From Undibacterium umbellatum (GTDB taxonomy: Bacteria; Pseudomonadota; Gammaproteobacteria; Burkholderiales; Burkholderiaceae_D): a stretch of 64,000 nucleotides of DNA. Position 1 is the first letter of the stretch; each line of letters begins with the position of its first letter. Shown here in pieces: positions 1 to 64,000 of this stretch. The notes below the pieces were generated by a model. It ran no database searches. It saw only the letters and a list, made by a program, of their open reading frames with translations, and was not told where the DNA came from. Location: the NCBI RefSeq assembly GCF_014284125.1, contig NZ_JACOFX010000024.1:1-64000 (forward strand), in the 5' to 3' direction. The position numbers and the translations under genes were made by a program.

Positions 1-316
1 TTGGGCGAAATCCAGCTTTATGTTTCGCTAGATCCACATGGGTGACTGGTGCGATTCACGCAACCACACGTTGAAGCAAAAGGCACGACGGCATTTTGAA
101 ACAAACATGTGGTGGCGCAGTAAATATTATCGCGGTGTGTTGCGAGTATCTTGTTCGACTACTTGACTACCGGGGGCTAATGGGTGACCCCGGCTTTCCA
201 AGCTTTTCGGCAATCAACACAAGGTTGGAAAGTTGCTCAAATGCGCCGTCCTATCAGGCAGGATCGGCAAAGCATTTATTAGGCTTTTAAGTCTTTCTTC
301 CATCTCTGATGTTTTC
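1..316. other. No convincing gene; one REP-like motif
   Basis: I see no coding region with a credible ribosome site here. A short motif reading gaccccggctttccaag lies at about 185-201 and recurs in variant form near 949 and 1224, so this stretch belongs to the same family of interspersed repeats as the 600-1272 region. Confidence 0.4.
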
Positions 317-598
317 CTAGAGTTGACGTGGTGGCAAATCCCAACGTGCCAACTCGGCGGTATCGAGCGCTCGAACGAGCTGATTCAATTCATTCTGAAC
401 ATTCGAATTAATATGTTCAGAAACATCCATGTCAAATGTCAACTCCGCCCACAATTCCATCACACCAGACGCTTTGTAGAATGCGGCATCTGCGTTCTCT
501 ATTGACCGCGAAGGCTGCGCATATAAGCGTTCCAACACAGTGCGCGTCGTGTCGGTGATCTGCCGGAGTGTCTTAGTTAGAATGTGCGGGTGGGGCAT
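317..598 (-). CDS. Small conserved-looking protein of unknown function
   Basis: A 93-residue acidic protein with no family I recognise. The ATG at 596-598 is preceded by a strong Shine-Dalgarno (AAGAAGGA about seven bases upstream on the minus strand), which is the main reason to believe it is real. The sequence looks helical: a basic start (MPHPHILTKTLRQ) followed by an alternating charged/hydrophobic stretch, with no signal peptide or membrane segment. It stands alone between repeat elements, so context gives no job. No motif supports a functional call. Confidence 0.6.
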   Translation of the reverse strand: MPHPHILTKTLRQITDTTRTVLERLYAQPSRSIENADAAFYKASGVMELWAELTFDMDVSEHINSNVQNELNQLVRALDTAELARWDLPPRQL

Positions 599-678
599 TT
601 TTTCCTTCTTTTAACAATTTTGGCTTCCGGCCAGTGCGGGGCGCGAGCGCCAGTTTGCATCATGTTTTCCTATGTGAA

Positions 679-706
679 CAGGCGAACAATTTTTATTGTT
701 CGCCTG
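679..706. repeat. Perfect 12-bp hairpin
   Basis: A perfect inverted repeat with arms at 679-690 and 695-706 (CAGGCGAACAAT and its complement) around a TTTT loop. No U-tract follows on either strand, so it is a poor terminator; it fits an operator or a palindromic repeat upstream of the 93-residue gene. Confidence 0.6.
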
Positions 707-721
707 ATTAAAAAATAATCG

Positions 722-810
722 GTTTAGTGTTCAACTGAACCAAAACCTCCGCCGATTTTTGCAAAAATTGCTGAGCTGGCGGAGGGATTTGGTTTAACTG
801 AACACTGAAC
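722..810. repeat. Long imperfect inverted repeat (cruciform-like)
   Basis: Arms at 722-753 and 778-810 pair over about 32 bp with a few mismatches and one single-base gap. The loop holds a further perfect palindrome, ATTTTTGCAAAAAT, at 755-768. This resembles a miniature palindromic element of REP/MITE type. The right arm recurs at 1238-1272. Confidence 0.7.
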
Positions 811-817
811 AGGGCAC
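783..817. repeat. 35-bp direct repeat, copy 1
   Basis: Identical by eye to 1238-1272 over 35 bp (begins agggatttgg, ends gaacagggcac). It overlaps the right arm of the inverted repeat at 722-810, so the copy at 1238 is a half-element. Confidence 0.85.
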
Positions 818-834
818 GGAGATGCTGGCAAGCT

Positions 835-863
835 TTGCACGGCCTCGGGGTGAGACCGTGCAA
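835..863. repeat. 8-bp hairpin
   Basis: TTGCACGG at 835-842 pairs with CCGTGCAA at 856-863 around a 13-base loop. It sits directly after the 35-bp repeat and is probably part of the same palindromic cluster. Confidence 0.5.
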
Positions 864-923
864 GTTGACTGAAATTGTCTGGCTGGCGTCGTGCATCAAA
901 CATCTACAAGCACGGCGGTCGGG

Positions 924-954
924 TCAGAAATGTCGTAATGTAAGACTTGACCCC
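924..954. repeat. REP-like motif with gggtca/tgaccc ends
   Basis: A gggtcagaaat start and a cttgaccccgg end form short inverted ends. Related pieces are at about 1159 (gggtcagaatttg) and 1209-1235 (two copies of accccggctttt). Such gggtca/tgaccc modules often accompany REP-associated transposases, but none is present in the window. Confidence 0.4.
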
Positions 955-1237
955 GGCTTTGGGGAAGGGGGAACAAAAAGTGTAGGCTCGCAAATTTGCT
1001 TTCCACTACGGCTGCTTGATCGACTCACCCATCACTGTCATATAATCGAGACTGGGAATGACAGTTACCGATTTAAAAACAGTTCAACCCAAATAACAGT
1101 AAAGGAAAAAAAGACCAAACTAGCCTCAACCTAACCCTTAAAAGACATTAAAACGAGTGGGTCAGAATTTGATGCAAATGCCGGGTCATAATCCAGCGCA
1201 AACTAACAACCCCGGCTTTTCTTACCCCGGCTTTTCA

Positions 1238-1272
1238 AGGGATTTGGTTTAACTGAACACTGAACAGGGCAC
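1238..1272. repeat. 35-bp direct repeat, copy 2
   Basis: Second copy of the 783-817 sequence, 455 bp downstream. It ends 26 bp beyond the stop codon of the putative immunity gene, so a recombination event between copies would remove the DNA between them. Confidence 0.85.
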
Positions 1273-1298
1273 CTACCAGATTCTTTCTTTACAAATAT

Positions 1299-2147
1299 CT
1301 AGTTGAAATCAGCTTGAACTGATTTAATTTCAGCAAGCGCTGTTTTTAATAATTGCTGTCTATCTTCGATTTTTTCTCGAATGTCAAAACTCTTCAAAGC
1401 CGGGCATTTTGCAAGAAGATGAATTCCAACATCCGTTATGGACGCATCCACAATGTAAATTTTTTCCGTATGTAAGAGCATTCCTAAGTCACACATTTTT
1501 CCGACAAATAGGTCATCAATATCTTCACCAACAAGCCAAATTTCTTCCGCACACTTCAGAGTAAAAAATTCTGATAAATCACGAACTGGAAACATCGGTG
1601 ATTTACTAGCGATAATACTAAATGCATCGAAAAATCCTCGCCGACTACCAACTCCGCTCAGACGTCCATCATGTAAAAACTTCAAATAACCGTTAAAAGA
1701 ATTACTCGTCGTGATGGTGCAGCAATTAATAACCCCTTCCCCATACCATTCATATATTTCGCAATAACCCGCCGAATGCTGTTCGTAACGCAACAAAACT
1801 CCATCGTTACTCCACAATGTATCTGAAATGACCTCTCCATCAATCAACAAAGCCTCACGCTCACAGTAATTCCCATCGAACGAGTAAGCAACTCCGCTGA
1901 AAGGTTTCTCGTCATAGCAAGGCATTTCATAATCCGACATACTAACTGTTAAATCAACATGAAGAAGGTCGCTTCGATCATCGAAATAGCGAGAGAGGTA
2001 GGGCATTTCTACCCTGCCATCTTGGACTATCCATGCGCAAATAGTGTCATCGTCATGTTTTTCATAAATCACGCCGGAGAATAGTTCTTCATCATGGTAA
2101 AACAAACCATTCTTATTAGTCATTGCATTTATAAGCATTCGTCTCAT
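1299..2147 (-). CDS. Putative immunity protein with MORN/YwqK-like repeats
   Basis: A 282-residue protein whose ATG overlaps the stop codon of the giant RHS gene (ATGA at 2144-2147), so translation is probably coupled. The first ~140 residues contain spaced F-S-G-V-x-Y and D-G-x-x-x units (FSGVIYEKHDD, FSGVAYSFDG, DGEVISDTLWSNDGVLL) that resemble MORN/YwqK antitoxin repeats; the second half is unlike anything I recognise. Position directly behind a deaminase-type toxin tip is the standard place for a cognate immunity gene, and YwqK-type proteins are neighbours of YwqJ-type deaminases in Bacillus. No signal peptide, so it would act in the cytoplasm. The immunity role is inferred from position and the weak repeat pattern. 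Confidence 0.75.
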   Translation of the reverse strand: MRRMLINAMTNKNGLFYHDEELFSGVIYEKHDDDTICAWIVQDGRVEMPYLSRYFDDRSDLLHVDLTVSMSDYEMPCYDEKPFSGVAYSFDGNYCEREALLIDGEVISDTLWSNDGVLLRYEQHSAGYCEIYEWYGEGVINCCTITTSNSFNGYLKFLHDGRLSGVGSRRGFFDAFSIIASKSPMFPVRDLSEFFTLKCAEEIWLVGEDIDDLFVGKMCDLGMLLHTEKIYIVDASITDVGIHLLAKCPALKSFDIREKIEDRQQLLKTALAEIKSVQADFN

Positions 2148-5100
2148 TGAAATAATTTCCTACCAGTAACAACATTAATTTTTGGCGGCAGAATTCCCCC
2201 GCAATTACTACACGCAAGAAATGGACCTCCTTGCATACCACTCCCGCTCGATTTCCCTAGTTTGTAAGTTACGACACTTATATCCCCATTCATCAAGGCG
2301 CCAGCCGGGTTCACTAGCTTGTTGTATAAATCATTTGCAGCTTGTACTTCTGCGTGTAGGCCCGGGACACCAGCTTGCTGTGCAAATACCTTTTCGCTGG
2401 ACACATAATCTCGGATTTGTTGAGCAGTAAGACCATTTAGCTTTTGACCACTCCGTGCATAAGCATCACTCACACCGCTTATAAAGGCATCTGTATCCGA
2501 GATTGTATACTTTCCGTTCACACCAGCAACTCGCTGCACACCGGGGAATTCGCCCATAGCACTAGGAATATTTTGAAATCCTTCGCTCATGATACCTGCA
2601 GGTGCCGAACCAGCACGAGCATACGCAATCCCGCCTTTCCCGCCATTGGCTATAATGACACCCGCTTCACGAGAGACTTGCGACTCCATCCGAGCGACAA
2701 ACACATTTGCCTGGCTAGCTTCCAAACCACCAATTCTCGGACCTATCTTCAGATCTGCACTTAACCCAGCCCTAATGGTGGCATCAAGCTCTGAACGCAA
2801 TAAAGTAGTTTCACTATAAAGCGCTGTTTTAGCTGCAGTCCATGCTGGTGCAACAACACGCACACCAGCCCTTACTACCAAGCCACCAAATTCATTAACT
2901 ATGCCATCTTGCAAACTTAATGCTTGTCGATAGTGCCAAGCCTCCGCATGAACGGGACTAAGAATTCCGCTTTTAGCAATTGGCGCCTGCCTCGCCCAAG
3001 CTTGGGGACCATTCGCAATAGCCACTCTTTGCTGCTCAAGGGCAATTAATTTTCTTTTCTCATTTATCCTTCGAGATGTCTCTTTGAAACTCCAATTCGG
3101 CATACTCATTTGCCAACTAACGTCGGTCGCATGCTCTTCATCCAGTGCTCTTATTTCATCAGGAGTCAATTTCTTGTGACTGATTTCAACAGTTTGCATT
3201 CCAGTTTGATACAACGTCGTCGTATCGCTACTTTTTATAAATGTGCCATTTACCTCTTTTGAAGTAGGCATGCCACTTTGTCCCGCTGCAGCGGGACCAT
3301 CTACTATATATCTGAGCCATCGTTTTGAATTACCAAGATCAGAAGCCCACACTGCGCTCGCACTTCCTGTCGCACTTTGCACAGCAGGATTCAAAATATC
3401 ATCTATAGATGGAACATTAACCTTTTCAAGCTCCCCAGGTTTAAAGAATGTTGTAGAAGGTTCTTTTATACGCGCCGCATAGATGCTGGTATTCTCATCC
3501 CGCAAGCTCTCCACAAGCGCATTGCCAAACGCATCCGTCAACACCCTCCCCGCATGCATCTTACCGCCGCTTACCAGGGTGGCCGTGATTCCTGTCGCAA
3601 AGCCTATTACTGTACGTTGGGTAATTTCTCGCCAGTCTTTGCTCATATTACCAAAGTCAGCAGTTTTGAACTCTTCTCCAACCCTCGCTCCAACGGCACT
3701 GCCAGCACCAGCAGCAGCCAGGCTAGTCCAGCTAAAGTCTTGTTGCAGGTTAATGGCAATTGCAACACCTTGGGTAATGACATTGCGCATCATGCCATTG
3801 AGTGCGGCATCAACGTAGGGATTCTTAACAAAGCTGATGTCGCCGGGCATGATGCCTGCGGTGATGGTACTTAAGGCGACGCTCTTCCAGTTGACTTTGT
3901 CTTGTTCGCCAGCGGCGACAGCCGCATATTGTCCGGCAGTGGCGGAGGCAGCAGCAATCGCCACCTTAAGATAAGGTGAAGTATATCCTTTTGTTGCTAT
4001 TGCTAAAATAATCGCAACCGCAACAGTCACAATCGAGCCAACCATGCCACAACCATCCGGCCCCGCCGGCATCGGCATATTCGGCGTGGTATTACCAATG
4101 ATCTCACCCGGGTTGTACGGCTTGAGGGTGTCGTTCCTGTTACCGCCTGCTACTTCGCGGGCGGGGATGAGGATTCTGCTGCCTTCCTGGAACTGGTCTG
4201 CAATGATGCCGTTGGCGTCAGCAATCAGGTACCACAGGGTAGCGTCACCCCAGACTGCTTTGGCGACGCTTTGCAGGGTGTCGCCCAGATGGGTGATGTA
4301 AATGCTGGGGCCGCTGCTGGAGAGGGCACTTTGATTGACATAGCTTTGGTTGATGGTGTCGCTGGCATAGTCTTTGCTGCTGGTGCCGATGATTTCACCA
4401 TTGACCAGAAGGCTGTAGGTGTTGTTGCCTTTCAGCTCTTTGCGCAGGATGCGGCCTTCTGTGTCAACCAGCATGTTGCGGGCATTGACACCTGCTTTGG
4501 TTTCATCGTCACTGTCGGCGACACGGATGAGGTGGCCGTTGGCATCATATTTGTTGAAGGTGGACGCGTCTCCGCCTCCGCGGTTACCGGTGATGCTGCT
4601 GACCTGGTATTGGTCAAACTGGTCTTTGTTTTTGTAGTCGTATGTGACTGTGGTCGTGTTGTCCTGGGTGTATCTTTCAAGTCTGCCCGCAGCGTCATAA
4701 TGGAAGGCGGTGCCGCTGTATCCCAGCCCGCCATCGGTGGTATGTACTTGCTGGAACTCGACCTGGTTGAGTTTGTCTTCGCGGTATTTGTAGATGGTGA
4801 AGTCGTCATTGACGCCTGCCTCCTGGAAGGCTTTTTTGAGGTTGTCGTCACCACGAATCTGGCCAATCAGGCTGTCACTGATGCCTGAACGGATGAGCTG
4901 GCTGTTGGCGTTGTAGTAGCGTTTGTCGATTTCAACGCCATCCCGTTTGACGGTATCAAGGCGACCTATGGCGTCGTAGCTATAAGTTTCGACCACATCG
5001 CCCATGGTAACGCCGGACATGACGACGGGGATGCCAAAGACGTTGGCTTTGGTACTGGTGATTTTTTTACCATAGCTGGTATCGCTGATACGACGGCCTT

Positions 5101-8100
5101 CAGCGTCGTAGCGGAACTCGTGACCCTGGCGGCCCAGGCCGCTGTCGGTACTGATGACCCCACCGACGTTGACACCATCAGCAACCAGTTGACGGTTCAT
5201 GGCATCGTAGCTGTTCCAGGTGATTTTTTGGTGCTCTTCGCTCTTGACCACTTTGCCATCTGTTCCAATGATGTCGGTGACGTAGTAGCTGTCCACCATG
5301 GTGCGGTTGCCGTTGTTGTCATAGAGATATTTGAGTCCATAGCGGCCTGTCTCTACTTTGCTGAGCCTGCCCAGCTTGTCGTAGGACAGGTGGTTGTCTT
5401 GTAAGACTTCAAGATGCGTGTTGCGGATCTGGATGACGCTTTCTGTCAGGCGGTTGCCTGCAGCATCGTATTGATAGTAGGTGTTGGTGGTAGTGCCCAC
5501 ATCTTGTATGGTCAGTACCTGGCCTAACTGGTTGTAGCTGGTCCAGATGTCTTTTTTGTAGGCGCCTTCTCCGTATTCGTGCACTACCTGGTTGTAGTAG
5601 TTATAGGCATACAGGGTTTTGTGGCCACCCAGGTCTGTCCTGTCGACGAGACGGCCTGTGGCGATGTCGTAGAACCAGGTCTTTTGGCCGCCGATGGCAT
5701 CGGTTTCGTTGACTTTGTGGTTGAGGGCATCGAAACGGCTGGTGGTCTGGGTGCCATTGCTGCTGGCGGTATGTGACTCGTTGTCGGCTTTGATGACGTT
5801 GCCGCGCAGGTCGTACCAGGTGCGCAGGATGCCGCCTGCTGCGTCTGTTGTCTGGATGCGACGGCCCAGTTCATCGTATTGATAGCTGATGCTGAGTTGT
5901 TGTGGAACAACGCTCTCTGGATTGAACACACCACCGTCTTTTGTCAAATCGGTAGATTGATAAACCTTGACTGCACCAGTCTGTGTCTGCGAGCTGACAC
6001 GGCCCATGGCATCATATTTAAACGTGGTCTGGTAGCCAGTGGCATCGGTATAGGATGTTCTCTCACCAAAACCATTGTAGTCCTGGCGGGCGACATGGCC
6101 ATCTGCGCGGTGCTCTTCGAGCACGTGGCCGCTGGCATCGAGGACATTGTAGCTGATGTAGCCGTTGGCATCCATGCCACCAATTCTTTGGCCGAGGCTG
6201 TTATAGGCTTCAGTAATTTTTGCGCCATCGACGCGGGTGGTTTCTATCAGGCGGTTGTCGCTGTCATAGTGGTAGCTGGTCTGCAGTTTGGGATCGCGTA
6301 CATCGGTGGCGCTGAGGACATTGCCCCAGCGATCACTGGTCTGGATGATGCTGTTGTGACCAACTGGCGCGACTGGCGTGCCGTTACTGCCATTGTTGAT
6401 GTTGAGGGTAGGCACCCAGCTGATATCGGCGGCTTTCTGTATTAACGTTTTTCGGCCAATATCGCCCATGGCCTGGAGTGCGGCCAGGTCAGCTTCGATC
6501 GCCAGGCCCGCTGCGACAGAAGCGGCGCTGCGCAGTTCATTGAGGATTTGTTGGTCTGCCGATCCTGTGCTTGCCAGTTTATTTTGCTCAAGCACAGCCA
6601 GGTGGTTCAAAGCCAGGGAGGTTTTTTCGGCAAAAGCTTTTTGATTGAGCCTGAATTGCAGCTGGGTAGCAGCATCGATACTGCTGCTGCCAGCACTGTT
6701 TTGTACATCATACAGAATGGCGGTAATTACTTCTGCTCTTGATTGTGTATCAAGCTGCTTCACCCAGTGCGCCAAACCTGCTGCGTCGGGCAATTGGCCA
6801 AATGCATTGCTGTAAATATATTTGACGAAGTCTCTATTGTCGACAAGCTTGTAGGGTTCAAGCCTGTGTTCAGTATCGCCACTGATGATGTTTTGTACAA
6901 ACGCAACACGCTCAGCCAGTGGTGCAGTGACGGCTGGTACACGTTCAGACCAGTAATCAAATCCTTTGAGGTCAGCTTCGATACCAAACATCATGATGAA
7001 CAGGCTGGCCACCTGGCTACGTGCATAAACAGCCGGGGACGTGCTGAGAGCAGCGTGAATGCCTGCTGCCGCGTTGTCGGCTGTGACTTGAGCAAAGAGT
7101 GTACGGGCAACGTCTGCCGAGTCGCCTTTCATGGTTAATGCATAGGTCAGGCCGACGGCAGTTTTGTTGGCAAGCAGGGTCTGGCGATTGGCTACCGCCA
7201 GGTCGCTGGAGGTGGCAGACAAGGTCTCGGAAAGAATTTCGACCGCGACCTGACCACGGGTTTTAAACTGCAAGTCATTTATATGGCCCTGAAGGCGAAC
7301 ATTATCGACACTACCGAGGTTGCGATAAAGGGTGTTGACGAAGCCTGCATTGTCAAGACCGGGTGGCATGTCGAGGGGAGCTGCGCCGAGCAACATCTGC
7401 TGCGCCATACGGTTCAGGTCGTTACTTGTTGCGTGACTACTCCAATATTCCAGTCCGGATGCTTCTGGTGCACGGTTAAACATCAAGGCAAACAACTGCG
7501 CGATGTTCTTTTGCAAGCCGCTTGCAGCCACGGTCGGTGCTGTACCCATGCCAAATACATAGCTTGCATTTTTCTGGGCGGCAGTCGCAGCACTGTTGGC
7601 CAACTCAAATGCCTTTTGTGCATCGGCCAGACTCAGGCCGACAGGTCCAACGACATGACTACGGATGTAGTCGATATTGACCTGGTCGACGATCTGGAAG
7701 CTGTTGATGAGTCCTATCAATTTTTGATCAAACACTCTGCGGCTGGCAAAGGCGACCGGTACAGTGCTGGTTGCCCCTACCAGGCCAGCAATAACCTGAC
7801 GCAAGACATTTCCCTGTCCGGCTACGTTCCCGCTCTGTCTGGCGACGTCGAGCTGAGCAGCCCACATGGCTTCGCCTCCATACGGATCAGGCGAGCTACG
7901 TTCCAAAGCATTGCGATAGATGTTTTGCATCAGGGTCAGGCTGCTACTGGAATCAAGCCCAAGTGTTGCATCGTGATACATCTCACCAGCAATGCCGTCT
8001 AAAGTGATCTGACTTTTGTTGAGTTTGTCGCCCCAGGCGCATATTTTGAACACAATATCAGGCGAAGCATACTGGCTGTTTGTCAACAGCAAGTAGACCC

Positions 8101-11100
8101 TCAACACTTCAGCCAGGTTGTTGGCAGACAGGGTTGGTGTCGCGACATTACCCGTCCCCGCAGGACCGGCTTTTTCTACTAAATCCTTATAGACTTGCAA
8201 TGCGATGCGAGCGTCCTCTGCAGTTTTGGGTACGGCGGCCAATGCTTTGTTGTATCGTTCCTGCACATTGCTCACCGCACGCGCCACACCCTGACTGACC
8301 TTGCCATTGAAGTTATCGCGCGTCGCCAGGAACAAGGCATCTGGTGCAGGATTGTTGAGCACACTGAACAGTAATGCGTTGAAGGCCATGCCTTGTGATT
8401 GCGCTGGCCACTTTGCCAGCTCATTAACCCAGAACTGAACGCCTGCCGTATCGTTGTCACTGCGATTAAGACTGTTGGTATAGATATTACTAAACAATAC
8501 GCTTGGATTGAGTTTATCCAGACCACCATTTGAATAATATACATTGGAGTCGTGATACATGCTGGTAGCGATGTCAGTCAAAGACATGTTTTCTTCCAAA
8601 CGCTTGATCCAGTAAGCAAGACCAGCCGAATCAGGATCGGTACGGTTGAACATCAACACATACAATTGCAGGATGCTGTTCAAATGTGCCGGGTTAGCGT
8701 TTCTAATTGTCGCCAGGTCTCTGGTCGCATCGGACAGGAGCGGCTCAGCCTGATCTGCCAGCCCTTTCTTGATGGAATAGTCTGTCCACGCATTGCCAAG
8801 ATCGTTAATCACGTTGCCTGAAACTGGTGTGCTGTTTCCAGTTGGCTTCAGACTATTGAGATAGTCCTGGTTTTGCTGCACCAGACCCGTCGCCTTCGTA
8901 TATGTTTTAACGGCAGTGTCGTAGGCTTCTTTCACTCCCGTTTTTGCTCGTGCGGCTGCTTCGTATTTATTAACCGCATCCTCATAGTCAGAGTTGGCTT
9001 GTGTTGCCTTTGGTGTATTGTTCAGCGTATAGGTTGCACTTTCCAAATTCGAGCGCGCTGTGACCAGGCTGGCGTTGGCCAGCCCCAACGCCGCAGTAGC
9101 CTTGCGCACATCGCTCAGTCTGTCTGCAAGGTACATCGTGCTGGCATACATGACTTCATTGACGTTGCTCTGCAAATAACCTAAACCTGAATACGGATTG
9201 TTACCTGATTCACCCATCAAGCCGACATAAAAAGCATAAATCTGGTCTGACTTGTCACGATCAGACGATGCCTTGCTGACTGCATCGGACCAGTAAGCGA
9301 CGCTTTTCGCGCCAATACTCTCCGCGTCATACGTAGGATAAGACAGAGACCGCTGATAGATTCTTTCAAAAAAATTCTTGGGCGTATCCGCATAGGGACG
9401 GTATGTGGGATCGTAGTACATCGCATGAATGACATCCTTGACGGAACGCCCACGCAATTCAAGTTCTTCCTGCCAAAATTTTACGCGAGCCAAATCAGGT
9501 GAAGTGATCCCAAAGATGAGATTGAATAACTGGAAAATGACGACCCGATTGCTATTGATGGGTGCGTTGACCCTATCCAGGGCAGCGCTTGCATTAATTT
9601 GTGCTGTTTCGGCGAGCCCCGCCGCAGTTGATGCGTCATCACGGTCCTTGACTTTGGCATAGTAGTCGTTAGCCGCTGCCGTATAACTGGCATTGGCAAC
9701 TCTTGCGATTTCATACAGTCTCGCACTTTCACCTTCCAGGCGATTGATGTTGTCGACTGCATCTTGTAAGTCTTTGCCTTTGCGTTCCTTATCCGATTGC
9801 GCTATGCCTGCAGCGATGGTGGCCTCGGTGAGCATTTGCTCCGCCTTGACAATCAGCGCCTGGTTTGCAATGGAATTATCGATTTTTACAGCGGCAATCG
9901 CAAACTCCATGGCGCTTTTTGCTGATTGAAGTTGCACCTGTGCCTGACTGAGCGTTATCTCGGCAGTCGTTACGCCTTCACTGAATGCTTTCAGGTCGGC
10001 TTTGGCTTTTTCCAGATCAGCATTGACTTTGCTGGAATCGGCCATGCTTGATTGTGCCTGAGCCCGGGCATAGGCAAGGCCTGCAGCACTTGCCTCTAGT
10101 GCGACGGTGGCCGCCGCCAATTGGGTGTTCGCAGCTGCTAGTTTCGCCGCCAGCATTACAGCATCACTGGCAGCAGCTCCAGCCTTTGCCTGATTCAATG
10201 CCAGGCTGGCACTCATGGATTTCAGGTCTTTTTCAACGGCAGACAATGCAAGTGCGGCTTCCTTCTCTTCACCACCACCCAATACGACAAAGTTCATGCC
10301 GGTAGCCGTCTTGAGGGTAAACACTTGTCTTGCATACGCACTGAAACTGGCAGAACCGGATGGATTGACCAGGTCATTGATCATGAGTTCCAGTACTTCA
10401 CCTCGGCCCGCAGCGCCAGCCTGTCCCACTGCATTCAGTTTTTTTACCCATTCATTGCTGTCAGTGACTGAGGCAGCATCGCCACCAAGGGTCTCGACGT
10501 AGATTTTTCTGACCAGCTCCAGGTTGCTGACTGTAGAAAATTTATCAGTCCAGATTGCATTGGCAATGACACTAAAACTGATATTGCTATCAAGATTGCT
10601 TTGCTGCAGCCAGTATTTATAACCTTTGGGGTCTGGTGCGCGGTTGAACAGCATGACGTATAAACGTGTCAGGTTCAGTTGTTTGTTTTGCGTCGCATCG
10701 AGTTTGGCAAATACTGCATTGATCGCCGTCAACGTGTCTGTTGCCGTGACCAGGGCATTGATCGTGGCAGCCTCCTTGTCATCTGTGAGGCTAAAGGAGT
10801 TGGCATACAGCATGCCGACATTGACACGGTTGTTGAATAACTGCTGTGCCTGGCGCCAGCCGAAATCGCTTTTTGTATTGCCAACAATGTCATCGATAAG
10901 CTCAAGGATAGCTGTTGCTTTTTGTGCTGAAGTCGTTGCAGCATTCAATTTATCCAGGAAGCCTGATTTTGCGGATGACTCTTTCCAGTTCAAAACCGTG
11001 TCAAAGATCGTATCGGCAATGTCCTTATTTGACTTTCCGGCCAGGGGACTTTGATCCAGAATATTCGCAGCAGCTGCATTGATGTTATACAACTTGCCCA

Positions 11101-14100
11101 TCAATCCGTCGGCGTAATATTTAAAACCACCATATTCTGGACTGCGGTTTTGCAGCAAGACGTATAGACGTGTCAATTGCAAGCGAGCCTGGGCATCGGT
11201 AACAAGCGTGCCCACGCTGGCAGAAGCCAGGGCTGCGGTCGTATCAGTTGCGGAAACCTGTGTCAGGATAGCAGCCGCTACAGCAATGTCGCGGCCTTTC
11301 AACTCGCCGCCATAGGTTAATGCTACCGACACCTTATTATTAAATAGCTTGGTTGACGTGACTATCTCTGCCACGTCACCTGCATAGGCTACCGTACCAC
11401 GGATAATATCGGCCACGACACTGCCATGGGCATTGGTAGCTCCACTATTCCATTGCGCTAACCAGTAAGCCTTGCCAGCATCATCAATTTCACGCTTAAG
11501 CGCGTCTTTGTAGATGAGATTGAGTACCGCTTCGCCAGACAGTGTACTCAATTCAGGACGGCCCAATATGTATTGCGCCATCTGGTCTAGCGTGTTGTTG
11601 GCGAGCGATTTAGTTAAATCAACCAGTTCACTGTCAGTTGGTGCACGGCCCAGCAATGCAACATACAACTGGGCTATTTTGATACGTTCAGAGCCATATC
11701 CAACGGTCATGTTGCCGCTGCTATGAGAAACCACTACGCCATTTTGGTAGTAGTCAACTTCATATTCGTAGATACCTTCTGCGAGGGCAGTGGTGTTGCC
11801 AGGTATTGGGCCAACATTGGCATCCTTACCATCCAATGGATTGAAAATGTAATTGCTGCCGAAGTTGGTCACCTTACCAATAGACCAGTTGGCATTGCCA
11901 CTCACGCGGTAACGGAAAACCGGCTTTGTATTGAGGTCTATCGGCGCAGCGATATTGATGACAGCATTGATGGAATTACTTTGCGTGGCACCGAGCTTGT
12001 TGACCTGGACCCAATGACCTGTCGCATCTTTTTTGCTGATAACAATTTCAGTGACATACTTTTGTGTAGGAATACCCCAGTCTTTGGCATTATTCCAGAA
12101 AAAATCTACTTCGCCCTTGGCTTGCAGCGCTTCGTAGACTTTCTCAACAGTACCCATGGTTGGCGGTACACCATTCACACCTAATTTGGTCTGGAACTTA
12201 ACACTGATTTTGACATCGCCATATCCCCAGCTGGACATATCCGGCATGGTGATGCGCAAACTATTGTAGCCAGTAAATGTACTGCCAGTCGGTGAACTGC
12301 CACTCACGTTGCCAGTACCATTTTTGAGCTCGTTAGGATCATGTCTACCGTCGTTACCACTGCTGCCACTGGCACTACCGTTATCTATCGTTCCATTGAC
12401 AAAAAAGCTGAGCGGAGAACTTTGTGCGCTGACTTCCAGTTTGTTGCTGTTACCGACATTGGGGAGCTGTTTTTCAATGACATGACCTAAATGGTCGTAA
12501 CGTGTGACAGAAGAGGTGAAATTCCCGTCTGTTTGTATGTGACTTGCCACAGCTTTGGCATCAGCCAGACTTCTCAGATCAATAGTGCCACTGGTGACTT
12601 GTACTGTATTGCGTCCTTCCTGGTCGACCAGCATGACTTTGGTGATACCACCACTGGTAGTGCGCCACAAGTGACCTTCATTGTCGTATTCATTGAGCAA
12701 TGTGGTGGCACCGTTGACGGTTTGTTTTTGCAACTCACCAAAGGCATTGTATTCATAGCGGGTTTCTGTGGTGTCACTGCTACCAGCAACACCAAGCTCT
12801 ACGGTGCGTATCAATTTACCGGCAGCATCGTATTCCATGCTGAGCATGGCGCTACTGTCAGAATTGCCGACCACCTGGCCATTGATGTCAGTCACTTTGC
12901 GTTGCTGGGCGACCAGATTGCCACTGGCATCGTAAGACTGGTGGCTGCGCTTGTTTGCGGCATCGACACTGTCAGTCACTTTGCCAAAGGCATTGTATTG
13001 CGCATAGCTCTTGCGCTCGTCTTTGTCTGACGCGCCTGCAGTGACGACAGTCGCGGTTTGCCATACTATTTGCTGGCTGGCATTACTGAGAACCAAATTG
13101 CCGTCATCCTGCAAGCGCAGCACCACGCCACTGCCGCGAGTAGCCGATTGCCACAGCGTCGAACCTGCATGGTAGAGCGCCAGATTGCCATCTGTCTGTA
13201 CCGCCAAACCTGTGCTGCCTGAAGGAGCACGTGTGCCACTTTGCCAGATGATGCCAGGCGCACTTTCGTTGCCTTGCTCGCGGTCATACATGACGAGATT
13301 GCCATCAGTTTGCATGACGAGCTGGAAACGACCATTGGCAGAGTACAGCGCCTGGTTTTCGAGCAAGTTTTGCCCGGCGTTCATGCTACCCATGTACACC
13401 ATCAATGGATTGCCAGACTTGCTACCTTGCTTCATCTCGGTTTGCGTGGTCACGACTGCATTGCCATAGGCATCACGCTTGTAGACTGTGTAGATGGCGG
13501 TATTGCCGGTGCCGCTACCACTGGACGTGGTAGTGGCGACGCGGCCAAGCATGTCATAGGTGATGGCGCTGGTGCGCGTGATCAGGCCAATGTTGCTGAT
13601 GCCTGAGCTTGCACGACCACTGTCAATTTCTTGCTCCGTCTTGGATACCAGGTTTCCTAGTTGATCATAGCCGAACTGTGTTTTGACGGACCCGCGTACA
13701 TTGGAGTCTGTGCGATTAACGTGGCTGAGCTGGGCAAATTCAACATTGAGCCTGGTTTCGGTGGTTTTACGATTAATGAGGTCATATTCGTAACGGACTC
13801 CGCGATCACTTGCGCCACTGAGGAGGGAGATATCTGCCACTGGCAAGCCGGATTCGCTGCCTGTCCAATTGCTTGCGAGGTGGGCATAAGACGTCGCAAA
13901 TTCGATATGGGAGACGACGTTGCCATAAGCATCGAACTGCTGGCGGGTCAGGTAGTTTTCTGCATCGAGTATGGCAACTTGCTGGCCGCGCTGGTTATAG
14001 GCATAACGGGTGGTAGCAATATCAACGCCCGCTTGCAAGAGCGCACCATTGGCATCATAGACATTGCGGCCAACTGCGGCGCTGCTGAGTTCACCAAAGG

Positions 14101-17100
14101 CATTGTAGGTATTGCTGGTGACCTTGGCCTGGTATTCATAATGCGTACCGTCCGATCCATAAAATACGGATTCAGTCACCACTGCTGCCTGGCCGAGCTG
14201 GTTGTACTGGGTCTTGATCTGGCGGTCTTTGGCACTGGTGAGTGGCACTATTTGTGCAAGTGTCGGCGCTGTTTCGCTGCTGGTGTCGCGCTTGTCGTTG
14301 GCGTAGCGTATGAGGGTTTCGACTTCACCAAAGGCATTGCGTTTGTATTCTGTCAGGTAACCATTGGCGTCGATGTCGAATCTGACACGTCCCAGTTGGT
14401 CATAGACTTTGTAGCTGCGCTTGCCTGCCACATCGAGGTTGCTGACAGCATTGCCCAATGCGTCATAGGTGACGCGGGTAGTCAGTTGTTTACCAGTGAT
14501 GGTGATACCGGTGCTGCTGTCAGTAACATCAACCGGTGGGTAGGTAACAACAACCTGGCGTCCGAGTGCGTCATAGGTGTAGTCAGTTCGTCTTTGCTGG
14601 GCGCTGTTGCTTGCTTCTATACGGGCGGTGAGATTGCCGACCGCGTCATAAACAAAGCGGGTTTCCAGCGCAAACATGGCGCTGCTGGAGGACTTGGCAC
14701 CGTTTCTAAGATCAATACTGGCAACTTCAACTGCCGGAGCTGTTTCTGTTTCCAGGCGACCAGCGGCATCGTAGGTATAAGTCCAGGTCGCGCCTTTTTT
14801 ATTGGTGAAGCTTTCCTTTTGACCAAGGCTGTTGTAGGTAAAGCTTTCGGTAAAGCCCATTGCATCCGTGCTCTTGAGCAAATGACCGGCGTGGTCATAC
14901 TCATAGGCGCTGGTGCGGTCTTTTGCAGAGGTATTGACTGCGGCCTGGATGGCAGCTAAGGCGCTGTCACTGACGCTGATTGCCTGGTCAAATTGGGTCG
15001 TTGACTTAAGGTGGGTGCCTTCATAGACGTTTTTGGTGACATAACCTTGTGCATCAACGCTATAAACCAGACGATTGGCTGCATCGTAGGCGCGGCGTTC
15101 CGTGCGGTCTTGCTGGGCATTGGCTTGCACCTGGCTCAGATAGGTTTGTGACGTGGCACCAACAGCCAAGCTGGCTGTGCTGATGCGGTTGGCATAGGCT
15201 GTGGTACTTGTGACGTTACCATTGCCGTCATAGACATGGGACATGACACTGCCATCTGCCGCAATGCTGACCGTCAAACGATTCATGCCGTCATAGGCGA
15301 ACCATTGTGTGCGGTCATTGGCAGGGTTAATGCCGTCGCCACTGGTTTTCTTGACGACGTTGTTGTTGCCGTCATACACATAGCTGACGACACCACCGAG
15401 GGCGTCGACGGTACTGGTGACGCGACCATCTTTGTCGTAGTAATTGGTGTTGAATCTGTCTTGCGCTGTTTCTGCCGGGATCAGTGCTTCCAGCGCGGCG
15501 CGCGTTGGCTGCGCGCTCAGGCCTGTGAGGTTGACTGTAGTGGCGTAGCGGCGGACGGATTTGACACGGCCGTTTTCATCATAGACTGTGCGTTGCATGC
15601 CACCGGCAGCATCCAGCACCAGTACCTGGCGGTCTTCGCTGTCATAGGCGAAGCGGGTGACTTTGTTGAGGGCATCGGTTGTGCTGATGACATTGTTGTT
15701 GGCGTCGTACTGGTAGCTGCGGGTCAGTGTGGTGCCGGTATATTCTTCTATGCGACGGCCCAGTTTGTCGAAGACATAGCGTTGTACCAGGTCTTGCGTT
15801 TCGCCCTTTTGCGTGACTTTGAGGGTTTTGCCGCGTTTGTCGTAATCGTACTCGGTGACCAGTTTCAAGCCATCAGGATCAACGGTTTGTTTGATCAACT
15901 GGCCTTTGAGGTCGTATTCGAGTTTGGTTTTGACCTTGTTCGGGTCAGTGATCTCGATTTGCTGGCCTTTGGCATCGTAGGCGTACTTGGTCACCAGAGG
16001 TGCACTGCCTGCGATGGTCAGGGTTTTACTGGTCAGGCGGTTGGCGTCGTCGTAGGTGTAGGTGGTTTTGTTGCCGTTGGCGTCTGTGCTTTCTTTGAGT
16101 AAGCCGGCGTTATCGTAGACGTTTAACGTGGAGAAGTTATTTTTACCATCGGACGTACTTTTAAACTTTAGATTGCCATCTCTGTCATAGACAATGGAAG
16201 TTGTATTACCTTTGCCATCGGTCGATGCGATCACTTGACCATACGAATTGGTCGTCGTTAAGACGATACTTCCTTCAGCACTGGTCTGCTTCGTCTCAGA
16301 AAGGAGTGCAGTGTTTTTATAGGAATACGTAGAGACATTGCCTTTGGCATCAGTCAACGTCAATGTTTGATTGAAAGCGTTATAGCTCGTTTTATTGCTG
16401 TGGCCACTTGCCTGATCGGTGACTTCCACTGCGCGTCCCAGACGATCAAATATTTGAGTCGTTACATTTCCGTTGGCATCGACAGTGCGATAGGCCCGGC
16501 CAAAGGCATCATAGTCAGTATGAACTATTTGCTTGATGCCGTTGGCATCCTGAGTTGTTTCGGTAACCTGACCAAGCTTGTTGTAACTGGTTTTAGTGAT
16601 CAGGTTTTCAGTATCAGTGATGGCACTGGTGATACTGGTGCGCTCACCAAATTGGTCATAACTGTAATAGGTGACGCTGCCGTTAGCATCTGTCATGCTC
16701 TCCACGCGGCCGTCCAGATCATAGTTCAGATGCTGGGCACTATCGAGCTGGTTATTCGCGATGGCGGCAAGACTTTGGATCAGCGATGAGGGAGCCAAAC
16801 CGCCAGTCAAACTACTAACATTCGTCAGACGAGTACCATATGTAATGGTATCGGTCAGTTGCCCCAGATGATTATAACGACTTTCTTTAACTTCACCGAG
16901 AGCATTAATGGTATGTGTTAAATGACCCGCCTGATCGTAGTAAAACAGGCTGCGATGACCGTTCTGATCTGTGCTACTGGTGCGGCGGTTGGCGGAGTCG
17001 TAGGTGTGGCTGACACCATAATTTTGCCAGGCAGTCGCCTCAGAAATTGCTCCAGTATTGAGCTGCCAGCCACCGATACTGGACATCTCGCCAATTACCC

Positions 17101-20100
17101 GTCCATATTGATCATACTTCAGGTTTACGAATCTGCTTTGCGCAGTACCAAGATTAAGTTTTTGTCGAACGAGTAAGCCAGTGTTGTCGTCATAAAATGA
17201 AGTAGTTATTGAGCCATTGGCAGCAATGGTATTTTTGGTACGACCAAGAGCATCATAAGTTTGTTGCGTGATCAAGTCCGCTGTTGCATCTGCGATCGGT
17301 CTTATGGTTTCCCATGGAGCATTTGTGCTTACATTGCTTACCTTATTGCTGTAGCGTGTCGTCTGCGTCAGTTGTCCACTCAAATTGTAGTGGTATTCAG
17401 TTGCATAGCCTTCTGCATTGGCAGACCCGATCAACTGGTTCTCTGCATTGTAGAAGTTGTAGCTGACCGCATCCTGAGACGGATTTTGGGTGATGAGCCC
17501 GCTCAGCAAGCTGTTGACTTGTGCATTCTTGTTCTGCGTCGCATAAGCTATCGTCACTGTTTGACGACCTGCGCTGTCGTAGCGGTATTCAACTATCCCG
17601 CCTTCTGCATCCACCGTGCCAATTAACTTCTGGTCCTGGTCATAGTAGCGGTAGCTACTGCGGTCTTTGCTGTCTGCTGCGACTTGTACGTCTTGTGCTG
17701 TCGCATTGACGCCTACGCTGGACGGATTGAGGGTGTTGGCGCGCTGTATCGTGGCAACCAGTTTGCCTGCGGCGTTGTATTGCAGTTCGGTGACTTCACC
17801 CAGCGGGCTGATGGTCTTGGCGACTCTTCCCAGGTTGTCGTACAGGGTGCGGACGATCATGTCGCTGGCGCTGGCGGTGACAGGAATGACGCTGACGTTG
17901 GCGGGCGCTGATACATTGCCAGTCTGGACTACCTGGCCTTTGAGTTGCTGGAACTGGACATCTGTCAGTGCATTGGCACGGGCAATGGTCTGGACGCGTT
18001 GGCCCAGAACATTGTAGATGTATTGGGTAACTTCGCCTTTGCCATTGACATCGGCCTGGAGGTTGCCTGCGGCATCGTAGATGTGCAGTTGTTCTACCCC
18101 TGTCGGGTCTTTGGCGTAGACCAAGCGGCCCAGGGCATCATAACCGTAGCTGGTGGTGAGTTCTCCACCGAGGGTGCTGCTAAGCAAGTGACCCTGGTTG
18201 TCGTAGACTTGGGTGTCGATGCGGCCACTGGCATTGTGCTGGACGATTTTGTGGTTGGCGTCGTCGTATTCGGTAAAGCTGGTCTTTTGCAGTGCATCGG
18301 TGGTGCTGGTCTGGCGGCCCAGACCGTCGTAGGTGTAGCTGGTCTGGTTATTGAGCGCATCAACCGTCATCAACAGGTTGCCTGCGACATCATAGGTGAA
18401 ACGGGTGATGCTTTCTTTGCCGTCAGCTACGCCTGTGCCATCAGCATTGATCTTGGCATAGGTGGTGGTGGTGCTGAGCTGGCCACGGGTGTTGTAGCTG
18501 TAGTCGCTGCGGGTGGTGTTGCTTTGGACCTGGGAGGTGCTCCAGCTTTGCAGTTGGCCCAGTGTCAGTGGGTCGTTCGTTTCTAGTCCGGCTACGGGGT
18601 AGCTGGCGTTGGTGTAGTGGATGTCGGCTGTCTTTTGGCCTGCGCTGTCATAGCGTTGTTCGCTGACTGTGCCAGTAGTACTGATCTGGAAGCGTAACTG
18701 GCCGGGCAGGCCGTAGACGAAGCGGGTGCTTTGTGAGCCTGTGGACTGGTTGGCACCTGCTGCCGGGGTCAGGGTGCTGAGGATGAGGTCGCCATTGGCG
18801 TCGTAGGTGTTGTCTGTGCGGTTACCGGCGGCATCTGTCTTGGTCAGCAGGTGACCGGCAGTGTCGTAGGTGTAGCTGGTTGCATTGCCTTGCGCATCTG
18901 TCAAACTGGCGATATTGCCGTAGGCATCATAGCCGTAGCGCAGGGTTTGGGTCTGGCCGTTGGCTGCGGGTGCGGTGATGCTGTCGAAGCGTTTGTCTGC
19001 GGTGAGGGTGTAGACGGTGACATTGCCAAAGGCGTCGGTGACTTTGGTTTGGCGGTTGACGGTGTCGTAGTCGAATTTGGTCACCTTGTTGTAGGCATCG
19101 GTGATGCTGGCAACGCGGGCTTCGCCATCTACGGTAACGTAGGTAAATTTCTGGTAGCTGCCATCGGTCTGGGTGATGCTGTCGATGAGATTGCCAGTTC
19201 CCACATAGGTGTAGCTGGTGATGTAGACTTTACCATCGGTAATACTGCTGTCTTCCGGGCTCAGGTCGAGCAGGACCTGGCTCAGGCGGTTCTGGGTATC
19301 GTAGGTGTAGCGGGTGTTGCTGGTGACTTTGCCATCGGCGGCGACAATGCGTTCCTGGCTCAGGTTGTTGCCTGTGTAGATAAATTCTACTGCTTCGCCA
19401 TTGGCGTTGGTGATCTTGGACAGCAGGTCGCCGTTGTAGGTATAGCTGGTGACATTGCCGCTGGTGTCGCTGGCTGTGGCCAGCTTCCACGTGCCATTGT
19501 TGCCCTGGTAGGTTTCTGTCTGGTGGCTCACTGTGTCTGTCCACGTCCAGGTCGTACCATCACTGCTGAGAGTGTCGAAGCTGCCGCTGCCTTGCGTTGC
19601 GACATAGAGTTGGCGGGTGCTGTCATAAGTGTATTTGACAACGCTGGCATCCTGGCCAGCACGATAGACGGAACTACCGGCTTTGTTCAACTCTCCATTT
19701 AGTGCCGCTACACGGCGATAACCATTGAGCCACCACGCATCTCTATTGTCGTCACTCAGCTTGCCTTGGCTGTTGTACGTCCTCAATATCGATGTATCAT
19801 TTCCAAGTCCAGACAGCAAAGCATCTGCATCTCGCAACACCAGATTACCTGTCGCCAGATTAACTGCTGCTATCTCACCATTCTTGCCTGCTGCTATATT
19901 TAGCAGGGACAGATTTTGCTGGCTGGCCGCATAAACACTGTCATCGAAAATGACGACAGTGCCATTTGCAGTTACAGCAGTAATGGTCTTGAGCGTACCA
20001 GCGCTATCGTAATTGTATGTAGAAACTTCGCCTTGCTTATTTGTGACATTGGCTATTTGACCAACTGCATTATAGGTATAAGTTTCAGTTTTACCTTGGG

Positions 20101-23100
20101 TGTCAACAATGGTTTGTAAACGACCTGCATTGTCGTAATTGCTCACATTGCCGGATTTATCCGTTGTACTTAATAACTGATTATTTTTGTCGTAGGTCTT
20201 ACTTTCAATATTTCCCTGCGCATCAATTTTTCCAGTCGTTTGTGTTAATACATTACTCAACGTATCGTAAGTGTATGCTGAATAAACTGCTCCAACTTTT
20301 GTGGCGTAGCCAATCGTTTGACCCAGGTTATTGTATGTGTATGTTTCTGTCTTACCTTGAGCATCAGTATTACTTAAACTATGGGCAAGCAAATTACCTG
20401 CTTTATCATAGGCATAAGTAATGACAACGCCATTTTTATCGGTATAACTAATCTTTTGACCCAGGCTATTGTAAGTGTAACTTTCGGCTTTCCCTTGATA
20501 GTCAGTAACGCTTATTAGACGACCAGCTTTGTCGTAAACATAGCTGGTCAATTTGTCTTTGCTTCCATCCGCACTAATGCCATTTTTAATGGTCGAATAA
20601 TTGCTGTCAGAAACGCTAATGGCGTTAGCATATAGCACTGTTTGCTTGAGATGCAGGCCATCATAGATATTTTGAGTAACCAAACCTTGCGCATCTACAG
20701 TGTAGACCAGACGATTAGCTTCATCATACGCACGACGTTCAGTGTGATCCAAAACGCTCTTTTTGCTATTCATCAAACTGAGAACAGCGTCAGCCCTCGC
20801 ACCTAGAGCCACACTTTGGACATTGATGTGATTAGCATAGCTTGTGGTAGCTGTCAGATTACCGACTTTGTCGTATGCATACCCAGTTACGGCACCATCC
20901 GCAGCGATCTTAAAGCCCAGGCGGCCAGTTGGTTCATAAGCATAAGACTCGACTTTATCCTGAACCGCGATTGGCAATGTTGCGGTACTCAATGCCGCCA
21001 TCGGTGGCACGGTGACTTTAGTCGCATACTGAATAGTGCGAACAACATGACCTTCCGTATCATAGGCATAGCTTGTTGCATCACCAAGCGCATTCACTTC
21101 AACCGCCAAATGCCCATCATTGTCATAATAACGATAGAAGATTTGATCATTCGCGCTGGCTGCTGGAATCAAGGCATTCAAGGCCGCTTTGTCAGCAGCA
21201 ACACCGATACTAGTTGTATCAATAGCGACAGCATAACGATGCAACTGGCTGATACGACCATCAGGATCGTAGGCGGTGGTAGTCACACCACCGGCAGCAT
21301 CAATACTGATTATCTGACGATTCTGGCTATCATATGCGTAGTGGGTAAGGTTGCCATTGGTGTCTGTCACGCTAATGACATTGTTGTTGGCATCATAAGC
21401 GTATTTGCGGCTTGTGGTGATGCCATCATCTGATGACTCGCTAATGCGGCGGCCCAAAGCATCATAGGTATAGCTTTGTACCAATGAAGCATCCTTGCCA
21501 TTACCCCTCTGCGTAACTTTGAGAGTTTTGCCCGCCTCGTCGTAGCTGTATTCGGTTACAAGATGCAAACCATCTGGGTCAACAATGCTTTGCAGCAGTT
21601 GGCCTTTGTGGTCATAGACCAGTTTGGTGACTTTGTTATCGGCATCGGTGATTTCAACCTGGCGGCCGAAAGCATCATATTTGTAGCTGGTGACCAGGGT
21701 TTGACCGCCCGCCATGGCCAGGGTTTTGCTGGTCAGGCGATTAGCATCATCGTAAGCATATGTTGTGACGTTGCCGTTTTCGTCTGTGCTTTGCGTCAAA
21801 CGATCAGACTTGTCGTAGGTGTTTGCAATTGTACTGATTCCATTGACTACCGTACGATTATAGGTAAGTAAATTACCGTCATAATCATAAGTCATGAAGT
21901 CACTATTCGCCTCCGAATAATCATGCCTTTGGATATCGCCGACACGATTTATATAGATTTGTCCACGAACTTGGAAAGCTACTGAAACGATAGCTGTCTT
22001 ATCACCATTCCTTGAATCTAAATACCAATAGCTTGTAAGAACCCCGCGTGCATCCGTTTGTGTAAAAATTCTGCCAAATGCATCGTATTTTGAAGTGGTA
22101 GCACTACCAGTTGCCATATCCTTGACTTCAACAACACGGCCTAAACGGTCAAACTGCTGCTGCGTCACATTGCCCATGGCATCAACTGTACGCCAGGCGC
22201 GGGCAAAAGCATCATAGTCAGTGCGTACTGCCTGATGCAGGTTGGCCGTATCACGTATGGTGTCTGTTACGGCACCGCGTTTGTCGTAGCGCAATTCAGT
22301 ATCGACGTGCTTGGCGTCGGTAATTTTGACTTGTTCACCAAATTGATTATAGGTATATGTCGTGATCTGACGATTCGCATCGGTCATGGTGATCACACGA
22401 CCATCGAGGTCATAGCTATAACTGCTGCGAATGTCATTCGTCTGATCAGCGATCGCCTGGATTTTTTGCGTGAAGTCAGCTGTTTGCAATCCACCTGAGA
22501 GCCCACTCAAGCCTGTCAGACGTGTCGCATACTGGACATTATCAGTCAATTGTCCCAAATGGTTGTAACGCTGTTCCGTTACCTCACCCAATGCATTGAC
22601 GGTGAAGGTCAGATGTCCTGCATTGTCATAATAATACAGCGTACGGCGACCATTTTGATCTTTGCTGCTGGTACGGCGATTACCGGCATCGTAGGTATAA
22701 GCAGTGCCATAATCTTTCCAAATCTGGCTGATCGTCACTGGATCAGTCGTATTGCGCAACAGCTCACTACCATTTCCTTTCACCGTCGCAACAACTCTTC
22801 CAAATTTGTCATAAGCGGTGTCTTGAGTACGGCGCAAAGCAGCGCGGCTATCAACGATGCCGCTTGAAATCAACAGACCTGTTTGACTATCAAAAATGTT
22901 TTTGGTTTTTGTGGTGAAATTATCATTCCTATATTCACCAACAAACGTCTCAGTAGTTTCCAGCCGTCCTAACTTATCAAAAGTTTGCTTAACGGTTTGT
23001 CTAGATGGGTCGATATACTGCGGACGTATTTGATCCCAGGTACCTGATAAATTATAGCCTCCCGAGAGATCGCCGTTATAGGTAGTCTTTTGCGTTATAT

Positions 23101-26100
23101 TCCCTGCCAAGTCATATTTAAATTCTGTCGGTGTTCCTTGCGGGTCTATGTAAGCGATAACACGATCACTGGCATCATAAAAATAAAAATCTACTACGTC
23201 TTTACTACTATTCGTAGTGATCAGGCTCGAAAATTTACTGTCTACCTTGGCATTCTGGTTTTTTGCTGCATAAGCGACTACTACTCTAAGGCGATCAGCA
23301 TTATCATAAAGGTATCCAACAATGCCACCTTCTGCATCAGCCTTTCCTATGAGTTTCTGATCCTGATCGTAGTAACAATAGCTGATACGGTCATTGACCG
23401 CGTCAGCAGCGACTGCTACATCCTGAGCTTTATCATCAATGCTTATCGTAGACGGATTAAGGGTGTTAGCTCGCTGGATGGTAGCAACTAGTTTGCCCGC
23501 AGCGTTATATTGGAAATCCGTCACTTCGCCGAGCGGACTGATAGATTTACCTATACGACCAAGACTGTCGTACAAGGTGCGGCTGATCATGTCGCTACCG
23601 CTGGCAGTGACTGGGATATTGTTGACGATGGCGGCTGCTGTACTCGCCACACCTTCTTGCACTAACTGCGCTTTGATCTGTTGGAACTGACTGGACGTCA
23701 GGGCATTGGCACGGGCAATGGTCTGGATTTTTTGACCCAGGTTGTTATAGACATATTGGGTGACTTCGCCTTGTCCGTTAATATCTGCCTGGATATTACC
23801 TGCGGGGTCATAGATGTGCAGTTGCTCTACGCCACTTGGGTCTCTGGAATATACCTGGCGACCAAGTGCATCATAGCGGTATTCTGTCGTCAGCTCCCCA
23901 CCTAGACTGCTGCTCAGTAAATGCCCGCGGCTGTCAAACAACTGAGTGTCGATACGGCCGCTGGCGTTATGTAGAATAACTTTGTGATTGGCATCATCAT
24001 ATTCAGTATAGCTGGTCTTTTGCAGTGCATCAGTGGTGCTCAATACGCGCCCCAGACCATCGTAGGTAAAGCTCGTCTGGTTGTTCTTGCCATCTATGCT
24101 GAACAGGAGCTTACCGCTGACATCATAGCTGTATTGCGTAATACTTTCTGTACCATCTTTAATGCCTTGCCCATCGCTGCCGATTTTTCCATAGGTGGTA
24201 ATACTGTTGACTTGCCCGCGGCTGTTGTAACCATAGTCCTTGCGAGTAGTAATATCTTGTGCTTGAGAGCTGCTCCAGTTTTGCATCTGATCAAGGCTGG
24301 GGCTGAGCAAGCCATTACCGTATTTGACATTGGTAAAGTGAACTTCGGTTATTTTTTGGCCATTGCTGTCAAAGCGCTGTTCAATAACGTTGCCGGTAGC
24401 GTTGATCTGGAAGCGCAGATTGTGTTGTGCGTCATAGACGTAGCGTGTTGTCTGCGGACCACTCAATTGTTTTCCATCTGCTGTCAGTGCGCTATACAGG
24501 GTGCTGGTGAGCAGGTCATTGTTACCGTTGTAGGTATTTTCTACACGATTACCCTGGGCGTCTGTTTTGGTCAGCAGATTGCCAGATGCATCATAGGTAA
24601 AACTCGTGACATTGTTTTGGGCATCTGTGATGCTGGCTAAGTTACCTGCAGCATCATAGGTGTAGCGGGTGGTCGCTGTCTGGCCATTGGCTGCGGGCGC
24701 AATAACGGTGTCAAAGCGCTTGTCAGCATTGGTGATATAGGTGCTGACATTGCCAAAGGCATCGGTGACTGTGGTCTGGCGATTGACTGTGTCGTAATCG
24801 AATTTAGTGACATTGTTATAGACATCGGTGATGCTGGCAATACGGGATTCGCCATTGACTGTGACGTAGCTGAATTTTTGGTAGCTGCCGTCGGTCTGGG
24901 TGATACTTTCGAGGAGATTACCTCCACCAACATAGGTATAGGTTGTCGCATAGACTTTACCATCTGCGATGCTGGCATCATCAGGACTCAAGTCGAGCAA
25001 TACCTGATTCAGGCGATTCTGCGCATCGTAGCGGTAATTGGTGTTGCTGGTGACTTTGCCATCGGCAGCAACAATTCGTTCTTGCGTAAGGTTGTTGTCT
25101 GTATAAATAAACTCTACAGCTTCCCCATTGGCGTTGGTAATCCTGGACAATAAATCACCGCTGTAGGTATATGTGGTCTTCAGCCCATTCAAATCGCACG
25201 CTATCGCGAGTTTCCAAGTATAGCCATTATCGCCCTGATAGGTTTCAGTCCGTTGGCTCCCCGCCTGTTTCCAGGTCCAGCTACTACCGTCACTGCTCAG
25301 TGTATCGAAGCTGCCGCTGCCCTGAGCTGCCACATACAATTGACGGTTAAGGTCGTAATTATATTTGACGACAGTGCCATCCTGGCCGACTCTATACACA
25401 GAACTGCCGGCTTTATTCAGATCTCCAGTCAACGCTGCTACACAACGGTATCCATTGAGCCACCATGCATCTCCATTGTCGTCACTCAGGCGGCCTTGGC
25501 TGTTGTACGATCTCAATATCGACACATCATCACCAAGACCTGACAATAAGGCATCCGCATCTCGCAACACAAGGTTCCCTGTTGCCAGATCAACTGATGT
25601 TATCTCTCCATTCTTGCCTTTACCTGTATTGACCAAAGACAGGTTTTGGTGACCACTCCTGTAAGCACCATAATCAAAAGTATTACTTACTCCATTTGAT
25701 AAAGTACTGATTACTTTCAGGAGCGCACCTGCTGCGTCGTAAATATAGCTCCAAGTATCTCCATTTTTATTGGTGTAACTGGTTTTTTGACCCTGGACGT
25801 TATATATGTAGCTTTCAGTTTTACCTTGTGTATCCGTAGACGAAAGCAAACGACCTTCAATGTCATAGTTATAAAGAGTAGTATTTCCTGAACTATCTTT
25901 GAAGCTTAAGAGAGTGCCATTTTTATCATACGTTTTAGCGTCTCCATTGCCAGAAGTTACAAGACTGCCAGACAAATTTCCTACTTGATCAAAAATATAA
26001 CTGACCAGCTTATCTTTGACAACGTCGACTTTGATAGCATTTTTAATACTGGCAAGATCACTATTACTGATATTGATGACATTGGCATATTGCACTGTTT

Positions 26101-29100
26101 GCTTGAGGTGCAAGCCTTCGTAGATATTTTGTGTAACATTACCTTTTGCATCGACAATATAAATAAGACGATTAGCCTCGTCATAAGCACGGCGCTCAAT
26201 ACGATCTGTTGCACTTTTTTTGTTTTGCATAAAAAAAGTAACAACATCAGCCTTGGTACCAACAGTCACATCATTGACACTTATCTTGTTAGTAAAGATA
26301 GTCGTCGCAGTCAGATTTCCTGCTTTATCGTACGTATATCCAGTAACACTTCCATCTATACTAATTTTGAAACCAAGACGCCCGGTGACATCGTAGGAAT
26401 AGGAATCGACAAGATCGAGTACATTGACAGGAACAAGGCTCAAACTAAAATCTACAGGCGGCGGAAGCGTAATTTTGGTCGCAAACTGTGTGTTACGTAC
26501 AATACGGCCTGCTCCATCGTATGCATGAGAAATGACTTCTCCAAGTGCACTTACCTCGAAGGTCATGCGACCATCCTTATCATAATATCGATAAGATACT
26601 TGATCATTAGTGCTTGAAGGCGGAATCAAGGCAAGTAAAGTCGCGCTGTCAGCCGCACTACCAATAGTTGTTACGTCAATCGCCGTGGCATAGTGACGTA
26701 TCTGGGAAATACGCCCATTTAAATCATATACTGTGCTGGTTACACTTCCTGAGACATCAATACCGAGTATTTGCCGATTCTGGCTGTCATACGCAAAGTG
26801 GGTAACATGAGCTTGTGCATCAGTAACGCTGATAACATTGTTGTTGGCATCATATTGATATTTGCGACTGACAGTCAGTCCACCATCCTGGGATTCGGTT
26901 ATGCGGCGGCCTAGAGAATCATAAGCATAGGTTTGCATTGACTTGACGACATTGTCACGATCCTTTTGGGTGATCTTTAGAGTTTTGCCAGTTTCGTCGT
27001 AACTATATTCTGTGACTAAATTTAAGCCATTTGGATCAACGATAGTTTGCAATAATTGGCCGTTGTGGTCGTACACCAACCTGGTGGTTTTATTTTCTGG
27101 ATCAGTAGTTTCAATCTGGCGACCAAGTGCATCATATTTATAGGTGGTAACCAACGGCTGACCATTCGCTATTTCCAAGGTTTTACTCAGCAAGCGGTTA
27201 ACATCGTCGTATGTGTAAGTCGTTTTATTGCCGTTTTCATCGGTACTTAGAATTAGGCGATCAGACTTATCAAAAGTCTTATTTGTGAAATACGATCCAT
27301 TGTATTTAGTGATTTCATTACCATCTTTATCGTATACGTAGCTCAAATATGGGCCGTCTGCTTTATTTTGAGATGATTTTTCACCAGTACGAAGAAAACC
27401 CTCTGATGATACAAGTCCCTCAGCAGACGTGGTGACTACGGGTGCTCCTTGCGGCCCCCACGAATACCAAAATTGAGTAACTGCGCCCTTTGCATCAATT
27501 TTCGTCAAAATCCGACTGAACGCATCATAGGTTGTTCTTGTAGAACTTCCACTCGCTACATCCTTCACTTCCACAACCTGACCCAGCTTATCCAATTTCT
27601 GGTGCGTGACATTGCCCATCGCATCTACGGTGCGCCAGGCTCGGCCAAACGCATCGTAGTCTGTATGCACAGTTTGATGCAGGTTTGCCGCATCATGAAT
27701 GGTGTCTGTTACTAGACCACGTTTGTCGTAATGCAGTTCGGTATCAATTTGTTTGGCATCGGTGATTTTGATCTGTTGGCCGAACTGATCGTAGGTGTAA
27801 CGGGTAAGCTGATTATTTGGATCTGTCACTGCAAGCAAACGGCCATCCAGATCGTAGGTGTTACTGGTTCTGATGTCGTCAGCAGGATTAGCGATTGCCT
27901 GGATTTTTTGATTGAATTCTGCTGTCTGCAAGCCACCATTCAGTGTACTCAAACCTGTCACACGGTTTGCATATTGAATCGTATCTGTCAGTTGTCCAAG
28001 ATGGTTATAGCGCTGTTCTGTCACTTCGCCCATTGCATTGACGGTAAAGGTCAGATGTCCTGCCTGGTCATAGTAATACAGAGTCCGATGGCCGTTCTGA
28101 TCGATACTGCTCGTGCGGCGATTGGCCCCATCGTAGGTATAGGCAATCCCATAGTCTTTCCAAGACTGGTCAATTATTGCAGGGTCGGAGTTAGTAAACA
28201 GTATTTCGCTACCATTGCCCGCCAGCGTGCCAATAACTCGACCGTACTGGTCGTAAGCAGTATTTGAAGCACGTCTTAAATTAGGTCTGTTAGCGTCCTG
28301 AACTGTATACGATAATAGTCCGGTCTTTGTGTCGTACACATTTTGTACAATCTTAGTTTGATTAATGCCGAAAGCATTCCCAATATTAAATTTGCTTGTA
28401 CTCAGACGCCCCAAACTGTCAAAGAACTGCTGTAAGGTTTGCCTGTTGGGATCATTTTGAGGGCGAATACTTTCCCAGGTTTGTGATGAATTGACAGACG
28501 TCAACTTTACTGAGTAGTTCGTCTTTTGGATCACATGACTACTTGCGTCATACTGATAGTCGATCGCATACCCCTCTGAATTGACCGTGGCGGTTACACG
28601 GTTCTCAGCATCATAGAAGTTATAGCTGATTGCATCCTGGGACGGATTTTGGGTGATGAGCCCGCTCAGCAAGCTGCTGACCTGCGCATTCTTGTTCTGC
28701 GTCGCATAGGCGATGGTTGTGGTCTGACGCCCTGCGCTGTCATAGCGATACTCAACAATCCCACCTTCTGCATCCACCGTACCAATTAATTTCTGGTCCT
28801 GGTCGTAGTAGCGGTAGCTGCTGCGGTCTTTGATAGCGTCTGCTGTTACCTGTACCTCTTCTGCCGTCGCATTAACGCCTACGCTGGACGGATTAAGGGT
28901 GTTGGCGCGCTGTATCGTGGCAACGAGCTTGCCTGCAGCGTTGTATTGCAGTTCGGTGACTTCACCCAGCGGGCTGATGGTCTTGGCTACTCGTCCCAGT
29001 TTGTCGTACAGGGTACGGACGATCATGTCGCTGGCGCTGGCGGTCACAGGAATGACGCTGACGTTGGTCGGTGCGGAGGCATTGCCCGTCTGGACTACCT

Positions 29101-31147
29101 GGCCTTTGAGTTGCTGGAACTGGACATCTGTCAGTGCATTGGCACGGGCAATGGTCTGGACTTTTTGGCCCAGAACATTGTAGATGTATTGGGTAACTTC
29201 GCCTTTGCCATTGACATCGGCCTGGAGGTTGCCTGCGGCATCGTAGATGTGCAGTTGTTCTACCCCTGTCGGGTCTTTGGCGTAGACCAAGCGGCCCAGG
29301 GCATCATAACCGTAGCTGGTGGTGAGTTCTCCACCGAGGGTGCTGCTAAGCAAGTGACCCTGGTTGTCGTAGACTTGGGTGTCGATGCGGCCACTGGCAT
29401 TGTGCTGGACGATTTTGTGGTTGGCGTCGTCGTATTCGGTAAAGCTGGTCTTTTGCAGTGCATCGGTGGTGCTGGTCTGGCGGCCCAGACCGTCGTAGGT
29501 GTAGCTGGTCTGGTTATTGAGCGCATCAACCGTCATCAACAGGTTGCCTGCGACATCATAGGTGAAACGGGTGATGCTTTCTTTGCCGTCAGCTACGCCT
29601 GTGCCATCAGCATTGATCTTGGCATAGGTGGTGGTGGTGCTGAGCTGGCCACGGGTGTTGTAGCTGTAGTCGCTGCGGGTGGTGTTGCTTTGGACCTGGG
29701 AGGTGCTCCAGCTTTGCAGTTGGCCCAGTGTCAGTGGGTCGTTCGTTTCTAGTCCGGCTACGGGGTAGCTGGCGTTGGTGTAGTGGATGTCGGCTGTCTT
29801 TTGGCCTGCGCTGTCATAGCGTTGTTCGCTGACTGTGCCAGTAGTACTGATCTGGAAGCGTAACTGGCCGGGCAGGCCGTAGACGAAGCGGGTGCTTTGT
29901 GAGCCTGTGGACTGGTTGGCACCTGCTGCCGGGGTCAGGGTGCTGAGGATGAGGTCGCCATTGGCGTCGTAGGTGTTGTCTGTGCGGTTACCGGCGGCAT
30001 CTGTCTTGGTCAGCAGGTGACCGGCAGTGTCGTAGGTGTAGCTGGTTGCATTGCCTTGCGCATCTGTCAAACTGGCGATATTGCCGTAGGCATCATAGCC
30101 GTAGCGCAGGGTTTGGGTCTGGCCGTTGGCTGCGGGTGCGGTGATGCTGTCGAAGCGTTTGTCTGCGGTGAGGGTGTAGACGGTGACATTGCCAAAGGCG
30201 TCGGTGACTTTGGTTTGGCGGTTGACGGTGTCGTAGTCGAATTTGGTCACCTTGTTGTAGGCATCGGTGATGCTGGCAACGCGGGCTTCGCCATCTACGG
30301 TAACGTAGGTAAATTTCTGGTAGCTGCCATCGGTCTGGGTGATGCTGTCGATGAGATTGCCAGTTCCCACATAGGTGTAGCTGGTGATGTAGACTTTACC
30401 ATCGGTAATACTGCTGTCTTCCGGGCTCAGGTCGAGCAGGACCTGGCTCAGGCGGTTCTGGGTATCGTAGGTGTAGCGGGTGTTGCTGGTGACTTTGCCA
30501 TCGGCGGCGACAATGCGTTCCTGGCTCAGGTTGTTGCCTGTGTAGATAAATTCTACCGATTCGCCATTGGCGGTGGTGATCTTGGACAGCAGGTCGCCGT
30601 TGTAACTGTAGGTGGTGATATTGCCGCTGGTGTCGCTGGCTGTGGCCAACTTCCAGGTGCCATTGCCACCTTGGTAGGTTTCTGTTTGGTGGCTGACTGT
30701 GTCTGTCCACTTCCAGGTCGTACCATCACTGCTGAGAGTGTCGAACTCAGCGTTGCCAGGGGCGCCTACATACAGCTGCCTGGTCGCGTCGTAAACAAAG
30801 CTACTGACGCTGCCGTCTTGCCCTACGCGCTGGACCTCACTACCTACAGTATTTAATGTGCCGGTGAGGTTGGTAATGCGGCGATAGCCGTTGATCCACC
30901 AGGCGTCACCGTTGTCGTCGGACATTTTGCCCTGACTGTTATAGGTACGCAATAAAGAAACATCGTCGCCACGACCTACCAGAACGGCATCGTTGTCTTG
31001 TATCACCACGTTGCCGGTCGCAACGTTGACATATGTTTTTTCGCCTGTCTTGCCTGAAGACGATTGGTCTAAGTTGCCGCGACCTCCCAATTGCGCCAAA
31101 GAAGCTTGCACTAAACCAGTACCATTTCCGCTAACGATCGTGACCAT
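2144..31147 (-). CDS. Giant RHS/YD-repeat polymorphic toxin, 9,667 residues
   Basis: An intact 29-kb reading frame starting at an ATG preceded by AAAGGTAA. It is built of RHS/YD repeats (YxYDxxGxL units), which in this superfamily form a shell around a carboxy-terminal toxin. Approximate order: three homologous modules at residues 1-1820, 1821-3735 and from 3736, each opening with an ATGN(V/L)V...DDVSxLRxYNSQG...DAWW.NGYR block; a bulb-type lectin domain at about 5902-6036 with three QxDGNLxL/Y motifs; a beta-rich insert at about 6240-6480; an array of DUF4214-like units and a coiled coil at about 6486-8152; more YD repeats; LysM at about 8946-9000; one hydrophobic helix at about 9034-9054; and a tip with H9598-A-E9600 and C9646-x2-C9649, the zinc/catalytic signature of nucleic-acid deaminase toxins. 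There is no Sec signal peptide, so the export route is unclear. The deaminase call is by motif only. Confidence 0.9.
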   Translation of the reverse strand: MVTIVSGNGTGLVQASLAQLGGRGNLDQSSSGKTGEKTYVNVATGNVVIQDNDAVLVGRGDDVSLLRTYNSQGKMSDDNGDAWWINGYRRITNLTGTLNTVGSEVQRVGQDGSVSSFVYDATRQLYVGAPGNAEFDTLSSDGTTWKWTDTVSHQTETYQGGNGTWKLATASDTSGNITTYSYNGDLLSKITTANGESVEFIYTGNNLSQERIVAADGKVTSNTRYTYDTQNRLSQVLLDLSPEDSSITDGKVYITSYTYVGTGNLIDSITQTDGSYQKFTYVTVDGEARVASITDAYNKVTKFDYDTVNRQTKVTDAFGNVTVYTLTADKRFDSITAPAANGQTQTLRYGYDAYGNIASLTDAQGNATSYTYDTAGHLLTKTDAAGNRTDNTYDANGDLILSTLTPAAGANQSTGSQSTRFVYGLPGQLRFQISTTGTVSEQRYDSAGQKTADIHYTNASYPVAGLETNDPLTLGQLQSWSTSQVQSNTTRSDYSYNTRGQLSTTTTYAKINADGTGVADGKESITRFTYDVAGNLLMTVDALNNQTSYTYDGLGRQTSTTDALQKTSFTEYDDANHKIVQHNASGRIDTQVYDNQGHLLSSTLGGELTTSYGYDALGRLVYAKDPTGVEQLHIYDAAGNLQADVNGKGEVTQYIYNVLGQKVQTIARANALTDVQFQQLKGQVVQTGNASAPTNVSVIPVTASASDMIVRTLYDKLGRVAKTISPLGEVTELQYNAAGKLVATIQRANTLNPSSVGVNATAEEVQVTADAIKDRSSYRYYDQDQKLIGTVDAEGGIVEYRYDSAGRQTTTIAYATQNKNAQVSSLLSGLITQNPSQDAISYNFYDAENRVTATVNSEGYAIDYQYDASSHVIQKTNYSVKLTSVNSSQTWESIRPQNDPNRQTLQQFFDSLGRLSTSKFNIGNAFGINQTKIVQNVYDTKTGLLSYTVQDANRPNLRRASNTAYDQYGRVIGTLAGNGSEILFTNSDPAIIDQSWKDYGIAYTYDGANRRTSSIDQNGHRTLYYYDQAGHLTFTVNAMGEVTEQRYNHLGQLTDTIQYANRVTGLSTLNGGLQTAEFNQKIQAIANPADDIRTSNTYDLDGRLLAVTDPNNQLTRYTYDQFGQQIKITDAKQIDTELHYDKRGLVTDTIHDAANLHQTVHTDYDAFGRAWRTVDAMGNVTHQKLDKLGQVVEVKDVASGSSTRTTYDAFSRILTKIDAKGAVTQFWYSWGPQGAPVVTTSAEGLVSSEGFLRTGEKSSQNKADGPYLSYVYDKDGNEITKYNGSYFTNKTFDKSDRLILSTDENGNKTTYTYDDVNRLLSKTLEIANGQPLVTTYKYDALGRQIETTDPENKTTRLVYDHNGQLLQTIVDPNGLNLVTEYSYDETGKTLKITQKDRDNVVKSMQTYAYDSLGRRITESQDGGLTVSRKYQYDANNNVISVTDAQAHVTHFAYDSQNRQILGIDVSGSVTSTVYDLNGRISQIRHYATAIDVTTIGSAADSATLLALIPPSSTNDQVSYRYYDKDGRMTFEVSALGEVISHAYDGAGRIVRNTQFATKITLPPPVDFSLSLVPVNVLDLVDSYSYDVTGRLGFKISIDGSVTGYTYDKAGNLTATTIFTNKISVNDVTVGTKADVVTFFMQNKKSATDRIERRAYDEANRLIYIVDAKGNVTQNIYEGLHLKQTVQYANVINISNSDLASIKNAIKVDVVKDKLVSYIFDQVGNLSGSLVTSGNGDAKTYDKNGTLLSFKDSSGNTTLYNYDIEGRLLSSTDTQGKTESYIYNVQGQKTSYTNKNGDTWSYIYDAAGALLKVISTLSNGVSNTFDYGAYRSGHQNLSLVNTGKGKNGEITSVDLATGNLVLRDADALLSGLGDDVSILRSYNSQGRLSDDNGDAWWLNGYRCVAALTGDLNKAGSSVYRVGQDGTVVKYNYDLNRQLYVAAQGSGSFDTLSSDGSSWTWKQAGSQRTETYQGDNGYTWKLAIACDLNGLKTTYTYSGDLLSRITNANGEAVEFIYTDNNLTQERIVAADGKVTSNTNYRYDAQNRLNQVLLDLSPDDASIADGKVYATTYTYVGGGNLLESITQTDGSYQKFSYVTVNGESRIASITDVYNNVTKFDYDTVNRQTTVTDAFGNVSTYITNADKRFDTVIAPAANGQTATTRYTYDAAGNLASITDAQNNVTSFTYDASGNLLTKTDAQGNRVENTYNGNNDLLTSTLYSALTADGKQLSGPQTTRYVYDAQHNLRFQINATGNVIEQRFDSNGQKITEVHFTNVKYGNGLLSPSLDQMQNWSSSQAQDITTRKDYGYNSRGQVNSITTYGKIGSDGQGIKDGTESITQYSYDVSGKLLFSIDGKNNQTSFTYDGLGRVLSTTDALQKTSYTEYDDANHKVILHNASGRIDTQLFDSRGHLLSSSLGGELTTEYRYDALGRQVYSRDPSGVEQLHIYDPAGNIQADINGQGEVTQYVYNNLGQKIQTIARANALTSSQFQQIKAQLVQEGVASTAAAIVNNIPVTASGSDMISRTLYDSLGRIGKSISPLGEVTDFQYNAAGKLVATIQRANTLNPSTISIDDKAQDVAVAADAVNDRISYCYYDQDQKLIGKADAEGGIVGYLYDNADRLRVVVAYAAKNQNAKVDSKFSSLITTNSSKDVVDFYFYDASDRVIAYIDPQGTPTEFKYDLAGNITQKTTYNGDLSGGYNLSGTWDQIRPQYIDPSRQTVKQTFDKLGRLETTETFVGEYRNDNFTTKTKNIFDSQTGLLISSGIVDSRAALRRTQDTAYDKFGRVVATVKGNGSELLRNTTDPVTISQIWKDYGTAYTYDAGNRRTSSKDQNGRRTLYYYDNAGHLTFTVNALGEVTEQRYNHLGQLTDNVQYATRLTGLSGLSGGLQTADFTQKIQAIADQTNDIRSSYSYDLDGRVITMTDANRQITTYTYNQFGEQVKITDAKHVDTELRYDKRGAVTDTIRDTANLHQAVRTDYDAFARAWRTVDAMGNVTQQQFDRLGRVVEVKDMATGSATTSKYDAFGRIFTQTDARGVLTSYWYLDSRNGDKTAIVSVAFQVRGQIYINRVGDIQRHDYSEANSDFMTYDYDGNLLTYNRTVVNGISTIANTYDKSDRLTQSTDENGNVTTYAYDDANRLTSKTLAMAGGQTLVTSYKYDAFGRQVEITDADNKVTKLVYDHKGQLLQSIVDPDGLHLVTEYSYDEAGKTLKVTQRGNGKDASLVQSYTYDALGRRISESSDDGITTSRKYAYDANNNVISVTDTNGNLTHYAYDSQNRQIISIDAAGGVTTTAYDPDGRISQLHRYAVAIDTTSIGVAADKAALNALIPAASANDQIFYRYYDNDGHLAVEVNALGDATSYAYDTEGHVVRTIQYATKVTVPPMAALSTATLPIAVQDKVESYAYEPTGRLGFKIAADGAVTGYAYDKVGNLTATTSYANHINVQSVALGARADAVLSLMNSKKSVLDHTERRAYDEANRLVYTVDAQGLVTQNIYDGLHLKQTVLYANAISVSDSNYSTIKNGISADGSKDKLTSYVYDKAGRLISVTDYQGKAESYTYNSLGQKISYTDKNGVVITYAYDKAGNLLAHSLSNTDAQGKTETYTYNNLGQTIGYATKVGAVYSAYTYDTLSNVLTQTTGKIDAQGNIESKTYDKNNQLLSTTDKSGNVSNYDNAGRLQTIVDTQGKTETYTYNAVGQIANVTNKQGEVSTYNYDSAGTLKTITAVTANGTVVIFDDSVYAASQQNLSLLNIAAGKNGEIAAVNLATGNLVLRDADALLSGLGNDTSILRTYNSQGKLSDDNRDAWWLNGYRRVAALNGELNKAGSSVYRAGQDASVVKYTYDSTRQLYVATQGSGSFDTLSSDGTTWTWTDTVSHQTETYQGNNGTWKLATASDTSGNVTSYTYNGDLLSKITNANGEAVEFIYTGNNLSQERIVAADGKVTSNTRYTYDTQNRLSQVLLDLSPEDSSITDGKVYITSYTYVGTGNLIDSITQTDGSYQKFTYVTVDGEARVASITDAYNKVTKFDYDTVNRQTKVTDAFGNVTVYTLTADKRFDSITAPAANGQTQTLRYGYDAYGNIASLTDAQGNATSYTYDTAGHLLTKTDAAGNRTDNTYDANGDLILSTLTPAAGANQSTGSQSTRFVYGLPGQLRFQISTTGTVSEQRYDSAGQKTADIHYTNASYPVAGLETNDPLTLGQLQSWSTSQVQSNTTRSDYSYNTRGQLSTTTTYAKINADGTGVADGKESITRFTYDVAGNLLMTVDALNNQTSYTYDGLGRQTSTTDALQKTSFTEYDDANHKIVQHNASGRIDTQVYDNQGHLLSSTLGGELTTSYGYDALGRLVYAKDPTGVEQLHIYDAAGNLQADVNGKGEVTQYIYNVLGQRVQTIARANALTDVQFQQLKGQVVQTGNVSAPANVSVIPVTASASDMIVRTLYDNLGRVAKTISPLGEVTELQYNAAGKLVATIQRANTLNPSSVGVNATAQDVQVAADSKDRSSYRYYDQDQKLIGTVDAEGGIVEYRYDSAGRQTVTIAYATQNKNAQVNSLLSGLITQNPSQDAVSYNFYNAENQLIGSANAEGYATEYHYNLSGQLTQTTRYSNKVSNVSTNAPWETIRPIADATADLITQQTYDALGRTKNTIAANGSITTSFYDDNTGLLVRQKLNLGTAQSRFVNLKYDQYGRVIGEMSSIGGWQLNTGAISEATAWQNYGVSHTYDSANRRTSSTDQNGHRSLFYYDQAGHLTHTINALGEVKESRYNHLGQLTDTITYGTRLTNVSSLTGGLAPSSLIQSLAAIANNQLDSAQHLNYDLDGRVESMTDANGSVTYYSYDQFGERTSITSAITDTENLITKTSYNKLGQVTETTQDANGIKQIVHTDYDAFGRAYRTVDANGNVTTQIFDRLGRAVEVTDQASGHSNKTSYNAFNQTLTLTDAKGNVSTYSYKNTALLSETKQTSAEGSIVLTTTNSYGQVIASTDGKGNTTSIVYDRDGNLKFKSTSDGKNNFSTLNVYDNAGLLKESTDANGNKTTYTYDDANRLTSKTLTIAGSAPLVTKYAYDAKGQQIEITDPNKVKTKLEYDLKGQLIKQTVDPDGLKLVTEYDYDKRGKTLKVTQKGETQDLVQRYVFDKLGRRIEEYTGTTLTRSYQYDANNNVISTTDALNKVTRFAYDSEDRQVLVLDAAGGMQRTVYDENGRVKSVRRYATTVNLTGLSAQPTRAALEALIPAETAQDRFNTNYYDKDGRVTSTVDALGGVVSYVYDGNNNVVKKTSGDGINPANDRTQWFAYDGMNRLTVSIAADGSVMSHVYDGNGNVTSTTAYANRISTASLAVGATSQTYLSQVQANAQQDRTERRAYDAANRLVYSVDAQGYVTKNVYEGTHLKSTTQFDQAISVSDSALAAIQAAVNTSAKDRTSAYEYDHAGHLLKSTDAMGFTESFTYNSLGQKESFTNKKGATWTYTYDAAGRLETETAPAVEVASIDLRNGAKSSSSAMFALETRFVYDAVGNLTARIEASNSAQQRRTDYTYDALGRQVVVTYPPVDVTDSSTGITITGKQLTTRVTYDALGNAVSNLDVAGKRSYKVYDQLGRVRFDIDANGYLTEYKRNAFGEVETLIRYANDKRDTSSETAPTLAQIVPLTSAKDRQIKTQYNQLGQAAVVTESVFYGSDGTHYEYQAKVTSNTYNAFGELSSAAVGRNVYDANGALLQAGVDIATTRYAYNQRGQQVAILDAENYLTRQQFDAYGNVVSHIEFATSYAHLASNWTGSESGLPVADISLLSGASDRGVRYEYDLINRKTTETRLNVEFAQLSHVNRTDSNVRGSVKTQFGYDQLGNLVSKTEQEIDSGRASSGISNIGLITRTSAITYDMLGRVATTTSSGSGTGNTAIYTVYKRDAYGNAVVTTQTEMKQGSKSGNPLMVYMGSMNAGQNLLENQALYSANGRFQLVMQTDGNLVMYDREQGNESAPGIIWQSGTRAPSGSTGLAVQTDGNLALYHAGSTLWQSATRGSGVVLRLQDDGNLVLSNASQQIVWQTATVVTAGASDKDERKSYAQYNAFGKVTDSVDAANKRSHQSYDASGNLVAQQRKVTDINGQVVGNSDSSAMLSMEYDAAGKLIRTVELGVAGSSDTTETRYEYNAFGELQKQTVNGATTLLNEYDNEGHLWRTTSGGITKVMLVDQEGRNTVQVTSGTIDLRSLADAKAVASHIQTDGNFTSSVTRYDHLGHVIEKQLPNVGNSNKLEVSAQSSPLSFFVNGTIDNGSASGSSGNDGRHDPNELKNGTGNVSGSSPTGSTFTGYNSLRITMPDMSSWGYGDVKISVKFQTKLGVNGVPPTMGTVEKVYEALQAKGEVDFFWNNAKDWGIPTQKYVTEIVISKKDATGHWVQVNKLGATQSNSINAVINIAAPIDLNTKPVFRYRVSGNANWSIGKVTNFGSNYIFNPLDGKDANVGPIPGNTTALAEGIYEYEVDYYQNGVVVSHSSGNMTVGYGSERIKIAQLYVALLGRAPTDSELVDLTKSLANNTLDQMAQYILGRPELSTLSGEAVLNLIYKDALKREIDDAGKAYWLAQWNSGATNAHGSVVADIIRGTVAYAGDVAEIVTSTKLFNNKVSVALTYGGELKGRDIAVAAAILTQVSATDTTAALASASVGTLVTDAQARLQLTRLYVLLQNRSPEYGGFKYYADGLMGKLYNINAAAANILDQSPLAGKSNKDIADTIFDTVLNWKESSAKSGFLDKLNAATTSAQKATAILELIDDIVGNTKSDFGWRQAQQLFNNRVNVGMLYANSFSLTDDKEAATINALVTATDTLTAINAVFAKLDATQNKQLNLTRLYVMLFNRAPDPKGYKYWLQQSNLDSNISFSVIANAIWTDKFSTVSNLELVRKIYVETLGGDAASVTDSNEWVKKLNAVGQAGAAGRGEVLELMINDLVNPSGSASFSAYARQVFTLKTATGMNFVVLGGGEEKEAALALSAVEKDLKSMSASLALNQAKAGAAASDAVMLAAKLAAANTQLAAATVALEASAAGLAYARAQAQSSMADSSKVNADLEKAKADLKAFSEGVTTAEITLSQAQVQLQSAKSAMEFAIAAVKIDNSIANQALIVKAEQMLTEATIAAGIAQSDKERKGKDLQDAVDNINRLEGESARLYEIARVANASYTAAANDYYAKVKDRDDASTAAGLAETAQINASAALDRVNAPINSNRVVIFQLFNLIFGITSPDLARVKFWQEELELRGRSVKDVIHAMYYDPTYRPYADTPKNFFERIYQRSLSYPTYDAESIGAKSVAYWSDAVSKASSDRDKSDQIYAFYVGLMGESGNNPYSGLGYLQSNVNEVMYASTMYLADRLSDVRKATAALGLANASLVTARSNLESATYTLNNTPKATQANSDYEDAVNKYEAAARAKTGVKEAYDTAVKTYTKATGLVQQNQDYLNSLKPTGNSTPVSGNVINDLGNAWTDYSIKKGLADQAEPLLSDATRDLATIRNANPAHLNSILQLYVLMFNRTDPDSAGLAYWIKRLEENMSLTDIATSMYHDSNVYYSNGGLDKLNPSVLFSNIYTNSLNRSDNDTAGVQFWVNELAKWPAQSQGMAFNALLFSVLNNPAPDALFLATRDNFNGKVSQGVARAVSNVQERYNKALAAVPKTAEDARIALQVYKDLVEKAGPAGTGNVATPTLSANNLAEVLRVYLLLTNSQYASPDIVFKICAWGDKLNKSQITLDGIAGEMYHDATLGLDSSSSLTLMQNIYRNALERSSPDPYGGEAMWAAQLDVARQSGNVAGQGNVLRQVIAGLVGATSTVPVAFASRRVFDQKLIGLINSFQIVDQVNIDYIRSHVVGPVGLSLADAQKAFELANSAATAAQKNASYVFGMGTAPTVAASGLQKNIAQLFALMFNRAPEASGLEYWSSHATSNDLNRMAQQMLLGAAPLDMPPGLDNAGFVNTLYRNLGSVDNVRLQGHINDLQFKTRGQVAVEILSETLSATSSDLAVANRQTLLANKTAVGLTYALTMKGDSADVARTLFAQVTADNAAAGIHAALSTSPAVYARSQVASLFIMMFGIEADLKGFDYWSERVPAVTAPLAERVAFVQNIISGDTEHRLEPYKLVDNRDFVKYIYSNAFGQLPDAAGLAHWVKQLDTQSRAEVITAILYDVQNSAGSSSIDAATQLQFRLNQKAFAEKTSLALNHLAVLEQNKLASTGSADQQILNELRSAASVAAGLAIEADLAALQAMGDIGRKTLIQKAADISWVPTLNINNGSNGTPVAPVGHNSIIQTSDRWGNVLSATDVRDPKLQTSYHYDSDNRLIETTRVDGAKITEAYNSLGQRIGGMDANGYISYNVLDASGHVLEEHRADGHVARQDYNGFGERTSYTDATGYQTTFKYDAMGRVSSQTQTGAVKVYQSTDLTKDGGVFNPESVVPQQLSISYQYDELGRRIQTTDAAGGILRTWYDLRGNVIKADNESHTASSNGTQTTSRFDALNHKVNETDAIGGQKTWFYDIATGRLVDRTDLGGHKTLYAYNYYNQVVHEYGEGAYKKDIWTSYNQLGQVLTIQDVGTTTNTYYQYDAAGNRLTESVIQIRNTHLEVLQDNHLSYDKLGRLSKVETGRYGLKYLYDNNGNRTMVDSYYVTDIIGTDGKVVKSEEHQKITWNSYDAMNRQLVADGVNVGGVISTDSGLGRQGHEFRYDAEGRRISDTSYGKKITSTKANVFGIPVVMSGVTMGDVVETYSYDAIGRLDTVKRDGVEIDKRYYNANSQLIRSGISDSLIGQIRGDDNLKKAFQEAGVNDDFTIYKYREDKLNQVEFQQVHTTDGGLGYSGTAFHYDAAGRLERYTQDNTTTVTYDYKNKDQFDQYQVSSITGNRGGGDASTFNKYDANGHLIRVADSDDETKAGVNARNMLVDTEGRILRKELKGNNTYSLLVNGEIIGTSSKDYASDTINQSYVNQSALSSSGPSIYITHLGDTLQSVAKAVWGDATLWYLIADANGIIADQFQEGSRILIPAREVAGGNRNDTLKPYNPGEIIGNTTPNMPMPAGPDGCGMVGSIVTVAVAIILAIATKGYTSPYLKVAIAAASATAGQYAAVAAGEQDKVNWKSVALSTITAGIMPGDISFVKNPYVDAALNGMMRNVITQGVAIAINLQQDFSWTSLAAAGAGSAVGARVGEEFKTADFGNMSKDWREITQRTVIGFATGITATLVSGGKMHAGRVLTDAFGNALVESLRDENTSIYAARIKEPSTTFFKPGELEKVNVPSIDDILNPAVQSATGSASAVWASDLGNSKRWLRYIVDGPAAAGQSGMPTSKEVNGTFIKSSDTTTLYQTGMQTVEISHKKLTPDEIRALDEEHATDVSWQMSMPNWSFKETSRRINEKRKLIALEQQRVAIANGPQAWARQAPIAKSGILSPVHAEAWHYRQALSLQDGIVNEFGGLVVRAGVRVVAPAWTAAKTALYSETTLLRSELDATIRAGLSADLKIGPRIGGLEASQANVFVARMESQVSREAGVIIANGGKGGIAYARAGSAPAGIMSEGFQNIPSAMGEFPGVQRVAGVNGKYTISDTDAFISGVSDAYARSGQKLNGLTAQQIRDYVSSEKVFAQQAGVPGLHAEVQAANDLYNKLVNPAGALMNGDISVVTYKLGKSSGSGMQGGPFLACSNCGGILPPKINVVTGRKLFQ
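2147..2560 (-). other. Deaminase-like toxin tip of the RHS protein
   Basis: The last ~135 residues. HAE (codons at 2348-2356) followed about 46 residues later by CSNC (2201-2212) matches the HxE...CxxC zinc site of the cytidine-deaminase-fold toxins (YwqJ and related families). In these the Glu is the proton shuttle and the His and two Cys bind zinc. The substrate (RNA, DNA or nucleotide) cannot be read from the sequence. Confidence 0.7.
4145..4315 (-). other. LysM domain within the RHS protein
   Basis: Encodes YITHLGDTLQSVAKAVWGD followed by a LWYLIADANG and ILIP ending, the usual shape of a LysM peptidoglycan-binding domain. It sits between the last YD repeats and the hydrophobic pre-toxin segment. 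Confidence 0.8.
6690..11700 (-). other. DUF4214-like array with coiled coil inserted in the RHS protein
   Basis: About eight copies of a LYVLLFNRAPDxxGxxYW-type unit, each followed by helical sequence ending in a second xIYxxALxR.xDxxGxxYW unit. This is the pattern of DUF4214, otherwise found in large surface and S-layer-associated proteins. Between the third and fourth units (about 9560-10270) lies an alanine-, lysine- and glutamate-rich heptad stretch that should form a long coiled coil. YD repeats resume on both sides, so the block is an insertion into the shell region, not a separate gene. Confidence 0.75.
13040..13440 (-). other. Bulb-type (mannose-binding) lectin domain in the RHS protein
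   Basis: Three spaced motifs, MQTDGNLVMY, VQTDGNLALY and LQDDGNLVL, each followed by a W-Q-(S/T) turn, are the QxDxNxVxY signature of B-lectin domains. The domain interrupts YD repeats at about residues 5902-6036 and could bind surface mannose-type glycans. Confidence 0.85.
17999..19390 (-). repeat. 1.39-kb near-identical block, copy in module 3
   Basis: Matches 29165-30556 with an offset of 11,166 bp (3,722 codons). Encoded proteins are the same over residues about 3920-4383 versus 198-661. Flanking sequence and the homologous part of module 2 (about 23.6-25.1 kb) are clearly diverged. Confidence 0.85.
29165..30556 (-). repeat. 1.39-kb near-identical block, copy in module 1
   Basis: Partner of 17999-19390. 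Every stretch I compared base by base was identical, and divergence begins abruptly at both ends, which is the pattern left by gene conversion or a recent internal duplication. Confidence 0.85.
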
Positions 31148-31573
31148 GTGTTTTACCTTTTAAATTCGTGCCAATTATTCTTTGCGACAACAAGTGCCTC
31201 ATTGCATGTCGCTTTCATACGCAATAGTCCAAACATTTCAGAATTTGTTTAGGTGAAATCGAAAATAATTTAAAGATCCGTATTTAATTCCATAATTAGA
31301 CTAAATACATACCAATCATTAATTAAAAGCCAGAAATAGTGCTAATAATATTTGGCGTTAATTTTTATAGAAAATGCTTCCAATAATGCACAATTGACAT
31401 TAAGTAGTAATTGGGAGGGCGTCGGGACAATGCATAAGATGGCAGGCATGATATGCTATTGATAACAAAAGAATACGTATATGCCGTAGTGGAGAGCAGC
31501 CAAAAGTGGAGGCAAGTGATTAGGTAAAATTGGCGGTAGAATTTGTTGCATGCGAACAAATATGGAGGTTGCC
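31148..31573. other. AT-rich intergenic region upstream of the RHS gene
   Basis: Separates the divergent RHS gene and the transposase gene. It is notably AT-rich at 31230-31400 and must hold the RHS promoter, but I could not fix a single convincing -35/-10 pair. The left end of the insertion sequence should also lie here; gggacaatgc at about 31423-31432 resembles agacaatgcg at 33112-33121 beyond the transposase, but in direct rather than inverted orientation, so I do not call termini. Confidence 0.4.
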
Positions 31574-33019
31574 ATGCGCATGATCATTGAAGCACGTATT
31601 GTGTCCAGCACAGGAAGCGAGAAGGTGGTTTCATTGGCCGATATTGAAAGGGGCGATGGTGATCTAAAGCAGCTCGGCCTGAATTTATCAGAAGGACGTG
31701 ATTTGATGCATGACGTGCAACATGCTTTGGTCAATGCGCAAACACATACATTCATAGAGGCGTCTAGGCAATGCCCTTATTGTCACGCAGAGCTGTCCAT
31801 CAAGACAATGCGCACCATTCAGTACAAAACAGTCTATGGAAAAGTGACGATCGACAGCCCGCAATTGCGGCGGTGCACATGCAAACAGTCAAAGGGAGCT
31901 GCATCGTATAGCCCGCTTGCGCAAGCCATACCGTTTCGCATGAGTCCTGAACTGGAATACCTCCAGGTAAAGTGGGCGGCGCATCTTCCCTATGCAGCCG
32001 CCACTAAATTACTGAAAGAAATACTTCCGCTCGATCAGGCGATTTCAACTTCAGGTGTAAAAAATCGTGTACGTGCTGTCGGACAGGAACTCGATGACAA
32101 AGTGGAAAGTGCCATTCGGGGTGAGCGCCAATACCCATCGTGCCGCACGAAGAAACTGAAGATAACTGCCATTGCTGTTGACTCTGCGTGGCTGCGGCAA
32201 CGCCCATCGCGCCAACAACAAGACGACGCCAAGCTTGCAGAGTATTTCCCTTCAAAGCGCCCCCCGCCAACCGGACGACACGTCAACATCATCGCTGGTC
32301 GTGCGGTACGCGACGATGGTACATCACGCGTCTATGGATACGTCAATAAAGAGGTCACCTCGGCCGCCACCAGGCTGGACCATTTTCTATCCGAACAAAT
32401 GGTTGGCAACGATGAGAAGATCACAATCGTCTCTGATGGTGCGGCGGAATTTGAGAAGGCAGTAGAAGGTTCCGTGAGACCACTAAAACGTCTCTTGGAT
32501 TGGTTTCATATTGCAATGAAATTTCGGGCAATCGAGCAGTCAGCGCAGAAATTCCCGGAACTTTTAGCCCCCAACGGACGACCAATCAAAGACGAAATCG
32601 CCTCGGCGAAATGGCTTACGTGGCACGGTAAAGGATCCGAAGCGGTCGAACGAATCAAGAGCATACATGACATGTTTGAGCTCGCGCTGGAAAATCCAGC
32701 TTACAACGCTTTGTGGTGGAACCTTCGTGGAACATATTGGTACTTGGATTCGAATAGTAAATACCTGGTCAACTATGGATGGCGTTACCGACGAGGCATG
32801 CCCATCAGCAGCAGTATTGCCGAATCGGCAGTCAACGAAGTTGTTAGTTTGCGATGCGCGAAGAAGCGTCAAATGCGATGGACAGATGAAGGTGCGCACC
32901 TTCTAGTGCAGGTTCGTGTGGCCGCGTTGAACGGTGAACTTAAGATGAGAGACAACCCGATACCACGTCGATTTACAGGTAAGGGAACGTGCGATGAACA
33001 GTCGAAACGGGTGGCATAA
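31574..33019 (+). CDS. ISKra4-family transposase
   Basis: A 481-residue transposase if started at the ATG at 31574, which has a GGAGG five bases upstream; an in-frame ATG at 31550 lacks such a site. Early in the protein is a zinc-ribbon-like CPYCHAEL...CTC pattern (residues about 56-95). Later the acidic segments AVDSAWL, IVSDGAAEF and LLDWFHIAMK fit the DDE catalytic core seen in ISKra4 transposases. Full length with no frameshift, so it could be active. The ends of the element were not identified. It separates the RHS locus from the RNA-repair operon and has no operon partner. Confidence 0.8.
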   Translation: MRMIIEARIVSSTGSEKVVSLADIERGDGDLKQLGLNLSEGRDLMHDVQHALVNAQTHTFIEASRQCPYCHAELSIKTMRTIQYKTVYGKVTIDSPQLRRCTCKQSKGAASYSPLAQAIPFRMSPELEYLQVKWAAHLPYAAATKLLKEILPLDQAISTSGVKNRVRAVGQELDDKVESAIRGERQYPSCRTKKLKITAIAVDSAWLRQRPSRQQQDDAKLAEYFPSKRPPPTGRHVNIIAGRAVRDDGTSRVYGYVNKEVTSAATRLDHFLSEQMVGNDEKITIVSDGAAEFEKAVEGSVRPLKRLLDWFHIAMKFRAIEQSAQKFPELLAPNGRPIKDEIASAKWLTWHGKGSEAVERIKSIHDMFELALENPAYNALWWNLRGTYWYLDSNSKYLVNYGWRYRRGMPISSSIAESAVNEVVSLRCAKKRQMRWTDEGAHLLVQVRVAALNGELKMRDNPIPRRFTGKGTCDEQSKRVA

Positions 33020-33271
33020 AGCTGCCTCCGGTTTTGGCTGCTCTCCCGCAGTTGGAGACTTCGAACCGTCATTTTTCGGTATTCGTCGGTATGTTCTTGG
33101 AGGGGTAGCAAGACAATGCGAGTCATTCAAGATTTACGGTAGGTGAAATGCTGCGGAAGCCTATTTTTGAAAAATTATGATGGGGTTACCATAAGCTATG
33201 GGTTACCAGCGCCGTTGAGGCTCCATGGCAATAGGCCTCCTGCTTTGCCGGAGGTAATTAATTTTTGTAGC

Positions 33272-33300
33272 TTGTCGCTACAGATAACTTGACCTATAAT
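33272..33300 (+). promoter_or_regulatory. Sigma70-type promoter for the RNA-repair operon
   Basis: TTGTCG at 33272-33277 and a consensus TATAAT at 33295-33300 are separated by exactly 17 bp. It points toward the RNA ligase, with transcription expected to begin near 33307. Confidence 0.65.
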
Positions 33301-33340
33301 CCTCGCGTAGTCTTAACCCTTTCTAATATTGGAGCTAAAA

Positions 33341-33370
33341 GTGCCCCGCCTCAACGTCATTTACTGCTAA
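33341..33370 (+). CDS. Possible nine-codon leader peptide
   Basis: GTG at 33341 with TTGGAG seven to twelve bases upstream opens a frame reading VPRLNVIYC and then TAA. It lies in the leader between promoter and ligase gene. It may be a leader peptide or the remnant of a lost gene start. The only support is the ribosome site and position. Confidence 0.2.
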   Translation: MPRLNVIYC

Positions 33371-33578
33371 TACTGACGACTGTTTTCAGCAACCTCAAAG
33401 TGCACTTGCGCTAAAGAGGAAGCGGCACAAGCTCGTGGATTTGCGTTCTGCATAATCCGCTTTCCGCACACATTGCAGCTGCACCAGAATTGTCTGGTGT
33501 AACTGATATGTCTTAACTCGTCGTCGGTCTTTTTTGACCTATATGAACCTTTTGCGGTGAACGCAGAAGTGAACGACG

Positions 33579-34481
33579 ATGTTTTTACAATCAATTCAAC
33601 TATTTAAATACCCCCGTACCCCTCATTTGGAAGGTTCGCGTTTGCAGGACGGGGACGATGCATCTGGACAAGTGCCGCTGTCAGCTCTAAAGGGAATGCA
33701 CGTCGTCATCGAAGAAAAAATCGATGGAGCAAATTCTGCAATTTCGTTTAGTGGCAGTGGCGATTTGTTATTGCAGAGCCGTGGTCACTACCTCGTCGGA
33801 GGCGGAAGTGAGAGACAGTTTAATCTGCTGAAACCCTGGGCAAGTGCTCATGAAACTCGTTTCATTGATTTGCTTGAGGACCGCTATGTGATGTTTGGCG
33901 AATGGGCTTACAGTAAGCACTCGGTTTTTTACGACAGGCTCCCACACTTTTTCAATGAGTTCGATATTTACGACCGACATGCTGGTTGCTTTTTATCCAC
34001 CAGCCGTCGGCACGAAATGCTCACAGGATCTCCCATACTTCCGGTACCGGTGCTGTACGAAGGGCCAATGCCTACTAGTTCCTCTCTATTGTGGAAGTTG
34101 GTACGAGCGTCCTTGGCTAAATCTTCCTGCTGGGAGCAAGTTTTTGAAGATACTGTCCTGAGAGAAGGTTTGCCCATTGATTTGTGTTGGAAACAAACAG
34201 ATAAATCAATACGTTCAGAAGGCCTCTATTTAAAGATAGAGGACGAAGAGAAAGTACTGGCAAGATATAAATTAGTGCGTCATGACTTCATTCAAACGAT
34301 ACTTGATTCAGGCTCACATCACTCCCGACGCCCTGTCCTTCCGAATCAACTTGCCGCTGGCGTTGACTTGTACGCTCCAGAACCTGCCGTGACATGGCAG
34401 TCGTTAGGACTTAAGACCCTGAGTTCGCATAAAGAAATTGCTGAACTAGCAGACTTTAATGACAAGCGAAAGGAGTCTTGA
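33579..34481 (+). CDS. ATP-dependent RNA ligase (Rnl2-like family)
   Basis: A 300-residue nucleotidyltransferase. It would ligate RNA ends through enzyme-AMP and RNA-adenylate intermediates. Motif I is K47-I-D-G-A-N, with Lys47 the expected AMP acceptor. The FGEWAYSK segment at 106-113 fits motif III, EGLYLK at 214-219 fits motif IV with the metal-binding Glu, and RYKLVR at 229-234 fits motif V. The KYPRTPHLEGSRLQ opening is typical of a bacterial RNA-ligase group that neighbours HD-Pnk genes. It is the first gene of a three-gene operon; its stop TGA lies three bases before the ATG of the next gene. The ribosome site before ATG 33579 is weak. In-operon end-healing enzyme strongly supports an RNA rather than DNA role. 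Confidence 0.88.
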   Translation: MFLQSIQLFKYPRTPHLEGSRLQDGDDASGQVPLSALKGMHVVIEEKIDGANSAISFSGSGDLLLQSRGHYLVGGGSERQFNLLKPWASAHETRFIDLLEDRYVMFGEWAYSKHSVFYDRLPHFFNEFDIYDRHAGCFLSTSRRHEMLTGSPILPVPVLYEGPMPTSSSLLWKLVRASLAKSSCWEQVFEDTVLREGLPIDLCWKQTDKSIRSEGLYLKIEDEEKVLARYKLVRHDFIQTILDSGSHHSRRPVLPNQLAAGVDLYAPEPAVTWQSLGLKTLSSHKEIAELADFNDKRKES

Positions 34482-34483
34482 CA

Positions 34484-34984
34484 ATGAAGAGGAAAATAGG
34501 ATCAGGCCTGGCTACGTTGCTCAGTCGCGAGGAGTTCAGCATCCAGGTGCTACGCCGTAGCAAAGGAGTTTGTGTTTTTTGTTCCGCCCAGGCCCAAGAC
34601 CCGCATCACGTTCTGGAGCGAAAGTTGTTTGAGGATGGTGGCTATTACCTTGACAACGGAGCCGGCGTCTGTAACGCGCACCACTGGAAATGCGAGACAA
34701 CAGAAATTTCGGTGGAGCAGGTGCGAGTCGCTGCAGGAATCGTATTGCCCGTTCTGCCCCCAGGTTTTTCGGGCGACATACGTTTTGACAAATGGGGTAA
34801 TCGCGTATGGCCGTCTGGTTACAGGTCCTGGGGACCGCTTCAACAGGATGCAGGTGCGCGAAGAGCATTGGAAAAAGGTGGATTTCTTAAATTGATGTTG
34901 CCCCCTGAATATTCAGAGGACGATGAAAGATATGAATTTAACGGGGAAATCTTCGGACGTTACTATGGAGAGAATGATGAATAA
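34484..34984 (+). CDS. HNH-like zinc protein within the RNA-repair operon
   Basis: A 166-residue protein started at ATG 34484, chosen because AGGAG sits eight bases upstream; a TTG at 34478 is less likely. Residues 30-70 read CVFC...DPHHVLERKLF...LDNGAGVCNAHHWKCE: a CxxC, a DPHH, an N-x-G-x-x-x-C-x-x-H-H arrangement. This is the shape of an HNH/beta-beta-alpha-metal nuclease fold, although it could be a zinc-stabilised nucleic-acid-binding domain without activity. The second half is acidic with aromatic residues and is unrecognised. It lies between an RNA ligase and HD-Pnk with overlapping ends, so it probably acts in the same RNA-repair process, perhaps recognising or cutting the substrate. 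That role is inference. Confidence 0.7.
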   Translation: MKRKIGSGLATLLSREEFSIQVLRRSKGVCVFCSAQAQDPHHVLERKLFEDGGYYLDNGAGVCNAHHWKCETTEISVEQVRVAAGIVLPVLPPGFSGDIRFDKWGNRVWPSGYRSWGPLQQDAGARRALEKGGFLKLMLPPEYSEDDERYEFNGEIFGRYYGENDE

Positions 34985-36131
34985 ATGGACTGACATACAA
35001 GCGCTTTGCCCTATTAATGGAAAGACTCCGGACTATCAGGCATGCCTTGATGCGTTTCCTGCGTTGGAATATGCTAAATTGACTCCGCAAGATGCCCGGT
35101 ATCATGGAGAAGGTGACGTATTCACACATACGGTGATGGTAGTTGAGGAACTCCTGTCATTACCGCAATATCAGATGCTCGGCCGTGAAAATCAGATCAC
35201 CGTCTTCCTGGCAGCTCTACTACACGATATTGCTAAATACAGTACGACCGTCATTGACCCTGACTCTGGGCGTATTAGTCAACCAGGCCATTCTCGGAGA
35301 GGTGCCGTAGACGCCAGAATTTCATTATGGGATCTGGGGGCGCCGTTTGAAATACGAGAAGCTATTTGTAGATTAATTGCCGTACATCAGGTGCCGTTTT
35401 TTGCCCTTGAGGGTTCGCGATCGGGGAAAACGCCAGAATTTCTTGTGCGTAAACTGTCTTGGGAGCTCGACGTGCGCCTACTCGCACTACTGGCGGAAGC
35501 AGACATGCGTGGAAGGATATGCCCGGATAAGCAAGGTGTGATTGATAATATCGAGCTATTTAGAGAGATTGCTCGCGACGAAAACTGCTTCGATCGTCCC
35601 TACTCGTTTGTAGATGCACACACTAGGCTTAGTTATTTTCGGGGGGCGGATGTTCATCCACACTACCCTCTTTTTCAGGAGCCAGGTTCTAAAGTTACTG
35701 TCATGTGTGGACTTCCTGCTTCAGGAAAAAACACATGGGTTGAACTCAATCGAAAGAACTTGCCCGTTGTTTCATTTGACGATAGTCGGGAAGAACTTGG
35801 ACTAAGGCATGGCAAGGCTGAGGGAGTGGTAGCGCACCATGCAATAGATCGGGCAAAAGTATTGCTTCGAGATCATGCCCCTTTTGTTTGGAATGCGACA
35901 CATTTATCACAACAGATGCGTGACAAAACGCTTAACTTGCTTTATGCATACGGTGCGGAAGTGAACCTAGTCTACCTTGAGCAATCCCGTACCGAATTGT
36001 TGAAGCGAAATAGCAAACGGGACTCTACTTTGACCAACAAGAGACTTGAAGCTATGGTTCTGAGGTGGGAGATCCCAACGCCAATTGAAGCTCACAATGT
36101 TATCTACGAAACTAGATCCTTCCAAAATTAG
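34977..36131 (+). CDS. HD-Pnk: RNA end-healing phosphoesterase and 5'-OH polynucleotide kinase
   Basis: A 384-residue bifunctional protein from the ATG at 34977 (GGAGAG six bases upstream; in-frame upstream starts lie inside the preceding gene). The amino-terminal half is an HD phosphohydrolase with H51, H83-D84 and H105 as probable metal ligands. The carboxy-terminal half is a P-loop kinase with Walker A GLPASGKNT at 245-253 and a downstream DDSREELG. The same layout defines the HD-Pnk family known from Runella: the HD part removes 2',3'-cyclic or 2'/3'-phosphates and the kinase phosphorylates 5'-OH ends, giving ends that the ligase two genes upstream can seal. It overlaps the HNH-like gene by eight bases, so the three are translationally coupled. 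Confidence 0.88.
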   Translation: MNKWTDIQALCPINGKTPDYQACLDAFPALEYAKLTPQDARYHGEGDVFTHTVMVVEELLSLPQYQMLGRENQITVFLAALLHDIAKYSTTVIDPDSGRISQPGHSRRGAVDARISLWDLGAPFEIREAICRLIAVHQVPFFALEGSRSGKTPEFLVRKLSWELDVRLLALLAEADMRGRICPDKQGVIDNIELFREIARDENCFDRPYSFVDAHTRLSYFRGADVHPHYPLFQEPGSKVTVMCGLPASGKNTWVELNRKNLPVVSFDDSREELGLRHGKAEGVVAHHAIDRAKVLLRDHAPFVWNATHLSQQMRDKTLNLLYAYGAEVNLVYLEQSRTELLKRNSKRDSTLTNKRLEAMVLRWEIPTPIEAHNVIYETRSFQN

Positions 36132-36174
36132 GATGGCAGGTTGTTTGCTACAGCTAAACGATCACAGGTCAAGA

Positions 36175-36369
36175 ATGCAAACCGCGCTTCTACAGCTCAT
36201 GCCTTACATCAAGCACACGTTGCCTGACATCCTCATGCAACGCATCTACCAGCTTGGCCCAGGCTACGAATTACAGTCAGATAGTATTGCCATTGATTCT
36301 GACCGTCGCCGGGTCTGTGTAACATTCGGGCTAGAGGGATCTCCAACTAAACAGCAGTGTTGTGGGTAA
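36175..36369 (+). pseudogene. Possible gene fragment
   Basis: A 64-residue frame beginning MQTALLQLMPYIKHTLPDI has a protein-like composition and an AGG eight bases upstream. It breaks into a basic/cysteine tail (KQQCCG) and stops. It may be the start of a truncated gene. I do not recognise it. Confidence 0.25.
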
Positions 36370-36627
36370 AAAACAGGGAGTGGTTCGCCCTCGTTTTAAC
36401 ATTTGTGACGAACATTGCTAGTTGCGAATTGAACATTGATAAATGCGACTGCCAGTGTAGATTGGTCAGGCCTTTCGGGAAAGCTGGCAACGGCGTGTGG
36501 AAGGTATCAGACCGCATGGGCAACGTCTCAGCCGGAATCGCCAGTGGTAATTCGAATGAATCTAGCACCAACGCTATACTTGCAACTTTCATGGTTGCAC
36601 TTTTCTTTGAACTGGAACACGCTACCA
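36370..36627. other. No supported gene
   Basis: Open frames exist on both strands across this stretch, but neither has a convincing ribosome site or domain. I see no repeat or RNA structure. Confidence 0.3.
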
Positions 36628-36864
36628 CTACGTTTTTTTCACTCGCCCAGATCCTTTTCTGCCAGGGTTTGGAACTGATCGCGTATAGATGCTTAAAAAG
36701 CCAGCGGATACCTGTTTAATGGTGGGTTGTCCATCGCCGCCACAACGCCCACAGTTACGTTCATAATCCGCCCCATACTCTCCTCCATCTACAGTTTTAA
36801 TGCCACTACCCGCACAATCAGGGCATACGACAGTTTCACCGAACAAATTTGAAAATAATCCCAT
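36628..36864 (-). CDS. Small DnaJ-type zinc-finger protein
   Basis: A 78-residue protein. It contains C14-x2-C17-A-G-S-G and C38-x2-C41-G-G-D-G, the CxxCxGxG pair that forms one zinc site in DnaJ and related chaperone zinc fingers. The ATG is preceded by GGAAAG on the minus strand, which supports translation. The first ten residues (MGLFSNLFGE) are amphipathic and the tail is basic. There is no J-domain, so it is not a full DnaJ; it may be a free-standing metal-binding or redox/chaperone-like adaptor. No operon partner. Function unknown. Confidence 0.65.
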   Translation of the reverse strand: MGLFSNLFGETVVCPDCAGSGIKTVDGGEYGADYERNCGRCGGDGQPTIKQVSAGFLSIYTRSVPNPGRKGSGRVKKT

Positions 36865-37052
36865 GATTTTCTTTCCAGTTCAGGCCAATATATTTGTCTA
36901 AAACAGATAAACATCCCTTCATTGCGTACCATCCATGCCCTTTTGATTCGGTTTTACTTCGCAAAGTGCGTCACATTGCAGAAATGTTGCGCTGGCTTAG
37001 ATTTAAGGCCGGCGCAACAAGGGAGGCGCCATAGACAATCTGTAAGTGGATG
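36865..37052. other. Short intergenic region
   Basis: Separates two minus-strand genes. I see no clear terminator or promoter. Confidence 0.3.
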
Positions 37053-39665
37053 TCAGCGTCCTAGAACAGATTCAAATTGTTTGCCTAGTCCTGGAATCGT
37101 TGATCCCGATCTTAGCGCTCCAGGATAGATAGCCAAATTATCAGGATTCGCAAGTGCATAACAACCGTCGGGACTTCCAGAGGCGTTAAAGGCGAACAAG
37201 TTAAATCCAGATGCCAGCGGAAAATTATTAACGAACGATTCCATTTCTGAAGATGTTGTCCTTTGTCCATACGTAAAATTATTGGGTGAACCCGCACAAT
37301 AGGCAGCATATTCCGAAAGTTCGAATCGTCCGTTTTGTAACGAATCCTGCAATCTTCTCTCGGGAAGTACTGCCTTAATTCTTTCATAATCTGATTTGCA
37401 GTACATTTCATTGCGCCACGATTTCCAAGGGGAATAGCAATCGTAACCAAGCACTGCTTTATTTGGTTCAAGTACTTCGCGAAGCAAATAGGACAGTTGG
37501 TCTGATACGGTCCCACCTGCCGTAATAGGATTAAAGGCCGAAATTTTCTGTTGAGGTGTAAACCATGGCAGCTTTATACCAACGGGGACCTTTTGAGCTG
37601 CAGCCTTTGAGGCTATCTCTATGGCACGCCGTGTAGTGTAGGCGATAGCTTCGGCCCTACAGATTTCCTTATTGGATTGCCCACCACATCGAACGTTTGT
37701 CCAAGGACTTTGGTTGGGGCCAGCCTCAAGGTCATCCTTTTTCTGATAGTCAAATTCATTCAGAATATAGATAACGGCCAGGCGGTCTGCTATTTTTTCC
37801 TGGACCAAGCGTTCAATGACAGGTTTATGGAAGTTTTCAAAGATTTCGTCGTAGGTACAGACCTCGCCAGCGATGCTACGCGATTTACAGGGCATGTATG
37901 GAACAAAATCCGTGTGGTTCATCCATTGCCTGGCTGTCCAGTCTCTAATCAGCCATTGATCTTTTGGATCAGTCAAATGGTTGGAAGTGACGTCTATCTG
38001 GTCGGGCAGTTTATGGCTGCTGATCATCAGGTGGGTAACTATACCCTCCGAATAAAGTATGTTGACTGCTTGCGTCAATTTTTTCCAGAAGAGTTCAGAT
38101 TTATCTTTGGCATAGGAATTGAGACTCACCTCCAGTTGGACCGAAAACTGCGCGATCTTTCCATCCCTTGCCTTAAACGTAGGAGCATTTGCATCGGAAA
38201 ACATTCCTGCTTTTAGCGCTCTAATTGAGGTTCGGATTTGTTCCTCACTCTTGTTGTACAACCACATGTGTACCCCAACGTGCCTTGTTGTAGTTGACAT
38301 GCGCACGCGTGAGTTGTCGATAATGGGTGCAAATAAGGCTTGTGTGGACTTATTGCCTTGTAATGACAGCGTGCAGGTATCTGAACTGCCAGAGCAGTCA
38401 CCAGACCATTGCAAGAAAATGCTTCCTGGACTCGCAGCGGCCTTCAGTGTAATTGAGGTGCCTTTGGGCTGCGTACTACTGCAAGAGCTACCGCAGTTAA
38501 TCCCAGTTCCGCTAACGGTGCCATTGCCCGTTTTGGTCACGCTTACTGAGTAATTGATGATTTTCTGGGTGAAGTTCGCAACAATTGATTTTGAGTCTGT
38601 CATTACAACAGTGCACGATGGCTTATCGCTACAGCCGGTAATTCCGGTCCAACCGGCAAACACAGAATCAGATGTTGGTTCAGCCAACAAAGTGACAGCC
38701 GTCCCTGACTTGATCGAAGTGCTGCAGACTGCACCGCAGTTGATACCACTTCCATTGACAGAACCGTTGCCGCTTTTGCTGACCGTCAGCTGGTAGACAG
38801 GCACTATCGCAGTGAAAGTTGCTGTAACTGCTTTTGCAGCTGACAGGGTTACGCTGCAGGCCTGGGTGCCAGAGCATCCAGCACTTCCACTCCAGCCAGC
38901 GAAAGCAAACCCAGCGTTAGGAGTCGCCGTTAAGACAACGACCGTGCCTGACTTAAAGCTGCCGCTGCATTTGGTACCGCAGCTGATGCCTGAGCCAGTT
39001 ACAACGCCACTACCGGTCGTGGATACGGTAAGTGGATATTCCACGACCTGTTGCTGCACAAACTTCGCAGTGATTGCTTTGCTACCGTTTAATGAGAAAT
39101 TGCAGGCCACACTTGTTGCGCAATCTGGAATTCCGCTCCAACCCGAGAATGTGTATCCTGTTCCAGCTACCGCATTGAGTACGATATTAGAGCCTGAATT
39201 AGCCGATGTGGTGCAGGTTGAGCCACAATTGATACCAGAACCCGTTATTGTTCCGGTTCCTACCTTTGTGACGGTGACCGAATAGGTTGGTGTCGGAGGG
39301 GCTGGTGTCTGAAAATACAACAGATTGGTATAGGCCGAGCAGCCGCTGGCATTGCATGCAGCCACATTCCAACGATATTGCCGTCCGGTTTGGAGATTTG
39401 CAGTGTAACTTGGAGACGTTGATGTCGTGCTCACCACCAACTGATTCGATGTGATATCGCGGACACCGACGTTGTAATAGGTGGTCGTTGGAATACTGTT
39501 CCACTTCAGGGTGACCGAATTTGATGAGAGAGACGGACCAGGCCCGCTCTGGGATCCAGGAGCGGGACCAGTAGGTGTTTTTGGGGCCGCGATTACCACC
39601 GACGGCAAAGCAATTACCCCTAAAAAAACAATATACCTGCACATGTTCTGTATCAAGTTACGCAT
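37053..39665 (-). CDS. Secreted multidomain protein with cysteine-paired repeats and putative glycosidase domain
   Basis: An 870-residue protein with AAAGGAGAA six bases before its ATG. Residues 1-27 form a Sec signal peptide (hydrophobic core FLGVIALPSVVIA, likely cut after AIAA-type VIAA). A fibronectin type III-like domain follows (about 30-125), then four repeats of about 75-80 residues (about 130-450) with a GxGxGxGxx-C-G-xxC start, a FxxWSG core and an AxF ending. This is the bacterial InlB-B/Listeria-Bacteroides-type repeat carrying two Cys pairs each. The remaining 410 residues look like a TIM-barrel glycoside hydrolase: N636-E637 in YILNEFD fits the acid/base of clan GH-A and E782 or E785 in FELSEY the nucleophile. 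It would act outside the cell on a polysaccharide. The family and substrate are not identifiable by eye. Confidence 0.7.
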   Translation of the reverse strand: MRNLIQNMCRYIVFLGVIALPSVVIAAPKTPTGPAPGSQSGPGPSLSSNSVTLKWNSIPTTTYYNVGVRDITSNQLVVSTTSTSPSYTANLQTGRQYRWNVAACNASGCSAYTNLLYFQTPAPPTPTYSVTVTKVGTGTITGSGINCGSTCTTSANSGSNIVLNAVAGTGYTFSGWSGIPDCATSVACNFSLNGSKAITAKFVQQQVVEYPLTVSTTGSGVVTGSGISCGTKCSGSFKSGTVVVLTATPNAGFAFAGWSGSAGCSGTQACSVTLSAAKAVTATFTAIVPVYQLTVSKSGNGSVNGSGINCGAVCSTSIKSGTAVTLLAEPTSDSVFAGWTGITGCSDKPSCTVVMTDSKSIVANFTQKIINYSVSVTKTGNGTVSGTGINCGSSCSSTQPKGTSITLKAAASPGSIFLQWSGDCSGSSDTCTLSLQGNKSTQALFAPIIDNSRVRMSTTTRHVGVHMWLYNKSEEQIRTSIRALKAGMFSDANAPTFKARDGKIAQFSVQLEVSLNSYAKDKSELFWKKLTQAVNILYSEGIVTHLMISSHKLPDQIDVTSNHLTDPKDQWLIRDWTARQWMNHTDFVPYMPCKSRSIAGEVCTYDEIFENFHKPVIERLVQEKIADRLAVIYILNEFDYQKKDDLEAGPNQSPWTNVRCGGQSNKEICRAEAIAYTTRRAIEIASKAAAQKVPVGIKLPWFTPQQKISAFNPITAGGTVSDQLSYLLREVLEPNKAVLGYDCYSPWKSWRNEMYCKSDYERIKAVLPERRLQDSLQNGRFELSEYAAYCAGSPNNFTYGQRTTSSEMESFVNNFPLASGFNLFAFNASGSPDGCYALANPDNLAIYPGALRSGSTIPGLGKQFESVLGR

Positions 39666-39916
39666 ATTCGCTTCTCCTTTTGCAGTAAGTGGGCAAGTCG
39701 CGTTGCCGCAGAAATAGATGGGACTGGGCAGTATTACCGATCGACAGCGCGCTGGCGCCGAGCTCGAATTTCATGGATTGGTCGTGCCGTACAGCGTGCG
39801 ATCAGCGATCAGGAACCAGCGCCTCAAATATAAAGCACCGGAGCAGTGACTTTTGTATCACTTGTATCACTTATGTCAGATTGATCTGGAGATGAGCTAT
39901 CCGCTTTATCGCAGCG
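39666..39916. other. Intergenic region
   Basis: Holds the promoter of the secreted protein gene and the end of the two-gene NTPase cassette. No repeat or gene supported. Confidence 0.3.
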
Positions 39917-41350
39917 CTACGGGAGGTGCGGGCCATACCCTTCGGAGATGAGTACCTCGCGTAGTCCTTCTGTGTTATCTAGGAGCACATTTAATGCTTT
40001 GGCTGCCGCAGCTAGCTTTGCAGGACTAAGATGATCACGCGCGAATCTGAGGTAATTAAGCCTGGCGATACCGACCTGACGCGCATCGGCACATTCGTCG
40101 AGTCGCTTAATGCAGTCCAGGTAAAAATCTTCTTCTGATGGCAAGGCATAGCCTATGAAGGCGTTCTTAGCCCCTTTCCTCGGCTTTTTAAGCACTTCTT
40201 GGTTGTCGAGCCAAAACTCACCAAGAAAAATTAATTCCCATGCGCTATCCTTGCCTACGTCCAGCTTGTTGGTATAGCTCATCACCAGTATATGCCAGGC
40301 ATACACTTGTTCCACGTCCGCCAAATCCAGCGCTATGACGCTTTGCAGGTGCAAGGTTAGATTGGCTGCAATCGCTTGCAGCAGATCGAAGTCCTTGAGA
40401 GCAAGTGCGAAATACATAGCAGTTTCCAGGTGAAGCAAGGCACTTTGGTGCAGGCCCTCAATTTGTGTTCGATCTGTAGCTGCGTTCTTGCTAGCTTCTA
40501 TTAGCGCGCGCCGTGCCAGAAGTCCCCTTAAATTGTGCCAATGAGGAGCTGTCCGTATGTCAACCGCGAACAATGGCGCCGGTTCTGGGCCAAACTGAGC
40601 CAATCTCCGAAACACGTCGGCTGGCGACTCATCGTAATCGATACGGTCTAGCAGGAATTTGGCAGAGGACAAAAGGCCTCCATCGCGAAGACCTATGTCC
40701 GCGCCGGCGATTGCCTGTTTTACCTTGGTGCGCGCATCGTCGAACTCCCCTATGCGTTTGTGGAATAGCGCTTCGCGCACCAAGAGCATAGTACGAGTAT
40801 CGATGCTGAGTGGGTATTTGTAGGCTTCCTGCAGGAGTTCGATTGCGTCAATGAACCCACCATGCATAGCTTTTTCATCAGCGTCCCGGCAAATAACCAG
40901 TAATTGCCGAAGCATGTCAGTGTCACTGACTGTCAAGAGCAGTGGCCACGACCATTTCACTTTCTCGGTACCAGGTGAAGCCCTGTCATGGCTACCGGTA
41001 GATCCTTCAATAGAAAACTTTGCCTTGCGTAATATCTTCAGTCGCCATGGTCCTGCGGTGGGGCGCAATGATTCCAGACGAATGGGGCAATCTGGGGTTT
41101 TCTTGAACACATCGTTTAAGGTTTCTACGAGTCTGCTCAGTAGAGCTCGTGACAATGGTTTTGTCCACCCCCTTTTGAGAAGCTCGTATTTGAATGTTGC
41201 CGCATCCAACTCCTGGTTGGCCATCGCCTGTGTGGCGAGGAGAGCCAACATGGTCGCGGCCCATGCCCTGCGGAATTTGTGCACTTGCCCGCCGCCAAAC
41301 GCCACGCTATTTTCGGCTGGATCAATATGAATAGGGATGGGTTTGATCAT
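39917..41350 (-). CDS. Unknown helical protein coupled to the NTPase-nuclease
   Basis: A 477-residue, mostly helical protein with no family I recognise. Its middle (about residues 180-400) has tetratricopeptide-like helical hairpins (RTMLLVREALFHKRIGEFDDARTKVKQAI). Its ATG overlaps the TGA of the NTPase gene (ATGA at 41347-41350), so the two proteins are probably made together. Residues 24-44 (HKFRRAWAATMLALLATQAMA) look like a signal peptide or membrane anchor if translation instead starts at a GTG at 41284; I cannot decide between the starts. As the second gene of a putative defence cassette it may be a sensor, regulator or partner of the NTPase. Confidence 0.7.
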   Translation of the reverse strand: MIKPIPIHIDPAENSVAFGGGQVHKFRRAWAATMLALLATQAMANQELDAATFKYELLKRGWTKPLSRALLSRLVETLNDVFKKTPDCPIRLESLRPTAGPWRLKILRKAKFSIEGSTGSHDRASPGTEKVKWSWPLLLTVSDTDMLRQLLVICRDADEKAMHGGFIDAIELLQEAYKYPLSIDTRTMLLVREALFHKRIGEFDDARTKVKQAIAGADIGLRDGGLLSSAKFLLDRIDYDESPADVFRRLAQFGPEPAPLFAVDIRTAPHWHNLRGLLARRALIEASKNAATDRTQIEGLHQSALLHLETAMYFALALKDFDLLQAIAANLTLHLQSVIALDLADVEQVYAWHILVMSYTNKLDVGKDSAWELIFLGEFWLDNQEVLKKPRKGAKNAFIGYALPSEEDFYLDCIKRLDECADARQVGIARLNYLRFARDHLSPAKLAAAAKALNVLLDNTEGLREVLISEGYGPHLP

Positions 41351-44300
41351 TTAGAAGCTGTTGCTTTGGTTGTGATCTTCGGGACCGGTTCGACACAGCT
41401 GGAAACATCGATAGCGTAGATTTCCGGTTGTGGTCCATCCGGAGCTGCTTCCCTGATGGCCAAAGCCATTGATTGGAGATGCGTAACAACTGCGGTGAAA
41501 TCAATGAATGTCCCGTCTGGCAATTCCCATCCCTGTTTACGTTCTACTTGGTGCACAAGTAAAAGAATGCCGTAGCGGCCATTTTGTGCTCTCAAATATT
41601 GACCACATAGCTGAACTTTAAGTGCTTCCTCAAGTTTCTTCAGCGTCCAGCTCTCAGCGACTTTGATCTCGATAGACAGACAACCATCATCTACCTTTGT
41701 CCGCAAGCGTATGTCTGGTTCTTTTTCACCAGCAACATGTGCCTCCCGTTCAACCGAATAGGCTTTCCCCTGTGCTTGCCTGAACTGGGCAGCTAACCAG
41801 TTCTGTACCATTGGTTCGTTGGGAAGTATTTGCAACGTCTTGCCTTGCTGAAAGTCGCCGTGAAGCAGTTCGTGCTGCAGATCTGCAAGGCGACCAAGCG
41901 CAACATCGAGTAATTCTGGGCCAGTCTTTGGAGCGACCTCGAATTTTTGTTCTAATTGCAGTGCGTGGTTAGGTGTCCAGGCACTGGTTTCCGCATCTTG
42001 GGCAGCACGACTGCGTGCTAAGGCATCCAGGCGGGATGACTTGATAGGAAAATCAGGTATTTCAGCCAGGCGCATGATTGCAGCATATGCTTCAACGCCA
42101 GGTGTATCCACAAGGCTGTTGAACAGGATTCCCCTTGCCTCTTCAGCTTCATCACGTGCATCCGGCGAGTAAACTCCCTTATTGGCGCGGTCATGGTCAT
42201 CCTCAATTCGAACGGTACCAAATGCCAGGCGCACAAGACGTTCTTTCGTGATCACATCTAGTGCTGCAGTAGGACGGGTAAATCGTGGCCACCGCGTCCG
42301 AAAAATCTGGGGCAAGACTTGTATCGCAAGTTGAGTTTTATCGGCGTCATTCAGGCCATCTAGCCGGGCAACCAGGGCATCGGTTGCTTTTTGAGCGTCG
42401 ATAGCATACACCGCGCGGAGGTATTGAGCGCTGACTTTTGGATCGGCTGCCTTTTGAAATCTGTCGATGGCAAGCGCGACCAGGTCCGGCTTTTGTCCAG
42501 CAGCTAAACCAAGCACCAGTATCGGCAGTATCGGCCGAAGCGCTAGGTGGTTCAGAGTGCTCCTGGATTTCAACTCATTCAATAATGTCGGTGAAACCAG
42601 TTGCGAAAGGACCTCTGGCCCTCTGTAGATATATTCCAGTATTTGGTAATGGACGGTCGGCACCGGGCTATCGAGTTCGCCAATTATCTCCTTTGATAGT
42701 ACTGGTTCAACCTCTAGGGGAAAAGCTGTTGCCAAAGCGGAAATCCACTCTGGGAGGCTACCAATATGAAGAGTTGAAAACTGGGCGGCGCGTATCGCCT
42801 CTTCACGCTTCAATGTGCTGGGCCAATCTGGATGCGTTGTGCTCTCTATGAATATACCCGAAATACACATTGTCTCGAGCTCGGAGACAAAATTCTTCTC
42901 GTCGGGCTGGCGAGCACTGCGTAGTGTTGGTATCCAATTCCTCCAGGTAGAGGAAAGGGCAAGAGCAAATTCCTCTGCCGCTTTTTCTCCAATAATGCCG
43001 ATGATGGCATCCAAACTCTCTACCGTACCGGCGCCGCGGCCTGAAGTAGCTCTGTTTAGCAAATCCCAAAGATAGTAGATGCGGGAATCAACAGTTTTAT
43101 CTATTATTGGTGCAAGCTGCTTTAGCTGCTCCGGGCTATTACGTATGCTGATGACAAATTCAATCCAGTGCTGCTCTTCGGCTAACTGTTTTTCTTTATG
43201 GGTATGCAGGTATTCTGCTTGCTCCTGTTCAAACCTGATGTCTTCGGCATTTTTTTGATGCGGAGTCGTCGATTCAACAAAGGCCGCGTGTAATTCGCCA
43301 TCAGTAACAGCGATAGCTTCGATGCTGGCCAGGATTGCTTCGTCATTCTTTCCAGCAGTGGCCTGGACATACAGTGAGGTATTGATCGCCAATATGCGAT
43401 CTGCGGTGGGACCATCTCCTGCGGCGTCCTTAAGCAGCCATTCTATGTCAGTCAATTGGAATTCTGGGCACCAACCTTGGTGCATGATTTGATATAGATA
43501 GTGCAGTGGTCGTACCGGGGCAGGATTGCGGTTTTTTATCTGGGTAACAATCTCCCAAAAGACTGCCCTCCTCCGTTCCTTTGTGCTCTGCAGCTGTGCG
43601 ACTGCGTCCTTGCTTTTCTCTATGCGGTGACGTGATCGGTCAAAACGATAATCCCCAACCCGGATAATTGCATTCATGGCGGCAGCAGGCGCTTGATCTG
43701 GCGAGGACAAAGCGAGCAACCGGGCGGCTGCTGTTGACAGCATTGGAGCATATTGTGCATCTCTGGATGCATCGTCATCGAAAGGGTACTCGTTTGGTTC
43801 ATTCCCCAACTGACCTAACAGGCCATTGATTAGCCTGGTTTGGTCCTGAGCGTTTAACAATCTGGCAGCCAGGTCTGCACCGTTCCAGCTTAAATTGAAA
43901 CCACTGCTTTGTTTACCTTCAAGTTTAATTTCAGCAAGAATGGCAACAAAGTCATCGATACCAAGTGGATCTGGAAACAGTCTATCGATTGCGTCCCATA
44001 CCAGCGTAGCTGGTAAGGACTGGACATTCATTTTGACATACGCCGCATAGTCCTTTTTCTGGTCTGGAGCAGCGGTCTCCAATAAAGCCCAACCAGCCAT
44101 TATTGCCGTATATTCATCATTATATTTTCCAAATGACGCATCGAACGCAATGTCTGCGCAGTCCGTTAACTTACCAAGCGCTATCAGTCGAAGGATAAAG
44201 GGGCGGATTTCAGCATTGGATTTATCTGCTTCCCAGATGGTGCGTACCTTTTGCGCAATATCTGGCCGTGCGAATCTTTTAAGGCTGTCGAAGTCAAGGT

Positions 44301-45840
44301 GTGGAATTTCCTGGTTAAGTCGGATTCGCTCAATGACAGCAGTGAGCACCGCGCGCCTGATCGGCGCTGGCAGGCTGGCCGGGTCTCCCGCATTGACCAA
44401 GAGAAAAGGGTCTCTCTTTATTACCTCATTTGCGACGTTGACGTCCCATAAACTTAGCCATGCCGCTGTATGCTGCATGGATGGTTTAATCACTTGTATG
44501 CCATGGGTGTCGGAAAAGAGCAGGTCGTACAATTGTCTTTGTGGCAAATTGGCCTGGCGCAAGCGTAGGAGCCACTTCGCAGCAAGATATGCCCTGACTT
44601 CACCTTCATTGTCGTTATGCAACCTGGTGCGACCAAAGGTTGCTGGGTCAAATGCAGGGCGACTTAGTAAATGCTTCAGTTTCTGAGGTTCCCAGTCTGG
44701 CAGGATCTGTTCTATATGTGTTAACGAATGGTTGTCTGGTGCTGATTCTTCGTCTGGGATCGCGATGGTCGTTTGGCGCCCAAATACGAGTGCTGCGCCG
44801 ACTCTTTGCAGGCCGTGTAGTGCGCTTACGGAATCTAGGGAGTCTTGATATGTGCGCACTGTATCTGTTTCCCGGACTCGCTCTGCCAGGCTGGTCTCGA
44901 TCATTTCTGTGTAGCTGCCGAGGCGGCCATGGCTGAGCCAATACCGTACAATCCATTCCAGGTCGAGCGGGCGCCGGGCAAGACTCCAGATATTGGCGTT
45001 GTGTATAGCAGCAAGAAGTTCATCAAGCATGGCAACATTTCTGGCTGTGGCATAGGTCCGTATCTGTTCCGGGCCAAGGTGAGCCAGCATAACAACGATG
45101 GGGGTTTCAACCGGTACGGGATCTGGTTCCTTTTCGTGACGCAGAATTTTTCGAATCTGATTTTCTAGGGTAGGAGCAGGTGTAGTGGGTAAGTCTGCCG
45201 GCAGCGGAAGTTCCTCATTGAGGGTAGTGGCGTCCCGATTGAACTCCCAATCGGTATGCCTGCCTGAGAGAACTATGTGCGTGCGCCCTTCTGCGCCCAG
45301 AATGCCGTCTGCTATCTCACGTAGGGCGTGGTTAAGGCGAAAACGATTCAGCTTGGCTTCGTCAATAGAATCGATGAAAAACCATGCTGGGTCTTGGCTG
45401 CTTAGCCATGCCGTGTATCTGGCTCTATCTGGAGTACGAATCGCCTTTGCCAGGCCCCTTCCGGCGACATCCTGCACAGTCGCATAGAATGCGTATTTTC
45501 CCGCTATGGTCTGTTGGCGAGTCTGTTCAACCAGCTCTGTTGTTTTACCACTTCCCGCTTCGGCAAGAATAACGACTCTACGTTTCTTGATAAGGTCTGG
45601 CCACGTCAGTAGACCATCCGATAACCCAGCGGCTGTACGTAGTAGAGCTATGCTTTCAGGGTCTGTATCTCTTCTTAATTCGCAGAAGCGGCGGTCAAGG
45701 GAAATTGCAGTCACTCTTTTAGTCCTCCAGTACCCACGCTTCTCTTTCGAAAAACTTGGGATATTGCGCCATAAGCCAACATTGGCTGTTAGATAACACA
45801 ATAACCCGATGGTTAACACTACTGCAAGTGACAAATTCAT
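41347..45840 (-). CDS. Membrane-anchored NACHT/STAND-like NTPase with PD-(D/E)XK nuclease end
   Basis: A 1,497-residue protein. Residues 3-20 form one transmembrane helix. A P-loop follows: Walker A AEAGSGKTT at 93-101 and Walker B WFFIDSIDEA at 153-162, the arrangement of NACHT/AAA-type STAND ATPases. About 1,000 residues of helical repeats come next, the usual sensor part. Near the end, D1376 in EPDIRL and E1391-x-K1393 in SIEIKV form a PD-(D/E)XK nuclease signature, followed by a helix and a GRYGILLLV strand as in restriction-like folds. This fits an antiviral STAND protein that is triggered by phage and cuts nucleic acid, but with the nuclease at the carboxy end and an amino-terminal membrane anchor. 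There is no strong Shine-Dalgarno before the ATG at 45840. The defence role is inference. Confidence 0.75.
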   Translation of the reverse strand: MNLSLAVVLTIGLLCYLTANVGLWRNIPSFSKEKRGYWRTKRVTAISLDRRFCELRRDTDPESIALLRTAAGLSDGLLTWPDLIKKRRVVILAEAGSGKTTELVEQTRQQTIAGKYAFYATVQDVAGRGLAKAIRTPDRARYTAWLSSQDPAWFFIDSIDEAKLNRFRLNHALREIADGILGAEGRTHIVLSGRHTDWEFNRDATTLNEELPLPADLPTTPAPTLENQIRKILRHEKEPDPVPVETPIVVMLAHLGPEQIRTYATARNVAMLDELLAAIHNANIWSLARRPLDLEWIVRYWLSHGRLGSYTEMIETSLAERVRETDTVRTYQDSLDSVSALHGLQRVGAALVFGRQTTIAIPDEESAPDNHSLTHIEQILPDWEPQKLKHLLSRPAFDPATFGRTRLHNDNEGEVRAYLAAKWLLRLRQANLPQRQLYDLLFSDTHGIQVIKPSMQHTAAWLSLWDVNVANEVIKRDPFLLVNAGDPASLPAPIRRAVLTAVIERIRLNQEIPHLDFDSLKRFARPDIAQKVRTIWEADKSNAEIRPFILRLIALGKLTDCADIAFDASFGKYNDEYTAIMAGWALLETAAPDQKKDYAAYVKMNVQSLPATLVWDAIDRLFPDPLGIDDFVAILAEIKLEGKQSSGFNLSWNGADLAARLLNAQDQTRLINGLLGQLGNEPNEYPFDDDASRDAQYAPMLSTAAARLLALSSPDQAPAAAMNAIIRVGDYRFDRSRHRIEKSKDAVAQLQSTKERRRAVFWEIVTQIKNRNPAPVRPLHYLYQIMHQGWCPEFQLTDIEWLLKDAAGDGPTADRILAINTSLYVQATAGKNDEAILASIEAIAVTDGELHAAFVESTTPHQKNAEDIRFEQEQAEYLHTHKEKQLAEEQHWIEFVISIRNSPEQLKQLAPIIDKTVDSRIYYLWDLLNRATSGRGAGTVESLDAIIGIIGEKAAEEFALALSSTWRNWIPTLRSARQPDEKNFVSELETMCISGIFIESTTHPDWPSTLKREEAIRAAQFSTLHIGSLPEWISALATAFPLEVEPVLSKEIIGELDSPVPTVHYQILEYIYRGPEVLSQLVSPTLLNELKSRSTLNHLALRPILPILVLGLAAGQKPDLVALAIDRFQKAADPKVSAQYLRAVYAIDAQKATDALVARLDGLNDADKTQLAIQVLPQIFRTRWPRFTRPTAALDVITKERLVRLAFGTVRIEDDHDRANKGVYSPDARDEAEEARGILFNSLVDTPGVEAYAAIMRLAEIPDFPIKSSRLDALARSRAAQDAETSAWTPNHALQLEQKFEVAPKTGPELLDVALGRLADLQHELLHGDFQQGKTLQILPNEPMVQNWLAAQFRQAQGKAYSVEREAHVAGEKEPDIRLRTKVDDGCLSIEIKVAESWTLKKLEEALKVQLCGQYLRAQNGRYGILLLVHQVERKQGWELPDGTFIDFTAVVTHLQSMALAIREAAPDGPQPEIYAIDVSSCVEPVPKITTKATASK

Positions 45841-45938
45841 AAATGTTAATAATTTGTAATTTTCTTTGGATTATCCAGAACTCGTTTTACCAGGATGACT
45901 TAGCGAGTTACGCGACGCGCTGCACTTACTCAATGTCG

Positions 45939-47258
45939 TTACAACGTAAGGTTACCCTGCCGACTGACCGAGATTTCTCCAGGTTGAATAGGGCGCTTGT
46001 CTGTTTTTCCCTTGATTTCATTAAACGCGTCGCTTTGCGCCACGGCTATCGCGGCTGATTGCATGCATATCGCTAGTTCATGTTCTGGGTGTACCCAGGC
46101 GGCACCGTTACGCATGCTGTATTGAACCCAGAGGTAATGTGTCTGGCGCAAGGTAATTTCCAGCCCGCATTCTTCCAGAGTACCGCGTACCTTATGGCAG
46201 TCGTCTTTGAGGTGTTCTGGTACTTCTGGCAGGTTGACTTTGGCAAGGAGGACAAGAGCCTTATCGATGATGGTGAGTGCGATCGTGGCGTCGTCGACGG
46301 AGACGCGCTTGCCAAAGCTGCAGTAGTACGCGGACATGACGTTTGGTCGGTTGTGTCCCATGTTTTCACTCGGGCGTAAGAGTATTGTACGTAGCCTGTC
46401 CTTGGACATCTGCCCTTTTGCGCCTCCCATGGACGGGGGAATAATTCCGTGTACCAGGGCGTTATTTTCTGCAAACTGCGCGCGCAACGAGTGGCCGGTT
46501 ATACCCAGGTCCTTTTTGGTGAGGCCAATCTGGCGCATGTAATTGTTGTAGCGGGTAATGTTTTGTTTCAGGTTTGCAGCAGATTTTCCATCGCGTGTAA
46601 GTGGCCAGCCCAGGGCCTCACCTTTTGGTATTTCCGCTTTGACGGTGGCAAGGATTTCTCGTTGCGCCGACGTCAGTGTATTGACATGGCGCTCGCGGCC
46701 TCCTTTGCCATGGCCTTTATCAATACGCAGGAACTGGGTGAAGTCTTGCGCATGGGGCCTGCATTTCAGCGCTTCTTCTCTGCGCAGGCCGAATGCCACT
46801 TCTATGCGCAGTATAAGACCCAGGCGGCGATTGACGGCGTCTGCGCGTGCAAATACCTGTGGAAGGTCCACGCGGTTGCCGGTGGCGCTTTTGGGCGCGC
46901 GCGCCGCGGCTTCCACGCGCAGTAAATGAGCATCTTCTTTACTCACGTAGGTGAGCTTGCTTTTGACCATACTGGCTTTGCCTATCCAGGTGGCAAATAT
47001 GCGGAGGTTGGATAAGCTTGCTTCTATTGTTTTTGGCTTTGCCTGCTTCTTGTAAATCCAATAATGCATTAATGCTTTTATATGTTTTTCCTGGAGGTTA
47101 GCTGGCTCTTGTAGCTTGAACCCCAGTTCCGCAAGTTGCTTGAAGCTGGCTTGCAACGATTCTTTGCGCGCGGTGAAAGTTCTTTCGGACGCAACGCGGC
47201 CATTTTGGCGGGTTCCAGCGTTTGCGTGAATTATTTCGAGCAATTTATCTTTTATCAA
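45939..47258 (-). CDS. Tyrosine recombinase (integrase)
   Basis: A 439-residue site-specific recombinase. Catalytic residues are visible: R159/R160 in GLRREE, K in the IDKGHGKGG segment (about 181-185), H256-S-L-R259, H302 in MGHNRP and Y311/Y312 in SAYYCS. The amino-terminal ~100 residues fit the SAM-like core-binding domain. It starts at a TTG with GAGGA six bases upstream. It resembles integrases of genomic islands and conjugative elements rather than XerC/D. It is divergent from the traKLM-like operon and co-directional with the NTPase gene 98 bp beyond its stop, so either side may belong to the same integrated element. The attachment site was not found. Confidence 0.85.
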   Translation of the reverse strand: MIKDKLLEIIHANAGTRQNGRVASERTFTARKESLQASFKQLAELGFKLQEPANLQEKHIKALMHYWIYKKQAKPKTIEASLSNLRIFATWIGKASMVKSKLTYVSKEDAHLLRVEAAARAPKSATGNRVDLPQVFARADAVNRRLGLILRIEVAFGLRREEALKCRPHAQDFTQFLRIDKGHGKGGRERHVNTLTSAQREILATVKAEIPKGEALGWPLTRDGKSAANLKQNITRYNNYMRQIGLTKKDLGITGHSLRAQFAENNALVHGIIPPSMGGAKGQMSKDRLRTILLRPSENMGHNRPNVMSAYYCSFGKRVSVDDATIALTIIDKALVLLAKVNLPEVPEHLKDDCHKVRGTLEECGLEITLRQTHYLWVQYSMRNGAAWVHPEHELAICMQSAAIAVAQSDAFNEIKGKTDKRPIQPGEISVSRQGNLTL

Positions 47259-48160
47259 TTTTTCCTCAATCTCTCGAAATGTGGTTCTTATTGCTTACGC
47301 GCCCGGGTAGTTGTCCAGGTGCTGAGTTTTCACTTCTGTGGCGGCCATGGCGGGCATCCTTAAATACGCTGAATTGGTTCCGAGCTGCCAAATGCCTGAA
47401 CTTCGAAACCCCGTAGGAATCACTACCTACGGTCGCTTCCCCAATACTCTGAGAAGACCGGGAACTTATCGTGTTCCATGCGTCACGTCTCTACCCTTGA
47501 TCTTGCTGGCGGGTAGCCATGGTCACGTGAGGACCAGTATTCTTTTTTTCCGGCCTATAGCTGGACGCTGTTACACACTGGTAGGTGAGCTCAGCGCTCA
47601 TTCTGTCCAGCATCCGGGGGCAATCCCATAGCAGCAATTATTTAAATACCTGAGTGTTTTCTGTTTGGAGTCTGGCAGAAAGTACCAGCGACTTTTTGTG
47701 ATTTGCAGCGTACGATTTTGATGCAGATAATTTCGTGTTTCTGTGGTGTTTCAGTGTTTGATAATCGGCGGAGAGCCGCTTCAGCGTTGTACTCTAGATG
47801 TACTCTGTGTTTGGTCGAATTTTAATTTCTGTGGCAAAAAAAAGCGCGAATTGTTTCACCAATTCAGCTCGGAAAAATCTATTTTGAGGTTGGGAAAGAA
47901 AGATCCCAGGAGTTAATGCCTGCTAATCAGGCGAGGTAAACTTTTGAGTCGATGGACTCTCCATTGCGTTGCATTGGGGAGTCATTTTGAATAGTTGTTG
48001 GCTAATTTTTGCAGTGCCGATTGCCGACCACACTATTTGACCGCTTTTCGCATACTTTTGCAAGTACTTCCAGCAGAAAATCCTGATGATTTCTACCCAT
48101 GTCCGATTCGCGAAAAAACAGCAAGTTTTATTGGGTATTGCAATATAGCCTGATTAAACA
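47259..48160. other. Structured intergenic region between integrase and traKLM; candidate oriT/attachment region
   Basis: About 900 bp with no supported gene but many inverted repeats. These are CCGTAGG/CCTACGG at 47411-47417 and 47426-47432; GGAAC/GTTCC at about 47461-47477; GCTGGAC and GTCCAGC spaced about 45 bp at about 47554-47612; GCCTG/CAGGC at 47923-47937; GAGTC/GACTC at 47948-47961; and palindrome AAGTACTT at 48062-48069. An ATCCTG hexamer at 48080-48085 equals the core of the IncP-type nick region, but it is short enough to be chance. The position between an integrase and traK-like gene is where an origin of transfer would be expected. Confidence 0.45.
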
Positions 48161-48470
48161 TCGCTACGACATTCCACGACAAAATACGACGTTTTACGAC
48201 ATTCCACGACACTTTACGACATTCCACGACACTTTACGACACTTTACGACACTTTACGACACTTTACGACATTCCACGACATTCCACGACATTCCACGAC
48301 ACTTTACGACATTCCACGACACTTTACGACACTTTACGACACTTTACGACACTTTACGACATTCCACGACATTCCACGACATTCCACGACATTCCACGAC
48401 ACTTTACGACATTCCACGACACTTTACGACTTTTCACGACGTTTTACGACAAATTACGACATTCCACGAC
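48161..48470. repeat. Array of thirty-one 10-bp iterons
   Basis: Thirty-one uninterrupted 10-bp units, each ending in TACGAC or CACGAC. Thirteen are attccacgac, twelve are actttacgac and six are variants at the two ends. Units from 48211-48300 are repeated exactly at 48301-48390, showing growth by a 90-bp tandem duplication. The spacing is close to one DNA helical turn, so bound protein would line one face. It lies about 90 bp before the traK-like gene, exactly where RP4 TraK or R388 StbA sites lie. Confidence 0.95.
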
Positions 48471-48490
48471 ATAGAATTTGTGAAGGCGAA

Positions 48491-48500
48491 GTAGTACTAC
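48491..48500. promoter_or_regulatory. Perfect 10-bp palindrome before traK-like gene
   Basis: GTAGTACTAC between the iterons and the traK-like start, a candidate operator. A related AAGTACTT palindrome is at 48062-48069. Confidence 0.35.
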
Positions 48501-48564
48501 TCGCGACAATTTAGTAGGCAAGCCAAATCGATTTTTAGAAAACGCCAAAAAGGAATTAATCCTG

Positions 48565-48939
48565 ATGAAAATTCCAGACCTCACATCTTTCCCAGAAAGC
48601 AGTCGGACCAAAGTATCTCGCATTGAAGAATTGTTCGACCGCATCACATGTTTGAAGAAGGAGGGCATTAGCTACCAAGATATCGCTACAAAGCTCACAA
48701 ACGAAGGGATGCAGATTACGTCTCAGGAACTGACCTCTATGCTTGGTCGCATTCGGAGGAAGAGAAAGGCGGTCTCAAGCATGAACGGAATTTCCGGTAA
48801 AGCCTCACCGGTAAACAACTTGCCGGTCGCGTCGTCGATTTCTTTGCCAAATTCGGAAGTAATCGATGCGCAACACGAAGAGACCAGACCTTATGCTCAT
48901 CAGAAGGACGGCAAGTTAATTGCCGATGAGGTTTGGTGA
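48565..48939 (+). CDS. TraK/StbA-like DNA-binding protein
   Basis: A 124-residue protein with AAAGGAA nine bases before its ATG. Residues 17-70 (RIEELFDRITCLKKEGISYQDIATKL...MLGRIRRKR) form a helix-turn-helix with a basic end, followed by a long polar, probably disordered tail. This is the shape of IncP TraK and IncW StbA, small proteins that bind clustered short repeats upstream of their own gene at or near the origin of transfer. The iteron array just upstream is the obvious binding site, and binding would also autoregulate the operon. It is followed by a TraL-like and a TraM-like gene in the RP4 order, which supports the call more than sequence similarity alone. Confidence 0.7.
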   Translation: MKIPDLTSFPESSRTKVSRIEELFDRITCLKKEGISYQDIATKLTNEGMQITSQELTSMLGRIRRKRKAVSSMNGISGKASPVNNLPVASSISLPNSEVIDAQHEETRPYAHQKDGKLIADEVW

Positions 48940-48961
48940 AAATTAAAGAGGAAGTAAAGGC

Positions 48962-49696
48962 ATGAATCAAATTCATATGGTGCTGCAAGGTAAAGGTGGA
49001 GTTGGCAAATCGTTGATAGCGGCGCTCATCGCTCAGAAACTGATTGATGACGCCGAGGTTCGTCTACCTGGTGATGTACTTTGTATTGATACCGATCCGG
49101 TGAACGCAACATTCGCCGGATACAAATTTTTTGACGTGGTCCAGGCAGAGATTCTTGATGGTAATGCCGATATAAACAAAAGGATGTTCGATCGTCTTAT
49201 CGAAGCGGTAGCCTGCTCGGATAAAGTCTCTGTAGTCGACAACGGTTCCACTTCATTTCTGCCACTGTCCTCCTACATGGCGGAGAATGCAGTAATTCCC
49301 ATGCTAGAAGAAATGGGAAAGGAAGTAATTATTCATTCGGTTCTCACTGGTGGCCAAGCCATGGAAGACACCATCTCTGGGCTCACCTCGGTTCTAAGGA
49401 AACAACCGGCAAAAGTGGTGGTTTGGCAAAATGAGTATTTTGGCCAGGTCGTTAGAGACGGCCGCCCCTTTGTCGAATCGAAGCTGTACGACCAGTTTCA
49501 TCAGAAAATTTTGGGTGTTGTGACACTCCGCAAACTCAACCAGGATACGGCAGCTCGCGATATGGAGATCATGATCTCTCATCGCCTTACATTCAAGGAG
49601 GCGATGGAGTCCCCCCTCTTCACTTTGATGCCACGACATAGGCTTCTATCCATTAAAAAGGAAATATTTAACCAGCTCGAAGCTATCGGCATTTAA
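48962..49696 (+). CDS. TraL/StbB-like ParA-family ATPase
   Basis: A 244-residue protein with a deviant Walker A KGGVGKS at 11-17 (IHMVLQGKGGVGKS start) and the segments CIDTDPVNATFAGYK, NGSTSFLPLSSY, VIHSVLTGGQAMEDT and RLTFKEAMES...LMPRHRLLSIKKEIFNQL. These match the IncP conjugation protein TraL, a ParA/MinD-type ATPase homologous to StbB, along the whole length. Such ATPases position plasmid DNA or assist transfer. AGAGGAAG precedes its ATG. It overlaps the next gene by one base (TAATG). Confidence 0.85.
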   Translation: MNQIHMVLQGKGGVGKSLIAALIAQKLIDDAEVRLPGDVLCIDTDPVNATFAGYKFFDVVQAEILDGNADINKRMFDRLIEAVACSDKVSVVDNGSTSFLPLSSYMAENAVIPMLEEMGKEVIIHSVLTGGQAMEDTISGLTSVLRKQPAKVVVWQNEYFGQVVRDGRPFVESKLYDQFHQKILGVVTLRKLNQDTAARDMEIMISHRLTFKEAMESPLFTLMPRHRLLSIKKEIFNQLEAIGI

Positions 49697-50214
49697 TGAC
49701 GATGTCGGCTTCAAAAATAGAAATGGAAGCGCTAGCGACCGAAATATTTGAATTAACGGGGCAGAAAGTCGAATTCGACGATCCCGTGGTTGTTGCTGCA
49801 CTCATCCAATCCAGGATGATTCGGCAAGGTTACCTTGACGGGGTCGCAGCACTAAAGGTTACAGCCACGGAGATATTGGGAGATGCAAAGAAAATATCCG
49901 AGTTTGAAAAGGACAAACTCAAAATATTCCGCGATTCCCAGAATTTAGCTGTACGACAATCTGGCGATATGGTCCGAGCTTTAGTAAAGGCCGAGCTTCC
50001 GAAAATTCGCAAAGAATTTTACGAGGTTGCAACGGAAGTCATTCTTGAAGTCGACCGTAATCAAAATACTAAGAAGCTAAAGGTGTATTTAGCCGTAGCA
50101 GCTTTTTTCTCTATTTTTACGTTCCTCGCTGGTTTCTTTTTGGGTGCCGAATTGCGAACTATCCCTCCTGCTCATCCCAATCACCCAGAAAGCAAGCTGC
50201 CTCGTTCTTTCTGA
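49696..50214 (+). CDS. TraM-like membrane protein
   Basis: A 172-residue protein starting at ATG 49696 inside a TAATG junction; a second in-frame ATG lies three codons on. The start (EALATEIFELTGQKVEFDDPVVVAALIQSRMI) aligns with IncP TraM (a DDP-x-x-x-x-x-x-x-N/S-R-(L/M) pattern). It continues with a charged coiled-coil-like segment and a single transmembrane helix at about 133-153 (VYLAVAAFFSIFTFLAGFFLGAEL). It would sit in the inner membrane with the coiled coil in the cytoplasm, perhaps linking the ATPase to the membrane. Third gene of the orphan traKLM-like operon. Confidence 0.75.
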   Translation: MTMSASKIEMEALATEIFELTGQKVEFDDPVVVAALIQSRMIRQGYLDGVAALKVTATEILGDAKKISEFEKDKLKIFRDSQNLAVRQSGDMVRALVKAELPKIRKEFYEVATEVILEVDRNQNTKKLKVYLAVAAFFSIFTFLAGFFLGAELRTIPPAHPNHPESKLPRSF

Positions 50215-50236
50215 TATCACAAGTTTTCCAGTTAAA

Positions 50237-50284
50237 TAGAAACTATAGTATCTCTAGACATCAAAAGAGATACAATAGTTTCTA
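50237..50284. promoter_or_regulatory. hipBA operator 1 (19-bp inverted repeat)
   Basis: Arms at 50237-50255 and 50266-50284 (TAGAAACTATAGTATCTCT and its complement) pair with one mismatch around a 10-base spacer. A HipB-type TATC...GATA pair lies inside. The sequence is upstream of the antitoxin gene, so it is a probable autoregulatory site. Confidence 0.75.
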
Positions 50285-50313
50285 TTATTGTCATTCGGCT
50301 CTTGCATTTTAAT

Positions 50314-50356
50314 GAAACTAAACTATCATTAGATACCAAATAGATAGTTTAATTTC
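50314..50356. promoter_or_regulatory. hipBA operator 2 (14-bp inverted repeat)
   Basis: Arms at 50314-50327 and 50343-50356 (GAAACTAAACTATC and its complement) pair with one mismatch around 15 bases, again with internal TATC/GATA. It ends seven bases before the hipB start, so binding would block transcription or initiation. Confidence 0.75.
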
Positions 50357-50362
50357 ACTCAT

Positions 50363-50674
50363 ATGAAAACGCTTGCCGATATTGCAATATTCCTAAAAAA
50401 TAGCCAGGAACTCCATAAGGTTTCCCAAAAAACAATTATGGAGAATACTGGCCTAACGTCACCTACAATCCGAGGCCTGTTGTCAGCCAAGAAAGACTCC
50501 AAACTTACGACCTTGATGGCCGTGGCAGATGAACTTGACCTCGAATTGATTCTAGTCCCTAAGGCACTGGCCAGCTCTCTTCTAGGAGGACTGTCTCCAG
50601 ACGTTTCGAAAATGCCTCATCCTGTTAGGACACTTGTAAGTTCTGCCCTCAACCGAAAAGAGAACAAGCAATGA
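50363..50674 (+). CDS. hipB: HipB-like antitoxin
   Basis: A 103-residue protein. Residues 20-62 form an XRE-type helix-turn-helix (VSQKTIMENTGLTSPTIRGLLSAKKDSKLTTLMAVADEL). It would bind the two inverted-repeat operators just upstream and neutralise the HipA kinase. It overlaps the toxin gene by four bases (ATGA at 50671-50674), as in classic hipBA. No strong Shine-Dalgarno is visible before ATG 50363. Confidence 0.85.
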   Translation: MKTLADIAIFLKNSQELHKVSQKTIMENTGLTSPTIRGLLSAKKDSKLTTLMAVADELDLELILVPKALASSLLGGLSPDVSKMPHPVRTLVSSALNRKENKQ

Positions 50675-51969
50675 ATTTCAGCGCACTGGATATATTTATT
50701 GGTGACACGAAGGCAGGTGTCCTCTTCCGGTATGGTGACATAGTCCGTTTTAGCGTGGACTATGAATATGCCAACGACCCCGATCGCCCACAAATATCAT
50801 TGTCCCTTAGAGCCGAAGATCCGGCCCAGGATGCGGCCCTTCTATTGAATCCAACTAGTCCTGAACTGAATTCGAGTGGTGGCGGGAGACTCCCGAATTT
50901 CTTCCAAAACTTGCTACCTGAGGGTGTTCTCAGAAAGCATATTGCAGAATTACGCAAATGTTCTGAAGACGACTACTTCGAGTTACTTGCAGCTTGCGGA
51001 GGAGACTTGCCAGGCAATGTATATGCGCGTCCTTCGTCGTTGGATAGGAGGTTTACGGCGAGATTCGTCACCCAACAGCAAGATGCGCTAGAAGAAAGCG
51101 TCGTCGAAGATCCTTTGGAAGATGGAGTTTCAATCTCCGGGATGCAACCAAAACTTGCCCTGGTACTAGAAGGAGGACGATACGTTGCGAGGCAGCGCCA
51201 TGAAGGTGCACACATCATAGGTAAGCTTCCAACCACACAGTATGACCTCCTTCCTGAAGTAGAACATTTGTCCCTTCGGCTTGCTGCAGCAGCTGGAGTA
51301 ACAGTATGTGAAACTGACCTGGTTAGTCTTGATCTGATACTTGCAGAACACAACTATGTAATCGGAAAATCAAATAATTTTTTGGCTGTGAAACGATTTG
51401 ATCGGGATCAGCCTGGCCGCCTACATGCCGAAGACTTCGCTCAAATCTTAAACGTCGATCCTTCAAATAAATACAGTGGGGGAAGCTATGCCGATATTGC
51501 GAATGTAATGCTAAGGGTAGAGGGACTCGGCGAGCAGGCAGTTTTGGAATTAGTCAGGAGAATTGCGGTTAGTGAGCTTCTAGGTAATTACGATTTTCAT
51601 CTCAAGAACATTGGCGTTCTACATATGCCGGATGGGAAAGTACTCCTATCGCCTGCCTACGATATCGTGGCATACAGTGTCTACATAAACGGGAGCGGCC
51701 ACGCCCTGCCATTTGCCCATGGCCAGAAGAAAAAGCAAATTCTGGAGCCAACGGCAATACGAGCATTTGCGAACGCTGTCAGCATGCCGGAAGTCAAACT
51801 GAGAAATGAGATAAAGAAAGTTTGCGTGGCTGCTGCAAAAGACTGGAATGCACTGATCGATACGAGTGAAATCCAAGAGAATCAAAAAGTTACTCTTAAA
51901 ACGTTCTTTGCTGGCAGGCCCGTGATGAAAAATTACTTGCGTCGAAAAACAAAAGCGGTAGGTGGATAG
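50671..51969 (+). CDS. hipA: HipA-like serine/threonine kinase toxin
   Basis: A 432-residue HipA. Visible motifs are the nucleotide-binding S156-G-M-Q159-P-K161, the catalytic loop N306-Y-D308-F-H310-L-K-N313 (the NxDxHxKN type) and the metal-binding D331 in AYDIVA. In E. coli HipA phosphorylates glutamyl-tRNA synthetase and halts translation, giving dormant tolerant cells. The protein is complete with no frameshift. It forms an operon with HipB and lies just beyond the traKLM-like genes, consistent with a stability module of the mobile element. Confidence 0.9.
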   Translation: MNFSALDIFIGDTKAGVLFRYGDIVRFSVDYEYANDPDRPQISLSLRAEDPAQDAALLLNPTSPELNSSGGGRLPNFFQNLLPEGVLRKHIAELRKCSEDDYFELLAACGGDLPGNVYARPSSLDRRFTARFVTQQQDALEESVVEDPLEDGVSISGMQPKLALVLEGGRYVARQRHEGAHIIGKLPTTQYDLLPEVEHLSLRLAAAAGVTVCETDLVSLDLILAEHNYVIGKSNNFLAVKRFDRDQPGRLHAEDFAQILNVDPSNKYSGGSYADIANVMLRVEGLGEQAVLELVRRIAVSELLGNYDFHLKNIGVLHMPDGKVLLSPAYDIVAYSVYINGSGHALPFAHGQKKKQILEPTAIRAFANAVSMPEVKLRNEIKKVCVAAAKDWNALIDTSEIQENQKVTLKTFFAGRPVMKNYLRRKTKAVGG

Positions 51970-52344
51970 CAACACATGGGCATACCCCGCCGAGCTATTT
52001 ATACAAGCCTTAAAGAACCCAGGTCCAGCATTTCTGCTTTGGGGCACACACTCAAAAGCCATTGAAACACCAACTTATCAAAAAGTGGCAAATCCATTGG
52101 TATTGTGAATTGTTTAGTGACACCACTAAGGCAGCAAAACCTTTGCTCCAAGTTCGATACTGACTGCCCGCTTCAGAAAGGTTTTGCTGGCATTCCCTTC
52201 CATGCATATATTGATCCATCGTTCTGAATCAGAAATTTGCGAAATCAAAAGCGTGGGATATGCTAATTCCATGGTCCAGCTATTTCTTCTGAGCCAAAGC
52301 CGGGAATGCAGAAATGTATGTCAAACAACTCGTACTAAGCAGAG
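51970..52344. other. Non-coding stretch between hipA and the IS graveyard
   Basis: About 375 bp with no supported gene. It contains no clear terminator. The sequence from about 52200 is probably the outer flank of the IS remnants. Confidence 0.3.
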
Positions 52345-52430
52345 ATGAAAAAATCCCTACTTTACCGCGGCTTCCGCTACCCGGCAGAAATCATCAGTCA
52401 TGTCGTGTGGCTCTACTTCCGGTTCGCGAG
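52345..52430 (+). pseudogene. IS6-family transposase, amino-terminal remnant
   Basis: ATG at 52345 reads MKKSLLYRGFRYPAEIISHV and continues VWLYFRF, the opening of IS6-family transposases. The similarity ends near 52430, where a different remnant begins in another frame, so the gene is broken by deletion or recombination. Confidence 0.65.
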
Positions 52431-52580
52431 GCGAGTGGCAATACAAAGGCCGTGGAGCTGATCACCAAGATATCGTCGGCGGCCTGGCAGCACATCCTGC
52501 TGAATGGGCACTACACATTCAACAGCGGCGGCAAAATGATCGACCTGGACGTGCTTCTAGCCGGACTGGATTTGGGGTGA
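52431..52580 (+). pseudogene. Tn3-family-like transposase, carboxy-terminal remnant
   Basis: A frame ending at TGA 52580 reads KAVELITKISSAAWQHILLNG, then HYTF...IDLDVLLAGLDLG. This fits the last ~45 residues of a Tn3-type transposase. It is fused directly to the IS6 remnant. I am less sure of the family than that it is a transposase end. Confidence 0.5.
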
Positions 52581-52593
52581 CGGAATTTTCGGC

Positions 52594-52610
52594 GGTTCCG
52601 GCGTGGAACC
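52594..52610. repeat. Short perfect hairpin
   Basis: GGTTCC at 52594-52599 pairs with GGAACC at 52605-52610 around GGCGT. It marks the junction of two IS remnants. Confidence 0.5.
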
Positions 52611-52686
52611 CCTGAAAGTAGGTTTTTACACGTTCCGGTTTGCTCGCAATGTCGCTCATATGACTCTCAGTGGCTGCGCGTAATTT
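52600..52686 (-). pseudogene. IS630-family transposase remnant, carboxy-terminal part (left of IS66)
   Basis: Reading the minus strand, ...KLRAATESHMSDIASKPERV then KTYFQ is the usual end of IS630 transposases. It continues in frame with the fragment at 55107-55205 once IS66 and one target-duplication copy are removed (...KEK-LRAATE). Confidence 0.7.
52679..52686. repeat. IS66 target-site duplication, left copy
   Basis: CGTAATTT directly before the left inverted repeat, identical to 55107-55114. Eight bases is the IS66-family duplication length. Confidence 0.95.
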
Positions 52687-52768
52687 GTAAGCGTCCAGCC
52701 GCCCCACCTAGCATTGAACGATGACCTCATCCAGACTCACGCTCCCATCACAAGTAAAGAGGAGCGAC

Positions 52769-53098
52769 ATGAAACGAGATCAAACCAAGCGGCAGCAGTG
52801 GCAGCTACACATCGCCCAATGGCAGCAGAGTGCACTGAGCCAGCGCGCCTTTTGCGTAAGTGCAGGCCTCAAGTTCGCCACCTTCGACTATTGGCGGCGC
52901 GCACTCATCGCCGAACAGTCCGTTGAGAATAAGCCATCCCAATCGCAGCAGCCCGGCATTCAGCTATTACCCTTGCAAGTGACGCCTGCTGGGTCTGGTT
53001 CCATGGGACTGGTGTTGCGCAGCCCGCAAGGCTGGGAACTGCGTCTGCCACCCGAGGTCAAGGCGGACTGGCTGTCCGACCTGCTGCGTGGCCTGTGA
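52769..53098 (+). CDS. tnpA: IS66 TnpA accessory protein
   Basis: A 109-residue protein from ATG 52769, preceded by AGAGGAG; an upstream in-frame start is less likely. The amino half (KRQQWQLHIAQWQQSALSQRAFC...FATFDYWRR) is the helix-turn-helix typical of IS66 OrfA/TnpA. Required with TnpB for transposition in IS66 elements. Its stop overlaps the tnpB start (TGATG). Confidence 0.9.
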   Translation: MKRDQTKRQQWQLHIAQWQQSALSQRAFCVSAGLKFATFDYWRRALIAEQSVENKPSQSQQPGIQLLPLQVTPAGSGSMGLVLRSPQGWELRLPPEVKADWLSDLLRGL

Positions 53099-53439
53099 TG
53101 CAATGGCAGGCAGATGCCATCTGGCTGGCTGTGCAGCAGGTCGACATCCGCGCCGGGATCGACCGCCTGTCAACCTACGTCCAGCAAGCCCTGGGGCGTG
53201 CGCCTTGCGACGGTACTGCCTACGTATTCAGCAACCGGCGCCACACACGCCTCAAAGTGGTGTGCTGGGATGGCAACGGCGTGTGGATGTGCGTGCGCCG
53301 CCTGCACCGTGGTCAATTCGTCTGGCCCAAGCCTGGCGAGCTCAGTTGGCAATTGACCGCCGAGCAATGGCAGTGGCTGGTGGCCGGCGTCGATTGGCAG
53401 CGCTTGTCGGCACCGGCTCCGGCAGCCTGGGCACTGTAG
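53098..53439 (+). CDS. tnpB: IS66 TnpB accessory protein
   Basis: A 113-residue protein beginning at ATG 53098 (a GTG one codon earlier is also possible). The segments DIRAGIDRLSTYVQQ, GRAPCDGTAYVFSNRR and RLHRGQFVWP are characteristic of IS66 Orf2/TnpB. Its biochemical role is not established. It overlaps tnpA by one base and lies 43 bp before tnpC. Confidence 0.93.
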   Translation: MQWQADAIWLAVQQVDIRAGIDRLSTYVQQALGRAPCDGTAYVFSNRRHTRLKVVCWDGNGVWMCVRRLHRGQFVWPKPGELSWQLTAEQWQWLVAGVDWQRLSAPAPAAWAL

Positions 53440-53482
53440 CAAGTCCCTGTTAACTTCGACGCGATTCTGTTAACATGGCGCC

Positions 53483-55072
53483 ATGGATCTGCTCGAACAA
53501 CTCGCCCATACCAACGCCGACCCTGCGCTCCTTGCGCAGTTGCAGGCCATGCTGGCCCAGAAGGACGAGCTGATCGCTGCGAAGGATGCCCAACTACACG
53601 TCCTGCAGAGACAGCAGGATGCGTTGAGTGCCGCTGGGCACGCCAAGGACATCAAGATCAAGGCACTGACGCTGGAACTGGCGCATCACAAGCGCATCCG
53701 TTTCGGCAAGGCCGGCGAAGCCTACAGCGGCGAGCAACTGGATATGTTCAACGAAACCATCGATACGGACCTGGCGGCGATGGAGGCCGAACTGGAGGCG
53801 CTACAAGCGCCACGTCCGGCCAAGCCGCGCAGCCGTGCCGGTCGCCAGCCGCTGCCCAGCGAACTGCCGCGCATTGAGTACCGCCATGAACCAAGCTCTT
53901 GCCAATGTGCAGCCTGCGGGCGCGACCTGGTCAAGATCGGCGAAGACGTCAGCGAACAACTCGATGTCGAACCAGCACGCTTCTTTGTGCATCGCCATAT
54001 TCGTCCTCAATATGCCTGCCGTGGCTGCGACACGGTCACCGCTGCGGCGATCCCGCCAGCGGTGATCGATGGTGGCCTCGCCGCTCCCGGTTTGTTGGCC
54101 TGGGTTGCGGTCAGCAAGTTTGCCGATCATTTGCCCCTGTACCGGCCGGAACAGATCGCTGCCCGCCAAGGGGTGCCGCTGGCGCGTTCTACGTTGGCAG
54201 AATGGATAGGTAAGCTCGGCGTGGCTTTGCAGCCCTTAAGCGAGCGCTTGGCCAAACTGCTGCGGCAACGGCCTTGCCTGCACGCCGACGAGACCCCGGT
54301 ACGCCAGCTTGATCCCGGCCAGGGCAAGACCAAACACGCCTATTTGTGGGCCTATCGCTCCAACCATCTGGACCAGGGGCCACCCATTATCGTGTTTGAC
54401 TACCAGAGCGGCCGTGCCGGTGCTCACGCACGCGCCTTCCTCGGTACTTGGCGCGGCCATCTTATGGTGGATGACTATGCCGGCTACAAGGCACTGTTCG
54501 CCGATGGCGTGACCGAACTGGCTTGCCTGGCCCATGTGCGGCGCAGGTTCTTCGAGCTACATGCGGCCAACGGCAGCCCGGTGGCGGCCGAGGCACTATG
54601 CCGCATCGCAACACTGTACGCCATTGAGCAACAGGCTGCGAGCGAGACGGCCGAAGCGCGCCTGCAACTACGGCAAGCGCAAGCCAGGCCGGTACTGGTT
54701 GAACTGCATGCCTGGCTGCTGACGATGCAACAAGCTGTCGCACCAGGCAGCGGCACGGGCAAGGCCATTGAGCACGCACTCAAACGCTGGCCGGCGCTGG
54801 TGCGCTATATCGATTCGGGCACGCTGCCGATCGATAACAATGCGGTCGAAAACGCGATACGTCCGATTGCCATAGGCAAGAAGAACTGGCTGTTCGCCGG
54901 CTCAGAACGCGCCGGCCGCCGTGCTGCCGCCATCCAGACCTTGCTGGGCACCGCCAGGCTCAATGGCCTTGATCCGATGCAATGGCTGACCAGCGTCCTA
55001 GAACGTCTCCCGACGTGCCCTAACAACCAGATCGATTCGCTGCTGCCATTTCCGAACTCTACACAGCTATAA
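53483..55072 (+). CDS. tnpC: IS66 TnpC transposase
   Basis: A 529-residue DDE transposase. The first ~90 residues form a leucine-zipper-like coiled coil (LAQLQAMLAQKDELIAAKDAQL). A zinc finger follows at about 140-185 (CQCAACGRDL ... YACRGCD). The catalytic domain includes LHADETPV, MVDDYAGYK and the carboxy-terminal NNAVENAIRPIAIGKKNWLF segment with the third acidic residue. Full length, so the element is potentially active. Confidence 0.95.
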   Translation: MDLLEQLAHTNADPALLAQLQAMLAQKDELIAAKDAQLHVLQRQQDALSAAGHAKDIKIKALTLELAHHKRIRFGKAGEAYSGEQLDMFNETIDTDLAAMEAELEALQAPRPAKPRSRAGRQPLPSELPRIEYRHEPSSCQCAACGRDLVKIGEDVSEQLDVEPARFFVHRHIRPQYACRGCDTVTAAAIPPAVIDGGLAAPGLLAWVAVSKFADHLPLYRPEQIAARQGVPLARSTLAEWIGKLGVALQPLSERLAKLLRQRPCLHADETPVRQLDPGQGKTKHAYLWAYRSNHLDQGPPIIVFDYQSGRAGAHARAFLGTWRGHLMVDDYAGYKALFADGVTELACLAHVRRRFFELHAANGSPVAAEALCRIATLYAIEQQAASETAEARLQLRQAQARPVLVELHAWLLTMQQAVAPGSGTGKAIEHALKRWPALVRYIDSGTLPIDNNAVENAIRPIAIGKKNWLFAGSERAGRRAAAIQTLLGTARLNGLDPMQWLTSVLERLPTCPNNQIDSLLPFPNSTQL

Positions 55073-55106
55073 CTTCTTTTTATAGGTGGGGCGGCTGGAC
55101 GCTTAC

Positions 55107-55114
55107 CGTAATTT
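55107..55114. repeat. IS66 target-site duplication, right copy
   Basis: CGTAATTT directly after the right inverted repeat, matching 52679-52686. Confidence 0.95.
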
Positions 55115-55205
55115 TTCTTTTGTGCTCACCGGAACCTTGCTTCGAATAACCTGCTTAAGGTCTGCGTTAAGACGTTCTTCTGGATTGAGTTCAGGGAGAG
55201 TTCAC
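55107..55205 (-). pseudogene. IS630-family transposase remnant (right of IS66)
   Basis: On the minus strand it reads PELNPEERLNADLKQVIRS then KVPVSTKEKL, the DDE glutamate region of IS630 transposases (LNPxE...ADLK). A stop codon lies just before it, so only the end of the gene survives. It joins the 52600-52686 piece in frame across the IS66 insertion. Confidence 0.75.
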
Positions 55206-55288
55206 TTAAATCCGCATGCAAGCTTACTTTTTGGCTAGAATGGCACCGCGTTTGCGTATTCGCAGCAAAATTACCAGGACTTTACTCG

Positions 55289-55921
55289 ATGAACACCACC
55301 ACTACCGCCAACTTTGATGAGACCTTGCAAGAGGCTTTGCGTGTCAGTCAGACCAATGATGGCCCAGCAGCTATTGCACTGTTTCAGCAGGCATTGGCTA
55401 TCAATCCGCAATCAGCGACTACTTATAGCTTGTTAGCGGCGGAATACATTACGCTCGGTTACGTAGCAGAAAGCGAAGCCGCTTATGCAAATGCCTTGAT
55501 GCTCGCACCGGAGTTTCATTTGGCGCGCTTTCAGATGGGTTTGTTGCAGTTTACATCAGCCAGAGTGGCAATCGCTCTCCTGACCTGGCAGCCCTTACTA
55601 GCGTTGTCGGATGATCATGCTCTGAAGTTGTTTGTAATGGGCTTTGCCCATATGGCGCAGGACGATTTTGAGGTGGCGCTGGGGTATTTTGAGCGTGGCA
55701 TACAAAGCAACATCGATATCCCGCCCTTAAATACGGATATTCAGCGGGTGATTAGGGAAATCAAGAGCTTGCAGGAAAAACTTGCGCTGGATGCGACAAA
55801 TTCAACTGAGCCGACGCCAACAATCACGCCAGCAGAAGAGGAAAATAAGCACGAGTCTGAGGTAGAAACCAGTGCGCATTTCTTGTTGAATAATTATCAG
55901 CAGCAAGGGCCTTTGCATTAA
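55289..55921 (+). CDS. Tetratricopeptide-repeat protein
   Basis: A 210-residue protein with about three TPR-like helical pairs in residues 10-150 (AIALFQQALAINPQSATTYSLLAAEYI and AYANALMLAPEFHLARFQMGLL type units). It ends in an acidic, proline/threonine-rich tail. No signal peptide, so probably a cytoplasmic adaptor. It is the only plus-strand gene beside the flagellar operon and converges with it. A role in flagellar or motility assembly is possible because a second TPR protein ends that operon, but nothing in the sequence shows it. AGGA lies about eleven bases before the ATG. Confidence 0.75.
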   Translation: MNTTTTANFDETLQEALRVSQTNDGPAAIALFQQALAINPQSATTYSLLAAEYITLGYVAESEAAYANALMLAPEFHLARFQMGLLQFTSARVAIALLTWQPLLALSDDHALKLFVMGFAHMAQDDFEVALGYFERGIQSNIDIPPLNTDIQRVIREIKSLQEKLALDATNSTEPTPTITPAEEENKHESEVETSAHFLLNNYQQQGPLH

Positions 55922-55962
55922 CCCTACATCCATGTCCAGATCGATTACTTCTGGAACTTGCA

Positions 55963-56367
55963 CTACATTGCCGATGAATTTTGTGTAGAAGAAGCCAATA
56001 GCAAGTCTATGGCTTGTTCAACGACAGGTGCAAGTTCCGTGTCAGCTTGCATCTGGTTCTGGATGTCTTCCACCATGCGAAAGAACTGGGGGTCGGCAAT
56101 CAGTCTGTCTCCCAGTTCATCCAACAGCACAGATTCTAAAAAAGCACGAAAAGCCTTCCTGCGCCTGTGTGGATCTTCCAGCGAAATTCCTGCCACCCTT
56201 TGAACAATCAAACTCCCCAAGTCTTTTTTTCCTTTGTGAGATTTATTATTCGCGGCATTTTTTTTTGAGTTGACGTTGCTCACATGCGTTGCTTTGCCAG
56301 CTTTACGCATGGAGTCGATTTGACTGCGGATAATACTTGCCAACTGGCTAGTGCTTTCAATTTTCAT
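55963..56367 (-). CDS. Unknown protein at the end of the flagellar operon
   Basis: A 134-residue protein. A basic, asparagine/lysine-rich middle (about 20-50, KATHVSNVNSKKNAANNKSHKG) is followed by a helical region (FRAFLESVLLDELGDRLIADPQFFRMVEDIQNQMQADTEL) that looks like a secretion-chaperone or regulator fold. I do not recognise the family. It is the last gene of a co-directional series (gap of 78 bp after the TPR gene), so flagellar involvement is plausible but unproven. No strong ribosome site. Confidence 0.6.
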   Translation of the reverse strand: MKIESTSQLASIIRSQIDSMRKAGKATHVSNVNSKKNAANNKSHKGKKDLGSLIVQRVAGISLEDPHRRRKAFRAFLESVLLDELGDRLIADPQFFRMVEDIQNQMQADTELAPVVEQAIDLLLASSTQNSSAM

Positions 56368-56445
56368 TGTATTCGCAATTAGATTTATCCGATTGAATTC
56401 AATTGCTTGGATTCCTTCAATATGTGGGTAAGAAAAGAACCCGAA

Positions 56446-57627
56446 TTAATTGCTGCCAAAGCGGTTTTTCATCAAACGTTGTGCCAAGCGTTTTACCGCT
56501 TCTACATCATGCGCTTCGCCGGATAAAATTGCACGTGCATATGGAGCAGAAAAATTGGTTCTATCAAGCCTCAATGCCAATTCTATGTGTAACTCTGCTT
56601 TTTCTACTTGGTTTTGCATTGCTGCTATCACTGCTACAGCCCCGTGACTCTCGCTGAAGTTGCGATCAAGGCCCAACGCAGTTTCAAACTCTGCATTAGC
56701 AGCAGCCAAATCTCTTTGTATAAAATAAAGCCAGCCCAAACCTAAATGTGTGCCTATGTGCTCAGGCATGTACACAACTGCTTTCTGCAAGTAGGGTAAT
56801 GCCTGGTCAATTTTCATGTCGTACATTTCAGTAAAGCCGAGCAACGACAAGATTCGTCCATCAGTAGAATTTTTTACCAGCGCCCGCATTAAACACTGTC
56901 GTGAAAGATCTGTATTTTTTTGTGCCAACGCCACTGTGGCATTTGCCACCAGTGCTTCGATCTGATCAGGGGCGGCAATGAGTGCTTGCCTTGCCCAACT
57001 GGCAGCCAATTCCATTTGTCCCATATCAACAGCAACCAGGCTGGCAATGCCTGCAGCCTGATCTTCGAGACGATTTAACCCTTGTTGTTGCAAGGCATAA
57101 TTAAATGCATCCTCCAACCTGAGCGATCTATGCATGCACCTGAGCCACAATACCTGAAGCTGTCCAATATTTTCTATAACACTTCCAGCTTCCTGGAAAA
57201 GCACCTTGTCCAGTATTGCTAAAGCTCCTGCGAAGTCATTTTGCTGAAAACATATATAAGCAAGATTATGGACAATTGCCGGATGCGCGCCCTGCCGCTC
57301 TTCCAAACTTAGCAGTATCGCCTGAGCGTCCTGTAAGCGCCCTTGAGCAAGATATAGATTACTGGCACGGAATTGCCATGCAGCCAGGTCTGCTTGTCGG
57401 GATTGTGCGATGGTGAGGAATTGTTCGGCTTTTGAAAACAAGCCAGCCTGCAAAGCAGTCTCAAAGGCGTCTATCAACAAGACATTATTGTCAGGATCAC
57501 TATTCAAATAGGACTCCAGGCGTGCGACTCTGGCACTCAATTCTTGTTGCCGTGCTGTTTGTACAACAGAAGGCGCGTTAGGAGCAATCAAGGTTTCCTC
57601 TTGCCCAGCCACTTTATTGGTCATCAT
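56446..57627 (-). CDS. TPR-repeat protein in the flagellar operon
   Basis: A 393-residue soluble protein with about eight TPR-like units (for example AAWQFRASNLYLAQGRLQDAQAILL and GTHLGLGWLYFIQRDLAAANAEFETALGLD). AGAAAGAGA lies about nine bases before the ATG. It follows the sigma factor gene by 59 bp in the same direction. It would be a scaffold or chaperone-like adaptor; the partner is not visible in the sequence. Confidence 0.75.
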   Translation of the reverse strand: MMTNKVAGQEETLIAPNAPSVVQTARQQELSARVARLESYLNSDPDNNVLLIDAFETALQAGLFSKAEQFLTIAQSRQADLAAWQFRASNLYLAQGRLQDAQAILLSLEERQGAHPAIVHNLAYICFQQNDFAGALAILDKVLFQEAGSVIENIGQLQVLWLRCMHRSLRLEDAFNYALQQQGLNRLEDQAAGIASLVAVDMGQMELAASWARQALIAAPDQIEALVANATVALAQKNTDLSRQCLMRALVKNSTDGRILSLLGFTEMYDMKIDQALPYLQKAVVYMPEHIGTHLGLGWLYFIQRDLAAANAEFETALGLDRNFSESHGAVAVIAAMQNQVEKAELHIELALRLDRTNFSAPYARAILSGEAHDVEAVKRLAQRLMKNRFGSN

Positions 57628-57686
57628 ATATCTCTTTCTCTTTCTACTTTGGAGGAAGCTTGTTTATCTCAATTTGTTTTGATTCT

Positions 57687-58502
57687 TCAACAGGCCAAGT
57701 CACAATCCCGCTGTACGGCCAAAAGCCGTCTCAGGTTTTTTAAGGCAGACAGGTGAATCTGAGAAATTCTTCCTCTACTTAAGTTCATTATTTCTGCTAT
57801 TTCTTCAAACGGCGTGTGTTGCAGATAATGGTATCGCACCACTTTTTGTTCTTGTCTCGTCAACTGCTCTACAAGAGCGCGTATTTGCCCTTGCAATTGC
57901 TTTAGTTCCAGGCCTTCATAAACCGGCTGCACAACAAATGTTGGATTTTCATTGTTCACCATACCGCTATCGTCCAGCAGCCAGGAGAGTGCCAACCCTA
58001 AACCCACCTCTGCCAGGCGACGGAAAATCTGCGCTCCATCATCCTGAGTACCACTTTCATCCTGCAATGCTATTTCTTTACTGGCTTCCATCCTTTGTGC
58101 ATTGAGACGCTTGCGTACGCTTATTTGTTGATGCTTCTCAGAGTGTACCTCCATGCTATTAAGGATGGCTCCGCGCATCCTTGGCCCGGCAAAGCTGGTA
58201 AATTTTGTGCTAGTCTCAGGATTAAACCTATCCATTGCATCCAGCATACCGACCAAAGCAATTTGATGATATTCGACAAACTCGACATGATTTCCATAAC
58301 GTTTGACGTACATCGAAGCAGCAACAGTCTTGGCATAGGGCATATAAATGTCAATGAGTTGCTCCCGGGCCGCGAAGTCAGCGCTTGTTTTCCATTGAGC
58401 CCATAACGCAGCTTCGGAGTCCTCAGAGCCCGCTCTTTGCGCTTGTACATCCAATGTAGCATTGCCTGCCATCGCGAATGGAATATTAATGGAAAGAACC
58501 AA
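57687..58502 (-). CDS. fliA: FliA-like flagellar sigma factor (sigma28)
   Basis: About 271 residues. Region 2 is IDIYMPYAKTVAASMYVKRYG...FVEYHQIALVGMLDAMDRFNPETSTKFTSFAGPRMRGAI (residues 50-115), typical of sigma28. Region 4 at the end is LTRQEQKVVRYHYLQHTPFEEIAEIMNLSRGRISQIHLSALKNLR, a helix-turn-helix for -35 contact. The TTG at 58502 has AAAGG upstream but overlaps fliP by 17 bp; an ATG at 58472 lies 13 bp after the fliP stop with a poor ribosome site. The downstream position in a flagellar operon supports control of late flagellar genes. FliA usually sits elsewhere, so this may be a second copy. Confidence 0.8.
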   Translation of the reverse strand: MVLSINIPFAMAGNATLDVQAQRAGSEDSEAALWAQWKTSADFAAREQLIDIYMPYAKTVAASMYVKRYGNHVEFVEYHQIALVGMLDAMDRFNPETSTKFTSFAGPRMRGAILNSMEVHSEKHQQISVRKRLNAQRMEASKEIALQDESGTQDDGAQIFRRLAEVGLGLALSWLLDDSGMVNNENPTFVVQPVYEGLELKQLQGQIRALVEQLTRQEQKVVRYHYLQHTPFEEIAEIMNLSRGRISQIHLSALKNLRRLLAVQRDCDLAC

Positions 58503-59412
58503 CCAATGCCTTTAATACCAGGCTCCATCCATCTATTAATACAAACATTAATATTTTCAACGGTAAGGCGATGGAGATCGGAGGCATCATCATCATACCC
58601 AAGGCCATCAGGATGCTTGAAACCACCAGATCTATTAATAAAAAGGGCAAGAAAATAACAAAACCAATTTGAAAAGCAGCGCGCAGCTCTGAGAGCATGA
58701 ATGCTGGTATCAATTGCAAATTGCTAATGTCGTCCATGGTTTCGGGTGGCTTGGATTTCGACAACTCCACCATCAATGCTAAATCCTGTTCACGCGTCTG
58801 CCTGACCATGAATTCGCGCATGGGTATACTCGTTTTTTCATAAGCCACTTCGGCATTTATCTTGCCTGACATGAAGGGCTGAAAAGCCTGGTCATTGATC
58901 GTCTGCATGGTTGGTGCCATGGTAAATAATGTCATGAATAAAGCCAGGCCTATCATGGCAGAATTAGGCGGTGTTTCCTGCATACCAATCGCATGCCGCA
59001 ACATCGATAACACGATAATGATGCGTAAAAAAGCCGTCATGGAAACCAGAATCGCGGGCAACACTGCCAGTACCGTCAAACCCAAAATAACACGCAGTGC
59101 CTGGTTAGTGTCGCCAGCAGCGATGATGGACGGTTTTAACTTGTTGGACAGCGATTCTTCAGGCGAGGGAATAGTTGTGATTGTCTTTACAGCGCTGGTG
59201 GAAGGAGGCTTCACCGCCGGCAAAGCCTCGGTTTTTTCCTTGATTTCTTCTTTGTTTTGCTCTGCAGCTGGCGCCACTGTTTCTGGCGCACTTTGAGTAA
59301 CAATGGCTTCTAAAGCCGCATCCCGCGCTTGCACCGGGGATATTAAACTGCACCAGAAAAACAATTGCAGGCAGCAGCAAATCAATGAACGATAAAAGGA
59401 CATGTTGTTCAT
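58486..59412 (-). CDS. fliP: Flagellar export-gate protein FliP
   Basis: About 308 residues from the ATG at 59412, which follows the fliO stop by one base; upstream in-frame starts lie inside fliO. It opens with a cleavable signal-like sequence (YRSLICCCLQLFFWCSLISPVQA), then an unusually long linker rich in Glu, Lys and Pro. The conserved FliP core has hydrophobic segments (VILGLTVLAVLPAILVSMTAF, MIGLALFMTLFTMAP, IGFVIFLPFLLIDLVVSSILMALGMMMMPP and FVLIDGWSLVLKALVGS). FliP forms the core of the flagellar type III export gate with FliQ and FliR, which are not in this window. Confidence 0.93.
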   Translation of the reverse strand: MNNMSFYRSLICCCLQLFFWCSLISPVQARDAALEAIVTQSAPETVAPAAEQNKEEIKEKTEALPAVKPPSTSAVKTITTIPSPEESLSNKLKPSIIAAGDTNQALRVILGLTVLAVLPAILVSMTAFLRIIIVLSMLRHAIGMQETPPNSAMIGLALFMTLFTMAPTMQTINDQAFQPFMSGKINAEVAYEKTSIPMREFMVRQTREQDLALMVELSKSKPPETMDDISNLQLIPAFMLSELRAAFQIGFVIFLPFLLIDLVVSSILMALGMMMMPPISIALPLKILMFVLIDGWSLVLKALVGSFH

Positions 59413-59413
59413 A

Positions 59414-59950
59414 TTATGTCCGTTCATTTTGTTTGGGCAAATTTTGAGCACTTGCTTCAACATCGGATACTGCAGACAAATCCATTTTCTTTTTATCGAG
59501 TACCGTTACCTGATTATCTGAACAGGCTATCAGCAATTCATCACCATTCCAGCTAAGCAGGTGGATGCTGGTTTTGGCAGTTAACATGATTTGCTTTTTG
59601 ATTTTCAATTCTGAATTACCGCTTTTTTTATCCAGCCCTGAAAGCTGTCCACGCAAATTAAATGCACCAGATTTAAACTTGATGATGACGTAGGCGAAAG
59701 CGAGGAGCAGCGCAAGGACGGTGATCAGCCAGGCAGGTGAAACATCATCTGTTTTTCCCTTGCCATTATCACGAATCACTGGGATATTCGCCGAAAGCTG
59801 CATCGGTGATGCAGGCGACGCCGTCGCAGATTGCGCAGCAGACGCACTTGCATTGAGAGTGGTCTGTGGCTGTGCACTTGCAGACAGCATCAGTAGGCTA
59901 AGAAAACACAGGCAGCCAGCCTGACCAAAGAACTTCAACAATGAATTCAC
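59414..59950 (-). CDS. fliO: Flagellar assembly protein FliO
   Basis: A 178-residue protein from a GTG at 59950. An amino-terminal hydrophobic signal or anchor (CLCFLSLLMLSASA) and one transmembrane segment (AWLITVLALLLAFAYVIIKF, about 78-97) precede a small FliO domain (IMLTAKTSIHLLSWNGDELLIACSDNQVTVLDK). FliO helps FliP assemble. Gap to fliN is 21 bp. Confidence 0.85.
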   Translation of the reverse strand: MNSLLKFFGQAGCLCFLSLLMLSASAQPQTTLNASASAAQSATASPASPMQLSANIPVIRDNGKGKTDDVSPAWLITVLALLLAFAYVIIKFKSGAFNLRGQLSGLDKKSGNSELKIKKQIMLTAKTSIHLLSWNGDELLIACSDNQVTVLDKKKMDLSAVSDVEASAQNLPKQNERT

Positions 59951-59971
59951 AATAATGGCCCAGCACTGACA

Positions 59972-60355
59972 TCAGGTCTTCAAAGGAACAGGTAATTCAG
60001 AAATCTGAATTGCGAATTGCCCATCAACTGCGACCAGATGGCCTCTGGCCACAGTGTGGCCTTCAAGAACCAGATCTATCTCCTGATCGACATCTGTGCC
60101 CAGCGTCACGATCTGATGCTGCTTTAAACCTAATAATTCACCAACAGTCATTTCAACCTCACCTACGTAGACCTGTAACTTGGCCTTTACTGCGTGTAAT
60201 GGATTGATCGTCGTCATCACCGGAGCTGACTTATTGTTTGCGGTATGGTCTTGTGTATCAAGCTCAGGCAATTTGATCATTTGAATCTCGACTGCGTCTT
60301 GCGCAGTAACTTGCGCTCCGGAAGTGGATGCAGATTTTTCAGGATGTTGGTTCAT
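59972..60355 (-). CDS. fliN: Flagellar motor switch protein FliN
   Basis: A 127-residue protein. The last ~75 residues are a SpoA/FliN domain (LQVYVGEVEMTVGELLGLKQHQIVTLGTDVDQEIDLVLEG...GHLVAVDGQFAIQISEL). It would form the C-ring with FliM and FliG and influence rotation and export. Gap of 94 bp to the preceding gene. Confidence 0.92.
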   Translation of the reverse strand: MNQHPEKSASTSGAQVTAQDAVEIQMIKLPELDTQDHTANNKSAPVMTTINPLHAVKAKLQVYVGEVEMTVGELLGLKQHQIVTLGTDVDQEIDLVLEGHTVARGHLVAVDGQFAIQISELPVPLKT

Positions 60356-60449
60356 ATTTCATTCATTTCATAAATACTGCAGAAGTGCAAAATCAAGTTG
60401 GGGAGGTGATAACAACAACCATTTGCACAGTTATCGAAAACTGCCCCTA

Positions 60450-61319
60450 TCAGGTTTTTGTTGCAGAAGATGGTGCTAATACTTCTATTGCTTTTTTATT
60501 CGATCTTCTACCTAAAAATGCCAGGCATAGCGCATCGCCATTGGCGAATCTGACTTGTAAAGGTTGCTCCAATCCATGTGGTAGGGGGATTACGTCACCA
60601 ACTTGAATATGTTGCAAATTACCGAGTTCAATGTCGCACGGGCTAAGTTCGACACGAATACGTATTTTTTTATCCTGAACAGCTTGTACAATCGACTGCA
60701 ACTTGCTTGATGGCACTTTACGTGTCAACTTGCGCTTGTTTTCATCCTCTGCCAAACCATCTGTTCCCAGCAATTGCTCAACACAAGCCTGATTCAATAC
60801 CAGCACCATTTTCACGCCGCACCACTGAATCTCCAGTTGCACAGCGCCAGACCAAGACTTGTACAAATTTTGTGGTGGCGTACCGGCGGTCATTTCTGCT
60901 TTTGCACGTGACAGCAATTCAGTCAACTTGCTCAAGTATTCTTCCCAGGCCAGGCTTGCTACATGTTTGCCAGTAGCTCCTCTGGATTTGGATGAGACAG
61001 GCGCTGATTCGCTTGCAGAAAACAAGGCATCTTGGAGGTGCTCAAGATGCCTTGGAGGAGTTTGCATCCAGAATACTTGCGCACCCTCTCCTGAAACCTG
61101 ACGCCAGCCTGCTGACGTCTCCTGTTTCTTTGTTGATGCTGAGGCGAGGCTGGCCAGAACTGAATGGCTTTCACCAGTCGCCAGCCAATCCTTGCTCCAG
61201 TCAGCGTTGACCATATCAATTTTTTTGCTTATCAAATCCAACTGTGCGGCAACCCACCAGCGCATCTTGTGCACTGCGCCTGAGCTCAAAATTTGGGGCT
61301 TGGCATTTACTTCAGACAC
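60450..61319 (-). CDS. FliM-like switch protein with a SpoA domain
   Basis: A 289-residue protein from a GTG at 61319, two bases after the hook gene stop, with AAGGG in the end of that gene. The last ~80 residues are a SpoA domain (IRIRVELSPCDIELGNLQHIQVGDVIPLPHGLEQPLQVRFANGDALCLAFLG). The rest is unlike canonical FliM: the CheY-binding LSQxEID motif and the GGXG middle motif are absent. It may be a divergent FliM or a HrcQ/YscQ-like switch component. Position between hook and fliN genes supports a C-ring role. Confidence 0.75.
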   Translation of the reverse strand: MSEVNAKPQILSSGAVHKMRWWVAAQLDLISKKIDMVNADWSKDWLATGESHSVLASLASASTKKQETSAGWRQVSGEGAQVFWMQTPPRHLEHLQDALFSASESAPVSSKSRGATGKHVASLAWEEYLSKLTELLSRAKAEMTAGTPPQNLYKSWSGAVQLEIQWCGVKMVLVLNQACVEQLLGTDGLAEDENKRKLTRKVPSSKLQSIVQAVQDKKIRIRVELSPCDIELGNLQHIQVGDVIPLPHGLEQPLQVRFANGDALCLAFLGRRSNKKAIEVLAPSSATKT

Positions 61320-61321
61320 TA

Positions 61322-62539
61322 CTATTTACCCTTCATTGCAAACAGTTCTTGCAGCATTTCATTTGCGGTCGTAATGATTTGAGACGAAGCCTGATAGCCG
61401 CGCTGCATAATCACGAGGTCGCTGAACTCTTGTGAAAGATCGACATTTGAAATTTCCACCATGCCTGATTTGACGCTGCCAAATCCATTTTCACCAGCGC
61501 TGCCAGAATGCCAGGCTGTTGGATCCGTCGAGTCGAACTGATTGCCACCCACTGCCTGGACAGCATCCGTGGTATCGAAACGACCCAAGGCAAGGCGATT
61601 GCCCTTGCTGGTCTGGCCATTTGAATAAGTCATGACCAATACACCGTTCGCATCAAAACTGGCACCTGTCAGACTACCAGCAGAAAAACCATCCTGCGTA
61701 TTGAATGCCAAGGGTGTCAGATTAGAGTTGGTCGGATTGGTAGGATTGGTAGGATTGGGTGTATTAGCTGCAAATGAGCTTACATCGGTACTAAAGTCCA
61801 ACGTCAATGCCGTGCTGGTCATTCCTGCTGGCGCAAAGTTAATGACTACCTTTGAACTCGCCAGTACGGTTTTACCATTCAAAAATACGATATTTCCTGT
61901 GCCAACTGAAACACCATTCTCTGAGACATCAACCGACCAGTTATCCGTACTCGTCTTTGTTAACTTGGTTGTCAGGTTATGTTCGCCACCAGCGCTATCA
62001 ATGACCTTGACGGAATTGACAGTGACCGTTGTGCTGCTGTAATCCACATTACCTTTAAAGGTAACCGTTGTGCTTGCCTTGGAATTGGATGCACGCGTGC
62101 CGTTGACGGTAATTTCCGCCAGTGCACCGCTGGTATCACGGCCCATGACTTTGCTGCCGTCAAGGCGGTTGACCAGTACGCCGCTGGAATTAAATTCAAA
62201 CTGACCAGCACGTGTGTAATGCAACTTGCCATTGGCATCTTTAAGGGTAAACATGCCTGCGCCATCTACCGCAAGATCTAATGCATTACCTGTTTGCCTG
62301 AGCTCACCTTGCTTGAAGTTCAGCGTGGTTCCACTAGTCATCAGACCATGGCCGCTAGACCCAAAGGTACCTTTTGAAGTGCCGCTTTGGTCACCATTGG
62401 CATAGAACATGTCACCAAACTGCAAACTGGAGCTTTTAAAACCAGGGGTATTGATATTGGCAGTATTATTTGCAATGATCTTAAGGCCACGTGAGTAACC
62501 TTGCAAACCACTCATACCAATGTAGATAGAATCAAGCAT
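61322..62539 (-). CDS. flgE: Flagellar hook protein FlgE
   Basis: A 405-residue rod/hook protein with AAGAAGGA before the ATG. The amino-terminal motif SIYIGMSGLQGYSRGLKIIANNTANINTPGFK and the carboxy-terminal VEISNVDLSQEFSDLVIMQRGYQASSQIITTANEMLQELFAMK are the flagellar coiled-coil ends. The middle domain is variable, with a short TNP(TNP)n stretch encoded by a 9-bp repeat near 61733-61757. It polymerises to form the hook; FlgD caps it and FliK sets its length. Confidence 0.93.
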   Translation of the reverse strand: MLDSIYIGMSGLQGYSRGLKIIANNTANINTPGFKSSSLQFGDMFYANGDQSGTSKGTFGSSGHGLMTSGTTLNFKQGELRQTGNALDLAVDGAGMFTLKDANGKLHYTRAGQFEFNSSGVLVNRLDGSKVMGRDTSGALAEITVNGTRASNSKASTTVTFKGNVDYSSTTVTVNSVKVIDSAGGEHNLTTKLTKTSTDNWSVDVSENGVSVGTGNIVFLNGKTVLASSKVVINFAPAGMTSTALTLDFSTDVSSFAANTPNPTNPTNPTNSNLTPLAFNTQDGFSAGSLTGASFDANGVLVMTYSNGQTSKGNRLALGRFDTTDAVQAVGGNQFDSTDPTAWHSGSAGENGFGSVKSGMVEISNVDLSQEFSDLVIMQRGYQASSQIITTANEMLQELFAMKGK

Positions 62540-62599
62540 TATTTTCCTTCTTTAATTTCAAATTTTTTTGCGAGCCATATTCACTGATGTCATAGACGA

Positions 62600-63007
62600 T
62601 CAGCGAACGTTAATGATTTGATCCAGACCAACATTGTCTATCTTCAATCCACCCGCGATCGTCAAGGTCAACATCGGCGAGTCGCCTCTGAGTGACAGTC
62701 CGGCTACGACACCGGTCAAAGTACCGGTTTGTGTTGCAATATCGACGGTACGCCCAATCAAACCTACTGACTGCAGCGATGCCTGATTATTGATCAGGTG
62801 TTCGATATTCGTATTCAATTGCTGGGTCTGCTGCAAAGTGGTGAATTGCGCCATTTGTGCCATGAACTGCTGATTGTCCATGGGTTTCATTGGATCCTGG
62901 TAGTTAAGCTGAGTCAGCAAAATCTTCAAAAAATCCTGAATTCCCAGATTATTCGCTTGCAGGTTATTGGTAGCTGATGATGCACTACCTACTGAACTGA
63001 TGGCCAT
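62600..63007 (-). CDS. flgD: Hook-cap protein FlgD, short form
   Basis: A 135-residue protein with AAAGGAGA before its ATG. The FlgD core FLKILLTQLNYQDPMKPMDNQQFMAQMAQFTTLQQ is clear. Typical FlgD is about 220 residues and has a carboxy-terminal Tudor/FnIII pair, which is absent here. Its ATG overlaps the fliK stop by 19 bp. Confidence 0.9.
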   Translation of the reverse strand: MAISSVGSASSATNNLQANNLGIQDFLKILLTQLNYQDPMKPMDNQQFMAQMAQFTTLQQTQQLNTNIEHLINNQASLQSVGLIGRTVDIATQTGTLTGVVAGLSLRGDSPMLTLTIAGGLKIDNVGLDQIINVR

Positions 63008-64000
63008 TGCATCTCCTTTGCTTGTGACTTTACTTGTAAATATGAGTTAAAAAAATAATGAGTATCCCCAGCACCCGGCATATTTGCAACATCGGCAGGC
63101 TTAGTACTGTTCTCCGATGATGCTGATGGCTTGGCACCGTCTTTCAATATCTGCGCAATCATGTTCTTAGACAATTGCTCGCCATTCCATATCAGGGCTA
63201 ACAATTGCACATTCTGTTTGGCAACCCAGTCATGTAATTGCTTTGCCAGTTGCGCCTTATCAATGTTGGCGTTGCTGTCTATGCCTAACCACAGGCGCAA
63301 ACCTTCTTCGCTCCATTCTGCATGAAAGCGGATGGCTTCATGTTCTTCAGACAGCGAATCTGCTATATCTGCCGTTTGAGCACTTGCAGACTCTTCTTTA
63401 ACTTCGCTCATTTCCGGTGCAGGCGTATCGGTTACAGACGTTGCCAGACTGGCAGTCAGTTTGCTCAAAGGCTGGTTAACTTGCTTATCCACACCTGTCA
63501 TCTGATTCAAAGACTCAGCAGAAACGATTCTTGCCCCAAGACCTGTCATTTCTTGTAGCGCCATTTTTACGGCTTGCACAGTTTGCTCAAGCGGAGCAAA
63601 ATCACCCGGCAATCCAGCCATCATGTTTTCATTGGCAAGGAGTGGCTGTACGCCTTCGAATGAAGAGGCCAAACTGTCTTGAGCAAATCCGTCCATGTCC
63701 GGTGCAGACGCTTGCTGTTTTACCGAAGAATTTCCGCTTTCAAGCGTAGCCACCATTGGTTCAGTAGTCCACCGTTGAACTGCGCTAGCAACCGGTAAAG
63801 CCTCGTTCGCCTTTACATTCTGTGTGTTCAAGTTTCTTTCATACACCACATCAGTGGCTGCAGCTTGTCTACCATTTCCATTTGAGTGAGAAGCCGTTCG
63901 CACGTCACTGCCTCGCTCGTGGACACTAGTCTTTTCTGCACTGCCCTGATGATGGGTTTGACTTAAGTCACGCGAACTGGATCCGCGCTCAGGTAGCGCC
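62989..64000 (-). CDS. fliK: FliK-like hook-length control protein (partial, runs off the window)
   Basis: At least 337 residues are visible; the frame is open to base 64000, and a GTG at 63903 is probably internal, so the true start lies outside. The carboxy region (IRFHAEWSEEGLRLWLGIDSNANIDKAQLAKQLHDWVAKQNVQLLALIWNG) fits the FliK hook-length domain in composition and position; the rest is low-complexity, as in FliK. It overlaps flgD, so they are co-translated. Confidence 0.75.
   Translation of the reverse strand, partial: ALPERGSSSRDLSQTHHQGSAEKTSVHERGSDVRTASHSNGNGRQAAATDVVYERNLNTQNVKANEALPVASAVQRWTTEPMVATLESGNSSVKQQASAPDMDGFAQDSLASSFEGVQPLLANENMMAGLPGDFAPLEQTVQAVKMALQEMTGLGARIVSAESLNQMTGVDKQVNQPLSKLTASLATSVTDTPAPEMSEVKEESASAQTADIADSLSEEHEAIRFHAEWSEEGLRLWLGIDSNANIDKAQLAKQLHDWVAKQNVQLLALIWNGEQLSKNMIAQILKDGAKPSASSENSTKPADVANMPGAGDTHYFFNSYLQVKSQAKEMQWPSVQ

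Follow-up and report, generated by a model that had tools for sequence, protein, structure and literature searches.

Among the closest described systems is the stbABC operon of plasmid R388, in which the protein StbA binds its stbDRs, repeats that are required for plasmid stability and restrain conjugation, and the ATPase StbB is required for conjugation and not for stability (PMC3098194). The locus described here lies in a 64,000-nucleotide stretch of the Undibacterium umbellatum genome (contig NZ_JACOFX010000024.1, positions 1 to 64,000; hereafter, the window), and the closest relatives that we found are carried by two plasmids of the host's own genus, pUKW01 (strain KW1) and pUYM01 (strain YM2). 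Both plasmids share the order traKLM-hipBA, with traKL being broken or lost in pUYM01. The features of the locus are as follows:

45939-47258, minus strand: divergent tyrosine integrase gene (Integrase_1 and Phage_int_SAM_2 above cut-off)
47338-47870, no strand: non-coding stretch of ~530 bp, 5' of the array (90.9% identical to pUKW01, 88.6% to pUYM01)
47848-47865, no strand: inverted repeat GAATTG-N6-CAATTC, candidate integrase crossover site
48161-48470, no strand: direct-repeat array NNNNYACGAC, 31 x 10 bp, stbDR-like, probably bound by the traK product
48565-48939, plus strand: traK/stbA-like gene, 124 aa, StbA-like N-terminal domain and conserved C-terminal tail (hhalign, 7pc1_A)
48962-49696, plus strand: traL-like gene, ParA/MinD-type ATPase with KGGVGKS, 244 aa (NCBIfam PRK13886)
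49696-50214, plus strand: traM-like gene, 172 aa, conserved N-terminal domain (hhalign)
50363-50674, plus strand: hipB-like antitoxin gene (HTH_26 E 0.0035, below cut-off; position shared with pUKW01 and pUYM01)
50671-51969, plus strand: hipA toxin-family gene (Pfam HipA_C 165 bits, Couple_hipA 72.9 bits)

Kinship of the three operon genes

The traK-, traL- and traM-like genes are all intact and all under constraint, and the latter two overlap by one base (49696). The second protein matches NCBIfam PRK13886, the TraL family, over profile positions 1-238 of 241 (256.6 bits, E 2e-76) with the motif KGGxGK[ST] present; since this score is below the curated cut-off of 360, the protein is a divergent family member. 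Its identity to the pUKW01 protein is 80.7%, falling to 50% for the second-ranking plasmid record, the gene shows a pN of 0.11 vs. a saturated pS of 0.81, and a search with back-translated patterns revealed no close TraL relatives in genome_contigs or viral_contigs.

Searched alone, the window TraK had no significant family match, including in Pfam and NCBIfam (neither of which gave a ParB-family match), and the sole match up to E 10 in the single-protein search was StbA, at E 0.93. This silence of the libraries says little because R388 StbA itself falls far below the cut-off of a library StbA family (19.2 bits vs. 100). In hhalign, a TraK profile with six members (window, pUKW01 and four proteins encoded at the position of traK in other loci) gave 91% with R388 StbA (E 1e-6), compared to a maximum of 2.4% among 28 controls (one reversed StbA, ten shuffles, 15 other R388 proteins and two HipB); a profile from the window and pUKW01 only reached 86%, with five shuffles and the reversed StbA at 0.2% or less. 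The PDB profile search with the TraK set recovered the StbA entry 7pc1_A (E 5.4e-4), with two designed repeat proteins ranking higher, and the match to nine IncP-type TraK proteins, two of which are DUF5338 members, was weaker than that to StbA (58%). That is, judged by these profile comparisons, the window TraK is nearer to StbA than to IncP-type TraK. While the protein shares only 47.6% amino acid identity with its pUKW01 counterpart, 18 of the last 19 residues are identical, which suggests a fixed partner contact for this C-terminal tail.

The third protein matched a set of eight IncP-type TraM proteins at 95% (hhalign, E 3.6e-8) over 52 N-terminal columns, and a C-terminal hydrophobic stretch can be read by eye; no TraM library family matched it or its pUKW01 homologue. 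Collectively, assignment of the three genes to a TraKLM/StbABC operon is supported, and the first-pass annotation, which had proposed both this kinship and three overlapping or closely spaced genes behind the array, agrees with the profile results for TraL, an StbA-type TraK and the TraM N-terminal domain, the IncP-type TraK set being matched at the lower value given above. A promoter and terminator scan returned five and three sites, respectively, not above shuffles.

A second, chromosomal type of TraL was also observed. A TraL match was present in 90 of 294 family genomes, most of which have one at 33-38% identity (loci L019-L033 and L220-L223, from related family genomes). In the several loci of this type that were read, a short TraM-like gene comes next, no traK or comparable array was found, and cysM-like neighbours recur (by eye). 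A TraL-TraM pair kept without conjugation would be worth a separate study.

The repeat array and its distribution

The array consists of 31 adjoining 10-bp units (48161-48470), with the core YACGAC in 31/31 by script count, as had been noted from the sequence, and TRF independently reported a period of 10 bp and 30.8 copies (48165-48472). The units ATTCCACGAC (13 copies) and ACTTTACGAC (12 copies) make up the middle, and the six others all lie within four units of either end; such a uniform middle with divergent ends may be the trace of growth by tandem duplication. A four-unit YACGAC pattern gave 28 matches on one strand of the 6.46-Mb host genome, which is the yield of a single 31-unit array, and none on the other strand or in the reversed control, and 10 of 10 places among the matches listed fall inside the array. 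The same pattern is present in 4 of 399 genomes of the order, the host counted, and elsewhere in at least 119 stretches in genome_contigs and 12 in viral_contigs; among the matches listed, tblastn with the window proteins found no relative in these stretches at E 1e-3.

The TACGAC core at 10-bp spacing also occurs 5' of traK in pUKW01 (6 units) and pUYM01 (4 units; both counted by eye), with spacer bases that differ from those of the window. That is, array and traK have been kept together in three loci. Alternatively, the array could be a protein-coding repeat, since a 131-aa ORF (48099-48494) runs open across it, or a neutral satellite, and not a binding array at all. A stop-free 10-bp unit tends, however, to leave a frame open, the aligned pUKW01 frame has stops just before and after its 6 units (by eye), and core and place, as opposed to spacers, are conserved in the three loci; hence, we consider this alternative extremely unlikely.

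To place the array among others, we surveyed the 28 loci with traK placed (the remaining TraL loci were dropped) for a periodic stretch within about 600 bp 5' of traK, with 200 shuffles per locus and p<0.01, uncorrected. Periodic repeats scoring above nearly all shuffles were found in 14 of the 28 loci and differ in sequence; these 14 include the window and pUKW01, two of them (L015 and L017) are almost the same sequence, and some of the stretches amount to about two copies. In the other 14 surveyed loci, no array was clearly discernible. Since the periods assessed were limited to 9-12 and 20-23 bp, the survey provides no evidence that these periods are preferred. Repeats 5' of traK are therefore frequent in this sample, and the 31 units of the window are its extreme, the next longest array having about 12, which bears out, among these 28 loci, the earlier remark that the array is longer than known ones.

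Genomic setting and history of the module

The window is chromosomal by synteny, as its flagellar genes match the KW1 chromosome, and the chromosomal region that holds the module, flanked by a giant gene and the flagellar cluster, is variable. This interval spans ~5 kb in KW1, where its ORFs have no match in the window, and ~25 kb in the window (31.3-56.0 kb), where it houses the module together with a HyoA-family defence gene and further genes. The hipB-hipA pair (50363-51969) follows the operon, as in pUKW01 and pUYM01. A plasmid-like contig of the host, C28, carries a remnant of the module with two clear TACGAC units, adjoining a second integrase and a ParA/ParB-like region that resembles that of pUKW01; pUKW01 carries a ParA/ParB pair in addition to the module.

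Several neighbours are worth recording in their own right. The giant gene is a 9667-aa ORF (2144-31147, minus strand) with a homologous stretch at the same chromosomal place in KW1, and giant genes are also found near the module on pUKW01 and pUYM01. To the left of the integrase lies the gene of a HyoA-family NACHT antiphage protein (41347-45840, minus strand; NF058534, 1269.6 bits vs. a cut-off of 1200), and an RNA ligase gene beside an HD plus P-loop (AAA_33) gene (33579-34481 and 34923-36131, plus strand) may represent an RNA-repair pair. Palindromes before hipB (50220-50362) resemble antitoxin operators by eye. Between hipA and the flagellar side, the ORFs at 52721-55072 (plus strand) resemble an IS66-type element, and similar DNA is present on pUKW01 and pUYM01. 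A TPR-like gene (55289-55921, plus strand) is also found beside the pUKW01 module, on its other side (L002, 14850-15476), with a further copy on the KW1 chromosome.

The integrase is indeed divergent from the operon, as first described; pUYM01 carries pieces homologous to it in the corresponding position, and the pUKW01 stretch has no match to it. The non-coding stretch that follows (47338-47870) is more identical to the plasmids than its adjoining genes are; among 43 genus genomes it was found in the host, KW1 and YM2 only, and 294 family genomes gave chance-level matches only, apart from the host and KW1. The left part of the locus (integrase and 530-bp stretch) is 83-91% identical to the plasmids and the right part (traK to hipA) 66-74% identical to pUKW01, the fall in identity to relatives being mapped near 47853, with 40-base resolution, beside GAATTG-N6-CAATTC. 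This inverted repeat is exact in the window and pUKW01 and has one mismatch in pUYM01; taken alone, it is not above chance (1 found vs. 3.8 expected, two mismatches allowed). One reading is that two histories were joined near 47853, perhaps via the integrase; another is stronger constraint on the left part. Constraint as the sole cause of the non-coding identity is weakened by the adjoining integrase start, in pieces in pUYM01, also being 85.7% identical, as against 66-74% for traK to hipA, and recombination near 47.85 kb explains the identity of the stretch equally well. The single direct repeat found outside the array between 36 and 57 kb is a 17-nt pair (36485/53271), possibly due to chance, with its second copy in a transposase-like ORF.

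A structured RNA in the 530-bp stretch was considered and rejected. Rfam gave no match at gathering and one chance-level match (E 0.089), in the integrase gene; folding z-scores were -0.72 and -0.30, and only 1 of 148 predicted pairs was changed on both sides among the three sequences. A hairpin that looked compensatory by eye falls outside the predicted fold, and we make no claim for it.

Function, alternatives and comparison with known systems

Profiles PF03432 (MOB_P relaxase), PF08751 (TrwC) and PF03135 (VirB4), each of which matched 1 of 14 reference genomes used as controls, had no match in any of the three whole genomes of the host, KW1 and YM2; the initial observation that the locus has no relaxase thus extends to the whole genome where MOB_P and MOB_F are concerned, and VirB4 is likewise absent. 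For pUKW01, a gene table known to be incomplete lists no relaxase or T4SS gene over 1-73312 and 85700-135601, the rest of the plasmid lying within two listed genes; pUYM01 was read over 158682-175363 only. Both plasmids were typed as non-mobilizable, by a typing that also misses annotated relaxases elsewhere. By comparison, among 19 named non-Undibacterium plasmid stretches, hand-chosen from the TraL matches plus R388, 17 have a relaxase, TraJ or MobC annotated, mostly divergent from traK, and the remaining two carry T4SS genes. Our searches of open-licence PMC papers revealed no report of a relaxase-free stbABC/traKLM.

The explanation that we favor, and consider somewhat probable, is that the locus is a relaxase-free, StbA-type module for DNA anchoring and maintenance, of Undibacterium plasmid origin, with an expanded array and no conjugation system; that is, it looks like an anchoring module that has been orphaned, and not like a component of transfer machinery. 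By analogy, TraK should coat the array: the StbA-like protein would occupy neighbouring 10-bp sites along almost a single helix face, building a long nucleoprotein structure over 310 bp, and probably would also repress its own operon. Its conserved C-terminal tail would contact TraL, the ParA/MinD-like ATPase, and the TraM-like protein, presumably anchored in the membrane, would tie the complex to it, so that TraL and TraM together could link the coated array to the nucleoid or membrane. By holding or positioning DNA within the cell, the assembled complex could stabilise the replicon or island. The module (array-traKLM-hipBA) would have moved from an Undibacterium plasmid lineage to the variable chromosomal region, and the array would have grown by tandem duplication. 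What we infer in this model comprises binding to DNA, autoregulation, the contacts with TraL and the membrane, the direction of transfer and the maintenance role. Without a transfer system, positioning and maintenance are left as roles; it is important to note that a maintenance role would be partly redundant in pUKW01 given its ParA/ParB pair, that the module, broken in pUYM01 and a remnant on C28, is dispensable, and that any part of TraL in maintenance is made less certain by StbB being unnecessary for the stability of R388.

Two readings had been put forward initially, a mobilisable island and a DNA-positioning module. Under the former, a helper conjugative element would act in trans on the array and upstream region as an oriT, the integrase would serve excision, and traKLM would encode accessory relaxosome proteins. 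The relaxase, TraJ or MobC genes beside so many plasmid homologues, the conserved 530-bp stretch 5' of the array and the divergent integrase are all consistent with such a role; however, it is weakened by the negative searches for a MOB_P/MOB_F relaxase and VirB4 in the host and the two nearest carriers and, within the limits of the typing, by the non-mobilizable status of the plasmid relatives. We thus regard the island as unlikely, although a visiting helper element may still mobilise the locus, and DNA positioning fits better. It is also improbable, in our view, that the locus is a relic, i.e., a plasmid fragment retained on the chromosome by the hipBA addiction pair with traKLM having no present role. 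The broken or deleted copies in pUYM01 and C28 and the variable region shared with hipBA and a defence gene are in line with decay, but three intact, constrained genes and an invariant array core argue against it.

A further, highly unlikely reading is that the 31-site array acts as a chromosomal docking or incompatibility hub, with chromosomal TraK bridging it to TACGAC sites on plasmids (two clear units on C28, 6 on pUKW01 and 4 on pUYM01). If true, plasmids of the same lineage would ride the chromosome at division, or be destabilised by site competition, and the locus would make testable the plasmid-chromosome pairing that Guynet et al. reportedly suggested for StbA.

The favored anchoring and maintenance reading bears on how StbA/TraK-type proteins position DNA, and whether conjugation is needed for it, and the locus should be of interest to researchers of these proteins. 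The occurrence of the module where neither a MOB_P/MOB_F relaxase nor VirB4 was matched would set segregation apart from transfer, the arrays found within a single genus (4, 6 and 31 units) represent a natural series of site number, and the conserved TraK tail suggests a contact with the ATPase that can be tested.

In conclusion, the locus represents no new class of system. The TraKLM/StbABC class is known; new here are its chromosomal, hipBA-linked setting without a MOB_P/MOB_F relaxase and the exceptional array. The locus resembles stbABC in its three-gene order, StbA-like first protein, ParA/MinD-type second protein and direct repeats just 5' of the first gene at near-helical spacing, but R388 (IncW) has two sets, each of five 9-bp repeats separated by 2 bp, as opposed to one block of 31 x 10 bp of another sequence, its stb lies beside oriT and a MobF relaxase while the window module is chromosomal with no MOB_P/MOB_F relaxase found, and the window ATPase (KGGVGKS) is of the TraL type, unlike in stbABC (PMC3098194). 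With IncP-type traKLM, compared through pMBUI1 and others (a set without RP4), the locus shares TraL family PRK13886, the TraM N-terminal domain and gene order; it differs in a TraK closer to StbA and no TraJ/TraI neighbour. Finally, traKLM-hipBA of pUKW01 and pUYM01 share with it the TACGAC core at 10-bp spacing, gene order and the 530-bp non-coding stretch, but have 6 and 4 units, respectively, on plasmids, compared to 31 units on the chromosome in the window.
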